From Tetrapyrgos nigripes (taxonomy: Eukaryota; Basidiomycota; Agaricomycetes; Agaricales; Campanellaceae): 64,000 bases of DNA. The translations under genes and the position numbers were made by a program. Numbering within the stretch: position 1 is the first letter of the stretch; each line of letters starts with the position of its first letter. The stretch lies in NCBI GenBank assembly GCA_013368315.1, contig JAACJM010000134.1, positions 1 to 64,000 on the forward strand, given 5' to 3'. Shown here piece after piece: positions 1-64,000 of the stretch. The notes under the pieces are model-generated. The model made no database searches, was not told the DNA's origin, and saw only the letters and a list, made by a program, of their open reading frames with translations.

Positions 1-2986
1 CACTTTTAAACGACTTTTACCGAGCTTTTCTGGACGACCTCACTTTCTACATGTCAAGCATAAAATAGACTCACTGTACCAATAGATTATAATTATACAA
101 CACACACACTCAAACCTGTGTTAATATATGTAATTGATTGAGCGAAGTGTGTAGTATACTAGATCTGACTGGGTTTCCTCAGATAGCACTATAATAGCAG
201 ACAGGGGAGGAGGAGGGACATTTAGAGGTACTGGCCCTGACTGGGGACGAGCCTCTGTGAGGACTTAGAGAAAATTTTTTGATGTAGCCACAACTTCGGT
301 AAATGCCGGTCAACTGTACAGTTCCGGTTTTGTTGACCTTCAACTGTGCTTACGCGTCCAACCTTTCACTGCGCTCATCTCATCGCCTGCCTTCAGTGCC
401 TTTCTGACGGTAAATGTGTCTTTTTAAAAATCTTTGTGACGGCGCTAAATGCTCTGTTGTTTTCCATAACTCAGTCCTCAGCTCGGCCAAATGTCTGCAA
501 TGTGTCAGTTGGGGGATAACAACTTCAAGGGATAGGTGTGTACTTTACCCTTTGCTTGTCCTTCAACATGTCTGACTTGTCCCTCTAGTCTGGTGTGCTG
601 CATACTGAGGCTGTGTAATCCATTGGAAGAACGATTTGTGGTGTGTTTCCTTTAAACGTTTTTGATAGTGATCAATACTAACACAGAAACTTTCCTCTTC
701 AGGCATAGGATGAATCTTTTGAAAGGAGCATACTCGTTCAGTAAGTCAGCTTGCCCTTCACAACCCAATATCAAAACCTAACCTGCTGTGTACATTTAGG
801 ATGATGGGATCTACTTTCATTGTTGATGTGATAGTATTGTATGCAGAGGTGGTTGGAAGAGCCCGTCTATAGTACCAACTAGCAACGCTTTCCATTCCAT
901 GTACCATTTCATAGCTCTTGTAATAATATCTCTTTTAACGCACTAATATTAGGAATCTGAGGTATGAGGATGTGGTTCTCCTAATCCTATTAAGTAGCTT
1001 TCCCTGCAGCTTTCCAGTAGCTTTTCTTAAGACTTTTGAAAGCAGGAGGCAACTTTCAAAAGCAATCGGGCCTGTGTTTTGAAAGTACGGCGTGGATTGG
1101 AAAAAGTCGCATAAAAGTTGTAAAAAGCCGGTTTGCCGTTTTACTGATGGGGGGCTTGCTATGGTAGGCCTGATAGCACATTACATTACTACATTGCAAC
1201 GAATCACGAACACGAACACTTTTTTGGATATCTTTTTCTGTGTCACTGTGTAGTAGTTGGTCTCGGTGTGGAGAAGGGTAGCCCCGAACACTCGTGGGCA
1301 CATTGAACCAACCGACTGGGGAATGAGTCTAGTGACGAAGGTGTACTATTGGTCGGAAAATGACATATGTACATATAAGTACTTGAGAGAAATGAGAAAA
1401 CTGGACGATACCCGAGCCTTATTCATAGGTAAGTTTCTCATACTAAAATTATTTTCGCAAAAGATAAACTTGCATGGGCTGCTCAAGCCTTGCGAGTTCC
1501 GCGTGTGTACCTCAAGTCGCCAACATAAAGGGTCATGTAGACATTCGAGTAGAGCGTGTTCGAACCCCTTCATGCAGAAAAGACCTCAACCTCATTGTCA
1601 TTGCTACTCTGCAGCAAATCCAAACCCTCGAACAAGCGGCCGGAGGACCAAATCATTCTCTCCGTTTAATTAAGTAACCAAATCTTCACCGTCTTGAAGG
1701 GAAGAAGGACATGGCGCAACTTGGGCATACATACACGTACAGCACTCATGACAGCCACCTGATCATTCGCACTTATATCAATGACATTGATCAGCCTCTT
1801 TTTTTAAATCTTTGCCAGATATTGAACCCTGGTAGAGTATAGTATAGTCGAAGATATACACTATACAAAGCAAATACAATTTTCCGGGTTTAAAATTCGT
1901 AGTTTTGGATGCCTACTACGATGACTTGAGTCTGGGGTATGAGGGAGGGGAGTTAGGGCTGTTGCGAATATGTATACGCGAGCAATAGAGGGAGAGATGC
2001 AAAGACATTGGTGAACAGAGAAGCAGGAAGATCATAGATGGGGAAGGACAAGATGACGGGGATTCATCAGGAAATGGCCCGATTTCATTGAGGGGTTACC
2101 GTGGGTTTTTTGGTTGCCGACAGGACTCCTCGACTTTTGGCACCTCTGTATCTTTCGTTCCTTGGCACTTTTAGGGTAGATTTGTACGTTAGGATAATGA
2201 AATACAAAGATATTGTTGCACTAGAGCGAATACATACAAAATTTTGTCGAAAGGACTTCTATAATGTTCCTCAAAATATTAGGTTGTGGGAATGTTGTAG
2301 GGCTGTGAAGTTTCGGGGTTGTATCGGTTGTACAACCGCCTACAACCATGTGCAACCTTTTTGGACAGTTTCCTGATGTTGTAAGGAGGGAAAGGACTGG
2401 ATTGGGCATGAAAATTGAGCGCTATCAGGTCAGACAGCTGCGTTCCTAGTATCATGCCGCGCGCCACTCCTAGGTTAGGTTGGCTGTCAGTCATCCGGAA
2501 CATGCGATGCTTCTCGCCTACAGTCTTAGTTCTTTTCGACGCATGTCATACATGCTCATCATTAATGTGACAAGCATGGAGTATAGCTACGATTCCTTAA
2601 CGTCAGATTGAAACTTCTCACCAACTTCGCTGTCAATCCATCTTCCGGAGTCAACTGTTCACGCCATTCTTAAATTTTGGGTTCTCGCTAACTCATTTTT
2701 CAAGTCGCGTTTCGACCTTTTGCGCCGTAGGCATTCTTCCGATGTCCACGCATGAATGACAATACGCCATCGCAACGCGTTTACTATTTGAATACAGAGA
2801 ATCACCGGAGCGCTCATCGATCAAATATTATTCTTAGTTCTGTCTCAACGTGTATCTGGGTGGTACGAATGCAACGTGTTCGTCTCTTTCTTTTACTTCG
2901 ATCATCGTTCCCTGCTCATCCAAGGCTCCTTTTCCCTATACTTTCCTACGCACACCCTCTCTACTCTTCTTGTGCATAGTCCCACT
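1..2986. other. Region without a recognisable gene
   Basis: Several short open frames exist on both strands, the longest 138 codons at 1257-1673, but none shows a domain, consistent codon use or splice-linked continuation. A small hairpin with 10-bp arms (CTTTTGAAAG / CTTTCAAAAG) lies at about 1033-1057. I see no tRNA, no terminal inverted repeats with target duplications and no known transposase. It may be ordinary intergenic DNA or very old transposon debris. Confidence 0.5.
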
Positions 2987-3227
2987 ATGAGCTCACCATC
3001 CATTCCCCGGAACCACCCATCATTCCAGATGTTCACAAACGCACACCAGTTCTCAATGTCAGGAGTAACAATTTTGGCTGTCAATGGAAATTATAATCAC
3101 AGTACGTCGCACATCAACCTTTACAGAATGAAAATCCTCTGAGCGCTTATATATCATCTTAGATCAGGGCGATCATGCCGAGGTGCGTCGGGAGTCTTCG
3201 GACTTCATTGGTGAAGCACACTTGTGA
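2987..3227 (+). pseudogene. Orphan 5' exons resembling the N-terminus of an NLR/NACHT-type gene
   Basis: The frame starts at ATG 2987 after a pyrimidine-rich leader. Exon 1 (2987-3101) encodes a short peptide with a core close to FTNAHQFSMSGVTILAVNGN. Many agaricomycete NACHT or STAND-type proteins begin with a similar pattern: F-x-N-A-x-x-F-x-I-x-G-G, then V-x-G-N-x-N. An intron of 61 nt (3102-3162, GTACGT...CTTAG) joins it in frame to a second exon that ends at TGA 3225-3227. No NACHT, kinase or repeat domain follows, so this is either a truncated gene or a very short signalling-type peptide. Family resemblance is from memory of the motif and is not certain. Confidence 0.4.
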
Positions 3228-3791
3228 ACTGCAGCGCATATAGGTCGTCTATTACTGCAAATATCCCTTAAGATCCTCTCACCCTGAGCTTCAAAGCTAT
3301 TATGTTGTGGGTCAAAAACAGAAAGGAAGCAACTGTGAAAGTGAGCTGGTAGTACGACGATTTGCACAGGAAAAGGATCGGGATAATTTTGTGGCATTAC
3401 TAGCGAAGTATGGGTATGTGTCTTGAGTTTCTACTTGTGAATATCTTTCTCATGTCATGAACTGTCAAGTTGGGCTCCATTTGTGATGAGAAAACTCTGG
3501 GAACTCACCATTAATGGTGATGCATGTCTGGCTGTGTCATCTGCAGGTAGTCTCATATTCCTGTCTCTGTTTGTTATTTGTTTGATTTTCATATACCAAA
3601 AGCTGTATATACATGGCAGGAAATGATGAAGGAGCACCTACAGATGGATACTTATGTATCTCGACTAAGAATGGTAAATGTTCATTGGATTTGATTTAAT
3701 TTCCACTGACTATTAATCAAAGTACTTCAAGATTGGTGTATGGCATTGACTTATATCCTGTGGTTACAAGTATTGTACTGAAAAAAAACAG
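3228..3791. other. Intergenic or 5' region of the array-bearing gene
   Basis: A possible first exon starts at ATG 3613 (MAGNDEGAPTDGYLC...) and reaches a GTAAAT donor near 3673. Joining it to the next supported exon at 3792 with the obvious CAG acceptor puts it out of frame, so I do not assign it firmly. Nothing else is recognised. Confidence 0.35.
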
Positions 3792-6070
3792 GCGTTTTTT
3801 GAACAGACTCAAGCGATTCAACCAGTTGAATGGGAATGGAGGTACATATGGCATGGGAGGGGAAAATATGGGAATCTAAGACTCTTTGATGCAAATGGCA
3901 ACTTGGTTTTGGACCCTGAACAGCTGGAGAATGATCACATGGTTCTTCAAGAACCTACACAATTTGAGGTATGGAATCTGTACCATAAATTGATAGCTTA
4001 CCAAAGCATTGCAGCAACAAAGGGTCAACAAGTTTTGGACTACAATGTCTAGGCGGCAGGATATCACCAGAATGTATCTAGGTAAGTCAAAGACTCCTAT
4101 GAAGCATTTTGAGGATGGACAACATATCAGTGCTGCAGATATGATAGGTCTGCAGCAATTTATACAGGGACATATGGCAGAGCCAGTGAGTGTTTCCTCT
4201 GTTTCCAGCTGCGCCTTTCAGCTCTGTCTGTGCTGACTCCTGTGCCTTCTGGTCTCTGCAGTTGGTGAGTGCCTCTGTTTCCAGCTGCACCTTTCAGCTC
4301 TGTCTGTGCTGACTCCTGTGCCTTCTGGTCTCTGCAGTTGGTGAGTGCCTCTATTTCCAGCTGCGCCTTTCAGCTCTGTCTGTGCTGACTCCTGTGCCTT
4401 CTGGTCTCTGCAGGACGTGAGTGCCTCTGTTTCCAGCTGCGCGTTTCAGCTCTGTCTGTGCTGACTCCTGTGCCTTCTGGTCTCTGCAGTATGTGAGTGA
4501 CTCTGTTTCCAGCTGCACCTTTCAGCTCTGTCTGTGCTGACTCCTGTGCCTTCTGGTCTCTGCAGTTTGTGAGTGCCTCTCTTTCCAGCTGCGCCTTTCA
4601 GCGCTGTCTGTGCTGACTCCTGTGCCTTCTGGTCTCTGCAGTCTGTGAGTGCCTCTGTTTCCAGCTGCGCCTTTCAGCTCTGTCTGTGCTGACTCCTGTG
4701 CCTTCTGGTCTCTGCAGGACGTGAGTGCCTCTGTTTGCAGCTGCACCTTTCAGCTCTGTCTGTGCTGACTCCTGTGCCTTCTGGTCTCTGCAGGACGTAA
4801 GTGCCTCTGTTTTCAGCTGCGCCTTTCAGCTCTGTCTGTGCTGACTCCTGTGCCTTCTGGTCTCTGCAGGATGTGAGTGCCTCTGTTTCCAGCTGCGCCT
4901 TTCAGCTCTGTGTGTGCTGACTCCTGTGCCTTCTGGTCTCTGCAGGATGTGAGTGCCTCTGTTCCCAGCTGCGCCTTCCAGCTCTGTCTGTGCTGACTCC
5001 TGTGCCTTCTGGTCTCTGCAGGACGTGAGTGCCTCTGTTTCCAGCTGCGCCTTTCAGCTCTGTCTGTGCTGACTTCTGTGCCTTCTGGTCTCTGCAGGAT
5101 GTGAGTGCCTCTGTTTCCAGCTGCGCCTTTCAGCTCTGTCTGTGCTGACTCCTGTGCCTTCTGGTCTCTGCAGTTGGTGAGTGCCTCTGTTTCCAGCTGT
5201 GCCTTTCAGCTCTGTCTGTGCTGACTCCTGTGCCTTCTGGTCTCTGCAGGACGTGAGTGCCTCTGTTTCCAGCTGCACCTTTCAGCTCTGTCTGTGCTGA
5301 CTCCTGTGCCTTCTGGTCTCTGCAGTTGGCGAGTGCCTCTGTTTCCAGCTGCGCCTTTCAGCTCTGTCTGTGCTGACTCCTGTGCCTTCTGGTCTCTGCA
5401 GTTTGTGAGTGCCTCTGTTTCCAGCTGCGCCTTTCAGCTCTGTCTGTGCTGACTCCTGTGCCTTCTGGTCTCTGCAGTTTGTGAGTGCCGCTGTTTCCAG
5501 CTGCGCCTTTCAGCTCTGTCTGTGCTGACTCCTGTGTCTTCTGGTCTCTGCAGTTTGTGAGTGCCTCTGTTTCCAGCTGCGCCTTTCAGCTCTGTCTGTG
5601 CTGACTCCTGTGCCTTCTGGTCTCTGCAGGACGTGAGTGCCTCTGTTTCCAGCTGCACCTTTCAGCTCTGTCTGTGCTGACTCCTTTGGCTTCTGGTCTC
5701 TGCAGTCCGTGAGTGCCTCTGTTTCCAGCTGTGCCTTTCAGCTCTGTCTGTGCTGACTCCTGTGCCTTCTGGTCTCTGCAGGACGTGAGTGCCTCTATTT
5801 CCAGCTGCGTCTTTCAGCTCTGTCTGTGCTGACTCCTGTGCCTTCTGGTCTCTGCAGGATGTGAGTGCCTCTGTTTCCAGCTGCGCCTTTCAGCTCTGCC
5901 TGTGCTGACTCCTGTGCCTTCTGATCCCTGTGAAAATGAGCTAGGAGGAGAAGGAAAGTCACATCCTGCAGGATGATTCTGAAGACCATGATGAATGCAG
6001 GTTTGAAGAAGTCTATGATTCTGAGATTGATATAACACATAATATCCAAGAATCAGATATCAATTTATAA
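3792..6070 (+). CDS. Unrecognised spliced gene interrupted by a tandem intron array
   Basis: Three coding blocks join in one frame: 3792-3968 (59 codons), 4015-4185 (57 codons) and 5972-6070 (32 codons plus TAA). The first intron, 3969-4014, is only 46 nt (GTATGG...TTGCAG). The second intervening region is the 1786-nt array described separately. The protein contains EWEWRYIWHGRGKYGNLRLF, then a stretch with QQRVNKFWTTMSRRQDI, and finishes with an acidic tail starting DDSEDHDE. I recognise no domain. The upstream start is unresolved. Further possible downstream exons, such as one rich in MDVDS-type residues at about 6107-6218 and one at about 6643-6760, could belong to a longer isoform. Context is next to, and convergent with, a KDZ transposase, so this may be a transposon passenger gene. 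Confidence 0.55.
4186..5971 (+). repeat. 23-unit tandem array of intron-like 76-bp units
   Basis: Unit starts are 4186, then 4265 and every 76 bp exactly to 5861, with no indels among the internal units. Each unit is a 73-nt intron-like segment, GTGAGTGCC...GCTGACTCC...TCTCTGCAG, followed by three variable bases. The donor is GTGAGT in 21 units, GTAAGT at 4797 and GCGAGT at 5329. CTGAC is present in all 23, with its A 25 nt from the unit's intron end. CTGCAG closes units 1-22. Unit 1 is 3 nt longer and unit 23 runs to a different acceptor, CATCCTGCAG at 5971. The flanking exons are in phase 0. Read through as exon, each unit would meet TGA at the branch site. Confidence 0.95.
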
Positions 6071-7079
6071 CAGTCATTCTCTCATTTGGCCTAACCTCAT
6101 TCTCTAGCAATGGATGTAGATAGTCCTGAATCCTTCCAAGCACAAGATCATTCCATGGATGTTGACTCCACATCTATAGAGGATCATCCTAAGCTGTCAA
6201 ACTCCAGAAACTCCCAGGTGCTTCCTTTCTCCATTTGATATTATTGTTCAACTCAAAATTTCTCTCTAGCTCCTTTTTTAGTTTGAAACCATTTGTTACT
6301 CATGTGACTGTGTCATGGATGTTCCTATGGATATTGATAATGCTGGGATGTAGTTGACTGAATGTTACATGTTATGATAATGGGCATAGTATATAGATAT
6401 AAAAAAGAGTGCAATAAGAACACCCTATGGACTACCAATATTGTAATATGATTAGGTAAAGGCCACATGCCATATTACAATATTGCCAAGGCCTTGCCCA
6501 CACAGTGTTCTAGGTGAGATATTGTGTGCTATATATGGGCTTGGCAGAGCTCAGCCAGGTGATGAAAGGGATATTGGGGCATTTCATCAACAATAACAGT
6601 CACACAAACACTTTGTCTATTTGTTATTATTGCCAACACAGCTACTGATCCTCTTTGGGAAATCTCTTATGGAACAATGGGTATGGCCCCAGATCTTGGA
6701 GTAATGGATATATTGCAGATCCAGCAGTTCCAGGATATGGCTCCACATGCCTGTAAGGCTGCTTATATTTCATACTATTCACTGCTTTGCTAAGTTCTAA
6801 TGGTGCAGTTGGCTATTCCATTGACTTGATTGCCTTCTATGTTTGGTTCTGATATCCAGTGGTCTTGTGTTTGATTCCATGCAGTCTTTTTTTTCTAAGT
6901 ACACTGTTTTCTAGGTTTAAAGAGTTTGCTATCTAAATGCATTCTTCTGCCTCCTTGATAATGTCTCTGTCATCCTCTCTGAAGTCTAGAAAGAGAGTCA
7001 GCAATGACTGGATACAGTCAAGTACCTTGTAGGCATGGCTCCACAGCTTGTACCATCTTTCAGTGACCTGAGTTGCTCT
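6071..7079. other. Inter-gene region with possible 3' exons
   Basis: The stretch lies between an unrecognised plus-strand gene and the 3' end of a minus-strand KDZ pseudogene. Acceptor-like CTCTAG before 6107 and CAACACAG before 6643 precede short open segments with methionine/aspartate-rich and glutamine-rich content, but no complete splice model was found. The clearest structure is the hairpin annotated at 6436-6485. Confidence 0.35.
6436..6485. repeat. Perfect 15-bp hairpin
   Basis: CAATATTGTAATATG at 6436-6450 is repeated exactly inverted at 6471-6485 with a 20-nt loop. Weaker pairing (AGAACAC / GTGTTCT) extends outwards to roughly 110 bp in total. It could be a tiny decayed MITE or a structured 3' untranslated region. 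Confidence 0.7.
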
Positions 7080-10000
7080 TTCCTCTATGCATAGGCATTC
7101 AAGCCTTCTGCAAACTCAGCAGTAACACCTGTCCTCATACTCTCTAACTGCTTCATCCACCACTCTCCCTTCCAAATCAAGTAATCAACCATCCAGCACA
7201 ATTCCTCAGTTAGCAATATTAGCTTTTCCTGCCAATGAGATACCTGAGCTTGTGCCTTACACCACTCTACATGCAAATCATCAGGACAATCATGAGCCAA
7301 ATAAGAATAATGGCAATACACACCCTCTTGGTCCTCTGGATCACCTTCAGAAAGCTCCTTGGCCCTGATGTTGTACCAAATCCAGGAAAGATGACAAGTT
7401 TTCTCAACCCTTAGTCTGGACTTAATCATTTGCTCCTCTAATGTCTCCTTGTCTGATTCCTTGTCTGCAGCTGCTCCTACTCAGTTAATCCTTGCCTCTC
7501 TCTCTGTGCATTCCTCCTTACTCAACACTCTCTTGCTCAACCCTCTCACATCAAATTGTCCTCCCACTTCCCATGTCCCTGAAGCAAAAGGAGCACATCC
7601 CAGGCTAGCCAATAGCAGATCTTGCATGAATGAATCTGTATATCAACATCTCGTAAAACTCCACCAGCTAGTGTGTTATTGATCTGGCCTGTGACATTCC
7701 GTATCTTGTAACAGTTGGTGGCTGTCCTTGCTTGAAGGCCATCATGGACTCCCTCCACCTCATGCAATCAAGCTTCATCTTTGGCAATCCAGCAATGCAA
7801 GCAGCCCTCATTGCTGAAAGGGTACCACATTTGCAAGGAAGGAAAAGACAAAATTTTTCCAGAAGTGATGTGTCAGGATTTTCAATGTGATCCATATACT
7901 TAGCAGAGAGAATGTCAGATAAACAGGGCATGAGCATAGCCTGTAGGTTGCAGAATCATGCCATATGTGTGAGCAGCACCCCTCTGTCAGGGACCGTATC
8001 TGCAAAGACCTTGAAGTCAAGAATGCCAATAGGAAAATAAGGTTATGTCATCTGGAACAGTCTCGAGGTGTGGAACTGCTGGGCAGTTGTGAATATCTTG
8101 ATATTGTGGGAAAGATAAACCCAAAATAGAAGCAGGATGATAAGCACAGAGATAAAGCAGTTGTTCAGAAAAATACCAGGTTTGAAAATATTAGGACTGG
8201 GGTCTACGTAGATGTAGCTACTGTATATATACTGTAAGTATGAGTCAATACTAAATGCAAGTCAGAATGAGTCAGAGTAAATGAGTCAGTAAGACTCAAG
8301 TACATGTGTCACGAGGTAGACAAGTTGATATGAGTCAGAGTGAAGATAGGGGAAAGTGTGGAAAAATAGATACAATGCATGACATCCTCACTGCTGTGCA
8401 GTGGTAAGATACTTGTTTGTTAAAATGTAAAGCTCCAGACTTCACCTGTACCTAATTTAGCAAATTGAATATGTAAATGTGATAGCGCTTACTGCACTGC
8501 CTGAAGCTCAATGCCTTCTACCAGAAAGACGCATGCACTAGTTGCAAAAGCTGAAGTGCCTGGTTCAAGCATTGCCTTCTCTGCAATCATTTTGAGTTAA
8601 ACCTCTTTGAACTGGCCTTTCTCAGTGTCTGATTGCCCAGTGGCAAGTCCATCAGGAGTAGTTGAAATGGAGGAATAGGATAAGCAACACATACTGTGTT
8701 CCGCATCCTCATATGGATATGGATTATCATGGTCATTTTCCCAAGCTAGAACACTGTCCTTCCATCCATCCAATACCTCTCTTCTCAATGTGTTTGCCAA
8801 CTAAACATTGAACTGCTTGAAGTCCCAGTCATGTAAGTTGTACTCTTTTACCACAACAACTAGGTGTTTACCAATGTTTTCATCTGCATCAGAGATATAA
8901 TAATGAAATCAAATCCAGAATGAATAAAGCAAATGCACCTAATCAAGCTATAGTCTGCCAGTTGGCAAGGGTCATTGCACAGCTCCCTGGCCCCATCTGC
9001 TTTGCTTGAGCAGCAGCCTTATTGGATTGAGCTCATCCTTCCTCTACTGTCTCACCATGAGTTTCCCCACATCCTGGTGCATAATCAAATGAGAACTTGA
9101 AGTGGCACTTTGGTTTGTGTGCCTGTAAATGGAATTTGGGGATCATGAACTGAACCCCAGTCTTAGTGAACTTGACTTTGAAATTTTTGTCCATTTTGGC
9201 CATACTCCATTGACACACTATGTCATATGAAGTGACTAGTACCAAGTAATCCTCGCCATCAATTGTAGACCAGAAAATGAAGTCAATGTTACAATATCTG
9301 AAAAGATGGTTGTCCTCGGCATCAGAAAAAGACTCACCTTTCGCCTTTCTGCAAGTCTCCAATGCCGTTCTTCCACAGCAAATCCAACCCACTCCACTCA
9401 CATGAAGTCTCTTCACATTTTGCATGTTGGCAAGAGACATTGCTTGAGAACCTGAGCAAGAACTCATCTAATAAAATTGAGCACCTTCTATTACTAACTA
9501 GTGCAAGTCACTTACATTGGTGTCCACGACATGCTCCTCAATATGTTTTCTGTATGGGATACTATTCATCAAATATGCCCAGTCATCACCCAAATAGGAC
9601 TCTTGTCCATTGAAGAGACCACCTGGTTCTGGAGCTGGAAGTTTGCATCAATTGTCAAAAACAGACTGTCTAGAAAACTACACCAAGATCAGTGTTTTGT
9701 TATCAGAGTTTTGATAGCAAGTTGATAGACTTATGACAACTTGCCCTTATCCTTTCAATTCAGCAGCAGGTTCTTATCCAGACGAGGACAAGCAGGGCAA
9801 TCTAGTCCCAGCTCACCCTGACTCTTTCCCTCAATGCCACTGGCTGTTTTGCACATCTTCAGGTGTTGCCATTGGAACATTGTTCTAAGGAAAGCAGGAT
9901 AAAAGGGCTGGTATACTGTGGGTCAGCTACAGGCTCAGGAACACAGTAAGTAGAGCACTGACCTTTGGCTTTACACGTTGGTGACTATGAGTCATAATTT

Positions 10001-10911
10001 CCAAGCTGGAAGTTTGCCTTGGCAGTTGAGATGCTGAAATTGATGAAGATAGGAGAATGTGGTCGCAGTTTGAGGGCTTGCCACAGTTGCAGGAAATCAT
10101 AGAGTCTGTAATGGTTGTGTTCGATGAGACAAATTGTCATCACACCTGCAAAAATAGACAGAAACTTTGTGAATTCCATTTGTATGAATAACAGTGAAAC
10201 CACTATGAGCAGCCTGGTAGAATATGCAATGCTCCCTAAGCTGGTGGCTGAGCTGAATGATAAGCCCTAGTCTCTTTAGTGTCTCTGGCTCAAAACAGTT
10301 TCCACTCCAGCGCTAAATTCATATGTTCAGCCCAAGCCAGGGTCAAATTCAATAATCAAAGTGAAACTCACCTCAATCCAGTGAAGAGGATGCATACCAT
10401 GAGAATTCACCATGCATTTCTGGCACATCATTCCCACCAAGACACATTCTTCATCCATGCAAGGATACACTGGATTTTCCTCAGAGCAAATGCTACATTT
10501 GCCCCCTACACCTCTATGACCTTCCACCCAAAGCATCTCATCTAGATACTCCTGCCTAAAAGGATTGTCCTGAGAGAAAGACATCAGATGCAGACATTTC
10601 ATAGCAGGTTACACTTCTGGGAAACCTGTACCTGGGCAGCATCCTTCTGCTGAGCATAACTAAGCCCCTGGAGATCCAAGTCCATGCCCAAAGCAGACAA
10701 GTCACCCCAAGAATAAGCAAAATTATTTTCATTGAATTGGTAGTCTTCATGAGGCCAGTTGGCATTATACTCAAAGTTGTCAGGGGCTGGCGAGCTTGAA
10801 TTAGCTGTAGACCAGTCAAAACAGGCTTGGTTAGATGTTGGTGATCATTGGAAATTGTGAAAGTCATGGCAGTGGATGTTTCTTTGGTGAAGCTTTGTGT
10901 CTAGGAGGCAT
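7080..10911 (-). pseudogene. KDZ-family transposase, CxC2 type, decayed
   Basis: Reading from ATG 10911 leftwards: a start peptide MPPRHKASPKKHPL that quickly meets a stop, an acidic/aromatic N-region, then a CxC2 cysteine cluster at 10602-10376 (KCSIC...PCMDEEC...MMCQKC...H...H) ending at a GTGAGT donor. Further spliced blocks carry the usual CxC2 continuation ending ...IHTNGIHKVSV. The catalytic part at 9467-9033 contains CSGSQAMSLAN, RYCNIDFIF, TSYDIVCQW and GETHGETVE, matching the DDE-like core of Kyakuja/Dileera/Zisupton transposases. C-terminal helical segments continue at 8800-8597, 7937-7546 and 7429-7085. Several in-frame stops separate these blocks, so it is not functional as it stands. 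Transposase function is established for the family; the splice model is mine. Confidence 0.8.
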
Positions 10912-11276
10912 GGTTTGAGAGAAAGGAACAGTTAATCCAGCAATATGTTGCATCTTTCATATTTGTAGCTGCTAAAAAGGTGGAAGTGGACTATGGTGCA
11001 TGAAATAACCAAGAGCCATTCACCAATGTGGATAGGAGAACACACATCCTGATTTCCTGGAAATAATCAAGCTGCCCAAGGCAAGTCACACAGTGGGGGT
11101 CCAGCCATTCTAAGCAAAGGAAGAGTCTCAGTGAATTGGTGTGATGAATGCTGCTGAAAAGTCAACTACATGACTGTAACACTCATGTGAGTGTGACAAA
11201 TGAATCTAGAAGAACATGCACAGTAGATAAGAAAGATACAAAAAGATATGTATGTCACTAGATCTACATGTGACTC
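10912..11276. other. 5' flank of the KDZ gene
   Basis: There is no open frame of note. The segment lies between the start of the KDZ transposase and the target-site duplication of the Copia element. Before the Copia insertion it was contiguous with the sequence now beginning at 27446. Confidence 0.4.
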
Positions 11277-11306
11277 AATTCTGTTGAGCAGGCTATGTTC
11301 TATATA

Positions 11307-11516
11307 CAGTGGGCAAAAAAATTGTCCACATGTTTCATACTTTTGGGGAGATTGTCAATTATAGAGCTACTGAATAGAGATGAGACAAAATGGTCAATGA
11401 TGGCCTGAAAGCCCTTGATAAGTGCTATGATAATCTCCTTGTTTTGTGTTATTTGGTCAAATACCCATGGAGATATACTCAATTTAAAATGGTAAGTCAT
11501 TTGGACAATTTTTTGA
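11307..11516 (+). repeat. Left terminal inverted repeat of Tc1 copy 1
   Basis: About 210 bp, pairing with 12720-12930. Its outer end carries CAAAAAAATTGTCCACATG and its inner end carries the same core in opposite orientation (GGACAATTTTTTGACA), so each TIR is itself bounded by inverted copies of the presumed transposase-binding core. Confidence 0.85.
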
Positions 11517-11546
11517 CATATGCCTTAAAATACAGAAAGTGCTTGC

Positions 11547-12560
11547 TCAGTACTTGGTATGCCCTCCTTTAGCCTTCAAAACAGCTTTAATCCTTCTAGG
11601 CATACTCCTGATCAATTTCTGACAATCCTCTTCTGTGATTTCCACCCACTTTTCTGCTGCTCTATCCCATATTTCCCAAACTCCAGATGGTGCTGTATCA
11701 TACTCGTTGAGTTTGCGTTTGAGGGTTGTCCAGAGGTGTTCAATGGGGTTTAGGTCAGGAGACTGAGCAGGCCAGCTCATGCAATGGATTTTGTTCTCCT
11801 CAAACCATTTGGTGGCTAGTTTTGACTTGTGTTTTGGATCGTTATCCTGCTGAAAAATGGCCATCTCCGGATCAACACCCAAACGATCCATGCTCTCCAG
11901 AAGATTGTTCTCCAAAATGTCCACATACTGCTCTGCATCCATCCTTCCCTCAACCTCTGCCATGTTTCCAGGTCCATCCCATCCCATACACCCCCACACC
12001 ATGATATTTCCTCCAAATTTGACTGTTTCCACCACATCGCTCTCTCCCATGGATTCACCTGTCCTACCCCACACAAACTGCTGCCCATCTGACCCAAACC
12101 GATTGATTTTAGTCTCATCTGACCATATAACCTGTTTCCAGTCATCCACAGTCCAGTCCTTGTACTTCTCTGCAAATTTTAAACGAGCCTTCCTGTGAGC
12201 TGCAGTGAGTTTGGGCTTTTTCTGTGGTTTCTTGGTGTCTACACCATGTTTGTGAAGGGAATTTTGCATGGTTTGGGTGGAGATAGCTTGGTCAAGAAGG
12301 GGATTGATGTTTCTGGCCACCTCTGCAGCGTTCCTGGCTTTCCCAGTGTTGATTTGTTTGATAGCAGCCCGTTCATCAGTGGTAGAGAGCTTCTTAGGGC
12401 GCCCTGCCTTATGGTTCTCCTTGTCAGGATACATCTCTTTGGCCAGAGAGGCAACCGTTGACTTGGATACTCCAGTTTGAGCAGAGATTTCCCTGGATGA
12501 AGCGCCAGTTTGGAGATGAGAGAGGACATTGTCTTTCTGAGTGGAGGTGATGGGTCTCAT
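11547..12560 (-). CDS. Tc1-like transposase, intact DD34E
   Basis: One uninterrupted frame of 337 aa from ATG 12560. The N-terminal third has two helix-turn-helix regions (an early segment around SREISAQTGVSKSTVASLAK, then the segment around ERAAIKQINTGKARNAAEVA) separated by a GRPKKLS hook-like motif. The catalytic domain has D in WSDETKI, D in FQQDNDPKHKS and E in DLNPIEHLW, with exactly 34 residues between the second D and the E. This is the canonical Tc1 DD34E spacing and length. It would cut and paste at TA sites. No damage is visible, and with both TIRs present this copy could be autonomous. The C-terminus ends GGHTKY. Confidence 0.95.
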   Translation of the reverse strand: MRPITSTQKDNVLSHLQTGASSREISAQTGVSKSTVASLAKEMYPDKENHKAGRPKKLSTTDERAAIKQINTGKARNAAEVARNINPLLDQAISTQTMQNSLHKHGVDTKKPQKKPKLTAAHRKARLKFAEKYKDWTVDDWKQVIWSDETKINRFGSDGQQFVWGRTGESMGESDVVETVKFGGNIMVWGCMGWDGPGNMAEVEGRMDAEQYVDILENNLLESMDRLGVDPEMAIFQQDNDPKHKSKLATKWFEENKIHCMSWPAQSPDLNPIEHLWTTLKRKLNEYDTAPSGVWEIWDRAAEKWVEITEEDCQKLIRSMPRRIKAVLKAKGGHTKY

Positions 12561-12719
12561 GATTTTATGGGGGCAATAGATGATCTGGATGTCCTTATAT
12601 ATGGTCTAGCTGACAGCTATGACATCATTATGATGTATACATTGCATCACTGTACAGCTCCACTTATGATGTCATCTATGAGGCATCACATTGTGCCAAT
12701 AGTATTGATAAAGTAGCAA

Positions 12720-12930
12720 CTCAAAAAATTGTCCAAATGACTTACCATTTTAAATTGGGTATATCTCCATGGGTATTTGACCAAATAACACAAAACAAGG
12801 AGATTATCATAGCACTTATCAAGGGCTTTCAGGCCATCACTGACTATTTTGTCTCATCTCTATTCAGTAGCTCTATAATTGACAATCTTTGCAAAAGTAT
12901 GAAACATGTGAACAATTTTTTTGCCCACTG
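12720..12930 (-). repeat. Right terminal inverted repeat of Tc1 copy 1
   Basis: Inverse copy of 11307-11516, with point differences only. The inner boundary is CTCAAAAAATTGTCCAAATG and the outer end is TTTTTTTGCCCACTG. Confidence 0.85.
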
Positions 12931-13163
12931 TACATAGCGGTAACTGCATACTTACCTGGGGATGTAAAAGTGCTTGTTAGAGTGATTTGTTAGAGATTAA
13001 GAGCAATGAGTAGTAAGGGAAATCCCTGTTCTTGTAGGGCAAACTACAAGTGAGTACATGTGACTACTTATCTAAGAACTATGATGTACAGTAAGCATAA
13101 GTAACTAGATTACTATCTAATCTATATCTAATCTAATGTTGATGGCTGCTTACTAATTTGCCA

Positions 13164-13450
13164 ATTACGAGGCCTCTTAAAGGCTGAGTTAACTTATGTC
13201 AACCTCAAAAATTTTACCACGACCTCAAACTCCCACCCCTTTTTGTTGCCACAGCCAGCCTTTGCCCTTCCCGACAACTGGAATGTCCAGACTCAGTCTG
13301 GACCAGATCCAAGGACTGTTGACGTTAATAACCATGATGTCATCCTAGCATGCCAAATCGGTCTGCTTAACGTCCTTCTTCTCTCTTGCTTTCCACTGAT
13401 TCTCCCTCCCTTCTGCATAACCTGAGTTGGACTATGTGAAAGGGCCTCGT
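13164..13450. mobile_element. MULE-like MITE inserted in the Copia 3' LTR
   Basis: The element begins ATTACGAGGCC and ends GGCCTCGT, giving inverted ends (ACGAGGCC), and it is flanked on both sides by AATTTGCCA (13155-13163 and 13451-13459), a 9-bp direct repeat typical of Mutator-like elements. It is absent from the 5' LTR. It contains no transposase. A shorter 6-bp reading (TTGCCA with 11-bp TIRs) is possible because the border is ambiguous by three bases. Confidence 0.65.
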
Positions 13451-13492
13451 AATTTGCCATGCAAAGTGATGGCCCTTTGCCCCAGTTCAACA

Positions 13493-13503
13493 CTCCCCCT
13501 TGC
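13493..13503 (-). other. Polypurine tract of the Copia element
   Basis: On the minus strand this reads GCAAGGGGGAG immediately before the LTR start TGTTGA, the position and composition expected for plus-strand priming during reverse transcription. Confidence 0.65.
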
Positions 13504-13591
13504 TAAGCTGCATGGTAGTGTGTGTAAGCATAAAGGCACTATAAGCAGCTGAGGTTCATCTTTGTTATTAAGACATATCGATACATTGTAC
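13504..13591 (-). pseudogene. Copia pol 3' end, severed from RNase H
   Basis: In transcription order this follows the RNase H frame at 21641-22146, from which it is separated by the 8-kb foldback element. Joining the two sides after removing one TAC keeps the frame open (KPWY followed by NVSICLNN). No independent function. Confidence 0.5.
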
Positions 13592-13764
13592 CACTGGGTG
13601 CAAACACTTGTAAATCCTCTGCTTTACTGAGGTTTTACAAGAGTATTACACCAAGCCAATCAATATGTAAGACTCCTTGTCATACATTAGTATTACAAGA
13701 GACAGAAAAAATTAGAACAACCTTGTATGACCATTGTAAGTCATAAAGAAATACCATGGACTTT

Positions 13765-14605
13765 CAGTGTGACTTGCTGTCACTGTATACCCTTGGTGGA
13801 TATACTGTGGAATTACACAGGAATTTCAGGGTGACTTTTTGTCACAATATGTCATGTAGTAAGACACATAGGAAATACTGGAGTATTTCAGTGTGACAGA
13901 TAATCACAGTATGACAAACAGTAAGGCAAGAGAGATTTACAAAGGACTTACAAGGAAGCAAAATCTGCAGGAAATTTACAAAGTGACAATCAAGTCACAG
14001 TAATACACTTGTAAGACTAGCTGTATTATGAAGGAATTACAAGAAAGATTTGCTACAAACACTGGTAAATCCTCAGCCTTACTGGAGTATTACAAGAGTA
14101 TTATGGGGAACCAATCAATATGTAAGTTGGCTTGACTTACAAGTGTATTACAAAATAGACAAAAAATGAGGACTATTCTGAAAGACCATTGTAAGCTGCA
14201 AGGACATACCATGGAGTTTCAGTGTGAGGCTTTGTCACAGTATAGCATTGAAGAGCATACAGTGGAATTACAAGGTGACTTTTTTGTCACAGTATGTCTT
14301 CTTGTAAAACAGAACTGAAATACCAGGGTATTTCAGTGTGAGATAATGTCACAGTAAGACAATTTGTAAACCAAGTAAAATTTACAGAGGACTTACCAGA
14401 AGGTAGAACTTGAAAGTCTTGGGTAAGACTGCTCATATTTACACTGAATTTACGGAGGGACAGCTGTGTCACAGTAATACCCTAGAAAGACTTGTGACTT
14501 TACAAGGGAATTACAAGATGCAGGTTTTAAAAGTCTATCTCGTAAGTCTCTGGAAAAAAACTGCATACTAAATGGAGAATATACAGTGTGACAGACTGGT
14601 CACAG
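13765..14605. repeat. Subterminal GTGAC...GTCAC hairpin series (left arm)
   Basis: Nine short inverted motifs of the form GTGAC-N5/6-GTCAC or close variants occur at about 13769, 13831, 13893, 13983, 14223, 14275, 14338, 14457 and 14588, interleaved with TTACAAG and CAGTATT-type words. The mirror series is in the right arm (about 20620-21470). Regular subterminal repeats are typical transposase-binding regions of CACTA elements. Confidence 0.75.
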
Positions 14606-14840
14606 TAAGACACTTGTAAGTCACAAGACATTACAATGACTTTACTGAAAAGTGACTATTTTGTAAGTCATCATGTATATCCAATGGACTTACAAGAGAC
14701 TTGTTGGATGGATTTGCAGTGCATGTCAATTAAGTAATACAGAAGGGCTTACTGAAAATTTACAGGATGTAATACAATGAATTCATTCAACCAGGTCAAT
14801 TAAATGTTACTAAATATAAATAGAGAGCTCAGGCTGGACT

Positions 14841-15786
14841 GTGTCTGCCTTGTCATCTTTGTCTGCTCAGTCTGTTAGGTCTGCCTTGTCTGCCTTGTCT
14901 GCCCCGTCTGCCCCATCTGTCTCATCTGCCTCGTCTGCCCTGTCTGCCTTGGGACTGTGTCTGCCTTGTCATCTTTGTCTGCTCAGTCTGTTAGGTCTGC
15001 TTTGTCTGCCTCGTCTGCCTCGTCTGCCTCGTCTGCTCCGTCTGCCTCGTCTGCCCCGTCTGCCCCGTCTGCCCCGTCTGCCCCGTCTGCCCCGTCTGCC
15101 CCGTCTGCCCCGTCTGCCCCGTCTGCCCCGTCTGCCTCGTCTGCCCCGTCTGCCTCGTCTGCCCCGTCTGCCTCGTCTGCCCCGTCTGCCTCGTCTGCCC
15201 CGTCTGCCTCGTCTGCCCCGTCTGCCCCGTCTGCCCCGTCTGCCCCGTCTGCCCCGTCTGCCCCGTCTGCCCCGTCTGCCTCGTCTGCCCCGTCTGCCTC
15301 GTCTGCCTCGTCTGCCTCGTCTGCCTCGTCTGCCTCGTCTGCCTCGTCTGCCTCGTCTGCCTCGTCTGCCTCGTCTGCTCCGTCTGCCTCGTCTGCTCCG
15401 TCTGCCTCGTCTGCTCCGTCTGCCTCGTCTGCCCTGTCTGCTCCGTCTGCCTCATCTGCCTTGTCTGCTCCGTCTGCCTCGTCTGCTCTGTCTGCCTCGT
15501 CTGCCTCGTCTGCCTCGTCTGCTCTGTCTGCCTCGTCTGCCTCGTCTGCCTCGTCTGCCTCGTCTGCTCCGTCTGCCTCATCTGCCTTGTCTGCCTCGTC
15601 TGCTCCGTCTGCCTCGTCTGCCCCGTCTGCCTCGTCTGCCTCGTCTGCTACGTCTGCCTTGTCTGCTACGTCTGCCCCGTCTGCTCCGTCTGCCTCGTCT
15701 GCCTCGTCTGCTCCGTCTGCCTCATCTGCTTCGTCTGCCTCGTCTGCTCCGTCTGCCTCGTCTGCCCCGTCTGCCTCGTCTGCCCC
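14841..15786 (+). repeat. 9-bp minisatellite, left arm
   Basis: Roughly 100 copies of a 9-mer (TCTGCCTCG, TCTGCCCCG, TCTGCTCCG and variants). The opening segment GGACTGTGTCTGCCTTGTC... is duplicated about 115 bp apart. Because the unit is 9 bp, most frames on both strands stay open and give Ser-Ala, Pro-Arg-Leu or Glu-Ala-Asp runs, which I do not regard as genes. Confidence 0.95.
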
Positions 15787-16003
15787 CACCAGTAGTTGTA
15801 ACTGCCATGCATAGTATACAGACAGTACTCACCCAACACAATGCGCCCCGTCTGCCTCGTCTGCCCCCACCAGTAGTTGTAACTGCCATGCATAGTATAC
15901 AGACAGTACTCACCCAACACAATGCGCCCCGTCTGCCTCGTCTGCCCCCACCAGTAGTTGTAACTGCCATGCATAGTATACAGACAGTACTCACACAACA
16001 CAA
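15783..16003 (+). repeat. 81-bp direct repeat, three copies
   Basis: A segment with CCCCCACCAGTAGTTGTAAC, then a CATGCATAGTATAC palindrome and CAGTACTCAC, repeats at 15783, 15864 and 15945. It links the 9-bp minisatellite with the interior of the foldback element. A single diverged inverse copy is present near 18830-18890 in the other arm. Confidence 0.85.
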
Positions 16004-18829
16004 TGCGTAGTCAACAGTCCTTTCTCTGTGTATACTTTGGGTGAGCATATGATGCATTGTATGGCTATTTTCATACTATGCATTGTGTGCACAATATTCT
16101 ACTATACCACGCATGGTATACCTTCAGTAAATTTGGCAGGTTTTTCCCACAGCTGGTAATTTGATGTGGCAGTAGGCAGGGCCTTAGGGGCCAGTAGGGC
16201 GGGTTTTTCTCACCTCTCAAAATTTGATAGGAGGTGCAGGCGGTCAGTAGGGGCCAGAATCTGCAAATGGAATAGGGGTAGTAGCTGTGGCTGGCTCAGA
16301 AAATGCAAAATAAATTCCTGGAGCCGGCAATGAAAAGTGATGTAAGTACATAAGAGGGTGTATTTTGGGTCGCTGAATCCAAATATCCAATTAAATTTGC
16401 AATAACTGCAATGGGTATAGAGATATGGCCAAAATACTGTCCAAAATACAGCAAAATAGCAGGATGGGTACTGGTCATTGCATCCAATCAGCTCTGATCA
16501 TTATGCAAATTGGTAGGATACTGCTTTTGGATTCTATAAACTTGGGAATAATATTTATTTTATTCTATAATCAATGTCTAGTGAGATATCCTCAATTTAC
16601 TCTGAAAAAAGTGAAAAATTTGGGATGGCCATGGACACTGCATGTTATAGCATCTAATATAATTATGGATATGCTTACAAGGATATTTTGTGTCCCTGAA
16701 TCAGAATATCCACTTGGATAAGCTCTATATTCTGTGGTTCTGGTGATATGGAATACTTACCCCTAAATATAGGTACCTGTGGCATCCACAAATATGCAAC
16801 TTATAAATTTGTTTGAGAGGGTGGATAAATGTTCATTAATACCCTCAATCATAATATAAAGTCATGTTTTTGTATCTTCAAAATACAAGACTCTATTTTC
16901 AATTTATTCCCCAAAAATTGCCACAAAAGTGAAAAAGAGGAATGGCCATGCACAGGGCATGGTGTGGCATCCAATATGATCATGGATATGCCTACTAAGA
17001 TAAATTTGGTTGTGGAATCCTAATATCCACTTGGATTGGCTCTATAGGCTATGGGTGCTCTGCTATTCAAGACTTACCCCCAAACGTGGGTACCTGTGGC
17101 ACCTGCAAATACATACTTTATAAAATAGGTTGAGTGGGCTTAAAAGTATTGATTGATGTCCCAAACAGTAATATGAAATCATATCACCTATATCTCTAAG
17201 TTCTAAGACTCTATTCTCAATTTATTCCCCAGACAGCAAAGATAGCCCTAATTTTCACCTTCATTGGCACATATACCTATCTTTTGGCTTTGAGACTGGC
17301 ATTCTGACTACCCTCCCATCATTTTAAGCCATAATCCTTGTGTTAATGGCAGTTTGGATGTCCTCACTGAAAGACATGTTCAGATATAGCCTTAAGTGCT
17401 ATAAGTATCATTATGTGCAACTCAGTTTGACTTTAACCTGGTGCATGTACATAGAACATCTGCTAGATATTTTGGATGGCTGATTATCTTTTAAGTGGTA
17501 CTAAAAGATGAAATACATAGTATGAGTGCCTCCAGTAACCTCTGGAATGAGATATGCCCATGTATATGGTTCCAAAAGGTACTATTTTCGCTTTTTGAGT
17601 AATAAATTGGGAATAGAGTCTTGGATCTTGGGGATATGGAACATATGACCTCATATTCTTGTTTGGGGCTTTGATAAACCGTTATCCACCTATCTCCACA
17701 GTTTTTTAAGATACATATTTACAGGTGCCATAGGTACCCATGCTTGGGAGTAAGTCTTCAATAGCAGAGTAGCCACAGCTTATAGAGCCAATCTAAGTGG
17801 ATATTTGGATTCAAGGACCCGGACTACTTTAATAGACATATACATAGCTGTATTGGATGCCATACCATGCCCTCTCCATGTCCATCTCACTTTTTTCGCT
17901 TTTGTGGCAATTTTTGGGAAATAAATTGAAATTAGAGTCTTGTATCTTCAAGATATGAAGAATATGACTTTATATTCTGATTGAAAGTATTAATGAACAT
18001 TTATCCACCCTCTCAAACAAATTTATAAGTTGCATATTTGTGGGTGCCACAGGTACCTATATTTAGGAGTAAGTATTCCATATCACCAGAACCACAAAAT
18101 ATAGAGCTTATCCAAGTGGATATTCTGATTCAGAGACACAGGATACCCTAGTAACCATATCCATAACTATATTAGATGCTATAACATGTAGTGTCCATGG
18201 CCATCCCAAATTTTCACTTTTTTGAGAGTAAATTGAGGATACCTCACTAGACATTGATTATATAATAAAATAAATGTTATTCCCAAGTTTATAGAATCCA
18301 AAAGCAGTATCCTACCAATTTGCATAATGATCAGGGCTGATTGGATGCAATGGCCAGTACCCATCCTGCTATTTGCTGTATTTTGGACAGTATTTTGGCC
18401 ATATCTCTATAGCCACTGCAGGTATTGCGAATCTGATTAGATATTTGAATTCAGTGACCCAAAATACATCCTCTTATATACTTATATCACTTTTCATTGC
18501 TGGCTCCAGGAATTTATTTGGCATTTTCTGAGCCAGCCACAGCTATTACCCCTATTCCATTTGCAGATTCAGGGCCCTATCGACGGCCTGCACCTCCCAT
18601 CAAATTTTGAGGCGTGAGAAAAACCCGCCCTACTGCCCCCTAAGGGGCACAGTGGCTTACTACGCATGGTATGCAATACTACGCATGGTATAGGGCTGGC
18701 ACAGTGGCTTACTATGCGTGATATGCAAAAATAAAATGCGATATACTATGCATGGTATGGGGTGGAACAGTGATTCACTATGCATAGTATCATACCATAA
18801 TATAGGTACAGATAAGCCTCTACAAACTA
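16004..18829. other. Interior of the foldback element without genes
   Basis: AT-rich sequence arranged as two inverted halves around about 17420. Recurrent words include GGTACCTGTGGCA, ATGGCCAAAATACTGT and AATAGAGTCTTG. Clusters of near-palindromic ATACTATGCATAGTAT-like sites occur at 16060-16120 and 18655-18800. No open frame above 100 codons has recognisable content. The same words recur in the palindrome at 61833-64000. Confidence 0.75.
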
Positions 18830-18887
18830 CGCATTGTGCCCAGCAGAGTACTATCAGTATACTATGTGTAGCAGTTACAGCTACAGC

Positions 18888-20165
18888 TGCTGCCCCGTCT
18901 GCCTCGTCTGCCCCGTCTGCCCCGTCTGCCTCGTCTGCCCTGTCTGCCTCGTCTGCCCCGTCTGCCCCGTCTGCCTTGTCTGCCTTGTCTGCTCCGTCTG
19001 CCTTGTGTGCCTCATCTGCCTCGTCTGCTCCGTCTGCCTCGTCGGCCTCATCTGCTCTGTCTGCCTCGTCTGCTCGGTCTGCCTCTTCTGCCTCGTCTGC
19101 CTCGTCTGCACTGTCTGCCTCGTCTGCACTGTCTGCCTCGTCTGCTCCGTCTGCTCCGTCTGCCTCATCAGCCCCGTCTGCCTCGTCTGCCTCGTCTGCA
19201 CCGTCTGCCTCGTCAGCTCCGTCTGCTCCGTCTGCCTCGTCAGCCCCGTCTGCCTTGTCTGCCTTGTCTGCCCTGTCTGCCTTGTCTGCCTTGTCTGCCC
19301 TGTCTGCCTTGTCTGCTCTGTCTGCTTCGTCTTCTTCGTCTGCCTCGTCTGCCTCGTCTGCCTCGTCTGCCTCGTCTGCCTCGTCTGCTCCATCTGCCTC
19401 GTCTGCCCCGTCTGCCTCGTCTGCCCCGTCTGCTCCGTCTGCCCCGTCTGCCTCGTCTGCCCCGTCTGCTCCGTCTGCCTCGTCTGCTCTGTCTGCCTCG
19501 TCTGCCTCGTCTGCTCTGTCTGCCTCGTCTGCCTCGTCTGCTCTGTCTGCCTCGTCTGCCTCGTCTGCTCCATCTGCCTCGTCTGCCTTGTCTGCCTCGT
19601 GTGCCTTGTCTGCTTCGTCTGCCTCGTCTGCTTCGTCTGCCTCGTCTGCCTCGTCTGCCTCATCTGCTCCGTCTGCCTCGTCTGCCTCATCTGCTCCGTC
19701 TGCCTCGTCTGCTCCATCTGCTCCGTCTGCCTCGTCTGCTCCGTCTGCTCCGTCTGCCTCGTCTGCACCGTCTGCACCGTCTGCCTTGTCTGCCCCGTCT
19801 GCCTCGTCTGCACCGTCTGCACCGTCTGCCTCGTCTGCCCCGTCTGCCTCGTCTGCCTCATCTGCTCCGTCTGCCTCGTCTGCCTCATCTGCTCTGTCTG
19901 CCTCGTCTGCCTCATCTGCTCCGTCTGCCTCGTCTGCCTCATCTGCTCTGTCTGCCTCGTCTGCTTGGTCTGCCTCGTCTGCTCGGTCTGCCTCGTCTGC
20001 TCGTCTGCTCGGTCTGCCTCGTCTGCTCGTCTGCTCGGTCTGCCTCGTCTGCTCGGTCTGCCTCGTCTGCTCGGTCTGCCTCGTCTGCCTCGTCTGCACC
20101 GTCTGCCTTGTCTGCTCCGTCTGCTCCGTCTGCCTTGTCTGCTGCCCCGTCTGCCTTGTCTGCCC
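18888..20165 (+). repeat. 9-bp minisatellite, right arm, same-sense block
   Basis: About 140 copies of the same TCTGCCTCG-type 9-mer, in the same orientation as in the left arm, although the surrounding arm is inverted. Two 8-bp slips (TCTGCTCG) near 20000-20035 shift the frame. The block is longer than its left-arm counterpart. Confidence 0.95.
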
Positions 20166-20400
20166 CGCAGACGAGGCAGACGAGGCAGACAAAGCAGACC
20201 TAACAGATTGAGCAGACAAAGATGACAAGGCAGTCCCAAGGCAGACACGGCAGACGAGGCAGATGGAGCAGACGAGGCAGATGGAGCAAATGAGGCAGAT
20301 GAGACAGATGGGGCAGACGGGGCAGACAAGGCAGACAAGGCAGACAAGGCAGACCTAACAGACTGAGCAGACAAAGATGACAAGGCAGACACAGTCCAGC
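20166..20400 (-). repeat. 9-bp minisatellite, right arm, inverted block
   Basis: At 20166 the repeat flips to CGAGGCAGA orientation, the orientation expected for the mirror image of 14841-15000. It ends in GACACAGTCCAGCCTGAGCT, the inverse of the left-arm entry at about 14829-14848. Confidence 0.9.
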
Positions 20401-21640
20401 CTGAGCTGTCTATTTATATTCAGTAACATTTAATTGACCTGGTTGAATGAATTCATTGTATTACATTCTGTAAATTTTCAGTAAGCCCTTCTGTATTACT
20501 TAATTGACATGCACTGCAAATCCATCCAACAAGTCTCTTGTAAGTCCATTGGATATACATGATGACTTACAAAATAGTCACTTTTCAGTAAAGTCATTGT
20601 AATGTCTTGTGACTTACAAGTGTCTTAATGTGACCAGTCTGTCACACTGTATATTCTCCATTTAGCATGCAGGTTTTTTCCAGAGACTTACGAGATAGAC
20701 TTTTTAAACCTGCATCTTGTAATTCCCTTGTAAAGTCACAAGTCTTTCTAGGGTATTACTGTGACACAGCTGTCCCTCCGTAAATTCAGTGTAAATATGA
20801 GCAGTCTTACCCAAGACTTTCAAGTTCTACCTTCTGGTAAGTTCTCTGTAAATTTTCCTTGGTTTACAAATTGTCTTACTGTGACATTATCTCACACTGA
20901 AATACCCTGGTATTTCAGTTCTGTTTTACAAGAAGACATACTGTGACAAAAAAGTCACCTTGTAATTCCACTGTATGCTCTTCAATGCTATACTGTGACA
21001 AAGCCTCACACTGAAAGTCCATGGTATGTCCTTGCAGCTTACAATGGTCTTTCAGAATAGTCCTCATTTTTTGTCTATTTTGTAATACACTTGTAAGTCA
21101 AGCCAACTTACATATTGATTGGTTCCCATAATACTCTTGTAATACTCCAGTAAGGCTGAGGATTTACCAGTGTTTGTAGCAAATCTTTCTTGTAATTCCT
21201 TCATAATACAGCTAGTCTTACAAGTGTATTACTGTGACTTGATTGTCACTTTGTAAATTTCCTGCAGATTTTGCTTCCTTGTAAGTCCTTTGTAAATCTC
21301 TCTTGCCTTACTGTTTGTCATACTGTGATTATCTGTCACACTGAAATACTCCAGTATTTCCTATCTGTCTTACTACATGACATATTGTGACAAAAAGTCA
21401 CCCTGAAATTCCTGTGTAATTCCACAGTATATCCACCAAGGGTATACAGTGACAGCAAGTCACACTGAAAGTCCATGGTATTTCTTTATGACTTACAATG
21501 GTCATACAAGGTTGTTCTAATTTTTTCTGTCTCTTGTAATACTAATGTATGACAAGGAGTCTTACATATTGATTGGCTTGGTGTAATACTCTTGTAAAAC
21601 CTCAGTAAAGCAGAGGATTTACAAGTGTTTGCACCCAGTG

Positions 21641-22146
21641 TACCAAGGTTTAACTTGTATAGAATTGAAGTCCTTGAATTTATGTCTGCCAAGGTTCTTT
21701 GTAAACATGTCAGCAGGATTCTCCATTCCATCCATAAATTTTATTGTTATGTTGTTTGCAGCGTGTTCATGAATGAAATGATACTTGACTTCAATGTGTT
21801 TTGAACATCTTTCTGTAACGGGATTTGATGCAATAAAGATGGATCCTTGATTATCCCCATGGATGTCAACTGTTTTCATTTTTATGTTAAGCTCTTCTAA
21901 GAGAGCCTTTATCCAGATGACTTGGTGACTACAATCACTGAGTGCCATGTATTCAGCTTTGGTAGAGCTTAGTGCAGTTGTGTTTTGAGCTCTAGAGCTA
22001 AAAGTGGCATGGGCTAACGCTAGAAAGAAGCCAGTATGTGATTGTCGATCATTTGGATCTGATCCCCAATCAGAGTCTGTGTGATCTTTTTCTTGGATCT
22101 GTTGTACACTAGAGTGTAGTGTCAAGTGCCAAGAAGATAACGGCAA
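21641..22146 (-). pseudogene. Copia RNase H
   Basis: The frame holds the typical Copia RNase H region: a GYSDSDWGSDPNDRQSHTG-like motif (here SDWGSDPNDRQSHTGFFLA), ALSSTKAEYMALSDC and EVKYHFIHEHAANN, ending LGRHKFKDFNSIQ. It degrades the RNA strand of the hybrid during reverse transcription. The frame runs into the foldback insertion at 21640, which replaces the last residues by TGCKHL. It is out of frame with the upstream RT block. Confidence 0.85.
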
Positions 22147-22224
22147 ATCCAGAGAGCTTTGTTTAGATGATCGACTGAAGGGTTTGCAGAATGCTGTGCC
22201 ATTTTGGAAACTGCGAAGGCAATG

Positions 22225-23124
22225 TCAGGACAGGTTCCTAACATAATATAGAGTAGAGAGCCAATGACTGTTTGGTATTTCTGATGAAGAACAGTTTTTT
22301 ATAACATAGAATCCTGTAGGTAATGGAGTAGCAGAAGCTTTCGCATTTTGCATACCACATTGTTCGATTACTTTTTTGAGATAAGCACATTGATTAAGAT
22401 GGATCTTGCTGCCTTTCCTGACAATGTTCATCCTAAGAAGATCCCTGCATTCCCATTTCTTCATAAATTTCACTTTTAGTTCGAGAACTAATTGTCTGTT
22501 TGCTCCACAGAATAGGGCATCATCAACGTAAACAACAGCAATGACTATTTGACCGTTTTTGTTATATACAAAGATTCCGGCATCAGAATTGATTTGTTTG
22601 ACTTATTGAGACCTTTCCACCAAGCAAGACATGCTTGCTTAAGTCCATATAGAGCACGAAGCAACCAGATGACTTTGCGCTCTTTTCCAGGTTCTATAAA
22701 ACCTTCCAGTTGTTCCATATAGATCTCTTCTTTGAGTATGCCATATAGATAGGCACTACGAACATTGACACCTGAGATGTGCCAATTATTGAGGGCTGCC
22801 AAAGCAAAGATAAGGTGCACCGTCTCGAAGCAAACAACTGGAGAGAAGACTTGATTGAAGTCTAGACCTTCAATCTGAGAAAAACCTTTAGCGATGAGTC
22901 TCCCCTTTTTTTGACCACAGTTTTGATGTCAAAGACCCATTGGTTTTTAATGACTCCCCCTTCCCAGCATAGTTGTGCCTGATCTTCATAAAGATTGCTG
23001 TTTCCATCTGTTTTAGATGCAGAGTTCTCATTGTCTGATGTGGACATTTGTGGCCTGAGACCTTCATTTGTCCTGTGGAACTAGGACTGGGATCCTGTGG
23101 TTCTGCTGGTTTAGCTGTTGCCAT
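22225..23124 (-). pseudogene. Copia reverse transcriptase
   Basis: Broken into several frames. Recognisable parts are the N-terminal segment with IKNQWVFDIK at about 22960, VNVRSAYLYGILKEEIYMEQ at about 22700-22770, RALYGLKQACLAWW at about 22620-22670, and the catalytic YVDDALF at about 22513-22533 with both aspartates intact. Frameshifts and stops separate these parts, so no full-length enzyme is encoded. Confidence 0.85.
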
Positions 23125-23889
23125 GCCTCATATTCTCTTGCAACCCTATCAGTGATGCACTTATCAGCTGTGACCTGTTTGTCTGCATCGTGAGCATGCT
23201 CGCCAGGGGCCGAGTGCTCCCCTGTCTCCAGGCTTGATTAGAGTCTGGTACAAATGTTTTTGGGGCTCTCCTGTCACATTGAGATCGTCTGGGTGCAGGA
23301 GGTGGATTCAGTGATTGCCTTGGTCACCTCAAAGGTGTCTGTGGGAGCTGAGGTGGTGTTTCAGGTTCTGATTCAGATCTCAGGGGCAGTGTTTCTGGAG
23401 GCAATCTCTGCAGACTCTGTCTGTCAGCATTGTCATGCTGAACATCAGGTCTCCTTTTGGAAGGTGCATTTGGTGTTAGATTGAAATGTTTGTCTTTGTC
23501 TTTGCTGAACATTTGAAGAGTATCCTTGTTAGGATTGTCTGGTACATCTTTCAATGTTATAGGTAGTCATTTAGAGTTTGTTGTGCTTTTACTACATCGA
23601 GGAAACAATGTTTCATCAAAAACTGCTTGTGGTGCAGTAAATAGTGTGTTGTTCTTTCGCATGAATAGATTGCCATGACTGCCTGGTGCAGGACCAAGAT
23701 AGGTCATAAGTTCTGATTTTGAAGTGAGTTTGTTCTTTCAAACTTTATCTGGAATGTAAACATAAGCTCCACAGCCAAGTACACATAAGTGATCCATTCA
23801 TGTCATATGGCGTTAACCATTCATGCTGCTGCAGTGGAGTGCGCATATACAGATGTACTGCATGTATAACACAAAATTCCCACCAGCTG
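23125..23889 (-). pseudogene. Copia linker between integrase and RT
   Basis: Degraded proline/aspartate-rich coding, for example the run at 23324-23554 (MKDVPDNPNKDTLQMFSKDK...), matching the position of the low-complexity spacer between integrase and RT in Copia polyproteins. Multiple stops. Confidence 0.5.
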
Positions 23890-24400
23890 TCAGGAAGACA
23901 CGTGTTTGTGCATTGCCTCAGCCTTATCCATTAATGTGCACATGAGGCACTCAGCACAACCATTTTGTTGGGAGGTGTATGGTGCACTCTGAAGGATCTT
24001 TATGCCTTTGTCTTTTAGCATATCTTGAAACGCACTTTTTGTATGTTCTCCCCTGCATTGGACATCCATTGTTTGACTTTCATCTTGTATTGGTTCTCCA
24101 CCATGGTGAGCCATTGGTGAGTTGCATGGATAGGTGTTTTCTTGCTGGTTAGCAATACTGCCCATGCATTAGATGTAAAGTCATCCAAAAAGATAATCAT
24201 GTAATTAAATGATTCAGTGGGGAATTCTTTAAGATCTGAATGAATTTACTGAAAGGGATGCATAGCCTGTCTTTCTGATGGTGGATAAACTTGTTGTGGT
24301 GTTTTTCCTTCGAGACATCCATGGCAGATTGGAGATTCTTTAGAATATTGAATTCTGGCCAACTGTCAGTATGTGTTCAAAGATGTTTGAGAACATCATG
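23890..24400 (-). pseudogene. Copia integrase core
   Basis: The segment around 24200 (MIIFLDDFTSNAWAVLL) matches the first catalytic block F-x-D-D-x-T. The expected second block SDNGGE is changed to SNAGEN at about 24045, losing the acidic residue. The third block is APYTSQQNGCAE, with its glutamate, near 23940-23970. The integrase is therefore catalytically dead as well as split between frames. Confidence 0.8.
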
Positions 24401-24418
24401 AGAGGGGTGACCTGCGTG

Positions 24419-24745
24419 TTAATGCGCCAAGTCAAAATTGATTTTGTAAATCATAGTGTCTGTCAAGGAGGCGACATTTGTTTTGGTGTGAGGAAGATAG
24501 TAAATGGTATCTTCTGGTGATCGTTTGGTAAATGTCAACCAGCATTGATGCGCTACTGCTCCATCTGCATCTGATACTGTTCTTGTAACCCTATTTGCAG
24601 TTTGAATGGAGATTGGATCTACTTTGTGTGACTCAACAAAATCGGTTAAGTCAAAAGTGTAATGGGCAGATGCACCAGAGTCGAGTAACCAGGCATTGTC
24701 ATAATGTTTCTGGTTGATGAGAGTATTCTTTCCCTTGCAATTCAC
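24419..24745 (-). pseudogene. Copia protease and GAG-pre-integrase start
   Basis: Contains WLLDSGASAHYTFDL, the aspartic protease active site (DSGAS) characteristic of Copia elements, followed by a beta-rich segment ending YYLPHTKTNVASL. The DSG triad is intact. It is in a different frame from both gag and the acidic region upstream. Confidence 0.85.
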
Positions 24746-25697
24746 CCAAGATGAATAATAAGTCCCACAGGGACATAATATATTGGGTACATGAGTGGTT
24801 CAAAGAACCCAGAGGAGCAGTATGTATAAATATGTTACAAGCATGTTTAAATAACAAATCACATGTGACTGGGCTCATCATCTGCACTGTATTGGGTGTG
24901 TCAGATACTCTATTCACAATGGAAGAGAAAGAGGGTGTAGTGTACCTGTAGTACCCATCATCATTCCAACCCTCAGAAATCATTTCTTCCTCAGAGTCAG
25001 ACCCAAGGGATATAACATCCACGTCCAGAGAATTCGATGCTGGTTCGAGGCCCGGCATGTTGTAAGCATCCTTGTTGACATCCAAGTTGGAAGCACTGGA
25101 GCTTGTGGAGATTTTCTCGAATAACAGCGTTACTGATTGTGCTTGGCTCCACCCCAATGAATTGGAGGCACTTATCTGGTCGAGGTCCCCATCGATTTCC
25201 TCGAGACCCTCATTGTACTCCCTGTTGAACTCCCCCACGTACCATCTGCAGGTCATTTCGTCATTGACCTCCTGAAGACACTCCTGGAGTGTTCTGGGGT
25301 TGAGGTTGACGTTCTCCTAGTTGGAGTCCCCCATGTTGATGAGACCGGCCTCCCACATTCTGAGGCGCTTGGTGGACTCCTCCTTTTCCTTTTGGAACTC
25401 CATTGAGTTCATACTGCCTGTGTTGGTGACGACACTGTCAGAGATCCGATCATCCTCCTCAGCCATTTCAGTGTCGTCATCCGTTCCCATGCACTTGTCC
25501 TTCATCCACCCAAAGTTGTTCCACGCTTCCTGTTGTTTTGGGTTTCCCCAATTGGTGGCACCCCATCCATCGTTGAGAGGTTGGTTGGAGTCGGTCATGA
25601 AGTGGAGTTCAGGATTGAAGGAGACGGCGTTGGTGTTAGAGGGATGAAAGCCCTCGGGATATGGGGAGATGAGGTTGTGCCAATAGATTCGTTCCAT
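24699..25697 (-). pseudogene. Extra acidic reading frame between Copia gag and protease
   Basis: Two open segments, 25697-25317 (126 aa) and 25256-24699 (185 aa), share one reading frame and are separated by a single TAG at 25317-25319. Together they would give about 310 residues rich in Asp, Glu, Asn and Trp (for example DGWGATNWGNPKQQEAWNNF and LGSDSEEEMISEGW). Usual Copia elements have only a zinc knuckle and a short linker here. No domain is recognised. It may be a captured host exon or a lineage-specific gag extension. A CAG/GTACAC splice-like site lies near 24945. Confidence 0.6.
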
Positions 25698-25727
25698 GAG
25701 GGACTGACTGTCAGTGATTTCGGAAGG

Positions 25728-26889
25728 TCAAGGAGTAGGATGAGAGGGAGAGGTAGAGGCTTCAGAATGAGACATGTTTTCTAGTTCAAGGTCTTTGAGG
25801 AGCTCACCAGTTGGCTTAATCCCATTATTATGAGCGGTTTTAAAGGCATTCTGGACAGATGAGAAAAATCTGTCAAAAGGCTTTTCTGACTTGGTAAAGA
25901 AGGGTTTACACACATCTTTGGTAGAGGGCTCTGTGACTGTAATGGTCAGAGTTTCCTTGAAGAACTTCACCACATGTATGACATGAGAATGTCCCAAGTT
26001 ACTGGGATGAATACTCTGGGCTTGTTGCTTCTGGCGTGTCTGTTCACCAGTGTGTTTTCTGTGGCCTTGCCAGTTGCCACGTCCACGTCCTTTGCCTCTC
26101 CAAGTGCTGCTGCTGCCATTACAGTGCTGCTGCTGTTCCTCGAAGACAGGGGGTTTACCCTTATGTCTGATGGCCGTAATTTTGTTGGTGTTAGCAGATT
26201 GAGATTTCTTTCCACCACAGGCTTCCCAGGCATTGACAACGTGAGTATGAAGATAGTCAAGAGACCCCTCTTCAAAGGAGTCAATGTCATCCTGAGTTTC
26301 CTTTACAATAATGAACACATAGATGTCAGGAGGGAGTTTGTTGATAATGATCATGTACTGAATGTACATGCCAGCATTGTTGATCAGAGTGAGGTACATT
26401 TTGATGAGATCAATTGTGGTGCCAAGGTGAGCATTGCGTGGGATCTCTATGCTCATAGCATGCTTGAAGTTCTGGAAGATTTCAGCAGCTCCAGGCTTAC
26501 CATAGAGATCTTTGAGCATGCCCCACATTTTTCTAGCAGTAGTGATATCCTCAAGTTTGAGGCTGATGGCTTGAGTGACACAGAGTTTGATAACTCCCAT
26601 TGCTTTGTCATTGTCTTTGTGCAAGCTATCGGCGTCACCACTAGCAACAGTAACGGATTGAGTAGGAGAGGCATCACTACCTGCATCGCTAGTGGTAGCA
26701 TCTGCAGGGGCAGCTGCAGCAGTTTGAGTGCTGGCATCTGAGATGGTAACTGTTCCAGGGGGAAGAGAATTGAGGACATAGGAGATGCCCTGAGATTGGA
26801 GCCAAGATTTGGATTTGCTGGCCCAAAGGGTATAGTTTGGTCCAGTGAGCTCTGGAACTGTGGACATGAAGCTTGATCCAGAAGACATT
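25728..26889 (-). CDS. Copia Gag-like protein
   Basis: I start it at ATG 26889 (MSSGSSFMSTVPELTGPNYT), although the frame is open further upstream. The opening LTGPNYTLWASKSKSWLQSQ matches the Copia gag N-domain (L-x-G-x-N-Y-x-x-W). A central block around KMWGMLKDLYGKPGAAEIFQ corresponds to the UBN2/gag core. A basic RGKGRGRGNWQGHRKH stretch is followed by a degenerate zinc-knuckle region in which the cysteines are lost (NLGHSHVIHV). Stop at 25728. It would package the retrotransposon RNA. About 387 aa, close to the usual length. Confidence 0.8.
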
Positions 26890-27145
26890 TTTTGAAATGT
26901 GATCTGGGGATTAAATAAACTGTCAGCATCACATCCTATATGCAAGATAAGTGGTGGTCTTAAGGACACACCATAAAATAAATTAAAAGCTGCAGCATTA
27001 TACCAGCTTGCAGCCATGAAGGCACTACTGATGGCACATGTAAAGAACATCTGCCTCTGTGGGTGACATTCAAGCAGCCACTAAGGGCGCTACCAGGTAT
27101 TACGCAGTCTAGGACAGCTGCCAGTGATGGCGCAGTGTCCAGGGC

Positions 27146-27162
27146 TTGTGGGGCCCATAACC
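27146..27162 (-). other. Primer-binding site of the Copia element
   Basis: On the minus strand, directly after the 5' LTR end, the sequence reads GGTTATGGGCCCCACAAG. This resembles the internal initiator-Met tRNA complement used by several Copia elements (half-tRNA priming) rather than a 3'-CCA end. Confidence 0.6.
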
Positions 27163-27445
27163 TGTTGAGCAGGCTATGTTCTATATATGTAGCGGTAGCT
27201 GCATACTTACCTGGGGATGTAAAAGTGCTTGTTAGAGCGATTTGTTAGAGGTTAAGAGCAATGAGTAGTAAAGAAAATCCCTGTTCTTGTAGGGCAAACT
27301 ACAAGCCCTTTTATACTGTTCTAGAGAGTATATGTGACTACTTATCTAAGAACTATGATGTACAGTAAGTGTAAGTAATTAGATTACTATCTAATCTATA
27401 TCTAATCTAATGTTGATGGCTGCTTACTAATTTGCCAATTCAACA
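27163..27445 (-). repeat. 5' LTR of the Copia element
   Basis: 283 bp, TGTTGAGC... to ...TTCAACA on the plus strand. It shares extended blocks with the 3' LTR (for example TGCATACTTACCTGGGGATG and the run ending TTGATGGCTGCTTAC) and supplies the uninterrupted version of the sites where Tc1 and the MITE inserted in the other LTR. Confidence 0.85.
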
Positions 27446-28583
27446 GATTCTCCACATCCCCCACATCTGAGAGATCAATAGGTGGCCCAATGAAAGTATG
27501 AGTTGCTGGAGCAATTGATGCAGCCACCATGCCTGGAAGTATGTGGCTAACATCAAGATTGCTTGGGACTCCTGATAAGCAAAAGGGCTTTTCTAAAAGG
27601 AGAAGAAGACTCACATTGTGAACTGGTGGAGTATGGAACTCTCAGGGCTGCCCATGGCAAAAGTGAACATATGGCCCATATTATCCACAGCAATTTCGAT
27701 ATCATGCCTGCCAAGAGCATGGTCATGAAAATTGACCACCAGATACTTGTTAGGAGGGACCCTGTTGTAGCAGTCCCAATTGTGCTCCAGTGCTTTCAAA
27801 AACTTGAGTGATTGAAATCTTGCCCCTGATACTGTGTCCACAAACAGTTTTGTGATGGACCTATAACTAGGTTTCAGTGTGGAGTGTGAAAGGAAAGACT
27901 GCATCAACTCACCAAGTTGGGAAAATCCCAATTCTGCAGCCCTTGACAACTATGTAGCATTTTTCATACAACACTTTTGGCCAGTACACCAATATTTCAT
28001 GTGGCATTTGGATGTGGCTGCACCATGCCACATAAACCTTGACAAGACCTTCTGGAAGAGGTTGTTGGATCTGAGCAACCTATGGTGGAGGTGCATCAGA
28101 CCTTGCAGCACCAGGTTGAGAAGACACAGATGGAGTGATGGCCACAACCTCATGGGTTTGAGTGTTGTCAGATGGTTGTCTGTAGAAGGAGGTTATGGAA
28201 AAGCAAACATACCCATGAGAACCAAATGCCCTAGTCAACTATGCATGGTGAGAAACTGGAGATGGTTGAGCCTCTTGACTCTCACTTGGCTCAAGGGAAC
28301 TAGTAGATGAGACCGTAGGTGATGGAGGGAGAGAAATTGACTTACCAGGTGTCCAAACATAGTGTTGAGGCAGTTCTGGAAGATTGGGATCAGAGGAAGG
28401 AGTATGGGTGGCCACATAGGTGTATCCCTGTTCCACAGTTTGTGGGACATTGTATATGGTGCTCGCTGGACCCTGTAGTACTTTTGCACCTGTGCCCACT
28501 CTGCTTGCCACCACAATCACTGCCTCTGCCAATAAAATAGTAGGTTTAGATAAGAATGTGCACATACCTTCTCCAGGCTCCAA
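27446..28583 (-). pseudogene. Decayed gene with RNase-H N-domain-like segment
   Basis: Reading leftwards from about 28583: a Ser/Pro-rich section containing YNVPQTVEQGYTYVATHTPS, stops, then a stretch whose best frame reads YIVVKGCRIGIFPTW followed after a gap by SGARFQSLKFLKALEHNWD. This order resembles the small RNase H1 N-terminal (viroplasmin-like) module common in repeated agaricomycete genes. The frame then continues with NKYLVVNFHDHALGRHDIEI and is truncated at the Copia insertion. Several frameshifts. Function unassigned. Confidence 0.4.
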
Positions 28584-29377
28584 ACATATGATTCTTGCCC
28601 ACTGTCATGACGTCTATATTTGGTACTATTTATTTCTTCTTATCTCTGCATCCTCAGACCTTTACATCATATGACTTTTGTCCTACATGCTACACACTGG
28701 ACTTTTCCTTTCTCCAATACAGCTTTGATTACAGCTTCCTTTACAGCTTCATTCACAGCTTATCATTTTCCCTTGGTCTTTACATATATAAACCATATCC
28801 TAACACCTGTCCCCAATCTCAACCTCTTTGTCATTGGGACCAGGTGTGTATCTCCCTTTTCATTACTTCCTTCACCTTTACTGAGTTCTAGTAGTTATCA
28901 CTGACTGTTAGGTATTTAATACACTCTTTGTCATTGGGACCAGTTCCAGTACTTATCGTTGTTGCCGTTATCGCTATCTAATTGATTACCTCTTTGTGAC
29001 ATTAGGTTGAGATCCCTTACTGCACTGGTGGCCTCTGTATAGGTTGTCCTTGCAGGAGCTGTTCTCACCATGTCTGGGAGATATGCTGCACCATCCTCCA
29101 TCTCTAAGTCCTCTGCATCTGCATTCTTGCCTCCAGCCACATTGCCCCAGCTCTCCCCTGAACCTGACCTTGACTGTTCAAGCTACCCACACAGCACTGA
29201 CTGCCACCTCCATCCTCACACAGAGTACTGGGACTGTGAAACCCAGCCTTGTGCACGCACCTACAACAACCCACTTTCTGACCTTGTACTGTTTGTAGAC
29301 AACCAAGGAGGCAGCCATATCATCATCCCAACCTGCTGTATCTTTATGTCCCATCTTCACTTCTGTCTCTATCCCCT
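28584..29377. other. Region upstream of Gypsy gag
   Basis: Pyrimidine-rich on the plus strand. CTCTTTGTCATTGGGACCAG occurs at 28824-28843 and again exactly 100 bp later at 28924-28943, which may mark part of a 5' LTR or leader of the Gypsy element. A TATATAAA-like sequence is near 28786. LTR borders could not be fixed. Confidence 0.4.
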
Positions 29378-29875
29378 CCAGTATCACCTCTGCCTCCTGC
29401 ACCCTCTGCTCCATCTTCAGCCATACCAACAGCCTGTCCAAGTCCTACACTTGCACCCATTGCATCCCCTCTTGCCTCAGCCCCACTCAGCCCTGTCACT
29501 TTCCCAATCATTGATGCTGACATGTCCTCTGCTGCCCTTGAAAACCTCCTTCAGGCTCTTGTCAACAACCAAAACCAACTGCAGCAGGCAATCACCAATT
29601 TGGTCAATAGACCTGTCCATGAATCCTCAGACAAAACTCCCAAACCTGCCCCGTTCAAAGGTGAGCCAGCTAAACTCAACTTGTTCCTATCTCTCTTCAT
29701 TCTCTGGGCTGGAGAACAGAAATGGCTCAAACTCAATAATGGGAAACTCGACCCACAGAAGTGCATTGCTGAGGCACTCCTTATGATGGAGGGACCTGCT
29801 ACAGAATGGGCTGCAGAGTATGCCTGTCATATCAGCAGAGTCTGAGCAGAAGAAGCTGGAGCAGTCTTCCCCTGG
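29378..29875 (+). pseudogene. Gypsy gag, 5' part, cut by a CACTG element
   Basis: A Pro/Ala/Ser-rich leader leads into MSSAALENLLQALVNNQNQL at 29522, then KPAPFKGEPAKLNLFL and the gag core ending ATEWAAEYACHISRV. A TGA follows at about 29845, after which the same frame continues AEEAGAVFPW up to the insertion at 29876. The match is to Ty3/Gypsy retrotransposon gag (Retrotrans_gag). The other half is at 34434-34811. Confidence 0.85.
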
Positions 29876-29929
29876 CACTGTGGCCATAGCTTAGGATGTA
29901 CTGTAGCCAAACTTAGGATGAAAGTCAAG

Positions 29930-30020
29930 CTCATTTAGGTTGATGGGTGTGCACCAACTTTCATTGGTTGATCCCAGATTGATCATTAACCTATTGTAGC
30001 ATGTGAAATTAGGTTGAAAA
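29930..30020. repeat. AGGTTGA subterminal repeats, left end
   Basis: TTTAGGTTGATGG, TTAACCTATTG and ATTAGGTTGAAAA occur within 90 bp of the left end. The same core is found about nine times near the right end (34220-34410). These are probable transposase-binding sites. Confidence 0.65.
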
Positions 30021-30028
30021 TCATGACA

Positions 30029-30306
30029 CACTGGGTGCAAACACTTGTAATTCCTTGGATATACAGAGGAATTACACAAGACTTACACTGGTACACTCAA
30101 TATGTAAGTCCACTTGACTTACTGAAGTATTACCAAGGACCACTGTGAGACTTCATGCCTTACAATGGTTTTATATAATTGTTCTATTTTCTTGATCTCT
30201 GGTAATACTTCAGTAAGTCAAGTGGACTTACATATTGAGTGTACCAGTGTAAGTCTTATGTAATTCCTCTGTATATCCAAGGAATTACAAGTGTTTGCAC
30301 CCAGTG
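30029..30306. mobile_element. Small foldback MITE with CACTGGGTGC ends, copy A
   Basis: 278 bp with arms of about 115 bp. It begins CACTGGGTGCAAACACTTGT and ends in the inverse, with 3-bp duplication ACA on both sides (30026-30028, 30307-30309). It has the same termini as the 8-kb foldback element, and copy B at 54345 is nearly identical in the arms. Non-coding. Nested inside the CACTG element. Confidence 0.95.
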
Positions 30307-30399
30307 ACAATTCTCCGAGAATCTACAAACTCATATCAACCCAAACCAAGCTCAACATTACCATTTTGTAGACAACTGTGATCTCCTACTGCTCCCTGT

Positions 30400-32590
30400 C
30401 TAATCCTTCTTCTCCCATAGCGTCAGCTAAAGGTCCATTCCAATCAATGATAGCCCATTTTTCCTGTATGTCAGGCACTCATCCAACTAAACACTCCAAT
30501 GTCTCAATATTGAGTACATCAAGCACACTCATCTGAGAGTAGAGATGCATGTTTAACCCATGAAATGTGTCAGTTGACATGTCACAAATGAGACAGCGAC
30601 AGCAAGCAGCAAGAATGTACACTGTGTGCAAAAACTGCGTGCAAAATTTTCCATATTGACTTGCTCTTGAATGAGTCAAACTTGACCACAAAAATGTGTT
30701 CCAACTGCCCATAGAATGTTTGGAGCTCAAGGTTGGGTTTCACATTTCTCTGCCTCTCATATAAGTCAATGTACATTGAATACAGTTGATGTATCAGTCA
30801 AAATGAGCTGGGACTGCATGGGCTAGAAGAAATAAGCTTACTTGTACAAATGTTGGATCATGGCTATCCTGAGGAGGCTTATACAAACTAGAGCAGCACA
30901 TTGTATCACCTTCCTCTGAGTCAATTCGTTTCACTGCTCCATATTCCTCAATGACTGCCATTGCAAGAGCCTTCCGTACATTGCCAATTTTGCTGCCAAA
31001 CTGCATTGCAAAGCTAGGAGATTTTTGAGTACAGTGTTGAGCTTTGGGGGAAGAAGGCAGTATCTCTGATCTAATGAAAGCATTAGAAACTTGTAAGCTT
31101 ACAAGTATAAATGCCATAGACAATAAGACTCACATTCAGTGAACTCAACAGCACCTTATTTTCGTCCTGCAGTTCAGTGATGATTGAGTTGCTTTGTGAC
31201 ATTGTAGCGAACACTAATTTGAGTCAGCTGGGTATGCTCGATGACGCTCCAGTCAAGAGAGGCAAAGGGAAAGCGGCAGCTCTGAATGTCGGGAGTCAAA
31301 GAACCACAATAGCATTCCATGACAAAAGCCCAGTAACACCACACTGGCCCCATGTCCCGAATGCTTTGGGCAATGTGAAGGAGGGCATGTATGGCTGGAA
31401 CTATATCTGGATTGTTCTGGTAATAAATCCTATGAGACTGACAAACATTTTAGTGCCATGAGGACGATATAAGAAATAGTCACATACCTCTCATACTCCT
31501 CAACCCACTTTGAAAAACCTGCCTCTAAGTCATCAATCTCCTCCCTGGATATTTCATACTGCAAACAGACGTTGATGAGACAAACGAGCTCCACAAAATG
31601 ATTGTAATAATGAGGTTTCATAAAGCATCGACAGAGAACGACAGGTGCAATGTATAGTGCCCAAAATGACCATTGTTCTGCGTTCATTTCACTTTTCTTG
31701 CTCTGTATGTTAGGGACTCTTCCATCAAATGTGGAGGGTATAGTGTCACCAGCCTTGGCAGTGGCCAAACCAACTGCCTCCCATACTGACAGTGCAAACT
31801 GATACTCCTCATTGCCTTCACTCATTCCCTTGAAATCCCTAGTCCAATGAGATTCTCGAAAACCATATGCATGAAGTCATAGGGAATTGAGGTGGGGAAT
31901 TCCAATGAACCAAGAAAGGAAAGCATGGATGTGCCTTTGATACCATATTTCTTGGCAAGACAGTCAGCTGCAGCCTTTGTTGTTTGACACTCAACTTCAG
32001 CAGCCTGAGATAGGAAGTCAGATGGCTGATGTAAGGGAAGGTTGGTTCTGGATGAGTCAGACATGATATCAGGATGTGAAGAGTGGTCAAGTGGTACATA
32101 GTGGGAACCCCCTCTATCATACACAAATGACAGGGCTGTTTGCCATTATGACCCTTCATCTTCATCACCATTGACATAGCAGGGATGTCACCAAACACAG
32201 CAATGATATACACTCATAGAGGCAACAAGACCTACTGAAGGATGTCAACAGTAGGTACACCTTGGTCTGATGCAAGTACTGACAGCTCCTCCATCAATGG
32301 CCATAGGAACAAGTCCCAATCATGGGGTTTAGTTGGGCCTGGAATGACACCAAGGGATAGAATGTGCTTGAGATGACAGTGGACATCGGGAGGGAGATTG
32401 TAGTTGACAAGAATGATAGGCCATGTAGTCTTGCTCCATTTTTTGAAGGGAGCAAAACTGTCTGTCGAAAGACCTAATGCAACTTCACAAGGATCCACAA
32501 AGTATTTCCAGTCATAAGAGGTCTCCCTGACACAAACGGATTGGTTAAGGAGGCTGTAGTGGTCTTCCCAAGTCCAAGCCTAGCAAAGGA
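30400..32590 (-). pseudogene. Tnp2-type (CACTA/Plavaka) transposase, truncated and broken
   Basis: Reading leftwards from 32590: TSYDWKYFVDPCEVALGLSTDSFAPFKKW and LGVIPGPTKPHDWDLFLWPL, the diagnostic Tnp2 block. Then GDIPAMSMVMKMKGHNGKQP with a CxxC zinc pair (PCHLC), IPYDFMHMVFENLIG, AEQWSFWALYIAPVVLC, MGPVWCYWAFVME, and a C-terminal segment with LELQTFYGQLEHIFV. Blocks are separated by frameshifts, stops and possibly introns. The N-terminal third upstream of the ALGLSTD block is missing, replaced by the divergent plus-strand gene. In the family this enzyme mobilises CACTG/CACTA-ended elements such as the one enclosing it. Confidence 0.85.
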
Positions 32591-32599
32591 AAATCGGTC

Positions 32600-33755
32600 A
32601 GCAGCCCAAAAGCATCAAATAAAGCAAAGGCAGGCGTACTTGGTGACCTTTCGAATGACGAGATTTCGAGGTTGCTAGCTGTAGCTGCAGCTTATGAAGG
32701 TAAGCAAGTCAGTACATATCATTAACCACTCAACTAAAGTGAACACTTACAGAACAAATCAAGAGTGCAACTCCTTCCAATGAGTCTGAGGATGAGGACA
32801 TGTCCACTGAGGAATGTGACATACAGGACACATCTTCTAGTGCCACTACTGACCAGAGAGAAACTGAGACAGCCTTGGACAGCAGGGTAAGTATGGTTGG
32901 AGCTGAAGGAACTGAGGGTCAGGGCAGTGTGGGTGACACAGAGACTATGGAAGGTGCACATAGTCAACACAAAACAATTACTCACCCTTGATTGATGCTA
33001 CCACTTTCTTAGCTAAACTGGCCAGGCTTAAGGCTGAGAACAAGGCTTTGCAGGAACAGGTTGCACACCAGTCATTGAGTCAAGCTGATGACATGGCAAC
33101 AACAACCATCCCTCATCCTGAAGGAATCACTGCAGTCAACTTCAACATCCAACAAGCTATGGGTCTTGCTGGTTCAGAGCATAATAACAAGATGTACTCA
33201 GCATTACAAGTAAATACTCACCAATACTTGCCACTGTAAACCCATCACTGATATCCTTCCCCAGCGTTGTGTCAGAGATTTCATGGGCTTTCGTCGTATT
33301 GAGTACAACCAGACCTGGAAGCAGGTGCCTGCAAAGACCAAAGCAAATCTGTATGACACAGTGAGTAAAATTTGACTCTCAACACTTATTGAGCGAGCTC
33401 ACTTCAACTAGATTTGGAAAGACCAGCCCTATCTTGCATGATACCAAAATGACTGGGCTACAGAGGAGCTAGTGAAGCAATCCCTTAAGAATAAGTGGGC
33501 CACTAATTCAGTATGCTAAACAATGTTCTGCCTCTGGTAGCTGCAGGAGTAAAGCAAAGGTTGCCAACAGAAGAAAAAGGCAGAGAAGGCAGAGAAAGCA
33601 GAGAAAGCAGGTAGGAAAGCAGGTGGTAATGGTAAGAAAGTGGTAATGGTGAGAAAGTGGTCCCCATGAAGAAAGGTTTTGTGTCTGCTGCTGCAGCCAT
33701 TGCTTTTGCAGGGCACAATGACGACTCAGGGGAGGATGATGATTGTTCATGGTAA
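32600..33755 (+). pseudogene. Second gene of the CACTG element, coiled-coil protein
   Basis: Exons joined by short introns encode GVLGDLSNDEISRLLAVAAA, a Ser/Thr/Glu-rich acidic segment (32761-32889), a leucine/lysine coiled coil (FLAKLARLKAENKALQEQVA at about 33007-33066), FMGFRRIEYNQTWKQVP and IWKDQPYLA, a Lys/Ala-rich run (AEKAEKAEKA), and an acidic end DDSGEDDDCSW at 33755. A stop interrupts the IWKDQPYLA block, and a 17-bp direct duplication (GGTAATGGTAAGAAAGT then GGTAATGGTGAGAAAGT) near 33627-33660 shifts the frame. The location, divergent from tnp2, suggests the accessory-protein (TnpA-like) role that CACTA elements often carry; that role is inference. Confidence 0.6.
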
Positions 33756-34430
33756 GTGGTACTTGTCACCTTACTTTTGGACAACATTCAGTGTAGATGG
33801 ACAGTCATTTGATGCCTGATGTCAAGTTGAATTAAAAGAAGCTTCTTTCAGTTCTCATGTTCTCATCCTCTTTGTCATCTTGCTGGCATCTCCAATTGCA
33901 AGTCTACTCAATCCGCACCCATGTCTATCTTTAGCATCAATGTTGTCGACACGGTCTTCCTGACATTCTCTTATCCTCTTTGCCAATATAATAATACACA
34001 CTCTATTTCATCATTGCTCACACTCATTCAGCACTAAGCCCGCAATCCTTATTCCATTTTAATCCCTCTTAATGTTCATTAATGGATGTCAATAGTTTTA
34101 TTGACTGTTCTTACTGATCATAAGTAGACCTAATATATATCTACTTGCTGTATGTGTTTTTGACCACAACCAGTTTGAGAAATTGAGATCAAAAACCACT
34201 AGTGAACGAGTGATAATCAACCTACCAGCTAGGTTACCTGGAATCCCATTTTTGAATCACTTTCAACCTACGAAAGCCAGAACCGCTCCCAGAAACCTAT
34301 AGGTTGAAATTGTTGGAAATAAGTTAGTTATTAACCTAGGCCAGATAGGTTGACCCACAACCTATAGGTCAACCTACTCTGCTATGTTGATTTTTTAGGT
34401 TGAAAAATGACCAAGCTGGACTTCACAGTG
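33756..34430. other. Right end of the CACTG element
   Basis: Non-coding. About nine copies of AGGTTGA/TCAACCT lie between 34220 and 34410 in both orientations, some as CCTATAGGT palindromes. The TIR ends at 34430. Confidence 0.65.
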
Positions 34431-34433
34431 TGG

Positions 34434-35040
34434 GAGGGGAACTGGGACAATTTCACCCATGCACTCAAAGTTCAGTTTGGGGTAGCAAACAAGCAACAGC
34501 TGGCCCAGAACAAGCTTGAGGCATTGAGGCAGGGAGATAAAACAGTCTTGGAGTTCTCTCAGATCTTCAAGATGTGGGTGGAGAAGACTGGGTTTTCAGA
34601 TATGGACCTCCAGTATAAATTCTGGAAGTGCCTTCATAAGGATCTACTGTTCCCATTGGCAAATGTAGAGCTAGGACAGAAGGAGGCCCCTAAGAACCTG
34701 GACAAGTTGATTGACCAAGGGCTTCACATGGAACAGACCCTAGCTGAACTCCTAGGAAGACCTGTCACTGGCCCTATCCCATCCCTCTCCAAATCCTCTT
34801 CTGGATGTTGACCCTAATGCCCATACTGAGCATCCCCAAGGTAACAGATGCACTTTCATGGACTACCAGAAGGCAATGCAGGGGGTGCTGCTATGGCTGT
34901 GGCTCCAGAGATCACCTGAAACAAGATGGAAACCATGGATGTGACAAGTGTGACTACTGTGAGAGGATGGGTCATTGCTCCTCTGTTTCTCAGAACCAAT
35001 ACATGGGTCAGCCCAGAGGAGGAGGCTGAAGCAGACAATG
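34434..35040 (+). pseudogene. Gypsy gag, 3' part, with zinc knuckle
   Basis: Continues gag from 29875: EGNWDNFTHALKVQFGVANK, QNKLEALRQGDKTVLEF, and the segment ending LAELLGRPVTGPIPS. After a frameshift near 34811 a cysteine-rich region follows at about 34880-35010 (CYGCGSRDHLKQDG, CDKCDYCERMGH), consistent with a nucleic-acid-binding knuckle of the capsid protein. Confidence 0.8.
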
Positions 35041-37500
35041 TGTGGCTGCCACTGCCACTGTCAGTGACTCTTTTAGTCTCTTGCCTGATGATCCGCTCCC
35101 TTCTACCTCTACTTCTGTCCCCACTGCTACTGTTGCTGCATCATCATCCACTCAATTGCTGTCCATGCTCACTGCCTTGCAGAAATCTATTGCTGATCAA
35201 ACTGCTAACCAATGGAGTTTTTGAAATGGGTGTCTGTTCCTGCCACAGTGCAAACACCCTTGACTACCCACATGTTCTCCTATTCCTTGTACAATTCTAT
35301 TCCTTCATGTACCATATCCAGTATTCCAGAAATAGAATCTTGTGCTTCTCACTTCTCAGGAAGATGAAATGAGACAGTGGTAGTGGTGATTGTTGACAAT
35401 GAAGCTACAGGTCTGTTCCTAGGACAATCATTTGTAAAGCAGCACCAGATCAAATCCCTAGATGTCTACAACATTGATGGTGTATAGATTGGTTCTGCTG
35501 ACTAGCTATGACAGCAGATGGACAAGAGGTGTGGCTAGAATTTCTGGTCACAGACTTAGGTAGAGAAGATATCATCCTGGGTCTCCCCTGGTTGTGTAAG
35601 ATGAACCCACAGATTGACTGGACAAGTGGCTGATTGCAAATCTCTATAGCACTGCCCCCATCAGTGGAAGAGGTCCCCGATTAGGATCAGTTTGTTGCTA
35701 CCAATTTTGGACCAACCCCAAGGGGAAACACCATCCTAGAAGGCACAGACTCTGAATCAACCCAGTCAGTTCCTCAGGGAACACATGTACCCACAGACCA
35801 GCCCCTGGATCCAGCAACAGAAAAGAAGGAGGAGGAACACCAAGTCTATTGTATTTGTGCTAATCAGGCCACAAGGTGTTCCTGGAAGAAAGCAGGGATC
35901 CTTGCTGACACTGGAGAAGAGGTCTGGTGTGCTCCAGGGTTCACTTACTTGCAACAGCTGGCTGAAGAGGCAAACTGGATGAAACCAAAACAGTTGTTTG
36001 AGGAGATAGTCCCTCCTCAATATCAGGCTCTGAAGCTGAGTCAGAATGTCTCCCTGCACACAAACCCTGGGATCATGCTATTGAACTGGTACCTGCCACT
36101 CTATGAACCAAGATCTACCCAATGTCTATCAATGAACAGCAGGAGCTTGATCAATTCCTTGATGAGAATGTCTGCAAAGGTTATATCTGACCCTCCAAAT
36201 CCCCTCTGTCCTCTCCAGTCTTCCTCATGAAGAAGATGGGAAACTTTGGTTTGTCCAGGATTACTGATGCCTAAACAAGTACACTATTAAGAACTGCTAT
36301 CCTCTTTCCCTTGTTGCTGACATAGTCAGTTGCCTTCAAGGGGCCAAGTACTTCACCAAGTTTGATGTATGTTGGGGATATAACAATGTCTGGATCAAAC
36401 AGGGGGATGAGTAGAAGGCAGCATTTGCAACAAACTGAGGGCTTTTTGAACCTACTGTCATGTTCTTCAGATTGACAAATTCTCCAGCTACTTTCCAGGG
36501 CCTCATGAACTCTATCTTCTCAGACTTAATTGCAGCAGGAAAGGTAGCAGTTTATCTGGACAGCATTCTAATCTTCAGTGGAACCCAGGAAGAGCATTGA
36601 GAGGTGGTTCGAGAAGTGCATGATCTGTATCTGAGGCCAGAGAAATGTGCGTTTGAACAGGAAGAGATAGAATATCTTTGGTTGATTATCTGGGAAGGGC
36701 AACTCCATATGGACCCTGTGAAGGTGGCAGCAGTACAGCAATGTCTGAGACATTCAGGCATTCCTGGGCTTTGCTAATTTCTACTGATGATTCACACAGA
36801 ATTTTACTGAAACTGCTCAACCTCTGAACGACCTTACACATACCTTACACATAATGACATCCTGTTTAATTGGGGAACTCAATAACAGGAAGCCTTTGAC
36901 TCCCTTCGAACAGCCTTCACATCTGCACTCATTCTTACACTCTGGTCACCAGACCATCCTACCTGTGTTAAAGTAGATGCTTCCAGCTTTGCAATGGGGG
37001 AAACCCTGATGCAGATGTTAGAAAATGGTCTTTGCCACCTGGTAGCATTCTGTTCAGTGTCCATGCAGTCAGCTGAATGTAATTATGAAATCTATGACCA
37101 AGAGATGCTGGCTATTATTGAAGCACTGAAGGATTGGCTACCACAGCCCTTTGAGATCATCCCAGACCACTCCAATCTAGACTTCTGGTGAACAGCACAG
37201 GACCTTAGTCAACGACAAGCAAGGTGGGCCCTCTGGCTATCACACTTGGACTTCCAACTAGTCCATCACCCAGGCAAGGTAAATACCCAAGCAGATGCTC
37301 TCCCTCACCTTCCCTTCCACCAAGTAACAGATCGAGAAGACAATTTAGAAACCATGGTACTCAGACCAGAGCACTTTGTAAGGCTTGCTGCTGCTACACT
37401 AGTCAACCTTCTAGAGGAATGGATTTGTCAGGGGTGTTAAAGGGACTGGAACAGTTGAAGAAAGAGGGGTTGCAATGACTTGCCAATGGTTTACCCAAAT
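35041..37500 (+). pseudogene. Gypsy pol (protease, RT, RNase H), heavily mutated
   Basis: The protease region at about 35370-35640 has VDNEATGLFLGQSF where VDSGAT is expected, then IILGLPWLCKMNPQIDW. RT at about 36100-36760 has KNCYPLPLVADIV, YFTKFDVCWGYNNV, and YLDSILIF in place of YLDDILIF, so one catalytic aspartate is lost. RNase H at about 36960-37190 has VKVDASSFAMGETL and YEIYDQEMLAIIEAL. The thumb/tether region ends HPGKVNTQADALPHLP near 37310. More than a dozen stops are present. No integrase follows, so the element is 3'-truncated. Confidence 0.85.
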
Positions 37501-37625
37501 GGGAAGAGGATACAGTTGAATATATCATATGGAATATCAGCAGGAGACCCCCAAACTATATTCCATGCCATGGTTATTCTATAGAGTATAATACTGTCAA
37601 AATTCCAATTTTTTTCTTAAATACA

Positions 37626-37892
37626 CTAGATACAGCCTATGTAGGTATATTTCATTCCAAAAAATGAGTCCAAAGTTGATTGTTGCTTACCCTCCTCAAT
37701 TTCTTGACAGAGATCACCACAGAAACAGTGAAGATATTTTGAAACATCATAGCTGTTATCAAAATCTCCACACAAAGAGCAAAACTGCTCAATCAGCTGC
37801 GCTGCCTCCAAAACTTGTGAAGGTTTGATATCAGAACCACCCAGGGATTTGTCATCCACTTCATCACTCTGCTTCCTCAACACTGCCACCAT
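37626..37892 (-). pseudogene. C-terminal fragment of a pogo/CENP-B-like transposase
   Basis: 88 residues: a helical PSQVLEAAQLIEQFCSLCGD segment followed near the end by QQSTLDSFF. Pogo/Tigger-type transposases commonly end in an amphipathic helical region and a PCNA-interacting (PIP) box of the form QxxLxxFF, as here. The upstream DDE domain is not found next to it, so this is a fragment. Eleven extra residues follow the PIP box. Confidence 0.45.
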
Positions 37893-37910
37893 GTTTGGCC
37901 TTCACATAAT

Positions 37911-38691
37911 CTACAATTTCCCTAAGCCCTTGATCACCATCAGACCAAGTTCTTGAGTCTGGACCCTGTCATTCCAAGAGTGAATCAAGGATGTCATCAG
38001 CTGAAGGAGCATCACCCTGGATTCAATTTTTACCCTCAACTGTGCAACCTCTTCCATTAATTCATCCTCAGCACTTTGAAGATCCTGATCAACCATGATG
38101 TGACTTGAGGAAGCCTCAGAGGCTGGCAATGACTGATCTGGCATCATAGATTGAATGGTTTGCACAGCTTCATTCAAATCTTCAGCTTCAAGAATAGCAT
38201 TCAAAGGACTGTGCCAGTCCATAAGGTTGAAATCAGATCCACGTTCCACAAGAGCTTTCTTCAGTGCATCCTTGGCCTCCCCATGACTATTGTACCTGCC
38301 TGAAGCATAGTCCAAGAGAACTTCCCATGCTGCCATCTCTGCCAAGTCTACATCAGGCCCATTGCAGTCTAACTCATCGTTGGCAATGATGTCAAGTTGT
38401 ATCCTCATTGTATGTCATGCTGATGTTCTGTAGAAAATCATGCATTGCATCATTGTCAGATCATCAATATCAAAACCTGGGCCATTGCTTGTAGTTGCTG
38501 AGGTTGAAATTTTTCATCAGGTCCTTCTGAGTTGCAGTGAATGTAAGAGCTTTAAAAGCATCCTCCCATGTCTGTCCCACCTCTCTCAACTCAGAACCAA
38601 CCCTCCATGGTTTAAACAAAGCTAACATAACACAGCAATAATATTTGTGGTCACTTTTATCACTTTGTGGCAAAGTTCTGCTACTTTCCAA
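37911..38691 (-). pseudogene. Helitron helicase fragment and acidic tail
   Basis: The right-hand part (38691-38470) reads HKYYCCVMLALFKPWRVG and then QTWEDAFKALTFTATQKDLM followed by KNFNL, which resembles the conserved segment of fungal Helitron Rep/helicase proteins just before the C-terminal helicase motifs. The 165-aa frame at 38408-37911 is acidic and helical (ELDCNGPDVDLAEMAAWEVL) and may be the continuation of the same protein. No Rep motif and no helicase Walker motifs are present, and 5'-TC and CTRR-3' borders could not be identified. Confidence 0.5.
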
Positions 38692-39845
38692 GTTTTTGTG
38701 TCATGCTGTGAATGGCCTGTTGTCACAAACTGCTACAGTTCTTTGTCCTCCTTCTTCTACTTCATTATTGAACCCATTTTCTGATCATTCATCTATTGCA
38801 TTTCCTCAATACACCTTTTAAAACCTTTTAAACCTTATGTTACTGACTTTGAGCCTTATAAAACCTGTCAAACTTTATAATAACCATCAATCAATCTTCC
38901 ATCTGATCAATCTTATCTTTTCCCTATGTTTCTCCATTTTCTCCTATGTTTCTCCTATTTCTCCTATCTTGTTCCTATCACTTATTTATTGTTCTTCTAT
39001 ATAAACCACTAGACATTCTAGTCAATCCTTTAGTTCATTCACTTCGTCTCCACTCCATACTAGTACTATGCAGTGTAGAGCATAGTCAGCTTACTCTCTA
39101 TTCTCAATCAATCTTGTCTTTGTGTGACTTGGGTGGTTTGTCATTAAGTTTATCAACGACCTTGACACTTGAATGAACTCCCTTAAACCCACCTCACTAT
39201 CTTGAGTCTTTTTCTTGTCTATCTTACTTGTCTCTGCTCTCAATATTCTTCTCCTTTTCTATTCCCATTCATTTATACTGCAAGCATTGTTTTCCTCCCC
39301 TGCAATTTGCATACATTTCAATTGCTAGCAGATACTACTTCGAGTAGACTGAAAAACCACTGTGTACTTTGAGTAACAGTGTAGCAACAATTGTCCTCCC
39401 CTTCATATATTCTTTTCATCCTGTCTACCACATTCTCTCAGATTTGCTTCGAACTCCCTGAGAGCCTGCCTGACTACGAAGAACCTCCTCTCCCTCTTCC
39501 ACTTCTACCAGCCATGCAGAAGGCATTCAGGTGGATCCTTGGAGCTACGATCGAAACTTCATTTGCACACATCATTGGGTGACATAATCCTTTCTGTTTG
39601 CTCATATATATGAGTCACCCTCGACCTCAATACTGAGGAAACTGTTGCTAGGATTATGGGACCTCTGTTCTTCAGAGAGTACAATACACCTACAGGACCT
39701 CCATTCCTTACAGATTACAGCACACCTTCCTCCTTCATCTTCAAATCTCATTCTGATTTAAAGGGCAGAAGAGAAGGCCCTAAGAGATTGTAGAAGCAGT
39801 ATATGACAAGTCGATGGTCCACATCTGCAGATCCAAATCTTCCCT
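38692..39845. other. Pyrimidine-rich region upstream of a Gypsy gag
   Basis: No gene. Repeats of TTTCTCCTAT occur near 38930-38975 and a TATATAAACC box near 38998. A segment from about TGTTGTCACAAACTGC (38711) to GTAGCAACA (39389) has LTR-like TGTTG/CAACA ends, but no second copy is in the window, so it is not called as an LTR. Confidence 0.35.
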
Positions 39846-40880
39846 GTGCAGATCATCCACATGTCTTCTTTAGACCAACCACTCTCGACTGTCATCATAC
39901 CCCATATATTCTGTGAAAATCAGTCCTGTATTAACAGATGCAACACTCAAACGCTTCCTGTACCCCTTCCTATTGAGTGTGAAGTTGTAAAACACAACCA
40001 AGAACTTGCTATTCGAAAAGCTCATCCTATAATCGACTCCAAGACTGAACGAGACCAGGGAACATCTACCCCTACAAACACTCAACCAAATCCAGAAACC
40101 CTTGTACCACCTAATCCATCTTCTGCATCAGATCCCTTACCAGACCCATCTTCTAATAATCTGTCAACCCCTCCCAGAGATTCTTCTCCTGATCCATCAG
40201 AACCGAATGACCCTTCCTCCCCCACAATTCTGACCACCAAAGGACCATCCATAGCCCCTTGTTGTCCAAACCTTTCAGACCCAGACAATTCAGCCATGTC
40301 CAATGTAGCACCTAATGACTCTAACAGTATTTCCAAATGAGGAAGGAAACCCGACACCTTCACTGGAGAACGTGACAAAGTGAAGCAATGGCTAGCTTCA
40401 TTTAACAATTACCTATGTCAGAACAAGGCCAAATACTTGATGGAGGACTCCAAAGTGTCCTTATTCCTCTCATTCTTCACAAGAGAAAAGGGAGGAGATT
40501 GGGCTACTCAACGTATCACAGAACAAAAAGATGACAAGGAAAACAAGAGACTCAGTCGAGAGGATAGACGATGGAAGGACAGGTTCAAGAAGGACTTCAA
40601 AGCCCTTGCTGCTGATGAGGTTGCATGATAAGAATGCTAGGATTAGTAGCTATAATAGTATCTTTGATACATACAGAGAAGAGTCGGACTATGGAGAAAC
40701 AGCTCTTCCAAAGAATCTTCGGAAGTCAGTGGGGCAAACGTGGCCAAAGTAGAAGGACTTCGATGAGTACAGGGATAGGGTGATGGATCTTCATTTGGAA
40801 TGGTTAAACGAGAGAGAGAAAGAAGGACATTCGAGGCCATTCTCTATGCCAAGGACAAATTCAGGTCCTTCTCAGGGATG
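39846..40880 (+). pseudogene. Second Gypsy-type gag, truncated
   Basis: After a Pro/Ser/Asp-rich N-region (40040-40340) a TGA is followed in the same frame by RKPDTFTGERDKVKQWLASF and DSKVSLFLSFFTREKGGDWA, the gag core pattern (P-x-x-F-x-G, then a conserved W near the end of the helix). Another frame continues ESDYGETALPKNLRKSVGQT and then MDLHLEWLNEREKEG. Homology to gag is lost after about 40880. No pol follows. Confidence 0.7.
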
Positions 40881-41100
40881 GATGGTAGCAAGCATAAATG
40901 TGCTTATGATTATGGGACCAGGTGCTAACTCGTCCTTTACTCCTTTACCCAAACTGACACTCAGAAAAACTTCACTTCAGGCACCCATACTAAGGTACCT
41001 AGTTAGGTGGAATTGCTCCTGCAAGCTAATCCACCTAAGTAGGGGTAGTAACCCGGTCTCTAACCAAATCCCTGGGATCTACCACCTGCCTCCTGGGCCT

Positions 41101-41945
41101 ACCTGTGGGATATCCCATGAGCTGGTTCTTGGTTGTGGGACTAACCACCTCATCCCCTTGAACATCCCCTGCATCACACTGTCACACAATTTTAGTTAAT
41201 TACTGGCATTCTTTGCAATTTGGCTGATTCTCTATTTCCTTGGCTAAAACTACAGGCAGTATTTTGATGTTTCTTCTGTTTCAGATATGTTCTTTAGTCT
41301 TTTGATATGCTTGCTCTATAATTACTCTGGTCAGTTTCTTATATAGGTCTGATATGTCAACAGTCATGTTTATATTGATTAATCCTTCCAAAGTACAGTG
41401 TCATTCACTCCTCCCTACCAAGAAGTGATTTTTAGCCTCACTCCAATGGTAGTTGCTAAAGCCCTTCAAATTCTGTGGCTTCAACCAAGGCCCACATACT
41501 TGGCTGGGAAATCCCACTTCCCCTCTCTAATGAAGGGACATCCCAGTTCCCCTCTCAGATGCAGGGACATCCCAGTTCCCCTCTCAAATGCAGGGATATC
41601 CCAGCAGCAAAAAGCTCACCTGGGATGTCCCACATCTGTACAAATGTTGGGATATCCCTGACACTCACAGTGGGATATCCCTTGTGGACTTTATCTGCAT
41701 GGGATGTCCCAGCCTCTATATCTGGCACTAACCATCTAAGCTTCACAGCTTGGGATATCCCAACTGCACATGTTGGGATATCCCACCACTCTTGATGCCA
41801 TGGGATATCCCAGCAGTCCTTGTTAGTGGGGACATCCCATTCTAAGCCACTGGGATATCCCAATAGCCCTGGTTAGTGGGGACATCCCATTCACAGTCAC
41901 TGGGATATCCCAATAGCCCTGGTTAATGGGGACATCCCAAGGATA
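41101..41945. repeat. Array of GGGAYRTCCC palindromes
   Basis: Sixteen copies of GGGATATCCC, GGGACATCCC or GGGATGTCCC: one at 41107 and fifteen between about 41535 and 41935, averaging one per 28 bp, usually as TGGGATATCCCA. Some lie in longer direct repeats (CACTGGGATATCCCAATAGC appears twice, about 60 bp apart). It resembles a subterminal binding-site array of a DNA transposon, but no TIR was located. Confidence 0.85.
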
Positions 41946-42629
41946 CCTACCACACTGGTGCAACTGTGCAAGTATCACTGGGGATTCTGTTGGCACTCAG
42001 CCCAGCTCCAGCTTCTAGAGGGCTATCGCAGACTCCCCAAGCAGTGATGAGGCATATTATCTTTTCAGTTGACATCCTCAGCGTCAGTGATGCTTGAGAC
42101 GCAAAAAGATGTCCAATCAGTGTACAATTATCATTCAACATGAAGCATATATCTACAATGATATTCGCTTAGAGCCTAGAGGCTGCGAGAATCTGCGAGA
42201 TAGCCCCAGCTACGTCAAAGTTTGAGAGTAAGATGGACAGAATGGCGAAGCTGCCACGTGCCCACTGTATAGTCCACGTCAGCAAGAATTGTGCACATGG
42301 CGCCCACAAGCGCCAATCTGTGGTGGCTCATCGTTGAAATAGCATCAAAGCTCAAGATTTGTCTTCATACGTGTTTCAAAGTCAAACGATTTGTTTGAAT
42401 GTAGATATCAAACATATTTACAATGAAGGACACCGAAAAGCATACATTTTTGAAAGGCCAAGAAGCCTGGATATCTGCGCGGCAAGTTGACTTGAACCCG
42501 CTTTAAAGGCAACAAGTCAATCAAGAATATGAATATAAATTTCCTCAGCTGCTATGTACAAGTCTCGTGTCTCGTGTATACTTAGAATGAAGATGAAAAG
42601 AAAAAGACATTGAAACGACCTGAAAGAAA
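41946..42629. other. Region without a recognised gene
   Basis: Nothing coding is supported. A segment near 42255-42325 (GCCACGTGCCCACTGTATAG... TTGTGCACATGGCGCCCACAAGCGCC) shares words with the hairpin region at 48800-49020, suggesting the same dispersed repeat. Confidence 0.4.
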
Positions 42630-45600
42630 CTAATGGTACAGTTTATTGTCCTTATGACCCTTTCCCTTTCCCTTTCCCTTTCCCTTTACCTCATCCCTCC
42701 TCCTTTGTCTATGTTCTTCTTTCCTATCCAAGCCCTGGCCTTTTCGACATTCTTCCTCAGTATAACCCCCATGGTCAGTCCTTCTATCTCCATTTGTCTT
42801 CTTTCTCTTGGGATCAGGTTCCTCCTCATCTTCATCACACTGGAAATCATCCCGACGCCTTTTACCGCCAGGTCCACTATACCCTCTTTCTTCACATGAA
42901 GTCCTATAGTCTCGAGAACCGTGATGATAACCCTTTGATCCCGAACCACTCTCCTCGAGTGTGTAATGGCAAAATGAAGATGCATGAGCTATCTTCAGTG
43001 GTTTGGAGTTGGGTGCAGGGCGGGCGGCATTATTCTCCATATGGTTAGAGTTCGAGGGCAGTGGCTCTTCGTGGTCTGTCCTTCTGTTAGCTTTCCCCAC
43101 GTTAAAACGGGGGATGGGAGCCATCTCACACCAGAAGTTCTTGTTATCGTTGTTCCTCGTCTCTGATGCTGATGCTTGGGGGTTACGACTGACCGTTCAT
43201 TCCCAGCCTTTTGGTCGTTTCTCCACGGGAAGGAACATTGTTCGCTTCTTAGCTTGCGCAATCTGCCCTGGACTGAAATCCTCTTCCTCCCCGATGGCGC
43301 TGGGGTGTACATAGTCTCGATCAGAAGGTGGCAAATGAGAATCAGAGGGAGAGGGAGATCGGGACCCAATGGCTACCTCACGTGCTTTGCGAGGGGGATA
43401 CGGAGATCGGGAATGGGAACGGGAATGGGAACGAGAGCCAGAAGAGACGTCACTTTTACCTGAAGGACTTGAAGAACGCGAGGAAGTCGGTGACTTGTCC
43501 TTCTCCCTCCTTGACCCATGGTCCATGGTCCAACCTCTATGGTTAGGTCGCGATGGTGCTGGGTTGGCTTTGTTCTTCCCCTTCTTCATCCGACTTGCCA
43601 GACGCGTTGTGAAGTCATTGGAATGGGAAACTTGACATAGTACACGACCCGTAACTGAAGTCACCAGAGGAATCTGTGCTTGCCTCTCTAGTGACAAATT
43701 CTTCTGTTCTGGAAAACAAGAATACAAGTTTGTCATTTCGTTAATCAAGGATGCAAAACAAGAAATACTGACCTTCACTCCACACAACCATGCGTAACCG
43801 CCAGTTACGCCTCTCGGAGACTCCTTCATCATCTTACTCATCTTCCTCCTCTTTGACCTCACTACCCTCCAAGCCTTGTACCTGCTCCAACTCCTTATGA
43901 AGGTGGACAAGGGCTGGTCCAGTCAACTCGTACAATTCCTCCACTTTCGCGTCGTGCAATCTCTGCAAGCCGTTGCCAGGTGCAGCAAGGCTATCCGACC
44001 AATTCTCCAACCGGATTTTGAGGGCAAAAGCTACCTCAGCGAATTTGGAGAATGGGAAATGGCAGTCTTTGCTGTCAAATGCACCTATATTCACAATGCT
44101 TATCAACATAATTATCCACTATTGACCATGACAAGAACACTCACCCAGCAAAAATTTCAAGTAAGCTGACAAGAAGCTTCAATGGCGATCCCTGTTCTCG
44201 TTCAGCATAATATCCTTCGCTGCCATCAGGAACTTGAGATATTCCGGATCCACCTGCATATCCATCTGCCTGGTCACAATGTGGGCTTGACGTGCCAATG
44301 CAACTAAGTCTTTGATCTGTTCATCAATTTGCGTCAGGAATGACTCTCGCATTTGCTTGAAGATGTCCCCAGCACCCCACATCACACTGTTGGAACTGAA
44401 GTGGTCAAGGACGTAGCCCAAGACGACCACTCCCCTGTTCCTGTACACATGGTCAGCCTTGATTTCACGTTAGTTTGCAGTCCACCGAAAAAGTAGTGAG
44501 ACTCACCCATGCAATGAACTCATCTGAGAGCCGCCATACAGACTGCTCTGACAATCCTTTCATGATCACAGGCTGGGCTCGGTCTTGGTACCGAGAGTCA
44601 AACCACTCCTTCAACCATGAAAACGCCTCTCAGACCTTGTACTTGTCACGCATGTGCCCCTTCCCTAGCTTCTCCTTCCGATATTCATGCCAATGGGATT
44701 TTTTCCATTCCATCTCCGTGCCTGTGTTCAGAATCTTTTAATGCGATAAAAGGCGATGAAGACATGACGACATACCTTCAAAATCATCCGGCTTACATTC
44801 CTTTCCTCCGTTGTCATCTGTAAGCCACTGCTGGAACATATTCCAGTAATTCTGTTTGCGAGGGGGGTTCCAACGTTGATGCCCCACCAGCTTCTGCAAC
44901 GCAGATACGGGCTTGTTGATCCTGTCGGCAATAACTTTCAACTTCTCGTCAAACTCCTCTGCTGCTTGGAAGGCTTCTCTACGCGTGTCTTCAGGAATCT
45001 TTCCAGGACGGTGACCAGTCCCAGGCTGACTTCTGCCCTTGGGTTTCGTGGAGTTTCCTGGGTCCTTGTCTTCGTCGTCCTGGGCATCCTCTTCATCCTC
45101 ATCTTGCCCCTCGTGATCCGGCTCACGATCCCTTTTCTCCTTGGGCGTATCATTGACTCGGGAGTTGCCATTGGTTTTCATAACTCCACAAGAAGCATTG
45201 GAATCTGACGTGGAGCCGGAATGGGATGGAATGGGTTTAGATCTTTGGCTTGAACCTGAATATTGTCGTCGAGTTCTCGTAGCCACGAGAGGTGGATCTT
45301 CTTCTTCCACCTCGTCGTTGAGATTGGCTTCCTCAAGACTTTGACGATGGCGTTGGCGTGCTTGGTACTGCCTGCGTAGCTCCTTCAGAGCTTTATCCTT
45401 GCTGCCCTGATCAACTTCGGGTTCTTCCACTATTTCTCCTTCAGTACCCTTCTTCGTCGTCCTTTCATTTGTCTGCTGGGGTCTCTGAGGCTTCTTAGCC
45501 TGCCGTGCTACCTCTGCCTGCTGCTCCTTTTCCATTCGTGCTCTTTGTTTCCCTTCCTGCAGCTGCCTGACCAGTTTCTTGTTCTCCTTCTTCTTCTCAG

Positions 45601-47211
45601 CAGCGGCGGTGACTTTGTAGTCATCACTGTCCTGGGAGTCTTTGAACTCCAGTGCACCATCGTCCTCCTCAGGAACAGGGGAGAGAACTGGTCCATCACT
45701 CCTTTCCTCATCACCTGTGTTTGTGTCCATACCTGAAACCATGTCGTTGTCAGCGGATGCAAACAGTTCCTCCTCTATGTCGCCATCTGACATTTCGTTC
45801 TCTTGGGGGTAGTAGGCCAGCTCGTGGTTATGCTCGCTTAATCGTTCATCCTCGAACTGATGACTCTCATCCTCTGAGCTCCACTCTTCCATCACAACCT
45901 CTGTCCTCCATCCGTCCAAAGGTGAGGACGACAGATGTGCTGGACGGACAGGTGATGACTCTGGGGAGGTGTAAGGAGAAGGGTGTCCAGGTGGAGGACT
46001 TCGGCGAGTTCTGGTCTTGGTGCTCACTCGTTCTGGAGTAAAAGGGTCGGTATAAGGAATGTCAGGAATGTAATATTCCTCGGTGACGGGGGATGGACTT
46101 CAAGGACGAGGCTTCAAAACCATAGGAGTGACCCTCTTTGGGGCCATGAGCATGGTAGCAAAATCTGTCAGAAAGTCAAGTCAGGACTCGCTACTGCATG
46201 AGAATTTGTGTGTTCACATACCAATTCTCGGAATTAACACTGACGTTTTTGGCACCGTACGCCTCTCAGGGGCTCCAGTTGCAACGACTGAGCCAGGTAC
46301 TGCCATAGAAGCCGGCAAAGGTGCTAACCCTGTGCAATAAAGTCAACTTTTTGCACTAAACAACAGTGAGCTTCTTACCTATGATCTCTTTGTCTGCATG
46401 TGGTGAACCTTCTTCCTCTTCTTCCTCTTCATCTCCGCTTTGACTCCCATACCCTCCCAGTAGCCCTTCCAGCCTCTGTGCGCCTTCTGTATATCCCAAT
46501 ACCGTTCGCGAGCGTTGTTGTCTCGCGACCTTGGGATCGCCTTCGTCGGCCACACTTAGGTCACCGTTTCCTGAGAAGTGTTTGATTGTCTGGCCTTGCT
46601 CAGCATCCTTATCCGGCGCAGTGTTCGCGGTTTCAGCATCTTAAAAACAAGTTAATCGGTGGTGCTGACACACATACAAAATAGAATTTGGCTCACAATC
46701 TCCTGAGACTGAGACGGCACGGTTTCCCAAGAAGTTTGGCTCGTCTAGGGGCAGCTGCACTGGTCTTCCATCTGGATTCGGCAAAGTCTTGGAATGTGGG
46801 GTTGGCACGGTTTCAGTGTCTTTAGAAGGCAAGTTAGGAGTTGGTGCAGGCACTGATACAAATGTATTTCGCCTCACCTTTTCCCGAGATGGAAGGAGCA
46901 TTCTTGTTTGTCTCGTCTCCCTGAGCATCCATTTCTTCCCCTACAGGTGTGACTACAATGTCCTCATCACCTCGCCCCTCTGACCTATTCTGGGCTCCGG
47001 CTGTTTTGCTCTTGGGCCTTGCATCCATGGCTGATATGCTCCCTGGTTCTTCAGTGTCGATGAGATATGGCTCTGGGAGTGTGAGTGCTGGATTTCTAGG
47101 TTTGCGTTTGTTCTGAGGTGGTTCTGGGGCTGGACTGGGTGAACGACTATGAAGGCGACCACATGTGCGTTTTTTGGTTCTAGATCGTGTCGCATGCATG
47201 GACGCCAGCAA
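42630..47211 (-). CDS. Long multi-exon acidic, coiled-coil and RS-rich protein
   Basis: Start ATG at 47211 (MLASMHATRSRTKKRTCGRL). The first exon ends at a GTGAGG donor near 46882, followed by several short exons (about 46825-46700, 46640-46385, 46335-46225) and a long exon down to about 44738. The long exon has Ser/Pro and acidic runs and then a charged coiled coil (KKKENKKLVRQLQEGKQRAR). Its end carries EFDEKLKVIADRINKPVSAL and NYWNMFQQWL, somewhat HMG-box-like. Later exons at 44448-44179 and 44109-43834 are helical. The C-terminal part is SR-rich (SRSHSRSHSRSPYPPRK), and after a stop or frame change at 43197 a KGKGKGKGKGH tail ends at 42630. No catalytic domain. Possibly a DNA-binding accessory gene of the neighbouring mobile elements; that is inference. 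Confidence 0.55.
42658..42687 (+). repeat. CCCTTT microsatellite
   Basis: Five perfect copies of CCCTTT, encoding the Lys-Gly run in the tail of the minus-strand gene. Not a telomeric repeat. Confidence 0.95.
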
Positions 47212-48090
47212 GGCAGTGACGGTACGGTGAGAAGTGATGGACTTAGGGATTTGCAGAGGTAGTAATAGCTAGTATGTGCATGAGAAATCGTTGTCCAAAA
47301 TATAGACTTTTGGTCTTACTTGAATAGTCAAGTCAGGTCAGGTCCTGTCTTCTATCCAATACTAACAATTATGTGAACAATGTGGAGACTACCAACATTA
47401 AGATCCGTGTCAATCACTGCAGGGACAAACACTCACCCAGGCCCTTGTTCTCAAACGAGAAACATACTTCCGTGTTTAACCGGTTTAAATGTTTTTCTGG
47501 TCGATTTCAAGCGACATGCCAATCAAGGTAATGGAAGAATGACCGATCTGTGATCTAGAGAACGACAACAATGGGAATGCCAACAATAAGATGCACGCCA
47601 ATGGCTGCAGGCAAATCACCCAGAGGAGAAACATACTGCCTAGTGGTTTCCGCCGTCGCCTTTCCACCAAGCGGGCATACAATCTTCATGCCTTGACTCC
47701 CTCCAGCTCTACGCCGAGGATACATCAAGGTCATTGAAATCCTCCAGGCTCTTCGCTGAAGGTTAACATCGTTGAGGTTAGTTTAACGTCATTGCGGACG
47801 CAATCTTCCAAATAAGGTAATGACGAGGCGTCGGGCCCCACGTCTAAACTGGATATCGCGCTCTATTTCTTTATATAGTACCGGGCTCAATTTGAAGTAG
47901 TATTTTCAGGCATCTACATGGCATGGAGTACAGCACTAAGTTATTAGACTAGACCCACCCCATCTACAGCTCCTAACGGTCCTCACCATTCTGAATCTCC
48001 CACCCTGAAACTGCTCACCTCAAGCCCTTCAACCTCTGGCATACAGCCTCAAAATATAGATGCAGAGCAGAAGCAGCCTGTAGCTAAACT
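47212..48090. other. Intergenic region, possible promoter side of the minus-strand gene
   Basis: A degenerate direct repeat is visible: 47381-47480 and 47560-47645 share GAACAATG...CCAACATTAAGAT, CACTGCAGG and GAGAAACATACT words. No gene supported. Confidence 0.35.
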
Positions 48091-49021
48091 CTGTCGGGAA
48101 CGTCAGGCACGGCGACCAAAGTGAAAGGATAGAGACTCACCACTTGACCATAGACTCCAGAGGAGACGATGCAGGAGACCATAGTTCATTGTCCCCTACG
48201 AGGATCAAAATATGAGGTGATAACCAAAATTCCTTCAACCCGGCTGCTAAAACCTATCAATGTCGGGCACGGCGACCGAAAGTAAGAACATATAAGCCAT
48301 ACCACCTGTCCATGGACTCTGGCTACCCTAGCCTCGGTGGAGGAGGGCAGTGTTCATCGTCTGCAACAATGATGAGAGTAAGAGAGAAAGATGGAAAGTA
48401 TGACAAAGCTGGTGACACATGGTCCGTGTCGGCCAAAATTGTGCACAACTTTTGGGCGCTTGTGGGCGCTAAAGCATTCCTGACCATTGCTAAGCTGGTG
48501 ACACATGGACTGTATGGTCCGCGTCGGCCAGAAATTGTGCACAACGTCCGGTCAGAGGAGGAGATGACGGAGAGGGCAGAGTTCATTGTCTCCAACGATG
48601 ATGAGAGCAAGATATGAGTGATATAGTCATGCAACGTGTAGCACAAGTCTATTAACCTGGATGGAAAACGATATTAACGAACGTCAGCAACAGCAACCAA
48701 AGCAAAACGATAAGAGCTTACCATTTGGCAATGTACTCTGGCTACTGCGTAGTGTCCGACGGAGGAGGGCTGAGTTCATCGTCCCGACGATGATGAGAGT
48801 AAGAGAGAAAGATGGAAAGTATGACAAAGCTGGTGACCCATGGATTGTATGGTCCGCGTCGGCCAGAATTGTGCACAACTTTTGGGTGCTTGTGGGCGCT
48901 AATGTGTTCCTGACCCAAGCGTCTAGACCATACAAGCGCCCAAAAGTTGTGCACAATTCTGGCCGACGCGGACCATACAATCCATGGGTCACCAGCTTTG
49001 TCATACTTTCCATCTTTCTGT
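48091..49021. repeat. Diverged tandem repeat units
   Basis: Three related units start near 48091, 48262 and 48680. They share CAGGCACGGCGACCAAAG-like starts, CTCACCACTTGACCATAGACTC-like middles and TGATGAGAGTAAGAGAGAAA. Embedded in them, a segment GGTCCGCGTCGGCCAGAATT...TTGTGCACAAC occurs directly at about 48420 (variant), 48510 and 48850 and inverted at about 48975. No coding function is apparent. Confidence 0.75.
48806..49020. repeat. Strong inverted repeat, arms about 86 bp
   Basis: Left arm about 48806-48891 (AGAAAGATGGAAAGTATGAC ... AACTTTTGGGTGCTTG) pairs almost perfectly with about 48934-49020, leaving a loop of about 42 nt. One mismatch was noticed (GTGCT against GCGCT). Transcription would give a long stable hairpin. 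Confidence 0.9.
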
Positions 49022-49278
49022 CAAACTTCGATGTAGCTGGACTATCCTGCCTGTGCCTCCTCCCCTTCCTCCCTGTGAGTATACGTCTCTTCAATGCTTA
49101 GAATAGGCCTTCTAGTAGTGTAGAATGCATAAGGATGAGATTTGCCAGTGAAAACACTGGGACAGTCGTCCATAGATGACCATTGAGAGCTTTTTGCCTT
49201 GCCAAAAAAAAAAAAAACCTAAACGTTATGCTGACGGTTTGTCTCCCAGACACCTCGCCATGAAACCCTTGCCTCGCC

Positions 49279-52200
49279 ATGAACCCCTTCATTGATAACG
49301 AAGCCGCACTCTCTAGAGAAGATGAAAACGAAGAACTCGAAGACGAGGTAGATGATTTGATTCAGGATAGGGAGGAAGAGGAGGAGGCAGAGGAAAACCG
49401 GTGGTACGGTGAAGAAGGTCAGTTCTTCTGCGATTCCTGCATTCTCCAAGTCCACTGACCCATCATATCAGCCTTCCGTGATGCAAACTCAGAACTAGAA
49501 GACGACAAGCAGCCAGAACAGACACAACTCTGGGCGGCTTTCCTTCAGCGGTGTAAGACGCGTGCCAAACGTGGCGTTCCTCAAGATAACGCTCTTTCCG
49601 AAGTCAGCAATGAGATACTGCATATCTCGTTGCTCAGACAGACCAATGCTCCTGCCTTCTGGCGGGTAAAGTGCAAAGTGAGTCAATTTACAGAGCATCT
49701 AGTATGTCACTTTACTAACCTACGTCTCAATGTAGCCTGGTTCCGAATATGAGCTGGTCTCTGCACTGTACGAACGTTTCACTCCCACGTCTGAAGAACC
49801 ACACATCCCCTCACCCGACGGCATTCTCCCCTACCATCGGCTTTACCGCTGCGCATTGCAACACCTGCCAAAAATCCCCATGTGTCTCGTTACCGTGATG
49901 CCTTCAATGCTGTGCGACGAGGTCTTCACCACGGTAGTGAAATTCCTCAGATACATGCTGAGTTGGCCCGAATACTTCAGGAAGATTACACAGGGGAAGA
50001 CTGGGATGCTGCTGTGTCAGCTACCGTCCTGGAAGACGACGTCGCTGTCCAGCCTGCTTTGGATACAATAAATTCTCTGGAACGACAGTGGTTAGCGCGA
50101 AACGACACTGTCTCTCCAGTGATTGGCCAGCTTGTCCAGCCCTCAGTTTGCCCAACTCCTGCCTCTGCACCACCTACCTCATCTTTCAGCTCAGTCGCTC
50201 CATGGTTTACTAGCACGAACGCCACTTCTTCTACCGACACCACTTCTTCCACCGACACCACGTCTTCCACCATCCAATGTCCATGGTCCTCTTCCAGGGG
50301 TTCAGAGACAGCTGCCCCAACTTTATCGCTGAAAAGTCCTGGGACTCCAATTGCAACTAGTAAACAAGTCGATGTCATAGACGTCGAACCCCTGTTTCTG
50401 AGAACAAGCTCAGTCATTAAAGAGCAGGAGAATGATATGGACTGGTTGTGGTCAGAGCATGTTGCTTCTCGACCTGCGACTCCAAGTCCAACCGGTAACA
50501 CCACCAACACCCCTGTTGTTACCAAGACTACTTCTACTCCAGCTTCCCCCACTGGCATGATCAATGCAACATCACCATCATCTGAACATTCCCTGACCTC
50601 CACTGGCCTCCCAACAACGACCTCGACTACGTCTCAGCCCAACACAATAACTTCCTTTTCTCAATATCCCACTGGACTCGCCAATACAACCTCAACCATG
50701 TCTCAGCCCAATGTGGTAACTTCATCCTCTCAACGTCCCATGTCCCCCACTGGCCTTCTTCCCAATACCTCCTCGACCATGTCCCAGGTCAACACAGTAG
50801 CTTCATCCTCTCGACAACTCCAGATCCCCACTGCTGACCCCTCAGCGTACACGCAAACAGCCGGTCTCATCTGATCCGTCTTGTGTGTTTCAGGCTTGTC
50901 TGTGCATGGATCAAATTGTTGTTTCACATGGTGAGGCTCCTATTTATGGAGTCATCATCGACATTTCTGGAGAGACCTGTACTGTCATGGAACTTTATGG
51001 TCATCAAAACTATAGGGTAAGTCTAACGTTTGATTTCTGTTTTACACCTAAATTGACTAATTTCATAAGACTCACCAATTCCACGTCAACACTTGCAAGC
51101 GTGTTGGATCTCGAGACTCAAATGGTCTTCATCGTCTGCCCTGGATTGAAGAGCACGTCTCCTGCCTGAAAAGCGCTCGGAAATACACCCATTACACCGG
51201 GTTCATCACCAATGTGTTCTTGCCCAAACCATATACCAAAGTCGAGGTTCATTTTCCTGAACAGAACGAGTCGGTCATATTGCGACACGACGACGTTGTT
51301 CAGTTTGCGTGAGTACTATATACACTCTTTACAATGGGTCTTTACTGACTTGGATTGATGAAAACAGTTCGCGAATGTATCTCAAGGACATACTGCCTCT
51401 TGGACCCCATCAGCAACAATTTCGTCAAGCTGATTGGGATCAGGACGACAAGGACCAGCAGGGAGAAAAGCTGCAGACCCCCATGAAGTCACCGAATACA
51501 CCCTGGAAAAATGTCCAAGTCATTGTGATCCGTGGTCCAAAGAGATCATACCAAGGGACTGTCATCAATGTCATGCGAGGAGACACCCTGAAACTCGCAG
51601 ATGGGGGTCTGGCTTACCCTAGTGGATTGCGGATCACCGTCAGCCTCAGTCAGGTTATGACCTATGAGCATGGAAACGCAGCGAGATTGGAACTGGATTA
51701 TAGCTGGATTCGAGATGCGAAGTGAGTGACTATGTTTTTTCCCCCTCTCATTGCTTCAGCACTGACTGTGTGAGCAGTACTGGACAAGGATTGAACGACG
51801 CGTACCCGTTGAAAGTTTCTGAGCAGTACTATGAACCCAAGTTCGCTGTGGAAGCTATCAAGATTCCAAAACACGCCTCAACTCCAAAGGAATCCACTCT
51901 TCAGCGAGGTCTGACTCCGCCTCCACCCGAGAAAGAAGTGTGTCGTGATGGCAGTGCTTGGGACCCCACCTCTCGGAACTGGACTTGCTGTTGTTGTCCA
52001 AGCCTCTACCGACGTGGATGCACCCTCAACTCGATGGGAAAACATTCCTAGCCATTTACCGACCCAAAGACCGACCTGAAAAAGACCGGATCCATGCTAC
52101 TCCCATCGTGAAGGACAAGAAGGTGCAGCTATGATACGGCAAGAGCAGACCGTTCCTTGTGGATCCTGACCAGGTGCATCTGAAGCCAGTGAAAGCAACT

Positions 52201-52501
52201 TCTCATGAAGAAGGCATCCTCATTTGCTTCGGAGAACATGCTGGCAAGTATGCTCAGCGTCTCTACGTCCGGTATGACAAAGAGGAGCACAAGGAGGTGC
52301 CTTGGATGGTGGTAGCAACATTCAGCAATTGGGGAACAGTGCAGGAGGAAGTCTTAGATGAGGAGTTACTGATTGATGCGAGCATTTGTGTGAATACTGG
52401 GCCTATAGCCCGTGGGTGCTGGAGAAGAAACAGGTGTTGAGAAAGAATAAAAGAGAGCAGAGACGCCCACCCAATAAGAAGAAGAAGAAGGATAAGGATT
52501 G
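49279..52501 (+). pseudogene. Spt5-like transcription elongation factor copy, decayed
   Basis: ATG 49279 begins an acidic N-region (MNPFIDNEAALSREDENEEL). An intron of about 55 nt (GTCAGT...ATCAG) leads to FRDANSELEDDKQPEQTQLW and an NGN-like FWRVKCKPGSEYELVSALYE, split by a GTGAGT...GTAG intron at about 49679-49736. A 1-bp frameshift near 49854 follows, after which VSRYRDAFNAVRRGLHHGSE continues. A Ser/Thr-rich stretch (50150-50870) contains an imperfect repeat of about 22 residues (TTSTTSQPNT, NTTSTMSQPN, NTSSTMSQVN). KOW-like modules follow: VVSHGEAPIYGVIIDISG and VIVIRGPKRSYQGTVINVMR. An internal TGA is near 52133, and the end is a basic tail NKKKKKDKD at 52501. Spt5 partners RNA polymerase II; this copy cannot be translated intact. 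Confidence 0.6.
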
Positions 52502-53329
52502 ATTGCATTACTTGACAGTGTGGACGCGTCTGTACACTTTATTGTGTATATATTTTGCATAGCGGTTTTGTCTTGGTGTTGTGCGGACTTGTCCAGACTT
52601 TTGTGTCGATATACCACCTGACCATCGTATCTATGCATATTATGATGTATGTAGATGATGTTTATGAAAATATGAGCGTGTGTATCAGTACATAAACGTA
52701 GCGTGAACCGTAAAGCCAGCGAATGAGCGTCCGCAACAACGTTAAACTACAGTCCATAGGAGTCTCGTTGGAAATTGCGGGGCTATTGATAACATAAGGT
52801 GAGTATGGTACGAAAGTATAATTGAGACTATCAGCTCACCATTGGCCAGTGTCGCAGTCTCTGACTGAGGATGGGATGTCCATTGGCCAGGTACGATAGA
52901 GAGCTGGAATGTCAAAGTCGGGTAGTGTGAACGATATTGTTTGGAAGTGCCAAGGAGGTGGGGAGGATTCATCAAGATGCGACCGAAGATAAAGGAACAA
53001 TGAACAATTGCGTGATTGCACTTCGTGGGTGAGGACTGTGTCCAGCTATTCACGCTTTTCTTATTCTGAAAGGGATGACCTTTGCAGGTTTACTCAGCGA
53101 AAGAGCAGAACAGAAACCAATGTCAATCATATTGGTAAGAGAAGTCTTGGCTACGTTCTATTCTACTGCCTAACAATCCTACAGTCCACTATGTTGATTA
53201 GAGGGAGTCATGCGTCATCTGCCCATTGAATTCTGCACTGACGAGGCAAGTTGGCGAGTTTTTTCTGGAAAGTGCAGCAAGTCAGAACTCGTCACGCAAG
53301 CAAAGATGAAGCCAAGGGGGGAAGACTTA
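52502..53329. other. Intergenic region
   Basis: Lies between the Spt5-like copy and the minus-strand hypothetical exon. Short open frames on both strands have no recognisable content. The minus-strand exon below may splice into this region after its GTAAGT donor near 53330. Confidence 0.35.
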
Positions 53330-53771
53330 CATGTTCACGACGCCACTTCTTGATGGCGGATTGGAAGATGGTTTGTTCGTCTTTGTCCAAGACGATGGTG
53401 TTGTTGCAATGGACATGGTCGAGAAACTCGTTGGAGCACAAGATCGTGAGGTTGCCTTTGGTGTTGATTCAGAGGTCATCGTGGGTAAGGTCCATAGGAG
53501 GGAGGGATGGATGGGGTTGGAGGTGATAGTCCTCAGTGTCGAGGGGATCGTTGTCGTAGGCATGTGGACACACAATGTCAAGTGTGACCCGAGGCCGGAT
53601 CTTAAAAAAGATCTCTACCATAGCCTGCTGATCCAAGGATACTGTGTTCGTGAACTTGGGATACGGGTGACCGACAGCAAGCGAGACAGCTGGAGGAGGA
53701 TGAAGTTGGACGGTATGTCCCAAGACACGCTGCTTGAGCGCGTTGGTAGAGTTTGGGGTTGGTTGAGTCAT
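53330..53771 (-). pseudogene. Unrecognised minus-strand exon, one internal stop
   Basis: From ATG 53771: MTQPTPNSTNALKQRVLGHT, then AVGHPYPKFTNTVSLDQQAM and VEIFFKIRPRVTLDIVCPHA. A single TGA at 53469-53471 interrupts the frame, which then continues NLTILCSNEFLDHVHCNNTI and ends near a GTAAGT donor at about 53335 (IKKWRREH). No family recognised. The opposite strand also stays open (161 codons), but the minus-strand frame has the better splice logic. It may be downstream of the block at 54795-55142. Confidence 0.4.
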
Positions 53772-54344
53772 GAGGAACCAAAACGAAAGGTGGTCTCAGT
53801 GGTTTGGTTTGACTGAGAAAACTACACCCCTTTATATGTGTACAAGATAGCGAAAGAGGTGGACTCAGATTAGGCAGTCCATTTGCGGCACTTATGGAGT
53901 TGCAGGGTCTGCGTATCATTCTATTACTTCATGTCCCTTGTTATGATTGTGGACTCGGCTTATTACGGACCTTCACTTAGGATGTCGAGGTAGAGAATGG
54001 GGAGAACAATAAGATTTTCTGGAGTCTGAGAGGACGTATGTCTAAACCTTGATTGGGTACCTTACAATGTAAAACTGGGAGCACAATAAGATTTTATTTT
54101 CAACGGTAAACCGAGTGTGAGGAAGGCAGTAAGGGCGTCTGAAACGACGTAAAACTATGGAAAAAGTAGGAGACATTGGAGACGGATAGAGGTGGGCAAA
54201 AGAGACATTTTTTACATAATAGTTGGTTGGGTAACTCATACAGGACAAGCACCAGATAAAAATTAGGTCCGCAATGACCGTAAACTACGGGAGGAATGGT
54301 TCGATGTCAAGACAGATGGGGTCCGTGCGAGTGCCAGTGCCTGT

Positions 54345-54623
54345 CACTGGGTGCAAACACTTGTAATTCCTTGGATATACAGAGGAATTACACAAGAATT
54401 ACACTAGTACACTCAATATGTAAGTCCACTTGACTTACTGAAGTATTACCAGAGACCAAGAAAAATAGAACAATTATATATGACTATTGTAAGGCATGAA
54501 GTCTCACAGTGGTCTTTGGTAATACTTCAGTAAGTCAAGTGGACTTACATATTGAGTGTACTAGTGTAATTCTTGTGTAATTCCTCTGTATATCCAAGGA
54601 ATTACAAGTGTTTGCACCCAGTG
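54345..54623. mobile_element. Small foldback MITE with CACTGGGTGC ends, copy B
   Basis: 279 bp. Termini and arms match copy A at 30029-30306. Flanked by TGT (54342-54344, 54624-54626). The two copies differ in the loop, where they are partly inverted relative to each other, and at scattered positions. Non-coding. Confidence 0.95.
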
Positions 54624-54689
54624 TGTAGGGCGTTCTAAGACAAAGACGAGCGATCTAAGTGAGTGAAAAGATAGAAGTTAAAGGTGAAA

Positions 54690-55142
54690 TTAGCTGACCT
54701 TGCCGTGCTCTAGCGATCAGCTGGTGGATTATCTCTCCCATGTGAGGCTTCAGCTGCAGGTACTTGAGGTAGCTGTCACAGTAGTGAACCAGCGTCACAA
54801 AGCATCTTGCAGAAGAAGACGCTGGCGAATATCCATGGCTGGCGCCCCACCAACATCACAGTGCTGACACTCAACCATGAAATCACTGGTGGGCTGGACA
54901 AGGAAAAAGTGGTGTCTAGGGGCATTTTGAAGGGGGTTGGGGCACCAGACAAGCTCGTCTTCGATGTTTGGATGCATGTAGCGACGTATAGCAAAAGTGA
55001 CATTCTGCACGTCAGTTGCAGCAATGATGTAGGGACAGTGGAGAGTCTGCCGATCTTCTGCAAGGTCTCTGAGGAAATCGTCATCTACCATTCTGAGAGG
55101 AGCGACAGGTCTCCGAATGGTTGCTTTTTTGGGAGCCGGCAT
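54690..55142 (-). CDS. Unrecognised protein, N-terminal part
   Basis: Starts at ATG 55142 (MPAPKKATIRRPVAPLRMVD). It contains NVTFAIRRYMHPNIEDELVW, HHFFLVQPTSDFMVECQHCD with a CxxC pair, and IRQRLLLQDAL. After a frame change near 54795 another frame reads LVHYCDSYLKYLQLKPHMGE and IIHQLIARARQ before a GGTCAGC donor-like site near 54700. The MITE lies about 70 bp further downstream. It is not similar to any family I know. It is divergent from the KDZ transposase at 55348, with 205 bp between the start codons. Confidence 0.45.
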
Positions 55143-55347
55143 AGACGAGGTTTAGGGTACAGAGCTTAAAAGTTGACGAGGAAAGATGTGGGGGTCTTGA
55201 TGGGGCGTGGAGTGATAGTGGGAACAGCTGGCCTACAATGGATGCCAGGACGCTGGACCAGTCCTTTCTAGGCAATGTTGGCTTTGCGGAATCACCGGAC
55301 TGGCTCTGCTACCTTCTACTACCTTCGGACTCCCACCACCCAGCTCA
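55143..55347. promoter_or_regulatory. Short divergent promoter region
   Basis: Only 205 bp separate the start codons of the minus-strand gene and the KDZ transposase, so both promoters must overlap or share elements here. No clear TATA box was identified. Confidence 0.35.
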
Positions 55348-57491
55348 ATGTCGTCTCAATTGAAATTTCCAAAAGGCAAGAGCAGCGAGAAGAAAGCATC
55401 GGAACTCACTGCGACATCGTACAAACCTACTATAATCCAAGGAACGTCCAAGACTGCCAAAAAGAACAGACAGTCCCGACCTCTGGTGCTGTTGCCACAA
55501 GGTGAAGCCCTCACACAAGACCCCACTCTTCCCATTCTACGAGGACAAGTCGGTCTCAATGGGGATCATCCAGTTGGCGAGTTTGGAATGGACGCTGCCT
55601 CTGGACCACTTCCAAGGACTGACTTTCCCAACAACGGGGAAGTTGCAATGTTGTTTCAAGGAGGATTTCACAGCATAGTTGGACAAAGATCTCCAGTAAA
55701 GGGAAGTAGGCAGAAGAAAGCAGACCAGGCCAAACATTGGATGACCGAGGTCATCTCCAGCCAGGTGCTGCAGGATACTCGGAACCTACATGAGGATCTT
55801 GGATTTAGGTTGGAGGAGGTTTGTGAGTGTCGGAATTGTCAGGAATTGACAGTCAGTGTAGTCCGTTTTAATCATGAGTTGCACTAGAGCTGTGTCAGAT
55901 ATCACATACTGACAGTCCCTAGGCTTGGAGACGATCACAGTTCCTTATTGTCGTTGCCAGCCTCATACCTATATTGCAAAATAGCTGGTTAAGAGTGGCC
56001 TGTTCCCTTGTGCACCATTCCGACCGACTCTAGTGGTGGATATTAGGATGCTGGACTTCGTTACACGATTGTTCCTGCGAATCGCACCTAACCATACAGT
56101 GTGGTGCCATGCATTGGAGAGCTTCCTTGATGCACAGAACTATCAGTTGAAAGGCATGGTGAGTGATATCTGCAGCTTAGAGACCTGCAAGTAGGCTAAT
56201 TGTGGATGTATAGGATCCTCTTCGACGACGTTTTTCCAATGCCCTGCAGTGGTTCAATAGTCTACAGAACGCAACGACTGAGTATTGCAACCAATATCTA
56301 AGGAACACCAATGATCGACTTCAAGAAGAGGCAAATGTGCACTGCGGTACTGAACAAGGCAGAAGAGATATGGAAGCGGCTGGACATGAAGAGGACTCAT
56401 CTGATGATGAGGAACATCTGCCTGGACGCACTGGAAAACGTAGACGTTCCAAGTCACCCTCCCGTGAGAGAATGACTACTGGTCCTGCGGGTCCTGTGGA
56501 AGGCAGGTCTCGCACCCTGGACGACGAAAATAGGCAGCCTTCTGAATATCTGAGATCCCGATGTCCTATGTGCTTTGGACGGACTACAAGGCCAAATGAC
56601 GAGGATGCAGAGAAAGGGTGAGTCACTTTGACACCTCAAATGATTTGACAGTGCTAATGATGTTCTCGTTTAGACCTACTGTCCTCGTGTGCGTGGACGT
56701 GTGCTTTACCCAGAAGCATAACGACCAGCATGGGAAAGACCCTTGTCGAGTACATCCAGACACCTTCTTCATCCATCCGGACACAGTGCGCGAGATGGAG
56801 GACTACGTTGAGAATGTTCGAGGTACAAGGCCAGGCAAGCGAGCGCGAGAGGACAAGGATCCGGAGAACGACTATGTTGAGCAGGGAATGAAGATTCCAA
56901 AGTCGGTTTTGGACGGGTGTAACACGAGTTTTACAGCTTCAGACGATTCACGTTCAAAGTCTCGTGCTAAAGGGTATGATGAGCGTGCACTGGCAGGAAT
57001 GTTCTGCCCTCATGGTGCCAGCCTGTTTATGGTAACGATGAACTCCCTGGGGGAGAAACAACATTATATTCTCGTCCTCCTCCAGACATTATTTGAAAAC
57101 TTGCCAGAGGACTGGACTGTTGGTTTTCTGTATGATATTGCCTGCCAACTAGAACGAAGCTGCTTGAAGTGGGGCTTCCTGTCTCGGTATCTGGATCGTA
57201 TCGTGTGGGGAGTGTCAGTTTCCATGCCTACGGTCACCAATGGCCATGTCAGCTTGTATACCACCCAAGGAAGCACGGAGGTTTTGGTTTATGTGATGGA
57301 GAGACTTGCGAAAGGTGTTGGCACACTCTGAGTCAGTTAATTGCATATACACGGGTAGCAGGGGTGAGTTCCTTAATTTATTGTGCTTTATCTAGCTCCA
57401 GCTACTGACATCCGTTCCCGGAATGTAGTACTATGTCCGTCTCTACACGCTTGACTCGCAACTACACTTCAATAACGAGCAAGCTTGTGGC
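55348..57491 (+). pseudogene. KDZ-family transposase, CxC1 type, frameshifted and truncated
   Basis: Starts MSSQLKFPKGKSSEKKASEL. A CxC1 cysteine cluster spans an intron (CECRNCQELTVSVVRF, then VPYCRCQPHTYIAK, GLFPCAPFRPTLVVDIRML). Then come VWCHALESFLDAQNYQLKG, a basic linker with RTGKRRRSKSPSRER, and CPMCFGRTTRPND. An intron (GTGAGT...TTTAG, about 56619-56673) leads to the catalytic core: VLVCVDVCFTQKHNDQHGKD, MFCPHGASLFMVTMN and FLYDIACQLERSCLKWGF. A 1-bp frameshift near 57217 separates this from FHAYGHQWPCQLVYHPRKHG and LCDGETCERCWHTLSQLI, which carries the expected glutamate. A last exon (YYVRLYTLDSQLHFNN) is cut at 57492 by Gypsy sequence. DDE-type cut-and-paste function is known for the family; this copy is dead. 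Confidence 0.85.
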
Positions 57492-59745
57492 GAATGGGAT
57501 CATGCTATCGAACTGAAACCAGACTTTGAACCTCATCCTTGCAAAACCTATCCCTTATCTCCTAATGAACAACAAGAACTTGACAATTTCATTTCAGTAG
57601 AATTCCTAGGTCTCATCATCTCTCACAATACATTGGCGATGGATCCTGTCAAAGTCAAAGGCATCACCAAATGGCCAACACCACGAAATGTCAAAGATGT
57701 TCAATTGTTCTTGGGATTTGGAAACTTCTATTGTTGTTTTATACAAAGGTGCACCACATACTATTGAGATCCTCACTGACCACAAAAATCTGGAGTACTT
57801 CACCACCTCTCAGAAACTGAGCTGACGACAAGCAAGGATGGCTCTGTTTCTTACCAGATTTGATTTCATCCTTATCCATAAACCTGGAAGTGTTAATTGA
57901 AGTGATCCTCTTTCTCAAAGGCCAGATCATAAAGAGGTGGTTGAAGATGACAACAAGGACAGAGTGTTACTAGACCCCAAGTTCTTCAGAATTTGAGCTA
58001 TGAGACTGGGGTCAGTGGTTGCAATCAGAGATGCTGAACTGAGAAGATGAATTAATAAGTGTCCAAAGAAAGACAAGGAAGTTGTGAGTGCTCTTGAAGT
58101 CATCTTAAACAATGGTCCACACTCGCTGGTCAAAAACTTACAGGAATGGAATTATGAAGATGGGATTATTTTGTTCCAAGGAAAATTTTATGTCCCCTAC
58201 AACCAACAATTATGTAGAGACATAGTCAAGATGCCTCATGGTAGTCTCACTGCAGGACACCCAGGCCAGTTCAAAACCTATGAACTAGTTAGTAGAGAAT
58301 TTGGTGGCCTGGTATGTCAGTATTTGTTCTTGATTATGTTGAAGGATGTGCTACTTGCCAATTGACCAAGGCACAAAACCATCCATTACATGTACCATTG
58401 GTTCCAAATGACATGCCAGAATGACCCTTTGGTACTATTACCACTGATTTTATCACAGATCTTCCAGAATGTGAAGGCTTCAACACAATTCATGTAACAG
58501 TTGATTGGTCGACTAAGACAGTAGTCATTTCTCCCTGTTGAAAAGATATTGATAGTGACGGTACTATTGATATTTTGTTCAATAACACTTGGCAATGGTA
58601 TGGTCTATGGGACAAAATGATATTGGATCAAGGACTGCAATTTGCAAGCCAGGTTATGAGAGGAATATATGCTAAGTTAGGTATCACCTCAGCTCTTAGT
58701 ACAGCTTATCACCTGCAAACAGACAGCAAGACCAAAAGGTTCAATCAAGAACTTGAACAATACTTACAAACCTTCTGCAACTATTGTCAGGACAATTGGG
58801 TCAAATATTTTGGCGACTGGGAAATCACCTTTCGAACTACTTCATGGATATCTCCCTCAACTCTTTCCTTCAATCAATCCTTCTTCACACGTACTGAAAG
58901 TAGAAGAACACCTTCAAAACTTAGATGTCAAGAACAGGTTCAGATAGGGACTGAATGCCTCTCAGGCCACCACACAGGAGCCAAAGACAAAGTAACAAGG
59001 CAAATAGATGGTATAAGTGAGTAAGCCAGTACTGGGCCAGAGTCTACATAGTACTGTGACAATGCTGAGCAGTATGGATCAGAGGGACAGAAGTAGACAG
59101 ACTAGAGACCTATCTATGAAGCCCTGAAGTATATATGATCAAAGGAATGAAGAGACAAAGCCTAGATCAATAGGTACTGATGGAAAGGAAGAAGTATGGA
59201 AGAATCAAGGAGAAACAAGATAGAACTATGGGGAAACAAGGAAGAACTATGGAGAAAGGAAGAACCATGGAGAAACACCTGGAAGAACTATATAAGTGAC
59301 AGGAATAAAGGAAGCAAAGCAAAGAAGATGGAAAACAAAGAAAAACAAGATCTGGATAAGCCAAAGTACTGGAAAGAAGACTAGAAGCAAAACGAATGAT
59401 GGAAGTGAAGCAGAGAAGAGGGAAAACAAAGAGGAACAAGATCTGGATAAGCCAAAGTACTGGAAAGAAGACTAAAAGCAAAAGAATGAAGGAAAACAGG
59501 GTTTGGAGACGAAGGCATGAATAGTTACGGGAAGAATTGAAAGCAAGTTTAACAACAGCAGCAAAGTTGATGAAAGGACAGAACAAGGCCAAAAGCTAAG
59601 TTGGCAAATCGTCGTCATCGACCATTCGAAATCACTGACATAATTGGTGAAGTTAACTATTGCCTGAAACTGCCAAACACCTGGCAAATTCACTACTATC
59701 ACCATACACAGAGACTGAAGCAGCTGTAGCTGTAAAACTTTTTAA
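57492..59745 (+). pseudogene. Gypsy pol remnant (RT edge, RNase H, integrase, C-terminal domain)
   Basis: The join at about 57492 begins EWDHAIELKPDFEPHPCKTY, the N-edge of Gypsy RT, but jumps at about 57600 to VEFLGLIISHNTLAMDPVKV and ITKWPTPRNVKDVQLFLGFG, so the catalytic palm is deleted. RNase H remains as HTIEILTDHKNLEYFTT. Integrase: HGSLTAGHPGQFKTYEL with the CxxC in another frame (EGCATCQLTKAQNHP), ITTDFITDLP, TVDWSTKTV and LDQGLQFASQVMRG. The third acidic residue is lost: QTDSKTKRFNQ where QTDGQTER is expected. A C-terminal PFEITDIIGEVNYCLKLP is present near 59620-59670. Many stops. Confidence 0.85.
59311..59492 (+). repeat. Purine-rich tandem duplication of about 91 bp
   Basis: GATCTGGATAAGCCAAAGTA and the sequence around it occur at 59349 and 59440. 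Upstream, 59180-59300 holds degenerate GGAAGAACTATGGAGAAA repeats. It lies within the Gypsy remnant, between integrase core and C-terminal domain. Confidence 0.8.
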
Positions 59746-59985
59746 AAAAATTTTGTTATCTTAACATCTTGGCAATTGCAAAAGTCAACATTAACTTTTC
59801 GCAGGGTTATTGTTGACTTTTGCAGGGTCTGGAGGGTGCCAAGAGCTTTCCTAAATGGGACAAAAGCTCCAGAAATCTGCAACATATGTCATAAATGTGA
59901 CAAATACTTGAAAATATGTAACAGGCTGTCACTACTCCTTTTTGTGGCAGGTTGGGGTGGGTTTTTCCCATGCCCCTTTGTCCTA
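59746..59985. other. Flank of Tc1 copy 2
   Basis: Non-coding. Contains words such as GACTTTTGCAGGGT and GGTTTTTCCCATGCCCC that resemble the ends of the foldback-type sequences near 16140-16210 and 61640-61800, suggesting that Tc1 copy 2 landed inside or beside such an element. Confidence 0.35.
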
Positions 59986-59987
59986 TA

Positions 59988-61558
59988 CAGTGGGCAAAAA
60001 AAATTGTCCGCATGTTTCATACTTTTGCAGAGATTGTCAATTATAGAGCTACTGAATAGAGATGAGACAAAATGGTCAATGATGGCCTGAAAGCCCTTGA
60101 TACGTGCTATGATAATCTTCTTGTTTTGTGTTATTTGGTCAAATACCCATGGAAATATACTCAATTTAAAATGGTAAGTCATTTGGACAATTTTTTGACA
60201 TATGCCTTAAAATACAGAAAGTGCTTGCTCAGTACTTGGTATGCCCTTCTTTAGCCTTCAAAACAGCTTTGATCCTTCTAGGCATACTCCTGATCAATTT
60301 CTGACAATCCTCTTCTGTGATTTCCACCCACTTTTCTGCTGCTCTATCCCATATTTCCCAAACTCCAGATGGTGCTGTATCATACTCGTTGAGTTTGTGT
60401 CTGAGGATTGTCCAGAGGTGTTGAATGGGGTTTAGGTCAGGAGACTGAGCAGGCCAGCTCATGCAATGGATTTTGTTCTTCTCAAACCATTTGGTGGCTA
60501 GTTTTGACTTGTGTTTTGGATCATTATCCTGCTGAAAAATGGCCATCTCCAGATCAACACCCAAACAATGCATGCTCTCCAGAAGACTGTTCTCCAAAAT
60601 GTCCATCCTGCCCTCAACCTCTGCCATCCCATACACCCCCACACCATGATATTTCCTCCTCCAAATTTGACTGTTTCCACCACATCTCTCTCTCCCATGG
60701 ATTCACCTGTCCTACCCCACACAAACTACTGCCCATCTGACCCAAACCAATTGATTTTAGTCTCATCTGACCATATAACCTGTTTCCAGTCATCCACAGT
60801 CCAGTCCTTGTACTTCTCTGCAAATTTTAAACGAGCCTCCCTGTGAGCTGCAGTGAGTTTGGGCTTTTTCTGTGGTTTCTTGGTGTCTACACCATGTTTG
60901 TGAAGGCAATTTTGCATGGTTTGGGTGGAGATAGCTTGGTCAAGAAGGGGATTGATGTTTCTGGCCACCTCTGCAGTGTTTCTGGCTTTCCCAGTGTTGA
61001 TTTGTTTGATAGCAGCCCGTTCATCAGTGGTAGAGAGCTTCTTAGGGTGCCCTGCCTTATGGTTCTCCTTGTCAGGAGAGGCAACCATTGACTTGGATAC
61101 TCCAGTTTGAGCAGAGATTTCCCTGGATGAAGTGCCAGTTTGGAGATGACAGAGGACGTTGTCTTTCTGAGTGAAGGTGATGGGTCTCATGATTTTATGG
61201 GGGCAATAGATGATCTGGATGTCATTATATATGGTCTAGCTGACAGCTATGACATCATTATGATGTATACATTGCATCCCTGTACAGCTCCACTTATGAT
61301 GTCATCTATGAGGCATTACATTGTGCCAATAGTATTGATAAAGTAGCAACTCAAAAAATTGTCCAAATGACTTACCATTTTAAATTGGGTATATCTCCAT
61401 GGGTATTTGACTGAATAACACAAAACAGGAAGATTATCATAGCACTTATCAAGGGCTTTCAGGCCACCACTGACTATTTTGTCTCATCTCTATTCAGTAG
61501 CTCTATAAGTGACAATCTTTGCAAAAGTGTGAAACATGCGGACAATTTTTTTGCCCAC
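59988..61558 (-). mobile_element. Second Tc1/mariner copy, defective
   Basis: Starts CAGTGGGCAAAAAAAATTG after TA (59986-59987). The right end reads TTTTTTTGCCCACCA instead of ...CCCACTG, so the terminal bases are altered. It has the same 210-bp TIR structure as copy 1 and high overall similarity. About 50 bp shorter because of internal deletions in the gene. Confidence 0.9.
60229..61190 (-). pseudogene. Tc1-like transposase, deleted and stopped
   Basis: It aligns with the intact 337-aa transposase at 11547-12560. Copy 2 lacks a short N-terminal stretch (VSKSMVASPDKENHK, missing the LAKEMY segment), has a stop directly after FGSDGQ, and has small deletions in the VYGMAEVEGRMDILENS region. 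The catalytic QQDNDPKHKS remains, but NPIEHLW has become NPIQHLW, so the catalytic glutamate is lost. Confidence 0.9.
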
Positions 61559-61560
61559 CA

Positions 61561-61832
61561 CTATGTGGCAAAAAATCTCAAAAACTCGAAACAAATACTA
61601 GAAATATTCATACCATTGTTGTGATGATATAATAGGGGTATGACTAATGGAGGTGACTTTTACAAAAGTATAGCATATCACTTTTACAAAAGCAGATGTA
61701 TTGAGAGCCACTTTTGCAAAAGCAGTGTGAAGGTGTGCTACCATTTTTAAAAGAGGTATCACTTTTGCAAAATTGTAAAAGTGATAGCTTTTTGACTAAA
61801 GGTGAGTGCAGGGTGCATTGTGGTACGGTACA
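61561..61832. repeat. CACTTTTRCAAAA repeat cluster
   Basis: GACTTTTACAAAAG, CACTTTTACAAAAGCAG, CACTTTTGCAAAAGCAG and CACTTTTGCAAAATTG occur between about 61650 and 61790. They are short inverted words (CTTTT-N-AAAAG) directly outside the second giant palindrome and probably belong to its subterminal region. Confidence 0.6.
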
Positions 61833-64000
61833 GGGCATTTCCTTTTGGGGAAGAATGGTCAAAAAATGCTAGAAAAGTCGGATTTTTATTCTAATGGCTG
61901 TTTGCAGTGCATGGAAGGTGCTGGAGCAGTGCTATTGATTGTTTCCCATGGCCCAGGGTTGAGTGGGAAGGTACCTATGGTCAATAGCACTCTAAATCTG
62001 GATTTGGAATAGGAATAGGGGCTGTGGCTGAACCAAAAAACACAAAATACATTTCCAGTGCCAGCGATTAAAAATGAATTAAGCACATCAGAGAGTGCAT
62101 CCTGGGTGGCTAAATCATAATATCAAATTATATTTGCAATATATGTAGTGGTTCTCCAGATATGGCCTTCTCCAGATATGGCCAAAATACTGTACAAATA
62201 TGGCAAAAGAGCAGGATGGGCACTGATTATTGTGGTAAAACAGCTCTGATTGTCATGTGGGTTGGTATGATACTACATTTATACCTTCCAAATATGGGGA
62301 TATAGCCCATTCTATTAGATATTCAGGTGTTGGGATGCTATGCCCAAAATACTGTCCAGAAATAGCAAAAATTGAAATGGCCGTGGACACTACATAATAT
62401 ACCATTGGATATATGTATAAATATTTGTGCAGGAGTACTTTGGGTCCCTGAATCCGAATTTCTACTTGGATAATCCATATTTACAGTGGCTGTGGTGCTA
62501 TTTCATATGTACCCTTAAACAAAGGTATCTGGTTTATAAATTTGTGTGAGTAGGTATATAGATGTTATTCAGTGTCCTAAACACAAATATATAGTTAGAA
62601 TTCTCATATCTTCAAGATCCAGGACTCTATTCCAGGTTTATTTCCTACAAAGCGAAAATAGTACTAATTTCCCCTTTCTTTGGGACATATATACTTCCAT
62701 TGGCATCTGCTTGGTGTTATGGATTATTCATTGTCATTCGATATGCTAATACCTTGATAATTGTGAGTTTGGGAGCCATTACTGAAAACCTTGCTTAGGT
62801 ATAAGCTTAAAGCCTACATATACCACTCTATGGAACTTACTCTGACTTTAAGCTACTGTGTGTATCTGAAATATCCCCTATACATTATAGATGATTCATT
62901 GTTCTGGATTGATAATAAATGATGAAATACACAGTATGAGTGTCTGGGCTAAGCTCTGGGATGAGATATGCCTATGTATATGGTCCAAAATGATACTATT
63001 TTCACTTTTCAGAGAATAAACTTAACATAGAGTCTTGGATCTTGGATATATAGCAGTTTTGACCTCGAATTAATGTTCAGGGTGTTGAATAACATCTATA
63101 TACCCACTCACACAAATTTATAAAGGAGATATTTGCAGGTGCCACAGGGACCTTTGTTTAGGGGTAATGATTTAATAGCACAAGAACCGATGTAAACAGG
63201 GCTTATATAAGTGGAGATTCAGATTCAGGGACTCGAAAAACCCTTGTGAAATATTTACACATATATCCAATAGTATAGTATGTAGTGTCTATGGCCATTT
63301 CAAGTTTTGAAATTTTTGACAAGTATTTTGGACTGTAGAGTCAGGTAGCCCAGAGATATAGCAATTAGAACCTTATATTCATGTTGAGAACATTGAAAGA
63401 CATATATATACCTGTCCACACCAATTTATAAACCAGATATTGCAGGTGCCACAGATACCTTTGTTTAGGGGTACATATGAAATAGCACCACAGCCACAGC
63501 AAATAGGGGTTATCCAGGTTGAAATTCTGATTCAGGGACCCCAAATACTCCAGCACAAATATTTACACATATATCCAATGGTATATTATGTAGAGTGTCA
63601 ATGTAGTATCATACCAACCCACATGACAATCAGAGCAGTTTTACCACAATAATCAGTGCCCATCCTGCTCTTTTGCCCTATTTGTACAGTATTTTGGCCA
63701 TATGTGCTACATATATTGCAACTCTAATTTGATATTATGATTTAGCCACCCAGAATGCACTCTCTGATGTGCCTAATTCATTTTTAACTGCCAGCATTGG
63801 AAATATATTTTGTGTTTTTTGGTTCAGCCACAGCCCCTATTCCTATTCCAAATCCAGATTTAGAGTGCTATTGACCATAGGTACCTTCCTGCCCAACCCT
63901 GGGCCATGGAAAACAATCAATAGCACTGCAAACAGCCATTAGAATAAAAATCTGACTTTTCTAGCATTTTTTTACCATTCTTCCCCAAAAGGAAATGCCC
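61833..64000. mobile_element. Second giant palindrome (foldback element), right part beyond window
   Basis: GGGCATTTCCTTTTGGGGAA at 61833 is matched in inverse by the last bases of the window, and the arms pair inwards to a centre near 62900: for example the segment around GGAATAGGAATAGGGGCTGT with 63815-63850, and CAGGATGGGCACTGATTATT with about 63645-63670. The right arm holds an extra duplicated block (GGTGCCACAG...ACCTTTGTTTAGGGGTA near 63140 and 63440). Interior words are shared with 16300-18500, so it is the same family as the 8-kb element. No genes. Confidence 0.85.

Follow-up and report, generated by a model that had tools for sequence, protein, structure and literature searches.

Within the window, the 64,000-nucleotide stretch of the Tetrapyrgos nigripes genome analysed here, we found an array of 23 head-to-tail units with a period of 76 bp, each made of a complete short intron plus 3 nt. 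Related arrays were found at four further loci of the same assembly (L021, L022, L023 and L024). We consider it likely, with a probability of about 0.68, that the 3-nt spacers are single-codon microexons between real introns and encode a hypervariable, length-variable peptide, and that the introns also act as frame-safe recombination units. The sequence-only reading of this DNA had proposed complete tandem introns with single-codon spacers and a preserved frame, and this part of its interpretation is supported at the DNA level, with corrections to the outer boundaries; the hypervariability of the spacers and the paralogous arrays were absent from it. The complete-intron reading is strengthened by the existence of five loci, by an open frame through all five arrays, by the lower variability of splice positions in L023, the most diverged array, and by the hypervariable spacers.

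Anatomy of the intron units

The array was analysed with TRF, which placed a 76-bp repeat at 4196-5930 (22.8 copies, 94% matches), and with a script parse of the splice sites. The results showed 23 donors in the window array (GTGAGT in 21 units, GTAAGT and GCGAGT in one each), spaced 76 bp apart in 21 cases and 79 bp in one. CTGAC occupies unit positions 45-49, with the branch A 25 nt upstream of the intron end, and the gap between an acceptor and the next donor is 3 nt at all 22 junctions. The unit number, the period, the GT(G/A)AGT or GCGAGT start, the position of CTGAC and the 3-base gap had all been claimed from the sequence and were borne out. A CTGCAG end had also been claimed, and it terminates 22 of the 23 units. 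Intron bodies are 73 nt long from unit 2 to unit 22; that of the first unit measures 76 nt, and that of unit 23, the unit that lacks CTGCAG at its end, 84 nt. The acceptor of unit 23 is probably GAGCTAG ending at 5944 rather than the CTGCAG ending at 5971, since L021 misses 18 nt including that CTGCAG, keeps GAGCTAG and stays in frame; exon starts at 5945 and 5972 are both in frame. The upstream edge of the array at 4186 was retained from the sequence-only reading, and its downstream end probably has to be moved from 5971 to 5944.

Chance is excluded as the source of the array by its regularity. In a strict-consensus control on both strands of 202,713 bases (the window and 14 other loci, with masked arrays counted in the total), no intron pair lay 3 nt apart, while one pair was 4 nt and another 8 nt apart.

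All 199 units parsed across the five arrays have a GT or GC donor and an AG acceptor, as U2-type introns do by sequence. The donors were GTGAGT (192), GTAAGT (3), GTCAGT (2), GCGAGT (1) and GTGGGT (1), and the acceptors were CAG in 198 units and TAG in one. CTRAY was present in 193 of the 199; the units without it belong to L023 (4 of 20) and L024 (2 of 57). The number in L024 matches that of its 54-nt introns, which themselves lack CTGAC. The parse relied on the splice-site pattern, and the donor-to-donor distances revealed no skipped unit from the first to the last parsed donor. Six parsed introns of deviating length (two of 72 nt, one of 70, one of 65 and two of 54 nt) nevertheless retained the 3-nt spacer.

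In L023, minor alleles occupied 9 of 255 cells at splice positions and 87 of 986 cells in the other body positions (p = 0.0036 by Fisher's test and 0.018 by column permutation). We chose GTGAGT, CTGAC and GCAG as the splice positions, and the 17 full-length units compared have common ancestry. Because L023 may be decaying, its lower variability at these positions records past constraint.

The gene around the array

The array lies within a gene whose eight exons (Table 1), when joined, give a single stop-free frame in the window, L021 and L022, with 265 aa in the window. Conserved splice sites and the frame itself guided the placement of exon boundaries by eye in a five-way alignment, and the open flanking exons are therefore only partly independent as a test. 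The 46-nt length of the neighbouring intron and the phase 0 of the outer exons were confirmed as previously read, and so was the claim that any choice of donor and downstream acceptor keeps the frame, given the phase-0 sites and 3-nt spacers. The single exon previously read at 4015-4185 is, judged from L023 and L024, probably two exons with an intron between them (4015-4081 and 4139-4185). The read-through of 4015-4185 is also open in the window.

Table 1. Features of the gene and the array in the window, and the loci that carry arrays
Feature	Position	Strand	Basis or remark
Upstream coding exon, start side approximate	3278..3413	+	Stop-free frame through 8 joined exons (window, L021, L022); 5-locus alignment
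Coding exon	3470..3546	+	5-locus alignment, frame
Coding exon	3603..3673	+	5-locus alignment, frame
Coding exon, best conserved block	3792..3968	+	Matched at 5 of 5 loci; frame, protein search
Ordinary intron of this gene, 46 nt	3969..4014	+	5-locus alignment, frame
Coding exon	4015..4081	+	5-locus alignment, frame
Coding exon directly 5' of the array, end phase 0 (..GHMAEP)	4139..4185	+	5-locus alignment, frame
Array: 23 introns and 22 single-codon spacers	4186..5944	+	TRF, script parse, frame
Span of the 22 spacers, one per 76 bp	4262..5860	+	Reads LLDYFSDDDDDDLDLFFFDSDD if each intron is removed
Coding exon 3' of the array, entered in phase 0 (EEKESHILQDDSED...)	5945..6056	+	Alternative start 5972 also in frame
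Next-intron donor	6057..6058	+	AT in the window, GT in L021 and L022
Coding exon (AMDVDSPES...)	6108..6217	+	Alignment, frame
Array loci			Window (contig C131), L021 (C221), L022 (C83), L023 (C103), L024 (C180)

Over the six upstream exons (573 nt), the comparison of the window with L022 gave a dN of 0.0133 and a dS of 0.0721, which is in keeping with purifying selection. The two pairs with L021 gave dN/dS values of 0.0462/0.0861 and 0.0462/0.0675 over the upstream exons, indicating weaker constraint. The upstream exons examined in L024 are open, and L023 has a frameshift in one upstream exon. Because AT replaces GT at the next-intron donor, the window copy may be impaired or truncated 3' of the array; two of the five copies (window and L023) may be impaired.

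A Pfam search with the 265-aa product of the joined exons found no family above the cut-off (the top match, 17.6 bits against a cut-off of 29.8, was disregarded), and neither NACHT/NB-ARC nor WD/ANK/TPR domains were detected in it. Among 192 candidates from one protein collection, no homologue was found at E <= 0.001.

Paralogous arrays in the genome

The 98.5-Mb assembly (587 contigs) was searched with one intron body, and at least 206 matches were found in five candidate places; a search with a stretch of L023 gave 94 matches at the same five loci. The arrays contain 23 introns in the window, 65 in L021, 40 in L022, 23 in L023 and 60 in L024, totals that include end units outside the parse. 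The parsed spacers number 22, 64, 39, 21 and 58 in the same order (204 in total), and at the DNA level they appear as one-codon phase-0 exons, that is, as the many short symmetric exons that define a micro-exon gene. Two further array-end spacers, TGG in L024 and GGT in L023, were seen in the sequence listing and had been missed by the parse because of weaker sites (an AAG acceptor in L024 and a GTGGAT donor in L023). A protein search, in which at least 23 candidates were scored, gave at least 25 matches, all at the five loci; no array-free family member was present among these matches in the assembly, every detected member having an array.

The window, L021 and L022 are close to one another, with flanking blocks 91-97% identical. 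L023 and L024 share about 68% identity with this trio over the upstream part of the gene and about 75% with each other. Flank matches among the three close copies (longer than 400 bases, E <= 1e-30; the window is the start of its contig, and its first 30 kb were compared) stop within about 6-10 kb, the array included. We rejected the possibility that the three are haplotypes on this ground and treat them as paralogues. A search for Cpn60/TCP1 chaperonins found 37 matches, spread over 11 contigs and counted without regard to subunit, and this count lends weak support to the view that the assembly is not doubled. An exact 20-base piece of the unit occurred in none of the viral and none of the prokaryote contigs searched, sets from which near relatives are possibly excluded. 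KDZ, Tc1 and copia-type elements, together with the short introns, point to a genome that is probably fungal and perhaps from a basidiomycete.

Variability and reading frame of the spacer codons

Mean pairwise diversity per site was calculated from full-length 76-bp units (21 in the window, 63 in L021, 38 in L022, 17 in L023 and 54 in L024), with terminal units and units of other length dropped. The values for spacer and body were 0.581 and 0.032 in the window, 0.640 and 0.033 in L021, 0.612 and 0.026 in L022, 0.635 and 0.033 in L024, and 0.441 and 0.137 in L023, giving ratios of 18-23 fold in four arrays and 3.2 in L023. In four of the five arrays, the three spacer bases exceed all other positions of the 76 in variability; L023 has two of them among its top three, and its third spacer base, at 0.118, lies below the body mean. 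The arrays thus combine a homogenised repeat with diversity at a defined codon, more weakly in L023.

The contrast was also seen between units with identical bodies, which carried different codons in 304 of 404 pairs, the pairs not being mutually independent (window, 5 of 8; L021, 127 of 169; L022, 63 of 71; L024, 109 of 156; no pair of this kind occurs in L023). For L021, the three longest multi-unit blocks that are near-identical showed 2 differences in 57 spacer bases and none in 1387 body bases, and the three blocks shown for L024 have no difference in spacers or bodies. These identical or near-identical blocks in L021 and L024 point to duplication of whole units. Adjacent identical codons exceeded the shuffled expectation in L021 only (19 against 7.0).

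The 204 spacers comprise 25 codons for 16 amino acids, with K, N, T and A missing. Besides the window run in Table 1, the codon runs read FPSLDRPFFPRRRRCDL... in L021, FPFSSFDLLDLFFLY... in L022, LLHGLLLDWSLLLYVILLVDW in L023 and SFELFRRSSWEFRRSSWEF... in L024. The upstream exon, the spacers and the downstream exon together are open and in the same phase at all five loci, and the end phase of the downstream exon is the same in all; when the joined units are left unspliced, stops occur in all three frames. None of the 204 parsed spacers is a stop codon, compared with 8.2 expected from position shuffling within loci. The expectation was 6.5 among 137 distinct units (p = 0.0002) and 1.7 among 49 distinct per-locus codon types (p = 0.13, not significant), so the strength of the stop depletion varies with the degree of independence among units. 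TAG could also be avoided as a potential second acceptor. One-step codon pairs comprised 11 synonymous and 50 nonsynonymous cases against 90:331 expected (p = 0.62), and a raised nonsynonymous share at the spacers was not found in these pairs.

Proposed mechanism and alternative explanations

In the explanation that we favour, the 76-bp unit would be one short spliceosomal intron together with a one-codon microexon, within a small orphan family of protein-coding genes. The introns would be excised one after another, each step adding one codon and rebuilding the next donor behind the new codon; stepwise removal is suggested by the size of a 3-nt exon, which is too small to define both adjoining introns simultaneously. 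Tandem 3-nt exons in such number may be hard to splice faithfully. The mature mRNA would then bear some 22-64 consecutive codons that are hypervariable from unit to unit and from locus to locus, and the encoded peptide might serve in recognition or binding. Long stretches of homology in the homogeneous introns would permit unequal crossing-over and conversion, and these would lengthen, shorten and reshuffle the codon run with the frame kept, as a crossover inside introns that is offset by whole units would leave the frame intact. Since spacer diversity persists beside homogenised introns, either diversifying selection or raised mutation is suggested. Diversifying selection on the peptide appears to be the most likely cause of the codon diversity, and locally raised mutation a less likely one.

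The units could also be spliced and the codons translated with the diversity itself neutral, short conversion tracts or strong constraint keeping the bodies homogeneous while the spacers escape or mutate faster. This is possible, though less probable than our favoured explanation: nonsynonymous one-step codon pairs are not in excess, and single-base steps connect the codon types in four of the five loci (TGG is isolated in L023), yet the bodies are not frozen, as they differ between L023 and L024 and the other three arrays, and conversion that homogenises bodies should take linked spacers along; the 18-23 fold contrast in four arrays (3.2 in L023) also speaks against it. A single large intron containing a minisatellite is unlikely. 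It would be removed by a single splice joining 4185 to 5945, or in several steps with the codons excluded, and the internal signals would be relics of an intron-derived repeat. Any donor may pair with any later acceptor, the 1.76-kb jump keeps the frame, and tandem duplication of an intron-containing segment would be a simple origin. However, neither such an intron nor a pure delay element explains why variability is focused on three spacer bases, against about 97% identity elsewhere in four arrays, or why no stop occurs among 204 spacers, and the large intron also leaves the lower variability of the L023 splice positions unexplained. In genomes with short introns, splice sites are usually paired across the nearest intron, a habit that disfavours the 1.76-kb removal. 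The same habit would favour full inclusion of the codons and so speaks against random or controlled inclusion and skipping of microexons, by which each locus would generate a very large number of in-frame peptides (2^22 combinations from 22 codons). We hold this combinatorial use only tentatively, at about the level of neutral diversity; every subset stays in frame because the spacers are 3 nt long and in phase 0 between near-identical splice sites, and UBC, with tandem dual-specific splice sites, is described as splicing stochastically (PMC10809524). It would supplement the favoured explanation and does not exclude it. Somewhat more speculative is a gene built to generate diversity, with near-identical introns as recombination handles and interchangeable splice units and the codons as payload; an in-frame peptide library would then arise from codon shuffling across generations and splice choice per cell, perhaps with codon-targeted hypermutation.

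Two further accounts are far less probable. In one, the bodies are the functional product (a small RNA, a splicing delay, or an element acting in chromatin or recombination) and the spacers do not matter, which would suit the high body similarity within four arrays. No Rfam match was found in 3900-6300 at E <= 0.1, and three bodies showed no unusual fold relative to shuffles (z of -0.32, -0.04 and 0.63); a small-RNA role was rejected on these results, and the absence of stops and the open frame at five loci would be unexplained, making this account very unlikely. Serial insertion of an introner-like element or a reverse-spliced intron at successive codons of an older exon, with the spacers as old coding sequence, is at least as improbable. 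It would account jointly for variable spacers and uniform introns, and introner-like elements are known in fungi (PMC4457414). Against it, two versions of the unit were found in five arrays only, not dispersed, among the matches listed by a search that skips common words; the multi-unit blocks in L021 and L024 and the counts of 23, 65 and 40 introns despite 91-97% identical flanks point to whole-unit duplication; and exact 3-nt spacing would be unexpected. A view of the spacers as target-site duplications was rejected, as adjacent spacers differ.

Comparison with known systems

Tandem 3-nt exons in such numbers are, to our knowledge, without precedent, and introns arrayed in tandem around single-codon spacers were not described in the best-ranked matches among open-access titles and abstract openings. 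The nearest kinds (micro-exon genes, UBC, SNHG14 and concerted fungal repeats) share single properties with the arrays, and none is known to us to have the combination. If the units are spliced, they would represent an undescribed gene architecture, as far as those titles and abstract openings and our knowledge reach: a homogenised intron repeat with one hypervariable codon per copy. Splicing of the array would also test the lower size limit of exons occurring in dozens, since each splice must restore a 5' site that includes just 3 nt of newly joined exon, and it would suggest that introns can be retained as a recombination substrate for quick, frame-safe protein change. Gene finders would likely miss this class of protein tract, because 3-nt exons are hard to call.

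In schistosome micro-exon genes, very small exons (3-81 bp) occur as they would here, and protein variation has been proposed to arise through splicing and duplication (PMC10526429). Their exons are of unequal length and lie between long introns of up to 5 kbp, whereas here each would be a single codon, set between near-identical introns of 73 nt that are repeated in tandem (PMC10526429). Spliced exons of 1 nt are described for CYP621A in Fusarium, a filamentous fungus (PMC12940212), and for plant APC11 and VPS55, and microexons have been argued to be too small for simultaneous spliceosome assembly on both flanking introns (PMC8831610). The CYP621A, APC11 and VPS55 microexons are single and conserved, in contrast to the arrayed and hypervariable spacers here (PMC12940212, PMC8831610).

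Polyubiquitin UBC has tandem repeats bounded by splice sites and isoforms with stochastic repeat number; its repeats are coding monomers with dual-specific sites, whereas the repeats here are introns with a separate acceptor and donor 3 nt apart (PMC10809524). SNHG14 has long runs of tandem introns, each with related sequence (SNORD116 x 29, SNORD115 x 48), but it is a snoRNA host gene with the snoRNAs in its introns, and it is not known to us to have single-codon exons (PMC11608373). Fungal stwintrons and introner-like elements are multiplied similar introns, and stwintrons splice consecutively (PMC8469720, PMC9024468, PMC4457414). Stwintrons are nested and introner-like elements spread as invasive introns, and neither is known to us to stand head to tail with single-codon gaps as the units here do (PMC8469720, PMC9024468, PMC4457414). 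With 3 nt between acceptor and donor, no unit interrupts the splice signals of another as in a stwintron, and among the matches listed the unit occurs in five arrays only, unlike introners dispersed in many genes.

The internally highly conserved repeats of fungal NLRs (Podospora HNWD and others) resemble the arrays in their concerted evolution, number polymorphism and diversity at specific codons, which is under positive selection in the NLR repeats (PMC4986451). No NLR domain was detected in the exons examined here. In the NLR genes the repeat is coding (WD, ANK or TPR) and contains the hypervariable codons, whereas in the present arrays an intron is repeated and the hypervariable codon would make up a whole exon (PMC4986451).

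Spacer composition and state of the gene copies

The 204 one-codon spacers parsed from the five arrays (the window and the paralogous loci L021-L024) almost never had A as their first base (4/204) or their third (2/204). The amino acids encoded by the spacers formed a small set, 5 to 10, particular to each locus.

The donor of the intron 3' of the array, at position 6057 of the window, is AT, and the corresponding donor is GT in L021 and L022. In L023, an A run in an upstream exon (2909-2986) contains one extra base that shifts the frame, reflecting either a decaying copy or an assembly error.

Repeats and transposable elements in the window

Several frames are open in the two long 9-bp minisatellites, which share a flank peptide and are seemingly one element present in opposite orientations. 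For the Tc1/mariner-type pair, the domain scan covered only the copy with the long open frame. A 2.5-kb stretch of L022 (7174-9559) has a counterpart, matching at 91%, at a distant place in the window (48456-50902).

Repeats and transposable-element sequences of the window
Feature	Position	Strand	Domains
KDZ transposase match	9033-9467	-	
Tc1/mariner-type transposase, long open frame	11547-12605	-	DDE_3, HTH_Tnp_Tc3_2
9-bp minisatellite, GTCTGCCTC-type	14820-16010	+	
9-bp minisatellite, GTCTGCCTC-type	18660-20413	-	
Copia-type reverse transcriptase match	22545-22928	-	RVT_2
Retrotransposon gag match	34404-34811	+	
Second, similar Tc1/mariner-type copy, split over two frames	60229-61235	-
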